From: Deltaproteobacteria bacterium
GTDB taxonomy: Bacteria > Desulfobacterota > Desulfuromonadia > Geobacterales > Pseudopelobacteraceae
Reading direction: 5' to 3'
DNA length: 34,573 nt
Assembly (NCBI GenBank): GCA_021778115.1
Contig: JAJYCS010000020.1
Coordinates: 1 to 34,573 of the forward strand
The notes beneath the pieces are model-generated. The model did not search any database. It worked only from the letters and a program-made list of their open reading frames with translations, and was not told the origin of the DNA. Made by a program: the position numbers and the translations under genes. This document shows positions 1 through 34,573 of this stretch, in pieces (within the stretch, counting starts at the first letter, position 1; each line of letters opens with the position of its first letter).

Positions 1-1845
1 GTACATACCGGTGATGGCGTAGCGGGCCGACGGGGTCCAGGTGGCGGACAGCTTGCCGTTCACCACCTTGTCCGGCTGGTTGGTCAGGTTGGCGGTCCGC
101 TGGTCGTACAGGGAAACGCCGTAGGTGGCGCCGTTGCCCACCGTGGAACCGAGGGTGTTGGTGGTGAAGTTGGTCAGGGCGGCGTTGACGTTCTGGTACG
201 GATTGTCAATCACCTGATAATCGATGGCGGCCCGGGCTGAGACGGTGCTGCCGGGCCGGGTCATGAGACCGGCGCTCACCTTGTGGCTGGTGGTGGTCCC
301 CAGCTGTCCGTCATGGCGGTCAAGCATCTGATACTCGTATCCCAGCCGCAGGGTGGTGCGCAACGCCACCCGATAGACCGCGTCAAGGCCGGCAGTGATG
401 GTATCGCGGGAGAGGGCCGAGTAGCGGGTGGCCAGCAGGGAGTTGGGATCGGGGACAAAGTTGTTGGGGGGCTGGGTCCCGGTTGCGTTGGCGATGGTGC
501 TGAAGGCGATGGTAACATCGTCGTTGCTGATCCGCTCGGAGCGGCCCCGCAGGGTGACGGTCAGGTCCTTGCCGAAGGTGCTGGTCAGCCTGCCGCCGTA
601 GGCGTCGTAGGTGGTATGGAGGGTGACGCCGTTACTGCCGTTGAAGCTGAAGATCCCTGCCTCACCGGTCTTGCCGCTGTCCACGGTGGCCCTGACATAG
701 CTGCCCATCAGGGAGGCGGCCCCGGGCAGGTCCACCTTGGCCTTCACCACGTGGCTTTCCTTCTTCGAGTCAGGGGTCTCGTCGTAGCGCAACAGACCGT
801 CGCGGTAGTCATACAGCAGCCGGTTGTCGAAGAAGGCGTACCCACCGGTGTTGTAGGTCGCCGGCGCCGCAGCGCCCGGTGAGAGGGCCGGGTCGTAGTA
901 GCGGGTCGGGGGGGGTGCATTCTCCCGGAACTGACGGTTGAGATAGGTATAATCAATCGTGAGCAGGCCGAAACGACCGGTGGCCCCGGCGCTGATGTCG
1001 CGGGTGTTCTCGTTGATCACCTTAGACTGACCGGTAACGTGGCAGGAGGTGCACTTGCTCATGCCGATGGACTGCTTCAGGCCGTTGCGGTCCTCATTGC
1101 GGTACCCGAAATGGAAGGTGACGTTGGGCAGCTGCGGGATGGTCAGGTCGCTCTTGCTGCTCCACTCGGTCCGTTTGACCCCGAACACAGCGCTGGGGGT
1201 CAGGTCCTCACCGTAGACCGAGGCCCGACCGATCTGCTGGAACGAATAGGCGGCATTGCCGTATCCCACCAGGGGTGCGGTATTGGTAACATAGGTGGCC
1301 CCGGTGACCTTGTTTTTCACCAGAAAGGCCGGGACAAAGTTAGGGTTCAGGGTATTGGTGGTACTGTTGCTGGTAAAGAGGTTCACCGTCTGCGTCAGAC
1401 CGGCGCTGTTGCTCAGGGTGATAGGGGTGGCGGCGCCGCTGAAGGCAGAGGGCGCCGCAGGGATCGCCGCATCCAGGTACTGCATCCGGTCGTGGTCCAG
1501 CCAGTGGTTGAGCACCGAATAGCTGAAGTCGGTCTTGAAGACCCGCATCAGGTCCAGGGAGGCGCTGTGGTCCTGGTCCCGTGAGTCCAGATAGCGGAAA
1601 TCGCCGTCAAAGACGATTCCCCGCTGGTGTACGGACAGATCCACCTTGCCGTAGGGGTTCACCCCGTTCTTGGTCCGAAGCGATGAATACTCGTTGACCT
1701 TCTTGATATCATCCGTGCTGGTGAGAGCGGCGGCGCCGCTTTCCAGGTTGGCCGAGAACGATTTGTCACCATCGGCCACTGCCGCCAGGGGCACCAGCAG
1801 GATAGAGGCTGCCATGCCGGCCAGCCAGAGTCTGTATCCTTTCAT
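1..1845 (-). CDS. MtrB/PioB-family outer-membrane beta-barrel protein, partial (C-terminus beyond the left edge)
   Basis: I translated this strand from an ATG at 1845, preceded by a strong AGGAGG ribosome site. It stays open for 615 codons to the window edge. The N-terminus is a signal peptide (MKGYRLWLAGMAASILLVPL, cleavage near ADG). The rest is an alternating, Thr/Asn/Tyr-rich pattern typical of large barrels, with many R-Y-L-D and Y-x-Y strand motifs. Family members form the porin sheath through which a periplasmic decaheme cytochrome passes electrons across the outer membrane. The gene starts 31 bases after the decaheme cytochrome gene, so they are probably co-transcribed and functionally paired. 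Oddly, residues 265-269 are CTSCH, a c-type heme attachment motif. The N-terminal CXXC known from Shewanella MtrB is absent. Family assignment rests on context and composition rather than a long recognisable motif. Confidence 0.82.
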   Translation of the reverse strand, partial: MKGYRLWLAGMAASILLVPLAAVADGDKSFSANLESGAAALTSTDDIKKVNEYSSLRTKNGVNPYGKVDLSVHQRGIVFDGDFRYLDSRDQDHSASLDLMRVFKTDFSYSVLNHWLDHDRMQYLDAAIPAAPSAFSGAATPITLSNSAGLTQTVNLFTSNSTTNTLNPNFVPAFLVKNKVTGATYVTNTAPLVGYGNAAYSFQQIGRASVYGEDLTPSAVFGVKRTEWSSKSDLTIPQLPNVTFHFGYRNEDRNGLKQSIGMSKCTSCHVTGQSKVINENTRDISAGATGRFGLLTIDYTYLNRQFRENAPPPTRYYDPALSPGAAAPATYNTGGYAFFDNRLLYDYRDGLLRYDETPDSKKESHVVKAKVDLPGAASLMGSYVRATVDSGKTGEAGIFSFNGSNGVTLHTTYDAYGGRLTSTFGKDLTVTLRGRSERISNDDVTIAFSTIANATGTQPPNNFVPDPNSLLATRYSALSRDTITAGLDAVYRVALRTTLRLGYEYQMLDRHDGQLGTTTSHKVSAGLMTRPGSTVSARAAIDYQVIDNPYQNVNAALTNFTTNTLGSTVGNGATYGVSLYDQRTANLTNQPDKVVNGKLSATWTPSARYAITGMY

Positions 1846-1876
1846 GTGAGTTCCTCCTGCGAGATTAGGGTGCGCA

Positions 1877-2971
1877 TCAACGGGTCAGCCCCTTGGCGCC
1901 GTCGGGCCAGCCACGGGTGGCCCCGGTATTTACCGACGGTGCGGTCTGTGACGGCAGGTCGCTGCCGTGGACCTTGGAGTGGCAGACCGAGCACTTGGTG
2001 CCGAAGGCCTGGGCCCAGGCATCGGTACCGTGGGTATTGGTGTACCCGACGCGGGTGCTGGTGCTGACGGTCTGTCCGGGGGCAAGGGTGGTCCCGTTCA
2101 GGGCGGTCCCATTAAAGGAGGTGTTACCCGGCGCGGCGCTGGAACCGGTACGGGTGGCATGGAAGTGGCTCTCGTGGCACTGCAGACAGAGGAACGGCTC
2201 GTTTTGCTTGAGCAGATTGTTGGCCACGCTGCCGTGGGGGTCGTGGCAGATCATGCAGTCTTCCTCCACCGGGCTGTGTTCGAAGACAAACGGTCCCTGG
2301 TAGCGGGCGTGACAGGTGTAGCAGAGATCGTTGGGCCGCTCGTCGCTTTTCAGCAGCTTCTTGGTGGAACCGTGAGGCTGGTGACAGCTGGAGCAGGTCA
2401 TCTTCCCTTCCTTGAGCGGGTGATGGGAGGGGAAGGAGGCCTTGGCCTGGTACTCCTGGTGGCAGCTGTAGCAGAGCCCCGGCTCCGGCTGCTTCAGGGA
2501 TTTCTTCACCGGGTTGGCCCCCTGGTGGATCTTGTGGCAATCGGTGCAGGCCACGTCGTTTAAGGCATGTATATTGCCGTGCCACTCCATGAGTGAACCA
2601 GCGCTGTGACACTTAAGGCAGATGGCCGAGGCCTGGTCGGCTGCCAGTTGCTTAAACGAGAGGATCTTGGTGGTATCGCCGGAACCGGCATGGAGGCTGC
2701 CGGGGCCGTGACACGCCTCGCACCCCTTGGCTCCCCCCATCACCTCAAAATCAGCCAGACGGCCATGGACCGTGCGGGCAAAGGGGGCCATCATCGCCTC
2801 GTGACACTGGGCGCAGGCCTTGTCTCCCACGGTGATTGCACCGTCAATCTTCGGCAGCGTCAGCAGCCGTTCCCGGACCGCGCCGGTGGCACAGGCGCCG
2901 ACAACCGCCACCAGCGAGCAGAGCGCTGCCAGCTGTACCATCCTTTTGGCGCTCGTCAGTAGGTGTCGCAT
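1877..2971 (-). CDS. DmsE/MtrA-like decaheme c-type cytochrome, probable lipoprotein
   Basis: The 364-residue product has exactly ten CXXCH heme-binding motifs, starting at residues 53, 84, 118, 142, 167, 193, 217, 239, 262 and 327. The N-terminus is an export signal ending in a lipobox-like V-G-A-C at Cys27, so a lipid-anchored form is likely. I chose the ATG at 2971 because AAGGAGAA precedes it and the signal peptide begins there; the open frame extends 25 codons further without a signal-like start. Decaheme proteins of the MtrA/DmsE/PioA type sit inside an MtrB-type barrel and carry electrons between periplasm and cell surface. The next gene encodes such a barrel, which supports this role. 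No surface MtrC-like cytochrome is visible here, so the third conduit part may lie left of the window or be absent. Substrate or acceptor cannot be read from the sequence. Confidence 0.93.
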   Translation of the reverse strand: MRHLLTSAKRMVQLAALCSLVAVVGACATGAVRERLLTLPKIDGAITVGDKACAQCHEAMMAPFARTVHGRLADFEVMGGAKGCEACHGPGSLHAGSGDTTKILSFKQLAADQASAICLKCHSAGSLMEWHGNIHALNDVACTDCHKIHQGANPVKKSLKQPEPGLCYSCHQEYQAKASFPSHHPLKEGKMTCSSCHQPHGSTKKLLKSDERPNDLCYTCHARYQGPFVFEHSPVEEDCMICHDPHGSVANNLLKQNEPFLCLQCHESHFHATRTGSSAAPGNTSFNGTALNGTTLAPGQTVSTSTRVGYTNTHGTDAWAQAFGTKCSVCHSKVHGSDLPSQTAPSVNTGATRGWPDGAKGLTR

Positions 2972-3088
2972 GAGTTCTCCTTTCCAGATACAGGTGAGGG
3001 AATACGTCATCTCCGATACAGCAGACCACGGCCAGACGTGCAGCACGCAGGCAGGGTGTTCAAAGGCTGGATCGGATAGCGGCAGGGA

Positions 3089-3427
3089 TCAGGCGGGTGG
3101 CGCCCGTTTCAGAAACGAAGAGAGATGACTGAAAAAGGGAAGGGTAACCGTGACAGCGGGGAGTGGGCTGCTGAGACCTGACGGCAGGCGGCAGGCGTGC
3201 TGTGTGGTATGCATCATGAAACAGGGGCGCGACGTCCGGTGCCTGCCACCCTGTCTCGCCAGACAGGGCTGGAGATGCTGCTGTGTTACATGGCTGACCA
3301 TCTCATGGTCATCAGCGCACCATGAGCGGTCAGCATACTGCTGGAAAGCCATGCCGGTCTGCAGTTGCAGCACCAGGGCAACCAGCAACAAAACCACGTT
3401 CAAACCGTTAGCGCGCACCGAAAACAA
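3089..3427 (-). CDS. Possible small exported cysteine/histidine-containing protein (112 aa), unknown function
   Basis: I do not recognise this frame. It would start at a TTG (3427) with GAGGG about ten bases upstream. Its N-terminus looks like a signal peptide: a short basic stretch, then a hydrophobic run VVLLLVALVLQL, then QTGMAFQ. The middle contains spaced Cys and His residues (WCADDHE, QPCLARQ, RPCFMMH, HACRL); the last 35 residues look less protein-like. It lies 117 bases upstream of the decaheme cytochrome gene on the same strand, so it could be the first gene of that operon. Against it: the start codon is weak, and strong inverted repeats run through it, so the stretch could instead be a structured untranslated leader. 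The opposite strand also has an open frame here, which looks like a shadow. Confidence 0.35.
   Translation of the reverse strand: MFSVRANGLNVVLLLVALVLQLQTGMAFQQYADRSWCADDHEMVSHVTQQHLQPCLARQGGRHRTSRPCFMMHTTQHACRLPSGLSSPLPAVTVTLPFFSHLSSFLKRAPPA
3246..3272. repeat. Inverted repeat (hairpin) upstream of the cytochrome operon
   Basis: CCCTGTCT (3249-3256) pairs perfectly with AGACAGGG (3261-3268) around a four-base CGCC loop. CCA/TGG can add three more pairs outside a one-base bulge. No T-run follows on either strand, so it does not look like a standard terminator. Confidence 0.6.
3293..3334. repeat. Two-part inverted repeat (hairpin) upstream of the cytochrome operon
   Basis: GCTGACC (3293-3299) pairs with GGTCAGC (3328-3334). 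Inside it TCATGGT (3303-3309) pairs with ACCATGA (3319-3325). The two stems are separated only by a 3/2-base internal loop, and the apical loop is nine bases. Fourteen pairs in 42 bases is more than expected by chance. It lies 21 bases from the neighbouring hairpin at 3246-3272. Confidence 0.6.
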
Positions 3428-3503
3428 TAGCCGTTACCCTCGTTTGATGGTACTCTCTGAACCTGTTGCCGTCGCGGCGCCGCCCGGCAGGGTGCAGCGA
3501 TCG

Positions 3504-3519
3504 CTTAACAAAACTTAAC
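3504..3519. promoter_or_regulatory. Direct repeat CTTAAC-N4-CTTAAC, possible regulator binding site
   Basis: CTTAAC occurs at 3504-3509 and 3514-3519, one helical turn apart (10 bp), in the AT-rich divergent region. Tandem half-sites at 10-11 bp are typical of OmpR/PhoB-type winged-helix regulators. This is a sequence observation only; the cognate regulator is unknown. Confidence 0.3.
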
Positions 3520-3651
3520 CCAAACAGCGTCTTTCTTTACGCACTGCCGTTGTTCCTTGATACCACCACCAGCCGAGAAGCGGAAACGAAACTTTTTAAT
3601 GTGCCTATCAGCAAATTTAATGAACATGATCGCGATATATGGATAATTACA

Positions 3652-4557
3652 ATGCGTACTGACTATCTCCAGACCCTCCATACGGTCGCCCAGGTGGGCA
3701 GTTTCTCCCGGGCCGCCTCAGAACTCTGCGTCACCCAGTCAGCCATCTCGCAGCGGATCAAGCAGCTCGAAGACCACTACGGCTGCCAGCTCCTTGACCG
3801 CTCGGGACCCCTGCCGGTCCTGACCGATGCCGGCCGCCTGGTGGTGCGGCGGGCCGAACAGATACTCAAGATTGAGGCGACCCTGCAGAACGAACTGAAA
3901 CAGCAGGGGGGTAAATCTCGGCTCTCCATCTGCTGCACCCCCACCTTCGGCGCCGCCTTCCTCCCCCAGGTGATCGAACAGTTCATGCTCAATCAGAGTG
4001 ACAACATCGACCTGACCTTCATGTTTCACTCCTTCAACCAGGCCATCAAATGCATGCTGGAAAACGAGTTCGACCTGGCGGTGACCGAGCACTGTGAACC
4101 CCTGGAGATACCGGGGCTCCAGGTCATGGAACTCCCCGATGATGAGCTAATCTTCGTCAGCGCCCCAACCCTCGCCATCCCTGACGGGTCGACAACCATT
4201 GAGACCCTGTTCTCCCAGACCCTCATCGCACGCAAGATCGGCTGTACCTCCCGCCAGCTTTTGGAGGCCAATCTGGCCAGAATGGGACAGAGCATCGAGG
4301 AGTTCAACCGCACCATCATTATGGATGACCTGCGCCTGACCCTGGAGACCGTGGTGAACGGCGGCGGCATCGCCTTCATCTCAAGAAGCATGGCGCTTCC
4401 CCTGCTGACAGCCGGAGGGCTTCGCGAACACCGGGTCCCCTCATTCATCCACCGGCGACGCCGCACCGTGGTGGTAAACAAGGAGCGTCTCCAGGAACCC
4501 CACTTGGCCGGTTTTGTGGCCTGCATCCACGCGACCTTCACCAGGCAGCAGCGCTGA
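3652..4557 (+). CDS. LysR-family transcriptional regulator
   Basis: The 301-residue product has the usual LysR layout. An N-terminal winged helix-turn-helix covers about residues 1-60 (TLHTVAQVGSFSRAASEL, then VTQSAISQRIKQLE), followed by a linker helix and a periplasmic-binding-like effector domain to the end. I chose the ATG at 3652 because the LysR consensus begins within three residues; the frame stays open 62 codons upstream but without family similarity. The ribosome site is weak (GGATAATTACA). It is divergent from the decaheme cytochrome operon, 680 bases away, so it may control that operon and itself, as many LysR proteins do; this is inference from position. The effector cannot be predicted. 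Confidence 0.93.
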   Translation: MRTDYLQTLHTVAQVGSFSRAASELCVTQSAISQRIKQLEDHYGCQLLDRSGPLPVLTDAGRLVVRRAEQILKIEATLQNELKQQGGKSRLSICCTPTFGAAFLPQVIEQFMLNQSDNIDLTFMFHSFNQAIKCMLENEFDLAVTEHCEPLEIPGLQVMELPDDELIFVSAPTLAIPDGSTTIETLFSQTLIARKIGCTSRQLLEANLARMGQSIEEFNRTIIMDDLRLTLETVVNGGGIAFISRSMALPLLTAGGLREHRVPSFIHRRRRTVVVNKERLQEPHLAGFVACIHATFTRQQR

Positions 4558-4581
4558 TCCTTGCATGATGCGCACCATACA

Positions 4582-4611
4582 TTGACAGCCCCGACACCGG
4601 CCGAGTATACT
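4582..4611 (+). promoter_or_regulatory. Near-consensus sigma-70 promoter for the pgpH-ybeY-corC-lnt operon
   Basis: A perfect -35 TTGACA (4582-4587) and a -10 TATACT (4606-4611) are separated by 18 bases. Transcription would start near 4618, giving a leader of about 60 bases before pgpH. It lies just after the LysR stop codon, in the right orientation. Confidence 0.72.
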
Positions 4612-4677
4612 GATACACTACGCCATGACCGATAACCACGTCACCCCATACCCCCACCCGTTCCCGTAGCGGTCACC

Positions 4678-7074
4678 ATGCCCGATCCCGCCGGACATAC
4701 CAAGGATCAGTCACCGCTGACCTATCTGCGTCGACTCGGTGTCAACCTGTTGGACACGGTGGTGCGCCGCTTTTCCACCCCCGAGACCGCACGACGCAAC
4801 CGCTTTCTCCTCCTGCTGACGACCGCCTTGCTGTTGACCCTGATCCTCCTGCCGGGCCAACAGTTGAACACCGCCCGCTATGAACCCGGGGAGATCGCCG
4901 CGACCGATATCCGCGCCACCCAGGACTACCTGCTGGAGGATGCTGACCTGACCCGCCAGCTCCGCGCCGAGGCGGAAAGTACCACCCCGGTGGTGTATAC
5001 CTACGGCGAGCGGGTAGTGCAGGACCAGTTGGCCTCCATCGCCCAGGCCATTCAAGCGGTCCGGGCCGCCGGCCGGGGGGGTGACCCCCTGCCCGACGAA
5101 CTTCAGGACCAGCTGACCACCCTGTTGGACACCACCCCCCGCACGGATGAGATGCTGGCCCTTTCCCGCATTCGCAACTCCCGGCTCTTCCTGGCCCAAC
5201 TGACCCATATCCTCGGCAGGCTCTACCACAACCGGATCGTCCTTGACGCCAAGGTCTTCCAGGCCGACCTCCGTCGGGGGATCGAGGTCCAGGACGGCAA
5301 AGGCGCCGTGCTGGGGACCCTGGAGAGCGGCGCACCGTTCATGGAGATCGCCACCGCCCGCCGTTCCCTCCAGGCAAACGACCTGAAGGGGGTGACCACC
5401 CCCGCAGACAGCGCCCTGATTCTGGGGCTTCTCACCAGGATCATGAAGCCAAACCTCTCCTATGACCGCGATGCCAGCAAGGCGAGGCTGAAAGAGGCCC
5501 TGGAAGATGTAAAACCGGTCCTGTACAAGATCCAGAAGGGGGAGATGATCGTCCGGGTAGGGGAACGGGTTACACCAGAGCAGGCCCAGAAACTGCAGCT
5601 GATCTACCAGGCGAGCCACGGACGTCTCACCATTGCCACCGCCCTGGGGATCTTCGGGCTGGTGTTGCTCCTCTTCTACTTCCCCTACCGTTTTGCCTGT
5701 AAAAACATCCGCAAGTTCAACCCCACCAACCGGGACATCCTGGCCATGGCCCTGCTGATCGTGGGAAACCTGTTCCTGTTCAAGCTGGGTCTTCTGGTCT
5801 CCGCCAGTGTCGGGGCCGCCTTCCCGAGCGTGGCGGCCGGCTCCTACTACTACCTGTTCCCCTTTGCCGCCGGCGCCATGATGGTCCGGATACTCCTCAA
5901 CTCCGAGGTGGCGCTGGTCTACTGCGCCATGATGGCCCCCCTCCTGGGGATCCTGTTCAGCAGCAAGATGTTCGTCATGGTCTACGCCCTGCTGGGGAGC
6001 GTGGTGGGTGCCCATGGGGTACGGCAGTGCCAGGACCGGGGCGCCATCTACACCGCCGGCCTGAAGGTGATGGTGGTGAACCTGGCCATGGGGTTCTGCT
6101 TTCAGACCCTGAACAACACCCTCTTTACGGTGCAGACCCTCTATGTGGCCCTCTTTGCCGTCATCGGCGCCCTGGTGTCCGCCATGCTGGTCTCGGCCTT
6201 CACACCGCTTTTTGAGGCCCTCTTCCACTACACCACCAACATCAAGTTGCTGGAGTTGGCAAACCTGAACTCCCCGCTGCTGCGGGATCTGATGGTGAAG
6301 GCCCCCGGCACCTACCACCACAGCGTGGTGGTGGGCAATCTGGTGGAGGCGGCAGCGGAGGCGATCGGTGCAAACCCCCTTCTGGCAAGGGTTGCCGCCT
6401 ACTACCACGACATCGGCAAGGCGGCAAAACCGCTCTACTTCATCGAGAACATGCAGGGGGGCGAAAACCGCCACGACCGCCTCTCACCCCATATGTCGGC
6501 CCTGATCCTGATCTCCCACGTAAAAGAAGGGGAGGCCCTGGCCCGGGAGCGACGCCTGGGGCAACCGATCATCGATGTCATCCGCCAGCACCACGGCACC
6601 GCCCTGATCAAATTCTTCTACGAAAAGGCCAGAGGGCAGGCCGAGGCGAGCGGCCAGCAGGTGGATGACCAGGAGTTCCGCTATCCGGGGCCCAAGCCCC
6701 AGACCCGCGAGGCAGGCCTGGTGATGCTGGCCGATGCCGTGGAGGCCGCCTCCCGCACCCTGGTGAACCCCACACCGGACCGTATCCAGGGGATGGTACA
6801 GAAGTTGATCAACCGGATCTTCAGCGACGGCCAGCTGGATGAGTGCGAGCTCACCTTAAAAAACCTGCACGAGATCGCCAAGAGCTTCAACCGGATCCTG
6901 TGCGCCATATTCCATCACCGGATAGACTACCCCGAACCGGTTTATAAAGGGGGTAACGGAGGCAAAAAGCTGCATGCAGATCCAGGCAAGGAACAGCCAG
7001 AAAAGACACCGCATCCCGCTACGCAGGCTCAAAAAGGCGTCGGAGACGATCTTAAGCGCCTTGGCATGTCCTGA
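4678..7074 (+). CDS. pgpH: 7TM-HD family membrane phosphohydrolase (PgpH-type cyclic-di-nucleotide phosphodiesterase)
   Basis: The 798-residue product matches the PgpH/YqfF layout: one N-terminal membrane segment (about 43-62), a large extracytoplasmic 7TMR-HDED domain (about 63-310), a seven-helix membrane block (about 315-510) and a cytoplasmic HD phosphohydrolase domain (about 530-750). Catalytic signatures include YHHSVVVGNL and the HDIGK motif with His577-Asp578. In Listeria, PgpH hydrolyses c-di-AMP; the nucleotide used here is inferred, not seen. It is the first gene after the 4582-4611 promoter. The ribosome site before the ATG is poor. The last 33 residues, low in complexity and rich in Lys/Pro/Gln, are encoded by DNA that also encodes the start of ybeY in another frame. 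In many bacteria phoH precedes this gene; here a LysR gene does. Confidence 0.93.
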   Translation: MPDPAGHTKDQSPLTYLRRLGVNLLDTVVRRFSTPETARRNRFLLLLTTALLLTLILLPGQQLNTARYEPGEIAATDIRATQDYLLEDADLTRQLRAEAESTTPVVYTYGERVVQDQLASIAQAIQAVRAAGRGGDPLPDELQDQLTTLLDTTPRTDEMLALSRIRNSRLFLAQLTHILGRLYHNRIVLDAKVFQADLRRGIEVQDGKGAVLGTLESGAPFMEIATARRSLQANDLKGVTTPADSALILGLLTRIMKPNLSYDRDASKARLKEALEDVKPVLYKIQKGEMIVRVGERVTPEQAQKLQLIYQASHGRLTIATALGIFGLVLLLFYFPYRFACKNIRKFNPTNRDILAMALLIVGNLFLFKLGLLVSASVGAAFPSVAAGSYYYLFPFAAGAMMVRILLNSEVALVYCAMMAPLLGILFSSKMFVMVYALLGSVVGAHGVRQCQDRGAIYTAGLKVMVVNLAMGFCFQTLNNTLFTVQTLYVALFAVIGALVSAMLVSAFTPLFEALFHYTTNIKLLELANLNSPLLRDLMVKAPGTYHHSVVVGNLVEAAAEAIGANPLLARVAAYYHDIGKAAKPLYFIENMQGGENRHDRLSPHMSALILISHVKEGEALARERRLGQPIIDVIRQHHGTALIKFFYEKARGQAEASGQQVDDQEFRYPGPKPQTREAGLVMLADAVEAASRTLVNPTPDRIQGMVQKLINRIFSDGQLDECELTLKNLHEIAKSFNRILCAIFHHRIDYPEPVYKGGNGGKKLHADPGKEQPEKTPHPATQAQKGVGDDLKRLGMS

Positions 7075-7462
7075 GTCCACGGAACTCTCCCTCGCCATCG
7101 TCGGCGACCGCGCCATCCGTCGTCTGAACCGGGAGTATCTGGGCAAGGACCATCCCACCAACGTCATCTCCTTCTCACTGCAGGAAGGTGCGTTCGGACA
7201 CCTCTCCCCTGCCCTGGGCGATGTGGTGATCTCGGCCGATACGGCCGCGCGGGAGGCGGCGGCGGCCGGTATCAGCACTTGGGAGCGGGTCCTGTTTCTG
7301 CTGCTGCACGGCATCCTCCACCTGACCGGCTATGATCATGAACGGAGCGGTGATGCCGAAGCCCGCCGTATGATGAAGCGGGAAAAGGAGCTCTACACGC
7401 TGCTGCAGCGGCAGCAGCTGACCGACCCGACAGAAGGAGCAACCAGTGGACGACGGCAGTAG
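6974..7462 (+). CDS. ybeY: Endoribonuclease YbeY (rRNA maturation factor)
   Basis: The 162-residue product carries the metal-binding signature H-G-x-L-H-L-x-G-Y-D-H, with His112, His116 and His122 as predicted zinc ligands. YbeY is a conserved single-strand endoribonuclease involved in 16S rRNA 3'-end maturation and ribosome quality control. I chose the ATG at 6974 because GGAGG lies about 12 bases upstream and the family's N-terminal MxIQ...RQKRH-like sequence begins there. This places the first 101 bases inside the 3' end of pgpH in a different frame, an unusually long overlap. It overlaps the corC-like gene by 17 bases at its own 3' end. The ybeY-corC-lnt order is widely conserved in proteobacteria. 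Confidence 0.95.
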   Translation: MQIQARNSQKRHRIPLRRLKKASETILSALACPESTELSLAIVGDRAIRRLNREYLGKDHPTNVISFSLQEGAFGHLSPALGDVVISADTAAREAAAAGISTWERVLFLLLHGILHLTGYDHERSGDAEARRMMKREKELYTLLQRQQLTDPTEGATSGRRQ

Positions 7463-8309
7463 CCCAACCCCCCGGAAATCTTCGGGGCTTCTGACCATGG
7501 TGAGCCGTCTTATGGGAGGTCGGCGCCGGGTGACCGAAGAGGAGATCCAGGACCTGATCGAGGCTGGCGAGGAAGAGGGGGTGGTGAATGAAGAGGAGAG
7601 CGGGATGATCCGCGCCATCTTCAGCCTCAACTCCACCGTGGTGCGGGAGATCATGATCCCCCGCACCGATATGGCCTGCATCAGCGCCGATGCCCAGGTG
7701 AGAGAGACCCTGGATGCCATCATCGCCTGCGGCCATTCAAGGATTCCGGTGTATGAGGGGACGGTGGACAACATTACCGGGCTCCTGTACGCCAAGGACC
7801 TGCTCAAATGCTGGGGGATGGCCGATGAGTCCATCCGGATCAGCGACCTCATCCGCCCCCCCTACTTCATACCGGAGAGCAAAAACCTGGAGGAGCTGCT
7901 CCAGGAGTTCAAGAAGAAACGGATCCACCTGGCCATTGTGATCGACGAATACGGCGGCACCTCCGGCCTGGTGACCATTGAAGACCTGCTGGAACAGATC
8001 GTGGGTGATATCCAGGACGAATACGACATGGAAGAGGAGCTGTTTTCCCTGAACAGCGACGGCACCATCACCGCCGACGGCCGCCTGCCGATCGAGGAAC
8101 TGGAAGGGCTGTTCGGCATCGCCATCGAACGGGAGAAGTTCGACACCGTGGGCGGTCTGGTGTTTCACCTCTCCGGCAGCATCCCCATAACGGGCGACAT
8201 CATCACCGGCAGCGGCCTCGCCATAACGGTGCTGGATGCCGATCCTCGCCGTCTTAAACGGGTTCTGATCGCCCGCCAGCAGGAACCACAGGAGCCGACC
8301 ACCCCGTGA
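7446..8309 (+). CDS. corC: CorC/HlyC-type CBS-domain protein (YbeX-like)
   Basis: The 287-residue protein has an acidic N-terminal linker (about 25-60), a pair of CBS domains (about 65-200; PRTDMACI, GHSRIPVYEG, VIDEYGGTSGLVTIEDLLEQIVG) and a C-terminal CorC/HlyC transporter-associated domain (about 210-280). It lacks the DUF21 membrane domain, matching the soluble E. coli YbeX/CorC form in length. Such proteins have been linked to Mg/Co efflux and, through ybeY, to ribosome metabolism; the exact role is unsettled. The start is a GTG at 7446, with AGGAG seven to eleven bases upstream, inside the last codons of ybeY. Its stop overlaps the lnt start (GTGA at 8306-8309), pointing to translational coupling. 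Confidence 0.92.
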   Translation: MDDGSSPTPRKSSGLLTMVSRLMGGRRRVTEEEIQDLIEAGEEEGVVNEEESGMIRAIFSLNSTVVREIMIPRTDMACISADAQVRETLDAIIACGHSRIPVYEGTVDNITGLLYAKDLLKCWGMADESIRISDLIRPPYFIPESKNLEELLQEFKKKRIHLAIVIDEYGGTSGLVTIEDLLEQIVGDIQDEYDMEEELFSLNSDGTITADGRLPIEELEGLFGIAIEREKFDTVGGLVFHLSGSIPITGDIITGSGLAITVLDADPRRLKRVLIARQQEPQEPTTP

Positions 8310-9886
8310 CCGATCCCCGAATACCAGCCCCTGAGCCGGCGTCCGGCAGAGGTCGGGCGCTGCTGCTGGCCCTGCTCTCCGGTCTCCTCATCGCCCTTTC
8401 CTTCCCCCTGCCCGGCTGGCCCCCCCTGATCTGGGTGGCCCTGATCCCGCTGCTGATAGCCCTCGAGGGGCAGTCGCCCCGCGTCGCCTTCCGGCTCGGC
8501 TTCGTCACCGGGCTCAGCGCCTATGCGGCCCTGCTCTACTGGGTGATGATCGTGATGACCGATTATGGCCACCTCCCCCGGTACGCCAGCATCCCGCTCT
8601 GGCTCTTCCTGTCGGCCTGGCTGGCCCTTTTCTACGGACTTGCCGCCTGGGCGGCAGTCCTGGGCAAACAGCAGGGGGCAAAATGGGTCCTCCTCTTCCC
8701 CCTGGCCTGGGTAGGGGCCGACTACCTGCGCAGCTTCCTCCTGACCGGCTTTCCCTGGACCATGCTGGGGCACTCCCAATACCGTCTGCTGCCGCTGATC
8801 CAGATCGCCGACCTGACCGGGGTCTACGGCATCACCGCCCTGATCGTGCTGGCCAATGTGGTCTTCTACCGGATCATGCGGGCGCTGGCCGGGGCTCAGG
8901 TCCCCTATCCGGCCAAGAGCGCCCTCACCCTGGTACTGCTGCTGGCCTTCACCTGCTGGTACGGCTTCCACCGCCTCAACACGCCGCTCCCCACCACCCG
9001 CCCACTCAGAGTGGCCCTTATCCAGGGGAATATCGACCAATCGATCAAATGGTCCCCCGCCTTTCAGCAACAGACCCTCGACATCTACTGTGGCCTCTCA
9101 CGAAAGGCCGCGGGCCGTGGTCCCCTTGACCTGCTGGTCTGGCCCGAGAGCGCCGTGCCGTTCTTCTTTCAGGAACCTGGCCCCCCCTCCGACCGGATCC
9201 GCCAGCTGGCCCGTGAACTCAAGGTGAACCTGCTCTTCGGCAGCCCGGCGGTTGAGCTTCGGGACAACCGGCAGGCCTACCTGAACAGCGCCTTTCTCCT
9301 CGGCCGGGACGGCGAGGACCGGGGGCGCAGCGACAAGATCCACCTGGTCCCCTTCGGCGAGTACGTCCCCCTGGCACGGCTCCTGCCGTTCGTTCACAAA
9401 CTGGTGCACGGCATCGGCGATTTTGTGCCGGGGACCTCGGCGCGTCCCCTCGATGCCGGCGGCACGCCGCTGGGAGTTCTGGTCTGCTATGAGGCGATCT
9501 TTCCCGAACTGGCGAGGGCACAGGTCAACAACGGCAGCCGTATCCTGGTCAACATCACCAACGACGCCTGGTTCGGCCGCTCCTCCGCCCCCTGGCAGCA
9601 CCTGGCCATGGCAGCCTTCCGCGCTGTGGAGACCCGCACCCCGCTGGTACGGGCCGCCAATACCGGCATCACCGCCATGGTGGACCAAAACGGCCATATC
9701 CGGGAGATGACCCCCCTGTTCAAGGAGGCGGTCATGGTGGGGGACGTCACCCCCGGTTCGGCCGATGCCCCCTATCTGCGCCTGGGTGACCTATTCGCCC
9801 AGACCTGCCTGGGGCTCACCGTCTGCATCCTGCTGGGTCAGTGGTGGTGGCGCAGGAGAAGGGCCACCCCACCACAAACTCCTTGA
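8306..9886 (+). CDS. lnt: Apolipoprotein N-acyltransferase
   Basis: Lnt transfers the third acyl chain from a phospholipid to the N-terminal cysteine of lipoproteins in the inner membrane. The 526-residue product has about six hydrophobic helices in the first 230 residues, then a nitrilase-like domain. The predicted catalytic triad is Glu281 (VWPESAVPF), Lys344 (SDKIHLVPFGEYVP) and Cys394 (GVLVCYEAIFPE), in the same order and spacing as E. coli E267-K335-C387. A last hydrophobic segment lies near the C-terminus. It begins with a GTG that overlaps the corC stop codon. The decaheme cytochrome upstream is a probable lipoprotein, so it could be a client. Confidence 0.96.
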   Translation: MTDPRIPAPEPASGRGRALLLALLSGLLIALSFPLPGWPPLIWVALIPLLIALEGQSPRVAFRLGFVTGLSAYAALLYWVMIVMTDYGHLPRYASIPLWLFLSAWLALFYGLAAWAAVLGKQQGAKWVLLFPLAWVGADYLRSFLLTGFPWTMLGHSQYRLLPLIQIADLTGVYGITALIVLANVVFYRIMRALAGAQVPYPAKSALTLVLLLAFTCWYGFHRLNTPLPTTRPLRVALIQGNIDQSIKWSPAFQQQTLDIYCGLSRKAAGRGPLDLLVWPESAVPFFFQEPGPPSDRIRQLARELKVNLLFGSPAVELRDNRQAYLNSAFLLGRDGEDRGRSDKIHLVPFGEYVPLARLLPFVHKLVHGIGDFVPGTSARPLDAGGTPLGVLVCYEAIFPELARAQVNNGSRILVNITNDAWFGRSSAPWQHLAMAAFRAVETRTPLVRAANTGITAMVDQNGHIREMTPLFKEAVMVGDVTPGSADAPYLRLGDLFAQTCLGLTVCILLGQWWWRRRRATPPQTP

Positions 9887-9912
9887 CCTGACAACCGGGA
9901 TCGGACCATAGT
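9883..9912 (+). promoter_or_regulatory. Possible sigma-70 promoter for prfB
   Basis: TTGACC (9883-9888) overlaps the lnt stop codon and is followed after 18 bases by CATAGT (9907-9912). Matches to consensus are 5/6 and 4/6. It would allow prfB to be transcribed apart from lnt. The match is moderate. Confidence 0.32.
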
Positions 9913-9946
9913 ACGCCCGTATCCAATTACCGCAGGAGCCCCCACC

Positions 9947-11066
9947 ATGTACCGCGAAGAAGCCGCACTGCTGGCCGACCTGGCCGAACGTATCACCTCG
10001 CTGCGGAGGTCACTTTGACCTCGACCGCAAACGGGAGGAGCTGCAGGAACTGGATGCCCGTATCGCGGCCCCCGGTTTCTGGGATGACCCCACCGGTTCC
10101 CAGGATATCCTGAAGAGCCGCACCACCCTTGAAAAACTGATCCACTCATGGGATGCCCTGAGCCGCCAGGCCGACGATCTGCAGGTCCTGATCGAGCTGG
10201 GGGAAGAGGCTGCGGACGAGGCCACCCTGGCCGAGGTGCACGAGATGAACCTGCGCCTCCAGCAAGGAGTGGAGGCGGCCGAGTTTCAACGGATGCTCTC
10301 CGGTTCACATGACCGAAACGGCTGCTTCGTTTCGGTCAATTCAGGCGCCGGCGGCACCGAATCACAGGATTGGGCCGCCATGCTGCTGCGGATGCTGCTG
10401 CGCTACTGCGAAAAGAAGGGGTGGAAGACCGTAATCACCGACTACCAGGACGGTGAAGAGGCCGGCCTGAAATCGTCCACCTTCAGCGTTGCCGGCGAAT
10501 TTGCCTACGGCCATCTGAAGGCCGAGGCCGGCGTACACCGGCTGGTGCGCCTCTCCCCCTTTGACAGCAACAACCGCCGCCACACCTCCTTCGCCTCGGT
10601 ATTCGTCTTCCCCGAGATCGAGGAGGAGGAGATCGATATCCGGATTGCGGAATCGGACCTGCGGATCGACACCTACCGTTCCAGCGGCGCTGGGGGACAG
10701 CACGTCAACACCACCGATTCCGCAGTGCGGATCACCCACCTCCCTACCAACACCGTGGTGGCCTGCCAGTCGGAACGGAGTCAGATCTTAAACCGCGCCA
10801 CCGCCATGAAGGTGTTGCGGGCCAAGCTGTACGAACGGGAACTGGCCGAGCGCAACAGCAAGGCGGCCGAGATCGCCGGTGAAAAGAAGGAGATCGGCTG
10901 GGGCAGCCAGATCCGTTCCTACGTGCTGCACCCGTACAAGATGGTCAAGGATCTGCGGACCGGCGTGGAATCGGGAAATCCGGACGCGGTGCTGGACGGC
11001 GCCCTGGATGATTTCGTAATCCCTTTGCTCATGGGAGTCCGCCGCGATGTTACGGATGAGGAGTAG
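9947..11066 (+). CDS. prfB: Peptide chain release factor 2, read through a programmed +1 frameshift
   Basis: RF2 ends translation at UGA and UAA. Translation starts at the ATG 9947 (AGGAG at 9934-9938) and reads 23 codons to CTT TGA (10013-10018). Skipping T10016 puts the ribosome in the frame that runs from GAC 10017 to the stop at 11066, giving 372 residues. The stop-codon recognition tripeptide is Ser203-Pro204-Phe205 and the peptidyl hydrolysis motif is Gly249-Gly250-Gln251 (in GAGGQHVNTTDS), close to E. coli S205-P-F and G250-G-Q. A simple open-frame search finds only a shortened protein. The gene lies 60 bases after lnt; the next gene's ribosome site overlaps its stop, so downstream genes may be co-transcribed. 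Confidence 0.96.
10005..10019 (+). promoter_or_regulatory. prfB programmed +1 frameshift signal
   Basis: An internal Shine-Dalgarno-like GGAGG (10005-10009) is followed by three bases and then the slippery CTT-TGA-C (10013-10019). This is the known autoregulatory layout: low RF2 makes the ribosome pause at the in-frame UGA and slip +1. The three-base spacing equals that of the E. coli site. Confidence 0.95.
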
Positions 11067-11069
11067 TCT

Positions 11070-11942
11070 ATGAAACGCGGCTGTCGCCTCCTGGCGTTGT
11101 CCTTCCTGGCGTTCAGCTTCAGCGTCGCCCCCGGCTGCGCCGCATCTGTCCTCTACCCTCCTCCCCTCGCCGCCGCCTCCACCGACAGCGCCGGCTACGG
11201 CAGAGGGGTGAGCCGTCTGGGGTATGCGATCCAGATGGGGGCCTTCTCGGAGGTGAAGAATGCCGAACGGTTCACCGCCATGCTCCAGGCCAAGGGGATC
11301 GAGGCGTTCTACTTCCGCAAGGATAACGGCATCTACGCCGTACGGTTCGGAGACTTCCCCTCCAGGGCCAAGGCGCGGGCCACGGCACAACGGCTAGTGC
11401 ATGCGGGCCTGATCAGCAGCTACTACATCGCCCCGCCCCATGAGGTGGTCTTCACCTCCCCCGCCCCCCTTCACCGGGGGAGCAACAACCGCACCCCCGC
11501 CTGGGAAGCCGGCAAGCCGCCGGAACTCCACGCCCCCCATACCGGCGGCAGAGAGACCGGGGACCGGCAGATGGGGACCATAGCCGCCCGCACCGCCGAG
11601 CGTTTTGTCGGCATCCCCTACCAGTGGGGGGGGAACACCGTGGTGGACGGCATGGACTGCAGCGGCTTTGTCCGGGCGGTCTATAACCTCTGCGGGGTCA
11701 GCATCCCCCGCACCTCCCGCGAGCAGTTCAACGCCGGTTCACCGGTGGCGAGGTCCGACCTGAAAGAGGGGGATCTGGTCTTCTTCGGCAGCTCGGATAC
11801 CGCCATCAACCATGTCGGCATCTATGTGGGCAACGACCGGTTCGTCCACGCCCCCAAGCGAGGGGAGGAGATCAGGATCTCATCCCTTGACGAGTCCTAT
11901 TTTGAGCACCGATTCGTCGGTGCACGACGCTACTTCCACTGA
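11070..11942 (+). CDS. Exported SPOR-NlpC/P60 peptidoglycan hydrolase
   Basis: The 290-residue protein has an N-terminal export signal ending in A-P-G-C (Cys17-19 region), possibly a lipobox. A SPOR-like domain follows (about 50-120; YAIQMGAFSEVKNAERF), then a Pro/Gly-rich linker and an NlpC/P60 domain (about 170-290). The catalytic residues are Cys197 (GMDCSGFV), His248 (INHVGIYVG) and His260 (FVHAPK). NlpC/P60 enzymes usually cut the D-Glu-diaminopimelate bond of stem peptides. SPOR domains bind glycan strands stripped of stem peptides at the division septum, so a role in daughter-cell separation is inferred. The start at 11070 is three bases after the prfB stop; its GAGGAG ribosome site overlaps the end of prfB. 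Alternative: general cell-wall turnover. Confidence 0.9.
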   Translation: MKRGCRLLALSFLAFSFSVAPGCAASVLYPPPLAAASTDSAGYGRGVSRLGYAIQMGAFSEVKNAERFTAMLQAKGIEAFYFRKDNGIYAVRFGDFPSRAKARATAQRLVHAGLISSYYIAPPHEVVFTSPAPLHRGSNNRTPAWEAGKPPELHAPHTGGRETGDRQMGTIAARTAERFVGIPYQWGGNTVVDGMDCSGFVRAVYNLCGVSIPRTSREQFNAGSPVARSDLKEGDLVFFGSSDTAINHVGIYVGNDRFVHAPKRGEEIRISSLDESYFEHRFVGARRYFH

Positions 11943-11957
11943 GCAGGAGCCTTACGT

Positions 11958-13199
11958 ATGGCGATCATCAGACCGTTTCAAGCCCTTCGCCCGCCGGTGC
12001 ACCTGGCCCCCCGGGTGGCGGCCCTCCCCTATGACGTCATGGATGTGGAGGAGGCCCGCGCCATGGCCGGCCCCAACACCGACTCCTTCCTCCATGTCTC
12101 ACGCCCGGAGATCGACCTCCCTGCTGCGGTGGATCCCCATGCCGACGAGGTCCACACCCAGGGCACACGCAATCTGGCTGACTTCGTCAGCCGCCGGGTG
12201 CTGTTGCAGGATCCGGTCCCCTGTTACTACGTCTATCGCCAGCGGATGGGGGCCATCGTCCAGACCGGCCTGGTGGCCTGCGCGGCGGTGGACGATTACG
12301 TCTCCGGCGTCATCAAAAAACATGAACAGACCCGGGCCGACAAGGAAGAGGATCGGGTTCGCCATATCGCCGCCCTGGACGCAAACGACGAGCCGGTCTT
12401 CTACCTCTTCCGCAACAACCCGGCGGTGGAGGAGACCCTGGCTGGCGCGGTCAACGAACCGCCTGAATATCACTTCACCACCAACGACGGGGTCTCCCAC
12501 AGCCTCTGGGTAGTGGCTGACCCAGCCCTGATCAGCCACCTGACCGGACTGTTCGCCGAGATACCCACCCTGTACGTGGCCGACGGTCACCACCGCAGCG
12601 CTGCTGCGGCGCGGGTGCGGGACCAGCGCAGGAATGCAAATCCCGGCCATACCGGTGACGAGGAGTACAACTACTTCCTCACGGTCATCTTCCCGGAAAA
12701 TCAGCTGCACATCATGCCGTACAACCGGGTGGTACAAGACCTGCATGGTCATACAACGGAAACGTTCCTGCAATCGGTGGGCACGCAATTCGAGCTGAGC
12801 CCGGCCGATACGGCGGTGGTACCCACCGCCCGCCATAGCTTCGGCATGTACCTGGCCGGCCGCTGGTACCGCCTGCAGGCCAATCCCGATCTGGCCGACG
12901 AAGAGAATACCGTCGCTCGCCTGGATGTCTCGATCCTACAGAACCACTTACTGCAACCGCTCCTTGGGATCGACAACCCCCGCACCAACAAACGGATCAG
13001 CTTCGTCGGAGGGATACGCGGCGTGGAAGAACTGCAACGGCTGGTGGACAGCGGCCAGTATGCCGTGGCCTTTTCAATGTACCCCACCGCCATCACCGAA
13101 CTAATGGATCTTTCTGACGACGACCAGATCATGCCGCCCAAATCCACCTGGTTCGAGCCGAAGCTGCGCAGCGGCTTGTTCGTCCACCTGTTGAGCTGA
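11958..13199 (+). CDS. DUF1015 family protein
   Basis: The 413-residue product matches the DUF1015 family: it begins IIRPFQALRP, then LPYDVMD within the first 30 residues, and has the conserved YVADGHHRSAAAARV segment around residue 210 and FVGG near residue 350. The family is widespread, often annotated as SerC-associated or HTH-like, and its biochemical role is not settled. No signal peptide or membrane segment is visible, so it is cytoplasmic. AGGAG lies upstream of the ATG at 11958, fifteen bases after the hydrolase gene, so it probably belongs to the same transcript. No obvious terminator follows. Confidence 0.9.
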   Translation: MAIIRPFQALRPPVHLAPRVAALPYDVMDVEEARAMAGPNTDSFLHVSRPEIDLPAAVDPHADEVHTQGTRNLADFVSRRVLLQDPVPCYYVYRQRMGAIVQTGLVACAAVDDYVSGVIKKHEQTRADKEEDRVRHIAALDANDEPVFYLFRNNPAVEETLAGAVNEPPEYHFTTNDGVSHSLWVVADPALISHLTGLFAEIPTLYVADGHHRSAAAARVRDQRRNANPGHTGDEEYNYFLTVIFPENQLHIMPYNRVVQDLHGHTTETFLQSVGTQFELSPADTAVVPTARHSFGMYLAGRWYRLQANPDLADEENTVARLDVSILQNHLLQPLLGIDNPRTNKRISFVGGIRGVEELQRLVDSGQYAVAFSMYPTAITELMDLSDDDQIMPPKSTWFEPKLRSGLFVHLLS

Positions 13200-13245
13200 C
13201 CACCGGCTCCTGGCCCCCTACACTGACCAGATTGGGAGGTATGCC

Positions 13246-14286
13246 ATGATCCGAGCCTTTTCTACCTCACTGTCGGTACTGACGGTCATAACCGTCATGG
13301 CAACAACGGCCCTGGCCGGCCAGCTGACCGTCTTCAGCGACGGCAGCCTGCTGGAGCTGACCGGTACGGCCCAGAAGGGGTTGGTTGAGGTGACGATGCC
13401 GACGCAGATCCGCCAGGGAAGCCTGCGGGTAATTCCCAGCCCGGGCACGACCATCGGCCAGGTCGACCTGGTGCCCTGCAGAATGCCCCTCCGGCAGCAG
13501 AAGGAACTGGATGCGCTGACGGAACAGGAGCTCCGCCTCAAAGACCGCCTGCAGGCCCTTGACACCCGCGAGTCGATCTTCACCGCCGCCGCCCGTGCCC
13601 AGAGTTCCAGGCCCCCCCGCAAGAGCAAGACCAACCCCGATCCGGTGGCCTCCGTCCGCCAGGGGACCGACTTTGCCATCGCCCAGCTGGAGGCGGTCTA
13701 CACCGCCCGCCGCCGCACCGGACAGGAACTTGAACGCCTTACCGCCCGGATAGCCCGGCTGCGGGAGACGGCGCCCCACGGCCCCACGGTCCGGATCAGG
13801 GTCACACCGGCACGGGGGCAGGTCACCGTCGCCGCCCTCCTGGAGGGCGGTGGCTGGCAGCCTCGCTACGAACTGCGGCTGGACGGCGCCGGTAACGCCC
13901 GCCTCACCCAACAGGCCCTGTTCACCCGTATCCCGGCAGGGTGCTCGGTGCGGTTCGCACCAGGTCCCATCAAAGACGGTCTCCCCCGCCAGACCATCCC
14001 GCTCCGGCCGGGTGAGCCCACCACCATCGCCTCCTGGCGCCTGCCGGTAAGCACAGCGGTGATAACGCCCGAACCGCTGACCTCCTTCGCCGTCACCCTG
14101 AGCAACGGGACCGGCACAACTCTGCCGGCGGGAGAGGTCGCCGTCTACTTCACCGGGACCTTTCTGGGGACAACAACCCTGCCGGCCGCACCCGATGCCA
14201 CCCTGATCCGTCTGGGCAACCCGTCCTCTGTGACGGAACCGGCGACACCGCACCACACCAAACGGCCCAGATCACGGCGGCCCTGA
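13246..14286 (+). CDS. Exported DUF4139/MuiA-like protein, apparently C-terminally short
   Basis: The 346-residue protein starts with a signal peptide (to about residue 24, ALA-G). It then has a beta-rich N-terminal domain like DUF4140, a coiled-coil stretch (about 85-180, with many Glu/Arg/Leu), and the start of a DUF4139 domain recognised by GGGWQPRYELRLDG and following strands. MuiA-like proteins of this type usually continue for over a hundred further residues; here the protein stops after a basic, low-complexity tail (HHTKRPRSRRP). No continuation is evident in the other frames downstream, so it is either a short variant or a decayed end. GGGAGGT lies six bases before the ATG. Function is unknown; some relatives were named from a mucoidy phenotype. 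The unknown secreted protein follows 42 bases later. Confidence 0.7.
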   Translation: MIRAFSTSLSVLTVITVMATTALAGQLTVFSDGSLLELTGTAQKGLVEVTMPTQIRQGSLRVIPSPGTTIGQVDLVPCRMPLRQQKELDALTEQELRLKDRLQALDTRESIFTAAARAQSSRPPRKSKTNPDPVASVRQGTDFAIAQLEAVYTARRRTGQELERLTARIARLRETAPHGPTVRIRVTPARGQVTVAALLEGGGWQPRYELRLDGAGNARLTQQALFTRIPAGCSVRFAPGPIKDGLPRQTIPLRPGEPTTIASWRLPVSTAVITPEPLTSFAVTLSNGTGTTLPAGEVAVYFTGTFLGTTTLPAAPDATLIRLGNPSSVTEPATPHHTKRPRSRRP

Positions 14287-14328
14287 TCGACGTCTGGGCA
14301 GGTCGCCACCATCAGAGGGGAGATCGCC

Positions 14329-14916
14329 ATGAACAGATTTTTTAAGTCAGTCGGCTTGATCGGCAGGGTGACGGTATCGGCAGGGAGTTGGACCACCGTC
14401 AAAATCATCCTGGTATGCATAGGCTGGGAGGCATTCGTCGGTCAGCCTGTCACGGCACACGCCCTTGGCCCGGCCACCATAAGCGGCGTGGAGTCCACGA
14501 TGGAGTCGGCACAGAGCCGCACCGCCCTCGATGCCCTTGCGAGGCGTCATGAGGGAAACGCCGGGGGGTGCACCCCCTTGCCGCGGGGCTGGACGGCGTT
14601 GACGGTCAACGTCAGTTTTCCCCGGGAATACAACGGTTATCCAGCCTGGGTAAACTCGGCAGAACTGCTGCCGGCTAACGCCGACGTGCAAGGCTATGCC
14701 AACGGCGGCCCCCAACCGCAGGGAACCCTCGTGCGTCCTGCCCTGGTTGCAGGGCCAATGGCGGTCACAACCTCTCTGTGTGCACCGGCAGGCAGACGCT
14801 ACTGGTTTCTGGTGGACTCGGGACGGGCACGGGTACTGATCGGCGCCATCACCGTCGGGGCGGCACCCGGCCCCTATCAACTTAACCTGACGGCGCCACC
14901 CCTCCAGCATCGCTGA
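14329..14916 (+). CDS. Hypothetical exported protein, unknown family
   Basis: I do not recognise this 195-residue product. It has a hydrophobic segment (about 24-42, VKIILVCIGWEAFVG) after a basic N-terminus, with a possible cleavage after AHA near residue 45, so it is probably exported. The mature part is rich in Gly, Ala, Pro and Thr and contains two cysteines (PLPRGW preceded by GGC; TSLCAPAGRRYWF), which could form a disulfide. The C-terminal half looks beta-rich. A good ribosome site, AGGGGAG, precedes the ATG. It lies 42 bases after the MuiA-like gene on the same strand, so the two exported proteins may be co-transcribed. The antisense frame over the same DNA lacks these supports. It ends 48 bases from the convergent kinase gene. 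Confidence 0.55.
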   Translation: MNRFFKSVGLIGRVTVSAGSWTTVKIILVCIGWEAFVGQPVTAHALGPATISGVESTMESAQSRTALDALARRHEGNAGGCTPLPRGWTALTVNVSFPREYNGYPAWVNSAELLPANADVQGYANGGPQPQGTLVRPALVAGPMAVTTSLCAPAGRRYWFLVDSGRARVLIGAITVGAAPGPYQLNLTAPPLQHR

Positions 14917-14964
14917 ACGGGCAAAATTGGACGAAGCATTGCCTCTATGTACGATTACCCACAC

Positions 14965-17595
14965 CTAGCCGCAGGGAAACATCTTGTCCAGTAATGCAGC
15001 TAATTCTACCAATTTTGTCGGCTTGGTCACGTAGGCATCAAACCCATTATTGAGCAGATGCGCTTCCGTATCTTTAAGAACATCGGCGGTAAGTGCAACG
15101 ATTGGTGTATGCCCCCCATGCACCTTCTCCCTCGCCCTTATTGTTTCCGTGGCCTCAATACCGCTCATGACTGGCATATGAATATCCATGAGAATGAGAT
15201 CAATCCCACCCTCCTGCCAAATATCCACTGCCTGCTTACCATTTCCAGCAGTTGTGGTGGTATGTCCCAACTTGCTTAAGAGGAGTTCTACAGTCCTTTG
15301 ATTAATGGGGTGGTCCTCGACAATCAAGATATGCAGAGGAATCGCTGCAGGTTTGATGAAGAGGGCTTTGGGGGGGTGTTGCACCGCCAGCTCCGCTTGG
15401 TCTGGCAAGCGGAGCTGCAACTCAAGGTGGAACCTGCTCCCAGTCCCCGCAGCGCTCTCCACCCAGACGCGGCCACCCATCATTTCAGCAAGACTGCGGC
15501 AGATCGTAAGGCCCAAACCAGTTCCCCCAAACCGACGAGTGGTACTGGAATCTGCCTGAACAAAGGGGTCAAAGATCTTTTTCTGCTGTTCAGGCGTTAT
15601 ACCGATACCAGTGTCGGAAACTGTTATCTGCACCACGATCTGGTCGCTTACGTGTTGCAGCACCCCGGCCTCTAACGTAATCCCCCCTTGGTCGGTAAAC
15701 TTGACCGCATTAGTGATGAGATTCAGCAGAATTTGTTTGATTTTCTGCTGGTCGCCGATGACAAGCAGCGGGAGTTCTTCACCAAGCTTGATCGTGATGT
15801 TCAGTCCTTTGTCTCGAATTTTAACGGACTGCATTGCAACGGTCTCCCTGATGCAGCGTTGCAGAGAAAAATCGGCATCTTCGAGATCGATTTTGCCGGA
15901 TTCTATCTTGGCGAAATCAAGGATATCGTTAATGATAGAGAGCAGATTTTCGACGGATAGATCGATATTGTCCAGGTATTCCGACTGTTCGGCGGTCAGT
16001 TCTGTTGTTAAACGCAGAAGTTGCACCATCCCGATGACTCCGTTCATCGGCGTACGGATCTCATGACTCATGTTGGCGAGAAAATCGCTCTTGGCTTTAT
16101 TGGCCGCTTCAGCGGCCTCCTTCGCCTTATGCAGCTCCAATCTGATCTGTTCCTGTTCCGTCATATCGTGGGAAGTGCCGACGTACCCTTTCACCGTGCC
16201 ATCGGAAGCGATAATGGGGGCTGATTGGCTATATGCCCAGCATATCTGTCCGTCCGGCTTAAGATACCGGTATTCGGCCTTGAGCATCTGCCCGCCTGAC
16301 GTGGCGTTCATCCATGCGTCGACAATACGGAGACGATCCTCCGGGTGTAACGCAGCAAGCCAGCCAGCCCCCAAAACTGACTGCCGATCAAACCCGAGCA
16401 TCTCACAGAACGTCTCATTCACGTAGATGAGACGACCTTCCTGGTCTGCCTCAAATACGCCGGTGGGTGAAGCGGTAAGCAGGGTGTTGAACCGGGCCTC
16501 GCTCTGCTCTGCCCGTGTTGCGATGAGCTCAACGGCCTGTTGACGGGTCTTCACAATCAAAGCCACGAGCAAGGCAGCCAGAGATGAAAGTATGATTCCA
16601 AACCCCAGAACGAGATAGGATCGGGTCTGGTTCAACTCCTTGTCAAATTCCGGGAGGGTCCTGAAGCTGAACTGCCACGAACAACCATAAGCCTGAACCG
16701 TCTTGGAACTGGCAATGGCTGGATGATACCCCCGGGGTAGCACCTGTTTCTCGGCTGAAACACTATCGAACATCAGATTGTCGTGCGATGGAGTACCGGC
16801 CACGCTGATGGTAACGGCAATATCATTCGGCAGCTTTCCCAGAGTCCCGTAGACAAAATCATTCATCCTGATCGGGCTGTAGACAAACCCATACAACGCA
16901 CTGCGCCGTTGTGCCGGGGTGTCAAGCGGCATACCCTGGCGGTAGACCGGCACATACATCAGCATTCCGCTCTGTTTGTCCTTTGCGGTCTCCTGCACCA
17001 GGATAATCTTGGCGGCAACGGTGGTGGTGTTCTGATCCCTCGCCCGTGCCATCGCGGCATGACGTATCGGCTCAGTATACATGTCATAACCGAAGGCGCG
17101 CTGATTACGCCAGTTGAACGGCTCAAGATAGATAATGGAGGTATAGGCGGGTCGATCCCCCGCAGGGTGGATTGTGTACTCCGGAAAACCCTGAGCGCGG
17201 ATGGCGCGGATGTTTTCCTCCTTTTCAGCCGGGGTGAGCCATTTGCTGAACCCGACACCCAGTATGCCGGGATTGCTTTCGTCAAGCTGGAGTGATGATA
17301 CATAATGACGCCAGTCGGCACGGGTCACGTCGTACTTGACGCTGAACAGACCGGCAGCCCCACGGAGGACCTGCTCGTGATCGTGCAACCTCATGACGAT
17401 CCGGGTGACGATGTTTTCCGTCTTGTCGAGGTATACGGACTCTGCCCGGGCCCTCAGGCTGTTGTCATACAAATTCCAGAGGATCAGGGTGATAAGCAGC
17501 GAGACACCAAACGTGACAACGGGCAAATAGCTGAGCCCATATCTTCTACCTGCCAGGCGGCGTACCGCCTCCCCTATCCTATCAGACTGTTCCAC
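14965..17595 (-). CDS. CHASE-PAS hybrid sensor histidine kinase with receiver domain
   Basis: The 876-residue protein has a membrane helix (about 23-43), a periplasmic CHASE sensor domain (about 75-260), a second helix (about 326-348), a PAS domain (about 366-480), a HisKA domain with phospho-accepting His511 ([10 protein letters not shown]), an HATPase domain (N box near 625, DTGIGI at 661, GTGLGL at 691) and a receiver domain with Asp804 and Lys858. It should sense an external small molecule through CHASE and autophosphorylate internally; the ligand is unknown. It begins with GTG at 17595 after a G-rich ribosome site that contains seven G in a row. It lies 45 bases after the chemoreceptor gene. 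Its base composition is visibly lower in GC than its neighbours (25 of 60 in 15001-15060), hinting at separate origin. Confidence 0.95.
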
Positions 17596-17640
17596 ACGCC
17601 CCCCCTTGGCAGTTACCTATCAAGCTTTCACCGTCTTCCG

Positions 17641-19626
17641 CTACCAGCTGAACCGCCCCACCAGACGCTCCAGCCCGCGAGCCGATTGCGACAGGGTAGC
17701 GGCGGCGCCGGCGGTCTCATGGGCCCCCTGGGCGGTCTGCTGCACCACCACGCTGATCTGGTGGATGTTGGCCGAGATCTCGCTGGTGGTGGCGGTCTGT
17801 TCCTCAGCAGCGGTGGCGATCTGGTTCATCTGCATGGTGACCTCCGCTATCGCCTCCATGATCTGCTGCAGTGCCTGGCCGGACCTCCGGGAACTGTCCA
17901 TCCCGGATTCAACCACCTGCACGCCGCTGTTCATACTGGTGACCGCCCCCTCGGTATCGGTCTGAATCCCCTTGATCATCCCACTGATCTCGCGGGTGGC
18001 ACGGGCGGTCCGCTCCGCCAGCGCCCGCACCTCGTCTGCCACCACGGCAAAGCCTCGCCCCATCTCCCCGGCACGGGCCGCCTCGATGGCGGCGTTTAAG
18101 GCCAGCAGATTGGTCTGGTCGGCGATATCCTCGATGGTGGAGACGATGACGCCGATCTGGTCGGAACGGGCCCCCAGCGATTCTACTGTCCGGGCCGCCT
18201 CCCGCACCCGCTGGGCTATCTGATCCATCCCGCGCAGGGTCTCCTGCACCACCTCCGCCCCCTCGGCCGCCATTCGACTGGCGCTATTGGCAACGCCGGC
18301 CGCGGCGTTACAGTTGCGGGAGATGTCATGGGAGGTGGCGGACATCTCTTCGCCGGCGGTTGCCACGGTGAGTGACTGGGCCGCCACCTCCTCGGCGGCG
18401 GTGGCGATCTGTTCCGCGGTTCCTTCCAGTTGGGTCGAGGCGGTAGAGACCTGTGTCGTGGTTCCGGCCACCTGAACGATGATGGTCTGGATATTGGCGA
18501 TAAAGCGATTGAACCAGTGAGCCACCTCCCCCAGTTCGTCGCGACGGTCCTCCGGCAGGGTGCGACGCAGATCCCCCTCCCCTTCGGCGATATCCTTCAG
18601 CATGTCGATCTGCTGGTGGAGCGGCTGGGTGATCCCCCGGATCAGGACCATGCCGAGCCAGACCGAGAGGACCGACAGAACGAGGGTAAGGACCAGACTG
18701 ATCAGCATGGCGGCAAACGCCCTCTGCGCCTGCCGGGCGGAAAGGGTGTCAAGTCGCTTTGCCAGCAGGTCTTCAACCTCTTTCATCAGGTTGATCTTGG
18801 CGGTGATGGTGGCGAACCACTGTTCGGGCTGCACCCCCATGCCACCGGTGAGCCCCTTTGCCAGGGCGATCTTCTGATACCCCTCAACCGCGGTGAAGGC
18901 CGTCGCACTGCTCCGATCCTCAAAGGCCCGCACCGCAACCGGATCGGCGTAGTTTTTGAACAACCCCAGGTAGGCACGCTGGTCGGCCAGAAGGGCCGGT
19001 ATTTTCAGGTAAAGCGCCGGTTCGAACCGGTCGGCGCTGAAGCCGGCGTTCATGACGGCCCGTTCCCGTCCCGTCATCTCCTTAGCGCTTAGAAAGGCAT
19101 CGTAACCAACCGCCGCCATGCTGATCTCCTTGCTCCGGCTCACTCTGGGGATCACGGCAATGGCGTCCAGATTGGCCCGGATAAGCACGGTGTAGGCGGC
19201 TATGGCATCCGTTGCCTGGAGAGATTGGCCGTCCACCTTTGTCCGCAGGTCATGGAGGCCCGCCAGTGCATTTCTGAGTCGCTGCAGTTCCGGACGGACC
19301 GGCGCGAGCTCGTCCCACCTACCGCCCAGAAAACGCTCCAGCTCCTCTTGACAGCGATCACTCTCGCGGCGTTGTCCCCGCAAGGCATCACCGAACTTCC
19401 CCCCCCTCGTGGAGAGAAAACCGGCTGAAAGTCCCCGTTCTTTTTGCAGTTCGTGGATCAATGCCCCGGAACGAATCGAGAAGCCCACCAGCACCTGGGT
19501 CTCCCGGATGTTCCGCAGCGTCTGGAGGCGGTCCACCACCGCCAGGGAGCCAAAGGCCAACAGGCCGATGATCGGTACCGTCACCAAGAGCAACAACTTC
19601 AGGTTGATCTTCATATGCTTCAACAT
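17641..19626 (-). CDS. Methyl-accepting chemotaxis protein with NIT (nitrate/nitrite-sensing) domain
   Basis: The 661-residue receptor has a first membrane helix (about 10-30) and a periplasmic NIT domain (about 50-295) that starts with the signature [20 protein letters not shown] second membrane helix (about 300-325), a HAMP domain (about 325-380) and a long cytoplasmic signalling hairpin follow, whose tip reads [18 protein letters not shown] and [21 protein letters not shown] domains are linked to nitrate/nitrite sensing in some receptors, so nitrogen-oxide taxis is a guess, not a proof. No NWETF-like CheR tether is present at the C-terminus. The ATG at 19626 follows AAGGAGAGG and overlaps the end of the upstream diguanylate cyclase gene by seven bases, implying coupled translation. 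Confidence 0.95.
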
Positions 19627-20924
19627 GCACCTCTCCTTGTGCGGTGTCCGGCTGCCTCAGGCCGGCACCCTTCACCGGCGCCGTTCTCCAGCCGTTTGCG
19701 TCGTACCGCTTTATCCGCGTACATATTACGGTCGGCCTGGTCCAACGCCTGGTCCAGCAGGGACGGGTCGTCACAGGTGGCGCACCCCAGGGAGAGGGCC
19801 ACCGCGCGTCCCCCCTGGGGCGCTGCCATCAGCCGCCGGATCCGCTCCATCACCGAGGCGACCCCAGGGGCATCGACGCCGGGCAGCAGGATGTAGAACT
19901 CATCCCCTCCGATCCTGGCCACGACGTCACTGGCCCGGCAGGCGGCCAGGAGCAGCTGCGCCGCCTGACGCAGCACCGAATCCCCCGCCTGATGACCGTG
20001 CTGGTCGTTCACCAGTTTCAGACCGTCAAGATCGGCCATCAGCACCGAGACCGGCGTGGTCCGCCCCCTGATGAGACGATCCCGTTCCGCCTCGAAGTAG
20101 GCCCGGTTGAAGAGGCCGGTCAGGGGGTCATGGGTGGCGGTGTAGCGCAACAGTTCCTCGTGACGCCGCCGCGGGGTAATATCCCGGACCGTGGTCACCA
20201 CCTGGATCCCGTCATCAACGGGGAGAAACCGGCAGCTGAGCTCGGTGGGGATAATCCGTCCGTCCTTGCAGACCAGGTCCCGTTCCACTAGGCAGCTCTC
20301 ACAGGCCAGCAGGTGCCTGATGCAGGCATCCTCATCGCAGGGGGACCCCCCGGAGCAGAGCTGGGGGAGCCGCATCTGCCGCAGCTCGGCATGGCTGTAG
20401 CCGAACAGTGTGCAGGCCGCATCGTTGGCCTCCAGAATAAGCCCCGGTCTGTTCTCAACGGTCAACGGATAGACGAAGAGGGGGTCGTTGACGCCGGCAA
20501 ACAAGAGCCGGTACCGCGCCTCGCTCCGTTCCAGCTCCTTCCGCGCCCTGAAACGCTCCGCAGCCCGCATCAGGACCTGGTCCAGCCGGGTGACGTCCAA
20601 CGGCTTGAGCAGGTAGCCGTCCACCCCCAGGTTCAGGGTCTCCAGGAGCTGTTCCCGCTCATCCACCACACTGAGGATGATCACCGACAGCTCAGGCCAC
20701 TGCAGACGGGCCTGACGGCAGAGCTCGATCCCCCCCATGCCGGGCATGCAGAGATCGGTCATCAGCAGATCGCACGGTGCCTCCTGCAGCAGCGCCAGGG
20801 CCTGGCGACCATCGGCTGCCAAGCGCAACTCCCCCACCCGCTGGGCCAAGAGCGCGCCGAACCAAGTCCGAGTGGGGGCGTGATCCTCCGCGTAGAGCAC
20901 TGAGAGCTGTTTCAGGCAGTTCAT
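19620..20924 (-). CDS. Response regulator diguanylate cyclase (REC-PAS-GGDEF)
   Basis: The 434-residue protein has a receiver domain (about 5-125; phospho-accepting Asp57, Lys108 in LKP), a PAS domain (about 136-250) and a GGDEF domain (about 262-420) with an intact GGDEF at 339-343. An RASD I-site at 330-333 predicts product inhibition. It should make c-di-GMP when the receiver is phosphorylated, probably by the hybrid kinase encoded just upstream. I chose ATG 20924, which overlaps the kinase stop (ATGA) and has GGAGGGG upstream; ATG 20939 would add five residues. The PAS domain contains a cluster of six cysteines (190, 196, 201, 208, 211, 219), suggesting a metal or redox centre. It overlaps the chemoreceptor gene by seven bases. 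Confidence 0.94.
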
Positions 20925-23900
20925 GTTCGGCCCCTCCATCCCTGCGCCTCCACCTCCAGCCGGAAACGCTCGAAATCCTTCGTAAGCTGCGACAAATGCA
21001 CTGCAACACCATCCCAGTCAGCTTGGCCGGCCGACAGCTCCAGGGCGCGGACAACAGTGAAGAGCTGTACGGCCCCCACGCTGGCAGCCGCCCCCTTGAC
21101 GGCATGGGCAACGCTGTGGGCAACGGCGCCGTCGGTGGATGCCGCTGCCCGCTGCAGGGCCTGCAGCTGGTTGGGCATGTCCTCCACAAAGAGGGAAATG
21201 ACCGTGCCTGCCAACTCCCGGCTCCCCCCCATCCGGCGCAGCAGATCGCCGGCATCAAACAGGGGGCCACCGGATGCCGCTGCACCGACAGCCGGCGCTG
21301 CAGGAGCGGCTGTCGGTCGGGGCAGACCGGTAAGGATCGTCAGCAGTTGCTCACGCCTGAGCGGTTTGGCAAGGTAGTCGTCCATACCGGCCTCCAGGCA
21401 GGCCTCTCGATCGCCGGCCATGGCGTTGGCGGTCATGGCCACCACCGTCACCCGAGGGTTCAGCATCGTCGAGTCGACGGCTCGAATCCGACGGGTGGCC
21501 TCGTAGCCGTCCATCACCGGCATACGGCAGTCCATCAGCACCAGATCGTACGGGACCCGCCGCAGGGCCTCCAGCGCCTCGACACCGTTATTTACCGCAT
21601 CGGCCCGGCATCCCAGGGAGGCGAGGAGTCCCAGGGCCACCGCCCGGTTGGTGGCGTTATCCTCCACCACCAGCACCCTGCAACCGGTGGGGAAGGGATG
21701 ACCGGATTCCGGCTCGGGAGACTCGGCAGCGGGATCATCCAACGGAACAGCCTGAAACGGCACGGTGAACCGGAAGGTGCTGCCGCCCCCTCCGATACTG
21801 TCCACCCCAATGGTCCCCCCCATCAGCTCCACCAGCTGACGGCAGATGCTGAGTCCCAGGCCGGTGCCGCCGAAGCGGCGGGTGGTGGAGCTGTCGGCCT
21901 GGGTGAACGGTTCGAAGATCCGCTGCAGCTGATCAGGCGGTATGCCGATCCCGGTATCGGCCACCTCCCAGGAGACCAGCACCCGGCCCGCCTCCTGGTG
22001 CAACAGCCGGGCCGTTATCCTGACAACCCCTTGCTCGGTGAACTTGACCGCGTTATGCACCAGGTTGATCAGAACCTGACGCAACCGGACCTGATCACCC
22101 CTGACCTGCTCGGGCAAGGTCTCAAACCCTGCCAGATCAAGCCGCAGCCCCTTCCGTTCGATCAATGCCCCCAAGACCGCGCAGCTCTCCACCGTTACCC
22201 GCCGCAGGGGGAACGGGGCTAGCTCCAGCTCCAGCCGCCCCGCCTCGATCCGAGAGAGGTCCAGAACATCGTTCAGCAGGACGAGGAGATTCTCCGCCGA
22301 GCCTTTTAGGTCCTGCAGATACCCCTGTTGTTCAGGGCCCAGGGGGGTGAGCTCCAAGAGTTGCGCCATCCCCAGGACCCCGTTCATCGGGGTACGCAGT
22401 TCATGGCTCATGGTGGCCAGAAAGGCGCTCTTTGCGCGGTTTGCCGCCTCGGCAGCCTGATAGGCCTGTTCCAGTGCATGCTCGTGCTGCCGGCGCTCCG
22501 AGATATCGGTGGCGATATGGATGGTGGCCTGATAGTTCCCCGCCGCATCAAAGAGCGGGGTGGTGCTGACCTGATAGTACTCCGCCAACCGCTCCACCAG
22601 CACCTCCTCCAGATGGCAGCCGCCATCGGCCAGGGTCTGGCGCTGGGGACAGAAGGAAGGTGGCCCATCGGCCTGATGCATGCAGCGGTAGCAGAATTCC
22701 CCGGTGGCCTCTTCGCGGGTCACCCCCAGACGTCGCTGGGCCGCCTGGTTGATCTTCAGGATCCGGTGCTGGGCATCGATGATGAATATCAGCTGCGGCA
22801 TGGCGTCAAAAGTCCGTTCCCACTCAGCGTTGGCCGCCTTGAGGGCCTGGGTGGCCTCACGGGCCGCGGTGATGTCCCGCGCCACGCCAAGCACGCCGAT
22901 CAACTCCCCTTTTGCGCCATACACCGGACATTTGATGGTCCCCACCAGCTCCCGGTGACCGTCGTCGGCAAAGGTAACCCACTCGTCACTGCGGCTGGCC
23001 CCGCCGGCTCGGATCGCCTCCTGGTCGTGCCGACGAAAGGCATCGGCCTGTTCACGGTCAACGAGGTCGTAATCGGTCCTGCCGACGATCTCCTCCTCAG
23101 AATGGCCAAACAGCCGCTCGACGCGGCGGTTGCAGGCCAGATAGACCCCCTGGGGGTCCTTCATCCAGATCAGGTCCGGCACGGTGTTGAAGAGGGTGCG
23201 GAGCTGGCTCCGCTCAAAGGCGATGGTCCGTTCCTGAAGCCGCAGAAACCGGTGGAGCTGGTAGGCGGTGAGGAGGGTGAGCAGCAGCCCCACCGGCAGG
23301 ATGCCCAAAAAGGCCAGGGAGCTGTATCGATCCTGATACTGAGGCGTTGCGGCGATACGGATGGCCCAGTCCCGGCCGGCTAGGCGGAGGGGAAAGTACG
23401 CCTCCGGCAGGGGAAAGAGCCGGGCCTTCAGAAAACAACCCGCAGATGCCTCCGGGCTTCGGCGCCAGGTGGCCAGTAGCGCCTCACCAGTCGGGGCCCC
23501 ACGATCCAGGAAGGCCGTATCCAGGCTCTTGACCCGGGGATACTGCAGAGCGGCGGCCAGCATATCGCCGGCCCGGTAGACCCCCAGGGCAAATCCGATG
23601 GTCTGCCCCTGACGCCGCACCGGCATGAACAGCAGAAAACCGGCCTGGGTCTGCCGCTCCTGCAGCAGTCTGATCGGCGCCGTTGCCTGGGGGCGGCCGG
23701 TACGCCTTGCGGCCTCAAGGGCCGCCAGCCGCACGGGGTCGGAGCCCAGGTCATATCCGACCGCACGCTCATTCCCCACAAGAGGCGCCGCAAAGGCCAC
23801 CGGGTAGTACCGGGGGCGCGCCGCTGCTGGCGCCAGACGCCCGTCCGCCCCACGTTCCGTAATCCCCAGGGAGGAACGGCCGGGATAGAGCCGCTGGGCC

Positions 23901-24265
23901 TCGAAGGAGGGGCGGTCCCCGGCCGTCACCCGTGGCACCCACTCCACCGCCTGCATCCCCTTCCGTTGCAGCAGGGGGCGGACAAAGGCCTGAAACGTTG
24001 CGTAATCGAACCCCGTATCCTCCTCGATGAACCGCTGCAGCGCCGAGAGTTCCTGCAGCTGCGCGGTGAGGTAGCCCGTAACCGATCGGGCCTGCATCGC
24101 CGCATCATAGGCAAAGTCGTCGAGGAACTCCTGCCGCGACTGCCACCAGAGCGATACCGTGAGGATACCGGTGAGGATGAGCCCCAGCGCAGCCACCATC
24201 CGGGCCACCGGATGGAAACGGCGGCCGTTGGGCAACGGGGAGGTCGACGGGGTGGAACGGGTCAT
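20921..24265 (-). CDS. Large hybrid sensor kinase: CHASE-PAS-PAS-HisKA-HATPase-REC-Hpt
   Basis: The 1114-residue protein contains a membrane helix (about 22-42), a periplasmic CHASE domain (about 70-290), a second helix (about 315-336), two PAS domains (about 350-468 and 482-592), HisKA with His621 (SHELRTPMNG), HATPase (N box near 735, DTGIGI 770, GTGLGL 800), a receiver with Asp912, and an Hpt domain with His1054 (HAVKG). It can run a His-Asp-His relay within one chain. The second PAS has a cysteine set C525, C528, C539, C550. I placed the start at ATG 24265, just before the basic N-terminus and helix; the frame is open to 24373 but that part looks non-coding and holds a TATACT -10-like element (24344-24349). 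Likely targets are the regulators encoded on either side. Confidence 0.94.
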   Translation of the reverse strand: MTRSTPSTSPLPNGRRFHPVARMVAALGLILTGILTVSLWWQSRQEFLDDFAYDAAMQARSVTGYLTAQLQELSALQRFIEEDTGFDYATFQAFVRPLLQRKGMQAVEWVPRVTAGDRPSFEAQRLYPGRSSLGITERGADGRLAPAAARPRYYPVAFAAPLVGNERAVGYDLGSDPVRLAALEAARRTGRPQATAPIRLLQERQTQAGFLLFMPVRRQGQTIGFALGVYRAGDMLAAALQYPRVKSLDTAFLDRGAPTGEALLATWRRSPEASAGCFLKARLFPLPEAYFPLRLAGRDWAIRIAATPQYQDRYSSLAFLGILPVGLLLTLLTAYQLHRFLRLQERTIAFERSQLRTLFNTVPDLIWMKDPQGVYLACNRRVERLFGHSEEEIVGRTDYDLVDREQADAFRRHDQEAIRAGGASRSDEWVTFADDGHRELVGTIKCPVYGAKGELIGVLGVARDITAAREATQALKAANAEWERTFDAMPQLIFIIDAQHRILKINQAAQRRLGVTREEATGEFCYRCMHQADGPPSFCPQRQTLADGGCHLEEVLVERLAEYYQVSTTPLFDAAGNYQATIHIATDISERRQHEHALEQAYQAAEAANRAKSAFLATMSHELRTPMNGVLGMAQLLELTPLGPEQQGYLQDLKGSAENLLVLLNDVLDLSRIEAGRLELELAPFPLRRVTVESCAVLGALIERKGLRLDLAGFETLPEQVRGDQVRLRQVLINLVHNAVKFTEQGVVRITARLLHQEAGRVLVSWEVADTGIGIPPDQLQRIFEPFTQADSSTTRRFGGTGLGLSICRQLVELMGGTIGVDSIGGGGSTFRFTVPFQAVPLDDPAAESPEPESGHPFPTGCRVLVVEDNATNRAVALGLLASLGCRADAVNNGVEALEALRRVPYDLVLMDCRMPVMDGYEATRRIRAVDSTMLNPRVTVVAMTANAMAGDREACLEAGMDDYLAKPLRREQLLTILTGLPRPTAAPAAPAVGAAASGGPLFDAGDLLRRMGGSRELAGTVISLFVEDMPNQLQALQRAAASTDGAVAHSVAHAVKGAAASVGAVQLFTVVRALELSAGQADWDGVAVHLSQLTKDFERFRLEVEAQGWRGRT

Positions 24266-24429
24266 CCAACTACCAGGGGGGGACAACAGTTGGCGCTCGA
24301 CATGGGGAGACGACTCCGGGGTGGCAATGAGTACGATACACCCAGTATACCGCACCGCGCCGCAGGCCACCATCGGGTGAACACCCTAGAAGAAACTACG
24401 GTTGTACAACGGGGAATAGGAGAAAAGGG

Positions 24430-25029
24430 TCAGGCAAGCCCCAGTGCCAGGGCGTGACGCACCAGCTCTGCGGTGCTGTGCAGGTCGAGCTTGTTCATCA
24501 GGTTGCAGCGGTGGCTGTCCACGGTCTTGACGCTCACCCCCAAGGTCGCGGCGATGAGCCGGTTGCTCATACCCCGGGCGATATGGCCCAGCACCTCCCG
24601 CTCCCGGTCGGTAAGAGGCTGCCGCTCAGGGGGGCGGGTGACAACACGCTGCTTGCCGGCCCGTTGATCGGACGCCACCTGACGGATCACCGCCACCAGG
24701 TTTTCAAAGGCCTCCCCCTTGCGGAGAAACCCCCGCACCCCGGCGCTTTTGGCCTGCTCACAGACCACCGGATCGTCATGGCCGGTGAGGACGACGGTCG
24801 CCGTCGCCAACCCTTCCCGCTGCAGGCAAGCCGCCAGGGAGATACCGTCAATCCCCGGCATGGAGATATCCAGCAGGGCCACATCGGGCCGATGACTGCG
24901 GATGAGGCGCAGCGCCTCGGCGCCATCGGCACAACCGGCCACCAGTTCAAGATCGGGGCTGGCGGCGATCAGGCCGGCAAGCCCCTGACGGAACATCTGA
25001 TGATCGTCGGCAATCAGGACACGGATCAT
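24430..25029 (-). CDS. NarL/FixJ-type response regulator (REC-LuxR HTH)
   Basis: The 199-residue protein has an N-terminal receiver domain (Asp8-Asp9 acidic pocket, phospho-accepting Asp54 in LLDISMPGIDG, Lys near 105 in FLRKGE) and a C-terminal LuxR-type helix-turn-helix (about 137-199; LTDREREVLGHIARGMSN, then GVSVKTVDSHRCNLMNKL). It should bind DNA when phosphorylated. I start it at ATG 25029 because the receiver consensus (MIRVLIADDH) begins there and GAGG lies five bases upstream; an upstream ATG at 25068 would add thirteen unrelated residues. It lies 164 bases upstream of the large hybrid kinase on the same strand, a likely partner through the kinase's Hpt domain. Confidence 0.94.
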   Translation of the reverse strand: MIRVLIADDHQMFRQGLAGLIAASPDLELVAGCADGAEALRLIRSHRPDVALLDISMPGIDGISLAACLQREGLATATVVLTGHDDPVVCEQAKSAGVRGFLRKGEAFENLVAVIRQVASDQRAGKQRVVTRPPERQPLTDREREVLGHIARGMSNRLIAATLGVSVKTVDSHRCNLMNKLDLHSTAELVRHALALGLA

Positions 25030-25126
25030 GGATGCCTCGCGGGTGGGGAATCCTGCTGCCGGCGCCATCCGGCGCCCGACAGATACAGGGTAGCACGAAA
25101 ACGCTCCGCCGCAACCCCCGACAAAC

Positions 25127-25157
25127 GGGGCCGCCCCTCCTGCGGAAGGACGGCCCC
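25127..25157 (-). terminator. Hairpin after the parvulin gene, possible terminator without T-run
   Basis: GGGGCCG (25127-25133) pairs with CGGCCCC (25151-25157) around a 17-base loop, 25 bases past the stop of the parvulin gene. No T-run follows on the minus strand, so it may only slow or weakly end transcription. Confidence 0.3.
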
Positions 25158-25182
25158 CGACGGCACACCAGCCCAGAGGACG

Positions 25183-26181
25183 TTACTTTAGGTTGATCTC
25201 GATCTTGGCGCTCTTTTTGGCCGCCTCCAGCGCGGCATTGACCTGCTCGCCGATCTTCCGTTCCTTGAGGTTCTCCTCAATCTTGGCCTTCACCGCGCTA
25301 AACGGTATCTTGGTCGCGCCGCGCCGCTCGGTCAGTTTGATGATGTGGTAGCCGAACTGGGTCTCCACCACGCCGCTCAACTGCCCCGGCTTCAGGGCCC
25401 AGGCGGCATCCTCGAACGGCTTCACCATCTGCCCCTTGCTGAAATACCCCAGATCCCCCCCCTGTTTGCTGCTGGGGCAACCGGAGTACTCCTTGGCCAG
25501 CGTGGCAAAATCAGCGCCGGCCTGCAACTTTTTCAGGATATCCTCCGCCTTGACCCGGGCCTTCTTCTTGTCCGCCACGCTCGCCTTGGGATCGACGGTG
25601 ATCAGGATATGGCTGGCCCGCACCTGTTCCGGCAGGGTGAAGGTCTCCGGGTTTTTATCGTAAAACGCCTTGGCCTCCTGATCGGTCACCGTGACCTTGT
25701 CGGCGATGGTCTGCTTGATGTAGTTCTCGATCACCACGTTGCGGCGGATCAACTCACGCAGTTCCTTCTCGGTGAGCCCCTGCTGGGCGAGCCCTTTGCG
25801 GAACTCGTCATCGTTCTTGAAACGTCCCCTCAGGTGCGCCAGGGAGTCGTCGATCTTCTTGTTCAGATCGGGTACGGTCGTCTTCTGGGCCATCTGGTAC
25901 ATCATCTCGGCAGAGATCAGCTGATTCAGCACATACTTGCGGGCCGCCTGCTCCTGGCCGGGGGGGATGTGGGCCCCCTGGCTGGAGGCAAGGGCCGTGT
26001 AGGCCCGTTCAAGATCGGCGGCCGCTATCGGCGCGCCGTTCACCCGGGCCACCGGATCGGGCAGTGGCTGCGCCACCGGGGCCGGCGCCGTACGGGGGGC
26101 GGCATCGGCGGCACGGCAGAGGGCGGGCAGCAACAGGCTAGCAGTCATCACAACAACAGGGATAAGACGGTGCAGATTCAT
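25183..26181 (-). CDS. Periplasmic parvulin-type peptidyl-prolyl cis-trans isomerase (PpiC/SurA-like)
   Basis: The 332-residue protein has a clear signal peptide (to about residue 24, CRA-AD), an Ala/Pro-rich spacer, a SurA-N-like helical chaperone domain (about 42-180) and a parvulin domain (about 185-285) recognised by VRASHILI, GADFATLAKEYSG, GGDLGYFSKGQMVKPFEDAA and QFGYHIIKL. A Lys/Glu-rich C-terminal helix closes it. Such proteins help fold exported and outer-membrane proteins; the MtrB-like barrel is a conceivable client, but nothing links them beyond the shared window. AGGAG lies five bases before the ATG. It is divergent from the CheY-CheX pair and shares a 188-base control region with it. 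Confidence 0.93.
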   Translation of the reverse strand: MNLHRLIPVVVMTASLLLPALCRAADAAPRTAPAPVAQPLPDPVARVNGAPIAAADLERAYTALASSQGAHIPPGQEQAARKYVLNQLISAEMMYQMAQKTTVPDLNKKIDDSLAHLRGRFKNDDEFRKGLAQQGLTEKELRELIRRNVVIENYIKQTIADKVTVTDQEAKAFYDKNPETFTLPEQVRASHILITVDPKASVADKKKARVKAEDILKKLQAGADFATLAKEYSGCPSSKQGGDLGYFSKGQMVKPFEDAAWALKPGQLSGVVETQFGYHIIKLTERRGATKIPFSAVKAKIEENLKERKIGEQVNAALEAAKKSAKIEINLK

Positions 26182-26228
26182 GGGCGCTCCTTACGCTTCT
26201 ATGGCGTGAATAACTACGAACGGCTGCA

Positions 26229-26255
26229 TGTATACCATGCCGCCACAGGTGGCAA
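26229..26255 (-). promoter_or_regulatory. Possible promoter for the parvulin gene
   Basis: On the minus strand TTGCCA (26255-26250) and TATACA (26234-26229) are 15 bases apart, and a TGG just before the -10 gives an extended -10 element. Spacing is short. GCCAC-AG-GTGGC (26242-26253) inside the spacer is a small inverted repeat that could be an operator. Confidence 0.35.
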
Positions 26256-26281
26256 AAGGGGAAAGTGTGGCAGAATCAATT

Positions 26282-26310
26282 TTGACATTTACCCCGTCTT
26301 AGGCTACAGT
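26282..26310 (+). promoter_or_regulatory. Sigma-70 promoter for the cheY-cheX pair
   Basis: A perfect -35 TTGACA (26282-26287) is followed after an ideal 17 bases by TACAGT (26305-26310, 4/6 match). The start site would be near 26317, about 53 bases before the cheY-like ATG. Confidence 0.6.
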
Positions 26311-26369
26311 TTCTCCCGCCGTGCCGTCCGGCACAGACACTGATCGCTACTCTGGGAGGTAAGGTGTCC

Positions 26370-26729
26370 ATGAAGAAGGTCCTCGTCGTCGACGATAGCC
26401 TCTCCGTCGCCCGCCAGCTTGAGAAGATAATCAACGAATCCGGTGATCTCGTCTGCGTCGGCCATGCCAAGAACGGGGCCGAGGCGATCAAGATGAACCA
26501 CAGCGAAGACCCCGATATCATCTGCATGGACATGAACATGCCCGGCATGGACGGCCTGACCGCCCTGCGCAGCCTGATGGTGCTGGACAAGGCCGTCAAG
26601 GTGGTAATGGTCACCTCTCTGGGTGGAGTGGGAGACAAATTTACCGAGGCGATCAAACTGGGGGCAAAAAACGTGATCGCCAAACCGTTTGAGCCGGACA
26701 ACGTCCTGAACATCCTGCGTACCCTGTAG
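26370..26729 (+). CDS. Stand-alone CheY-like response regulator
   Basis: The 119-residue protein is a bare receiver domain. Asp8-Asp9 form the acidic pocket, Asp54 (CMDMNMPGMDG) is the phospho-acceptor, Thr82 is the switch residue and Lys105 (AKP) is conserved. It has no output domain, so it acts by binding partners, such as a flagellar or pilus motor. Start choice: ATG 26370 gives the usual MKKVLVVDD start; GTG 26364 is also possible and sits closer to GGGAGG (26354-26359). The next gene, 44 bases downstream, encodes a CheX-type phosphatase that could dephosphorylate it. The upstream kinase is not adjacent and is unknown. Confidence 0.92.
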   Translation: MKKVLVVDDSLSVARQLEKIINESGDLVCVGHAKNGAEAIKMNHSEDPDIICMDMNMPGMDGLTALRSLMVLDKAVKVVMVTSLGGVGDKFTEAIKLGAKNVIAKPFEPDNVLNILRTL

Positions 26730-26773
26730 CAGGTTACAACTGCTGCTGCAGGAGCATCCGAGGGGATACCGAT

Positions 26774-27640
26774 ATGGCGGTAAAATTTTTTGGACAATTT
26801 CTGATCGAACAGGGGGCCGTCACCAGCGAATCGCTGCTGCACGCCATCGAGCTGCAGGAGCGGACCAACCTGAAGCTGGGAGAAATGGCGGTGGCTATGG
26901 GCTACATCACCGCAGCGGATATCGAACGGGCCCATGGAGCCCAGCTGTCGAAGGATATGAAGCTGGGGGATCTGCTGGTGGAGCTGGGGATACTCTCCGC
27001 TGATCAGCTACAGGAGGTGATCGCCCGCCAGAAGGCCACCCACCTCTACATCGGCGAGGCCCTGGTCAAGGTGGGGGCACTCAGCGCCGAACAGCTGGAA
27101 AACCACCTGGCCGCCTTCAAGGAGGACCAGGCCCGTTACGTGGCCGACCGGATCGAACTGCCGGACTGGCTTGCCAACCGGGCCATCTGGGAGACCGCCG
27201 TCGACCTGACCTACAAGATGATCACCCGGGTGCTGGGGGTGCAGTTTCGACCCGGAAAATGCCGGGAGGTCCAGCAGATTGCCGGTAACGCCATGATCGC
27301 CAGCATGGACTTCAGCGGTGACGCTGCCGCCCGCTATCTGCTGTCGGTCTCCGCCGGGATGCAGAAGACCGTAGCTAGGGCGATCCTCAGGGAAGAGGCG
27401 GTGGATCACGAGCCGATCGAGGTGCTGGAGGACACGGTGATGGAGTTTACCAACATCGTCTGCGGCAATGTGGTGGCAAAGACCTCCCAGTCCGGCATGG
27501 TCCTTGATATCCATCCCCCCATCACCCTGCATCCGCCGCAGACCGGTCTGGCGGTACCCTCCGGCTACCGCGGTCTGCTCTTTCCTATCCACCTGGGTGA
27601 TGACGAGGTGATGGAGCTGGCCCTGTTCATCAAACAGTAG
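26774..27640 (+). CDS. CheX-type phosphatase with N-terminal MshEN-like repeats
   Basis: The 288-residue protein has two parts. Residues 1-120 contain about three copies of a repeat resembling the MshEN/GspE N-terminal motif (LKLGEMAVAMGYI, MKLGDLLVELGIL, LYIGEALVKVGAL, each followed by a helix ending in Q). Residues 135-288 resemble CheX: the helix EDTVMEFTNIVCGN has Glu224-x-x-Asn227, the ExxN catalytic pair of CheC/CheX/FliY phosphatases. It should speed loss of phosphate from CheY-like proteins, and the receiver encoded just upstream is the obvious substrate. MshEN domains can bind c-di-GMP, but the Arg of the known RLG motif is missing here, so ligand binding is doubtful. GAGGGG precedes the ATG. 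A terminator follows. Confidence 0.85.
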   Translation: MAVKFFGQFLIEQGAVTSESLLHAIELQERTNLKLGEMAVAMGYITAADIERAHGAQLSKDMKLGDLLVELGILSADQLQEVIARQKATHLYIGEALVKVGALSAEQLENHLAAFKEDQARYVADRIELPDWLANRAIWETAVDLTYKMITRVLGVQFRPGKCREVQQIAGNAMIASMDFSGDAAARYLLSVSAGMQKTVARAILREEAVDHEPIEVLEDTVMEFTNIVCGNVVAKTSQSGMVLDIHPPITLHPPQTGLAVPSGYRGLLFPIHLGDDEVMELALFIKQ

Positions 27641-27667
27641 CGACAACCCACCCCTGTTGCCGTACAC

Positions 27668-27689
27668 GGGCGCCCTTCGGCGCCCTTTT
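27668..27689 (+). terminator. Intrinsic terminator after the cheX-like gene
   Basis: GGGCGCC (27668-27674) pairs perfectly with GGCGCCC (27679-27685) around a CTTC loop and is followed by TTTT (27686-27689). The last bases meet the end of the convergent methyltransferase gene. On the minus strand the hairpin also follows that gene, but without a T-run. Confidence 0.82.
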
Positions 27690-28453
27690 CAATTTCCGAT
27701 CAGGAGCGCCCGGACCTCATCGGTGTACTGCTCGCCGTCGCTCCGGACGATCAGGGGCGGCAGCACCCGCAGAGCGGCTGTGGGCCGTCCCTTGACCAGT
27801 TCCAGGAGAAGGACCTTGGCATCGGCCAACGGCGTCCCATGCACCATCCGTAGCTTGACCAGGGAGAGATTTCGGGCAGTTGCCGCCACCAGCAGCTCCA
27901 CCAGACGGTCGGGGTGATAGACCAGACAGATCCTGCCGGCCGGTTTCACCAGATACTTGGCCGCGTCCAGAACATCGGCCAGCCCGGCCGTAGTCTCGTG
28001 GCGGGCCACCCGTTTGGCGGGATCGGGGTTGAGCCGTCCCCTCCCCTGTTTGCGGTACGGCGGGTTGCTGACCACCAGGTCACAGCAGGAGACCGGCAGA
28101 TGCCGTCGGACCTGCAGGAGATCCTCATGCAGGACCCTGATGCGCCCCTCAAGCCCGTTCAACCGCGCATTTTCCCTCGCCAGTTGCGCCGTTGCGCCAT
28201 CCAGTTCCAGGGCGGTCACGGTGGCTTTGCCCGCCATCCGCGCCAATACCAGGGCCATCACACCGCTGCCGGTCCCTAGGTCGGCTATGGCTGACTCCAT
28301 GGCTGCGCCGGCAAAATCGCACAAAAGTAACGGATCGAGGGTAAAACGGTAGCCGTTTTTCGGCTGCAACAGGGTGAGGCCGAACCGTCGCAGCTCATCA
28401 CGGGTAACACCTTCAGGTACCTGGGACAGGGGATCAGGGGAGACCGTCGGCAT
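27689..28453 (-). CDS. TrmN6-like tRNA1(Val) (adenine-37-N6)-methyltransferase
   Basis: The 254-residue protein is a class I S-adenosylmethionine methyltransferase. The SAM-binding motif is DLGTGSGVMALVLA (about 58-71), an acidic residue in VTALELD ends strand 2, and the catalytic NPPY (VVSNPPYRKQGRGR) marks N6-adenine or N5-glutamine methylation. The N-terminal pattern (TLLQPKNGYRFTLDPLLL) and total length fit the YfiC/TrmN6 family, which methylates A37 of tRNA1(Val). Other N-methyltransferase targets remain possible. Its ATG lies inside the last codons of the yfhO-like gene (20-base overlap) and has only a weak ribosome site, so its translation may depend on that gene. It ends at the shared hairpin. 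Confidence 0.85.
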   Translation of the reverse strand: MPTVSPDPLSQVPEGVTRDELRRFGLTLLQPKNGYRFTLDPLLLCDFAGAAMESAIADLGTGSGVMALVLARMAGKATVTALELDGATAQLARENARLNGLEGRIRVLHEDLLQVRRHLPVSCCDLVVSNPPYRKQGRGRLNPDPAKRVARHETTAGLADVLDAAKYLVKPAGRICLVYHPDRLVELLVAATARNLSLVKLRMVHGTPLADAKVLLLELVKGRPTAALRVLPPLIVRSDGEQYTDEVRALLIGN

Positions 28454-30866
28454 TGCGCTTTCTCAGGAACCACTCGCGAAACGCGAACAGGGCAAACAGG
28501 GCGAAGGAGCAGAGGGTAAGCCCTCTGCCGATCTTGAACGGCGCCGGGTCAAAACGGAACTCCACGCGATGGAGACCAGGGGTGAGATAGAGGCCCCGCA
28601 GGATATGATCGGCCGGTATGATGGCCACCGGCCGGCCATCAACGGTGGCCCGCCACCCCTGCTGGTACTTCTCCCCCAGCAGCAGCAGGCTGTTGACGCT
28701 GGTGCGGGTCGTAAGGTCGATCCGCTCCGCCTCAAACCGCTGCAGTTGCACCTCCCCTGAAGCGACGCCCCCCTGGAGCGGGAACGGGGGCGGGGTCTCC
28801 ACCAGGGCCCGCTCACGGGGTCTGAAGGCCGGGTCCTGCAACAGCCGGAGACACTGCGCCGGATTGGGCACCACCGTCACCCGGTCGACCAGCCAGGCCT
28901 TGGGCAGCGCCTGCCGGTTCTCCAACACCACCTCACCCCCCCCGGTGAAGACAGGGCGATAGGCGGCGCCAAAGGCAGCCCCGGCCCGTGCGTACAGGTG
29001 CTGATCAGCCACCAGCCAGCGGACGTTCATAAGGGACGGCAACGCCGACTGCAGGGTCAGGGCATCCAGATACTCCTGCCACCGCCGCTTCTGCACGGCA
29101 TTGGCGGTGAAGAGGACCGGTATCCCGGCCGACGCGTATTGCATCGGATCCCCCCCCCCCAGGAGCAAGACCCGATCCTGCGGCACCCCAGCAGCTGCAA
29201 CGGCCCGTTCCTGGGTCCGAATCCACTCCATGGCCGGGGTCTGGGCGACCACCCCCTGGCGCTCGGGCGCCTTGGTCAGCACCAGAAACTGCCGATCCAC
29301 CCGCCAGAGGTCAGCCACCACGAGGGCCAACAGGAAGAGGCTGCCGATAACGACCAGACCGCGACGCCGCACCATGGCCAGCAGCACCAGGGCATAGGCG
29401 CTGGCAAAGGCCAGGGCGATGCCGGTCTCCCGTTCCAGGTTCCCCCACCGGTCAGCCACCAGCTGCACCCCCTGCTGGTAGCGGGTAGGCCGGCTCAGGA
29501 GCGCCATCAGCCACTCCCTGACCGTGGCGCCGAAGAGCCGCTCGATCCAGAGCAGCAGCACCAGGACCAACGGGAAGGAACAGAGCCAGTAGAGCCAGTA
29601 CTGCAGACGGGGGTCGGCAGGGGTCTCATCGTCCCGTAGGCTGTCCACCCCCCGGGCCGTCAGCACCGCCAGACCGAAGGCGGTGATGAACAGCATCATC
29701 TTGGGGACTCTGAACCGGTTGATCCCCGGGAGATAGTCGTACAGCAGGGGGTACAACGGGGTGTATTTCCCCATTGAAAAAAGCAACCCGCCGGCCACCG
29801 CCACCAGGGCGGCGATGGTGATCCGATCCCGGCGGAACAACAGCGGCAGCGGCAACAGCAGCCAGGGGAGCAGACCGAAGTAAGAGGCGGTCTGGGTGAA
29901 GACCATCCGGCCCCAGTAGTAGACCTGACCCGGCGCCGGCTGGTCGCCGGCCTCCTGCCGGGAAAGCCCGAAGAGCCCCGGAATCACCAGCGAGGCGGTC
30001 TCCTCCGGCGGCAGCGACCACATCATCGCCTCGTCCCGGTCAAGCCCCCCCTTCCCCTGATTGGCGCCGGACTGTCCCCCCCGGTTGGTATTCTGGGACC
30101 AGCTGGCCAGGGGCGCCAGGGAGATGGCGGCGGCGGTGAGGAAAAAGAGCACCATCAGCAGCGACAGGGCCACGGTCCTCCCCTGCGGTCGCCACCCCTC
30201 CCCCGCCACCGCCCCGGCCATAAGCCGCAGGAACACGTAGAGCCCCACCGCCAGACAGGTGTCGTAGGCGATCTGCCAGTGGGTGTTGAAGAACTGGAAG
30301 GCCAGCACCATGCCGGCGCAGAGGTAGTGGAACAGGCGTTCCGAGCGGAACCCCCGCTCCAGAAAGTAGAAGACCCACGGCGCATAGGCGATGGTGGCGA
30401 TCTTCATCACATGGCCGGCGTTGATGAGGGAGACGTTTTCCGTGCAGAGGGCGAACACCACGGCGCCGAACAGGGCGCCCAGACGGGAACAGCCCACCAG
30501 ACGGCAGTAGCAGTAGGTACCCACCCCGCCGGCAAACAGGTGCAGCACCATGAACCAGGCCACGCTGGCCGGGGCAGGGATCAGCCCGAAGATCAGGCGG
30601 TAGGGGTACAGGAACTGCATCGAGGCCATGGCCCCGTCATTGGTGTAGCCGCTGTTGATGTACGGGTTCCAGCCGGCGCTGGAGAGATCGATCCGCAGCA
30701 GGGACCAAAGCGATTTCCCAAAGGCGTTGTACACCCCCCAGTAGAACTCGTTCAGGATATCCGGCGCCCGCACGATCTTGTCGGTGAACAGGATCGGGCT
30801 GAACAGGGCGACCATCAGGGCCAGCAGGCAGAGCACGACCGGCCAGTTACGCGATTTTACCGCCAT
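28434..30866 (-). CDS. YfhO-family polytopic membrane protein (GT-C-like)
   Basis: The 810-residue protein begins with a membrane helix (about 8-28) followed by an extracytoplasmic loop (NEFYWGVYNAFGKS, GWNPYINSGY), then around ten more hydrophobic helices to about residue 550, and a soluble beta-rich C-terminal domain of about 200 residues before a last helix near 785-800. Layout and loop signatures fit YfhO, whose Gram-positive members take part in glycosylating cell-wall polymers with lipid-linked sugars; here a role in polysaccharide or glycoprotein assembly is inferred from the adjoining glycosyltransferases. GAGGTG lies eight bases before the ATG; the start overlaps the GT4 gene by ten bases. 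A run of ten G (29151-29160 on the plus strand as C) encodes part of LLLGGGDP at about residue 570 and could slip. Confidence 0.85.
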   Translation of the reverse strand: MAVKSRNWPVVLCLLALMVALFSPILFTDKIVRAPDILNEFYWGVYNAFGKSLWSLLRIDLSSAGWNPYINSGYTNDGAMASMQFLYPYRLIFGLIPAPASVAWFMVLHLFAGGVGTYCYCRLVGCSRLGALFGAVVFALCTENVSLINAGHVMKIATIAYAPWVFYFLERGFRSERLFHYLCAGMVLAFQFFNTHWQIAYDTCLAVGLYVFLRLMAGAVAGEGWRPQGRTVALSLLMVLFFLTAAAISLAPLASWSQNTNRGGQSGANQGKGGLDRDEAMMWSLPPEETASLVIPGLFGLSRQEAGDQPAPGQVYYWGRMVFTQTASYFGLLPWLLLPLPLLFRRDRITIAALVAVAGGLLFSMGKYTPLYPLLYDYLPGINRFRVPKMMLFITAFGLAVLTARGVDSLRDDETPADPRLQYWLYWLCSFPLVLVLLLWIERLFGATVREWLMALLSRPTRYQQGVQLVADRWGNLERETGIALAFASAYALVLLAMVRRRGLVVIGSLFLLALVVADLWRVDRQFLVLTKAPERQGVVAQTPAMEWIRTQERAVAAAGVPQDRVLLLGGGDPMQYASAGIPVLFTANAVQKRRWQEYLDALTLQSALPSLMNVRWLVADQHLYARAGAAFGAAYRPVFTGGGEVVLENRQALPKAWLVDRVTVVPNPAQCLRLLQDPAFRPRERALVETPPPFPLQGGVASGEVQLQRFEAERIDLTTRTSVNSLLLLGEKYQQGWRATVDGRPVAIIPADHILRGLYLTPGLHRVEFRFDPAPFKIGRGLTLCSFALFALFAFREWFLRKRNADGLP

Positions 30867-32056
30867 CTCCGCAGCACCTCACCGTAGAGCCGCTCAAGCC
30901 TTGTGGCGGCTGATTCCCAACCGAAGTCGGTGACCATGCGCCAGGCTGCGGCCTGCCCCAGACGGCCAGCCAGGTCACGGTCGGTCAAGAGCCGCTCCGC
31001 CGCCACGGCCAGGCCGTCGCCATCCCCCGGTTCCACCAGCAGCCCGCTTTCATGCTGGACCAGATATTCGGCGATCTGCCCCACCCGTTCGGCAACCAGC
31101 GGCAGACCGGCCGCTGCCAGCTCAGCCAGTTTGGCCGGGCATTTGGTCCGGTTTATCAGGGTATCGTCAAACAGGTAGAGGGCGGCATCGGCCGCTGCCA
31201 GACAATCGGGCAATGCATCGGGCTCCTGCCAGCCGGCCAGGATCAGCCGGGCACGGTAGCCGCCCCGGATTGCAGCCTGTGCAAGGGCCTCCTCCTCCCC
31301 CTGTCTCCCCTGCCCCACCACCAGCACCACGAGGGTCGGCAGCCGCCGGCAGAGTTGTTCCAGCACCTGATGGAGCCGTTCCTGGGTGAACTCGAAAAAA
31401 CGGGTATAGACGAGCAGTACCGGCGCATCGCTGGCAATGCCGAACCGTTCCCGTCCCCGCTGCCGTGCGCCACCCTCCCGCCGCACCGGGCCGTTGGGCA
31501 GATACAGGGTCTGCTGCCGTCGTGCCCCCATGCCCCAGGCCAGGGTTTCCAAGGCTCTGGAGGCCACGGTGACACCATCTGCCCAGCGGGTGAGCCACTG
31601 TTCCTGGAGGGCGAACAGCCGTTTTTCCGGCCAACGGTAGGGGAGCAGTTCGTTCATCCCGCCGGTCCCCTCACGGTCGTCGCCATCCACCACCAGCGGC
31701 GGCAGCCGCAGACCGCATCTCCGCAGCACAAGGAGCAGCAGGGCCGCCAACCCGCCATACCCTTTGGGTTTGAACAGATGGATCAGCTCCGGCTGGTGCC
31801 GTAGGGCCTCCCGCAGCATACGCCAGGCGTACAGCGGTGCCGCCGCCATACCGCGTAGCGGTCCGAGGAGGATGTTCCGCACCGGCACCCCTCCCACCAG
31901 TTCCACCAGCCCGGCATCCTCCGGATTGGTGTAGGGGGGCGCCACCACGGTCACCTCGTGGCCTCGGGCCTGCAGCGCCTGGGCCAGGGGAAGCATGCGG
32001 GCCTGCAACGTCCCCTTGGGACGGATGCCGAACGGCGCCCAAAAGACGATCTTCAT
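30857..32056 (-). CDS. Glycosyltransferase family 4 (GT-B fold)
   Basis: The 399-residue product starts with MKIVFWAPFGIRPKGTLQAR and GHEVTVVAPP, typical of the acceptor-side Rossmann domain of GT4 enzymes. The donor-side half (about 200-380) has VLLVYTRFFEF and LILAGWQEP. In the usual EX7E donor-binding motif the first Glu appears replaced by Thr: the matching stretch reads TKCPAKLAE. This KCPxKLAE form recurs in some group 1 enzymes, so activity need not be lost. It probably adds a sugar to a lipid-linked polysaccharide intermediate; donor and acceptor are unknown. It starts one base after the GT2 stop codon, with GGGGCG as ribosome site, and overlaps the yfhO-like gene by ten bases. Confidence 0.9.
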   Translation of the reverse strand: MKIVFWAPFGIRPKGTLQARMLPLAQALQARGHEVTVVAPPYTNPEDAGLVELVGGVPVRNILLGPLRGMAAAPLYAWRMLREALRHQPELIHLFKPKGYGGLAALLLLVLRRCGLRLPPLVVDGDDREGTGGMNELLPYRWPEKRLFALQEQWLTRWADGVTVASRALETLAWGMGARRQQTLYLPNGPVRREGGARQRGRERFGIASDAPVLLVYTRFFEFTQERLHQVLEQLCRRLPTLVVLVVGQGRQGEEEALAQAAIRGGYRARLILAGWQEPDALPDCLAAADAALYLFDDTLINRTKCPAKLAELAAAGLPLVAERVGQIAEYLVQHESGLLVEPGDGDGLAVAAERLLTDRDLAGRLGQAAAWRMVTDFGWESAATRLERLYGEVLRRWR

Positions 32057-32057
32057 C

Positions 32058-32840
32058 CTAACGCCCCACCCCCTTTTTGATATGACGATAGACGCCGCTT
32101 CCGGCCAACCGGTAATACAGCGGCAGCACCGAGGCGAGCCGGGCCGCCCAGCTGCCGAAAAAACGCCCGTGCCTGTGTATCAGTCCCCGATGCAGCTCCA
32201 GCTTGAGTCGCCAATCCATGCCGGCAGCCATGGAGACGGGCCGCTTACGGTAATAAAAGCCGGTAAACGGCAGGCAGCGCACCGTCCGCCCCAGTTCCAG
32301 AAGCGACAGCCAGAAATCCCAATCCTCCCAGCCGCGCCGCAGGGTTGCATCATAGCCGCCCGTTTGTTCCCAGTCTATCCTGCGATAGACCGCCGAGCAA
32401 AAGATCACGTTCCCCAGCGCCATCCGCCACCGGCTGAAGCGGGGCAGTTGCCAGGGACCGGCCTCGGCCCCGAACTTCTCCGCATGACAGTAGACGATCC
32501 CTGTGGCGCTGTCGGCCTCCAACACCGCCACTGCCCGGCGTAGGTACTGGGGACCGATCCGGTCGTCGGCGTCCAGCGGCAGGATGTAGCGTCCCTGCGC
32601 CTCGCTGATGCCGCTGTTGCGCGCGGCGGCCAGCCCGCCGTTTTCCCGCCGTAGCAGCCTGGTGTGGGGATACCGGAGCTGTTCCAAAAGACGCACCGTT
32701 TCCGGATCGGTGGAGCCGTCGTCCACCACGATGATCTCGAGGTTGTCATGATCGGAGGCCAGCGCCGAGCCGATGGAGGCTGCCAGAAACGGCCCCTGAT
32801 TGTAGCAGGGGATGATCACGGAGACCAGCGGCATGCTCAT
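32058..32840 (-). CDS. Glycosyltransferase family 2 (GT-A fold)
   Basis: The 260-residue protein is a classic GT2: VSVIIPCYNQGPFL at the N-terminus, IIVVDDGSTD near residue 40, a DXD-type metal motif in LPLDADD (90-93) and the WEDWDFWLSL segment near 165 that carries the catalytic base region. It transfers one sugar from a nucleotide-sugar donor. The C-terminus has a short hydrophobic/basic stretch (ASVLPLYYRLAGSGVYRHIKK) that may touch the membrane. I chose ATG 32840, which overlaps the upstream stop (ATGA) and follows AGGGG; the frame runs ten codons further but without a better start. Confidence 0.94.
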   Translation of the reverse strand: MSMPLVSVIIPCYNQGPFLAASIGSALASDHDNLEIIVVDDGSTDPETVRLLEQLRYPHTRLLRRENGGLAAARNSGISEAQGRYILPLDADDRIGPQYLRRAVAVLEADSATGIVYCHAEKFGAEAGPWQLPRFSRWRMALGNVIFCSAVYRRIDWEQTGGYDATLRRGWEDWDFWLSLLELGRTVRCLPFTGFYYRKRPVSMAAGMDWRLKLELHRGLIHRHGRFFGSWAARLASVLPLYYRLAGSGVYRHIKKGVGR

Positions 32841-33982
32841 CCCCTGATCACCTGCCGGTACTGGGCACAAAACCGCTCACTGCCGAAATGTTCCGTCGCA
32901 TACTGAAACGCTACGCTTGAAAGCCGCAACAATAGGGATCGATCCTGTGTCAGGATTCTCACCGCCTGGAGCAGCGCCTCCACGACGGCGGCGTCATCCG
33001 CTGCCGGCAGCAGCCAGCCGTTCTCCAGATGCCGGATATGCCCCGGCACCCCACCCACCGCCGTGGCGATAGGTACACAGCCCTGGGCCATACCCTCCAT
33101 GAGCGTCAGCGGAAACCCCTCCCGGCTAGAGGTAATCAGCACCAGGTCGGCCTGACGGTAGCATTCCGCAAGCTGCCCATCATCGACAACCAGACCGGTC
33201 AGCCGACAGTACGGAACGTCACCCGGCTCAAGCCAGGCAGCGACATCCCCCACCAGGGTGAAACCGACGTCCAGGCCCGCCTCTGCACAACGCCGGGCCG
33301 CCCGCCCGATGAGATGAAGCCGCTTCTCCTCGCTCCCCCGGCCGACAAACAGTACCTGCAGCGTACCATCAGCCGTTTTGTGCGGCCGGACAGCCGGCAC
33401 CGCCACCCGGTTCGGGATAACCCGTATCCGGCCGTCCAACCGGCGGTCCACCCCTTCGGCACGGTAGAATGCCAGGAGTTCGTCCTGTACCCCCTCGGCA
33501 ATCACCACCCGCTCGGCCAAAAGGTCCAGTACCGGCAGGGCGAAACCTTCCGCCCCTCCCCCCATACCGTGCAGCAGGTCGGTGGCCCGGACATGGGGCG
33601 GCAGGTGGGGCAGCAACAGATAGTAGAAAAGGGAGTTGCAGCCGAAGACCCGGGCCGCGGGGTGCCTGCCGATCAGACCTGCCAAAATACCGACGCTTAT
33701 AGGATAGCTGTACTTGAGCAGCCGGCCGCAGTCAAAACAACGGGCAGCGCCTGTAAACTGTTTCCAAAATGTCCGGTTGCACGACCTTTTGGTGAAGAAG
33801 ACCCAGGGCTGTTCATCTGTAAAACAGTTTACAATGTCGGCATGGACCTTTTCAGCACCGCCGGTGTGATAGAAGGGGAAGAAAAAGAACAGACCAGACG
33901 GGTTATGGAACGGCAGCAGCCGGCCGATGAGGCGGCCACAAGCGACAACGGCGTAGAGTACCAACCTGCGCAACCGGTTCAT
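32837..33982 (-). CDS. Glycosyltransferase family 4 with N-terminal hydrophobic segment
   Basis: The 381-residue product has a hydrophobic N-terminus (LVLYAVVACGRLIGRLL, then LFFFFPFYHTGGAEKVHADI). The GGAE motif is typical of GT4 acceptor domains. The donor domain (about 190-360) shows LQVLFVGRGSEEKRLHLIG and the EX7E motif in SSREGFPLTLMEGMAQG, both glutamates present. It is a retaining glycosyltransferase by family; sugar and acceptor unknown. I chose ATG 33982 because it overlaps the stop of the preceding gene (ATGA) and AGGGG lies just upstream. It ends in an ATGA overlap with the GT2 gene. Confidence 0.92.
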   Translation of the reverse strand: MNRLRRLVLYAVVACGRLIGRLLPFHNPSGLFFFFPFYHTGGAEKVHADIVNCFTDEQPWVFFTKRSCNRTFWKQFTGAARCFDCGRLLKYSYPISVGILAGLIGRHPAARVFGCNSLFYYLLLPHLPPHVRATDLLHGMGGGAEGFALPVLDLLAERVVIAEGVQDELLAFYRAEGVDRRLDGRIRVIPNRVAVPAVRPHKTADGTLQVLFVGRGSEEKRLHLIGRAARRCAEAGLDVGFTLVGDVAAWLEPGDVPYCRLTGLVVDDGQLAECYRQADLVLITSSREGFPLTLMEGMAQGCVPIATAVGGVPGHIRHLENGWLLPAADDAAVVEALLQAVRILTQDRSLLLRLSSVAFQYATEHFGSERFCAQYRQVIRG

Positions 33983-34573
33983 AACGGTTCCCCTAGGCAC
34001 TGTTCCAGCAAGGCGACGGTCTCGCGACACATACGGTCACGGCCGAACAGATTTTCCGCGCGTCTGCGCATGACCTCCCCCTGAGCACGACGCAGGGCCT
34101 GATCCCCCAGCAGCCGTTCCAGCTGGTCGGCCAGCAACGCGGGCTGACCGGGTGGCGCGAGAAACGCGCTGCCCTCATCCCCCACCGCCTCATGCATGCC
34201 GGGGATAGCGCTGCCGACCACCGGCAGACCGCTCGCCATCGCCTCCAATACAGCGTTGGGAATCCCTTCGCTGCGTGAGGAGTGGACACACAGATCGGCG
34301 GCGGCCAGCAGACCGGAGACGTCCGCCACCGTCCCCAGGAAGCGCACCCGGTGTTCAATCCCCAGCTGCGCGGCCTGGCGGCGTAACGGATCCGCCTGAT
34401 CGTCACATCGTCCGGCCAACGCCAGAAGCGGTGGTTGAGCGGGATGAGCACGGGCCAGCAGGTGTTGCCAGGCCTGCAACAAGGTGGCATGATCCTTGTA
34501 CCTGCTCAAGTTTGCCACCATGACGGCGACTACGGTGTCATCAGCGACCCCCAGCCGTTGTCGCCAGGTCCGG
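33979..34573 (-). CDS. Glycosyltransferase family 4, partial (N-terminus beyond the right edge)
   Basis: The frame is open to the right edge; an internal ATG at 34521 is not the true start, because the residues before it (RQRLGVADDTVVAVMVANLS) belong to the typical GT4 donor domain. About 197 residues are visible: VANLSRYKDHATLLQAW, VRFLGTVADVSGLLAAADL, and the EX7E motif in SEGIPNAVLEAMASGLPVVG. The enzyme is a retaining GT-B glycosyltransferase. It overlaps the next GT4 gene by four bases and is the first visible gene of this polysaccharide operon; more genes probably lie to the right. Confidence 0.92.
   Translation of the reverse strand, partial: RTWRQRLGVADDTVVAVMVANLSRYKDHATLLQAWQHLLARAHPAQPPLLALAGRCDDQADPLRRQAAQLGIEHRVRFLGTVADVSGLLAAADLCVHSSRSEGIPNAVLEAMASGLPVVGSAIPGMHEAVGDEGSAFLAPPGQPALLADQLERLLGDQALRRAQGEVMRRRAENLFGRDRMCRETVALLEQCLGEPL

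Follow-up and report, generated by a model that had tools for sequence, protein, structure and literature searches.

A CheY receiver paired with a CheX phosphatase carrying four MshEN motifs, a candidate for gating by c-di-GMP

C-di-GMP is familiar chiefly as a messenger that controls flagella and pili by way of effectors located at the motor or the secretion ATPase. The locus described here, in which a stand-alone receiver gene is followed by a gene for a CheX-type protein with an N-terminal MshEN domain, raises the question of whether the messenger may also set the lifetime of phosphorylated CheY (CheY-P). It lies in a window of 34,573 nucleotides (the whole stretch of DNA that was analysed) from a Deltaproteobacteria bacterium whose genome comprises 2.29 Mb in 107 contigs.

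The receiver and the CheX phosphatase domain

The original prediction of a CheY and CheX pair was borne out by two co-directional ORFs, matching PF00072 and PF13690 and separated by a gap of 44 bases. The features of the window are as follows; row counts refer to the less biased 24-row alignment described in the next section.

14965-25068, strand -: signalling gene run (CHASE kinase, NIT-MCP, REC-PAS-GGDEF, CHASE hybrid kinase with Hpt, LuxR-type regulator)
26282..26310, strand +: sigma-70-like promoter match 5' of the pair, TTGACA-17-TACAGT (consensus scan, 10/12)
26370..26729, strand +: CheY-type stand-alone receiver gene (PF00072; 119 aa from ATG)
26774..27640, strand +: MshEN(x4)-CheX gene (288 aa; profile matches and AlphaFold model)
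26786..26857, strand +: MshEN motif 1, aa 5-28 (FFGQ...Q28), outer; F5, F6, G7, Q8 and Q28 in 24/24 rows
26873..26944, strand +: MshEN motif 2, aa 34-57 (KLGE...H54..Q57), inner; G36 and Q57 in 24/24
26960..27031, strand +: MshEN motif 3, aa 63-86 (KLGD...Q86), inner; G65 and Q86 in 24/24
27047..27118, strand +: MshEN motif 4, aa 92-115 (YIGE...F115), outer; G94 and L112 in 24/24
27170..27637, strand +: CheX phosphatase domain, aa 133-288 (PF13690; predicted fold)
27443-27445, strand +: E224 codon, aligned with the Glu of 3hzh
27452-27454, strand +: N227 codon, aligned with the Asn of 3hzh
27668..27685, strand +: terminator-like hairpin, 7 G-C pairs and a T-run, 3' of the pair

An alternative receiver start, GTG at 26364, would give 121 aa. 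The promoter match was not significant (1 in the region vs. 0.6 in shuffles, sd 0.9), and hairpins of this kind numbered 3 in the region (vs. 1.0 in shuffles, sd 1.2), which is no evidence of function. The genes adjoining the pair encode a SurA-like isomerase (divergent) and a methyltransferase (convergent). Positions 28434-34030 of the window, strand -, hold a gene for a YfhO-like membrane protein and then glycosyltransferases, probably a surface polysaccharide cluster.

The receiver scored 88.3 bits against PF00072 in the profile search (cut-off 30.2) and carries D8, D9, D54, T82 and K105, which we take to be the active-site residues. The three aspartates were kept in 78/79 aligned rows and T82 and K105 in 79/79. 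Both the sequence model and the D, D, D, T/S, K set thus place the protein among the CheY-type receivers. At one locus (L016) the CheY frame is apparently broken, by a sequencing error or in a pseudogene.

The second protein matched PF13690 over residues 175-273 (50.4 bits, cut-off 27), with a CheC match nested within it (24.7 bits, cut-off 22). In the whole-protein AlphaFold2 model, built from 78 sequences (pLDDT 87.3, pTM 0.60), residues 133-287 superimposed on T. maritima CheX (1squ_A) with a Z of 19.9 and an rmsd of 2.2 over 151 residues. The catalytic ExxN pair anticipated by the original prediction, Glu224 and Asn227, lined up with its Glu and Asn counterparts in Borrelia CheX (3hzh, solved as a complex with CheY). 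It was intact in 79/79 relatives' rows having these positions and in 23/23 rows of the less biased 24-row set. The curated cut-off, the Glu and Asn of ExxN and the predicted fold all assign the domain to CheX. It resembles CheX of T. maritima (1squ/1xko) and B. burgdorferi (3hzh) in fold (residues 133-288, Z 19.0-19.9), in the ExxN pair and in having a receiver partner. The chains in those structures consist of one domain each, about 150-170 residues long, whereas here a 120-residue sensor-type domain precedes CheX. Judged from its sequence, this domain is likely to dephosphorylate CheY-P. At two loci (L017 and L086) one in-frame TAG interrupts the MshEN-CheX gene, which may be a sequencing error or mark a pseudogene.

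The four-motif MshEN domain and its probable ligand

The N-terminus matched NCBIfam NF053729 (cyclic di-GMP-binding, MshE-related) in two stretches with 99.5 bits (cut-off 38), the better one covering residues 6-57, while Pfam gave no match over cut-off at the N-terminus of the 288-aa protein. Four 24-residue motifs were recognised (aa 5-28, 34-57, 63-86 and 92-115), whose starts are exactly 29 residues apart. The 24-residue motif was taken from Wang et al. 2016 (PMC5013675), where the two motifs of MshE have the same 29-residue spacing. The three MshEN-like repeats proposed earlier were therefore of the right type but not of the right number, which is four. Against the strict consensus RLGxx(LVI)(LVI)xxG(LVI)(LVI)xxxxLxxxLxxQ, motifs 1-4 matched at 7, 6, 9 and 7 of 11 positions. 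The summed score was 29/44. Shuffling residues 1-118 2000 times and scoring every shuffle at 7 offsets with an unchanged period gave 15 at best. Among motifs 1-4, no pair had the full strict consensus in both of its motifs; a passage in Wang et al. states that perfect conservation of the consensus may not be needed for binding (PMC5013675). The first motif position is F, K, K and Y in motifs 1-4, and motif 4 has Phe (F115) in place of the closing Gln.

Two independent AlphaFold runs both predicted an MshEN-like fold for residues 1-120, one of the outcomes on which the original prediction had staked itself. The separate model of residues 1-125, built from 57 sequences (56 of the 80 loci and the window), had a pLDDT of 92.7 and a pTM of 0.76. 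C-di-GMP-bound MshE (5htl_B) matched residues 32-89 of the whole-protein model (Z 10.9, rmsd 1.5, 58 residues, 36% identity) and the same range of the residues 1-125 model (Z 11.0, rmsd 1.5, 58 residues). MshE (5htl) and T. thermophilus PilF GSPII-B (8pdk) fitted the latter with rmsd 1.5-1.7 over 57-58 residues. Its top 10 structural matches were all MshEN, GSPII or PilB domains, with unrelated rows at Z <=6.7, and the top 12 Foldseek rows were likewise all MshEN/GSPII/PilB-type domains. Helical bundles can reach middling Z by arrangement alone, and a Z of ~11 is below the ~13 that the comparison tool calls safe for such folds. Given these values and the weak Foldseek E-values (0.028 for the residues 1-125 model and 0.011 for the MshEN part of the whole-protein model), the structural match relies on support from the sequence match. 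The NF053729 match over cut-off and the predicted MshEN_N four-helix fold together place the domain in the MshEN/GSPII family.

We considered which motifs pair. For tandem MshEN units, pairing of 1 with 2 and of 3 with 4 would be expected, and in the genome search NF053729 tiled at motifs 1+2 and 3+4. This pairing was rejected, as both models place MshE at 32-89 instead; the MshE-like unit is thus predicted to consist of motifs 2 and 3, with motifs 1 and 4 outside it. Covariation, from 93 distinct rows (effective number 60, kinship left in), points the same way within limits. The ten strongest couplings averaged 0.317 for motifs 2-3 vs. 0.128-0.167 for the other blocks. The L35-L79 coupling, equivalent to the MshE Leu10-Leu54 contact, was at the 99.9th percentile, while the other three expected 2-3 contacts reached only the 41st, 75th and 82nd. 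The eight contacts expected for 1+2 and 3+4 fell at the 17th-43rd percentile, several of them at invariant and hence uninformative positions, and one 2-4 pair (I50-I93) was at the 93rd. Pairing of motifs 1 and 4 with each other is suggestive only: two weak rows matched CARD folds spanning 5..123 (Z 3.3), and the block-mean coupling was 0.0026 each for 1-4 and 2-3. It is unlikely, we judge, that the domain is fully nested, with one dinucleotide site built from the inner motifs 2+3 and a second, arginine-free and mostly hydrophobic one formed where the outer motifs 1+4 close over. If it were, two affinities would allow c-di-GMP to be read over two ranges, or two dinucleotides to be read, and CheY-P lifetime would change in steps. 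A chemotaxis off-enzyme would then be gated directly by a second messenger.

The domain is like V. cholerae MshE (5htl) and PilF GSPII-B (8pdk) in its paired 24-residue motifs 29 apart, its four-helix fold and its Gly/Gln contacts. Unlike these, it has four motifs in a row, and CheX follows them so directly that the C-terminal alpha/beta subdomain of MshEN would not fit in between. It also differs in the predicted 2+3 pair, in position 1 (F, K, K, Y), and in H54 for Leu and F115 for Gln.

Conservation of the contact positions was read from a less biased set of 24 rows, comprising the window, 20 of the 72 order genomes and 3 of the 11 phylum loci. This set was gathered without peptide seeds, more divergent members were picked, and the most distant relative (L137) is included. 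Of its 23 places, at least 11 come from records that the seeded contig scan had found as well, and one row (L109, the same gene as L086) ends at the TAG. The contact glycines of all four motifs (G7, G36, G65, G94) and Q28, Q57 and Q86 were kept in 24/24 rows. H54 was found in 16/24 (Asn in 8), F115 in 23/24 (Tyr in 1), K34 in 13/24 (Ser in 8), K63 in 10/24 (Arg in 10) and Y92 in 22/24 (Arg in 2). The contig scan had used peptide seeds including MAVKFFGQ and FKEDQARY, and this selection accounts in part for the invariant residues 1-8 and 115 of the larger sets. Over residues 1-117, mean entropy was 0.45 at ligand-contact positions vs. 1.06 in the core and 1.59 elsewhere; 0/20000 random position sets were as low as the ligand-contact set, in a 78-row set that is partly seed-biased and leaves out L017, L075 and L086. 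(In the 80-locus alignment, L086 was dropped for its TAG-broken frame, and the row of L017 stops at its TAG.) The pocket, though conserved, is non-canonical.

In the register of the models, L35, H54, L64 and L79 correspond to MshE Leu10, Leu29, Leu39 and Leu54; if motifs 1 and 2 were paired, H54 would align with MshE Leu58. The original prediction held that the lost RLG arginine leaves binding open. This doubt is largely answered by PilF GSPII-B, which has Lys and Leu in place of the arginines and still binds c-di-GMP at 6 nM (Neissner et al. 2024, PMC11731258). The missing arginine is therefore no argument against binding. Neissner et al. widened consensus position 1 to R/K/L; in the parts of that work considered here, Phe or Tyr at this position, and likewise His at the Leu29 place, lie outside its coverage. 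In XpsE, an MshEN domain that lost binding, the listed changes include Leu29, Leu58 and Gln61 (PMC5013675). By comparison with XpsE, H54 at the Leu29 place and F115 at the Gln place count against the c-di-GMP reading, as does Ser at the first position of motif 2 in 8/24 rows.

The XpsE precedent also bears on another explanation, that the MshEN part binds no nucleotide and instead serves as a docking or oligomerising module, much as the N-terminal domain of PilB docks PilZ, and places the phosphatase near a partner, for example a chemosensory array. The conserved departures from consensus (H54, Y92, F115) would fit such a role, and the complex of the PilB N-terminal domain with PilZ was matched too (7lko_A, Z 8.2, rmsd 2.3 over 56). 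We regard this as rather doubtful, given that a docking surface has no obvious need for the contact residues that are kept throughout the 24 rows, namely the Gly of every motif and the Gln of motifs 1-3.

It is distinctly unlikely that the ligand is another cyclic dinucleotide or nucleotide, for example cGAMP, which Geobacter makes; F5/Y92 and H54 would then have re-tuned the pocket, with the mechanism otherwise the same. The base-contacting departures are indeed conserved (F5 and F6 in 24/24 rows, Y92 in 22/24, H54 in 16/24 with Asn in 8/24), and MshE itself, according to Wang et al., binds cGAMP weakly (KD 3.3e-4 M; PMC5013675). The same source describes the base as being read in MshE by the backbone amides of Gly and the next residue, and the Gly concerned are all kept, which speaks against a change of ligand. 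We judge c-di-GMP somewhat more probable as the ligand than not.

Conservation of the pair and its genomic setting

The contig scan found 96 relatives, of which 80 were kept (47-80% identity). They are mostly labelled Geobacter, Geobacteraceae, Desulfuromonad- or Deltaproteobacteria, and two are labelled Nitrospirae. The CheY gene was directly upstream in 77/79 loci and also in L086, which had been set aside for its broken frame. As L014 starts 173 bases upstream of the gene, this amounts to 78/79 loci where the position is visible. The same held for 23/23 places of the less biased set, the most distant relative among them. This survey confirmed the adjacency of CheY as conserved. Locus L066 has no receiver next to the gene, with 10 kb of upstream sequence (L066:1-10864). 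In L077, which comes from that isolate too, the CheY-CheX pair is present.

The claim that no kinase or receptor gene is adjacent held for the immediate neighbours; it did not hold farther out, where the signalling genes listed above lie 1.3-11.4 kb upstream of the CheY gene on the other strand. The REC-PAS-GGDEF protein among them has an intact GGDEF motif. In 54 relatives with >9 kb upstream, matches of >250 bits were found for the NIT-MCP in 5, for the CHASE kinases in 2 and 2 (the farther one being largely beyond the relatives' flanks, so that its count is no fair test), and for the REC-PAS-GGDEF protein and the LuxR-type regulator in 0. We therefore rejected a link between the pair and the kinases, the MCP or the diguanylate cyclase nearby, since over the length of the flanks most of the neighbourhood is not conserved. 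A link to the SurA-like gene, which adjoins the pair in 44/79 loci, was also set aside as probably only synteny; the methyltransferase adjoins it in 38/79, and some other loci are cut by contig ends.

The genome contains five CheA, one FliM and three CheX places over cut-off, as well as 25 GGDEF places, the last indicating that c-di-GMP synthesis is present. A fourth, CheC-like protein passes the CheX cut-off when scanned whole. The CheX gene on contig C50 has a receiver directly upstream, and that on C27 has none. The former is a second CheY-CheX pair (L139:4929-5809) with overlapping genes and a CheX of 171 aa, leaving no room for a four-motif domain. These counts make cross-talk possible, and the pair lies inside no che cluster; the adjacent CheY might thus be a regulator or a phosphate sink, with the phosphatase acting mainly on receivers encoded elsewhere. 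The adjacency in 78/79 loci and 23/23 places and the conserved receiver active site, by contrast, are what is expected of a cognate pair, and we hold the elsewhere-encoded substrate to be decidedly improbable.

Nine MshEN matches over cut-off were found in the genome, in six open frames. One of them is in a CheA (L138:8333-10435, contig C87), in which an MshEN unit (residues 246-293; NF053729 43.3 bits, cut-off 38) lies between the Hpt and dimerisation domains. This protein and the present one both have an MshEN unit in a chemotaxis protein, there a kinase and here a phosphatase. The MshEN-CheA form was found in 4/127 genomes of the order (E <= 1e-20), and it was rejected as a fixed partner of the pair.

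The MshEN-CheX protein was present in 72/127 genomes of the order, its own included (E <= 1e-20), and in 11/394 genomes drawn across the phylum (E <= 1e-30), of which eight belong to its own order, two to other parts of the class and one lies outside the class. FliM was found in 105/127 order genomes. The protein occurred in 68/105 genomes with FliM vs. 4/22 without (Fisher p 8.5e-5), with counts from genome lists in which two unlisted FliM-negative genomes were taken as lacking the protein; within its own family it occurred in 51/58 vs. 4/8 (p 0.02), and both tests treat related genomes as independent. In one genus (g19) only 4/19 flagellated genomes had it. The distribution leans towards flagellar signalling. 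In a five-genome Desulfuromonas comparison, cheX (CheX type unspecified) is listed only for the two flagellated strains, as far as that source was covered (PMC8235581).

The original prediction tied the CheY-P lifetime to a second messenger or to the pilus machinery. The messenger half gained support, the best fold matches being c-di-GMP-bound MshE and PilF GSPII-B in a genome with 25 GGDEF places. The pilus half gained none: no pilus family was found among the 20 other ORFs scanned, which are all but a few of those in the window, and having pili does not explain the distribution, because pilT is in 127/127 order genomes vs. 72/127 for the protein. For the same reason, pilT has no power to discriminate.

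A sentence in Wang et al. 2016 (PMC5013675) lists CheA and CheX among the domains with which MshEN occurs. The sections considered here give no species, motif number, CheY pairing or structure for their CheX example, which may belong to the present family. In the open-licence PMC literature, neither the conserved CheY-MshEN-CheX pair nor the four-motif arrangement was found described. In three Geobacter genomes surveyed in 2008, cheX and cheC are reported to be present and cheZ absent, according to the part of that survey concerned (PMC2577667).

A proposed mechanism

We propose, at about even confidence, that the pair is a CheY with a dedicated CheY-P phosphatase gated by c-di-GMP and serving an unlinked kinase. 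In this scheme, which draws on sequence and predicted structure, the kinase, which is probably among the five CheA proteins of the genome, would phosphorylate CheY, and the CheX domain would reach with E224 and N227 into the active site of CheY and remove the phosphate. The four-motif MshEN domain would bind c-di-GMP, with motifs 2 and 3 as the MshE-like site and the flanking motifs 1 and 4 perhaps forming a second one, and binding would turn CheX activity up or down. The cellular c-di-GMP level would thereby set the CheY-P lifetime. We infer three of these elements: the adjacent CheY as substrate, c-di-GMP as ligand and the change of activity on binding. Gating by c-di-GMP follows from the architecture only, and for its direction we guess at activation, on the model of MshE-type proteins.

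If the proposal is true, c-di-GMP would be able to intervene in the chemotaxis signal itself, through the CheY-P phosphatase that it gates, and flagellated relatives of Geobacter would gain a regulated off-switch.
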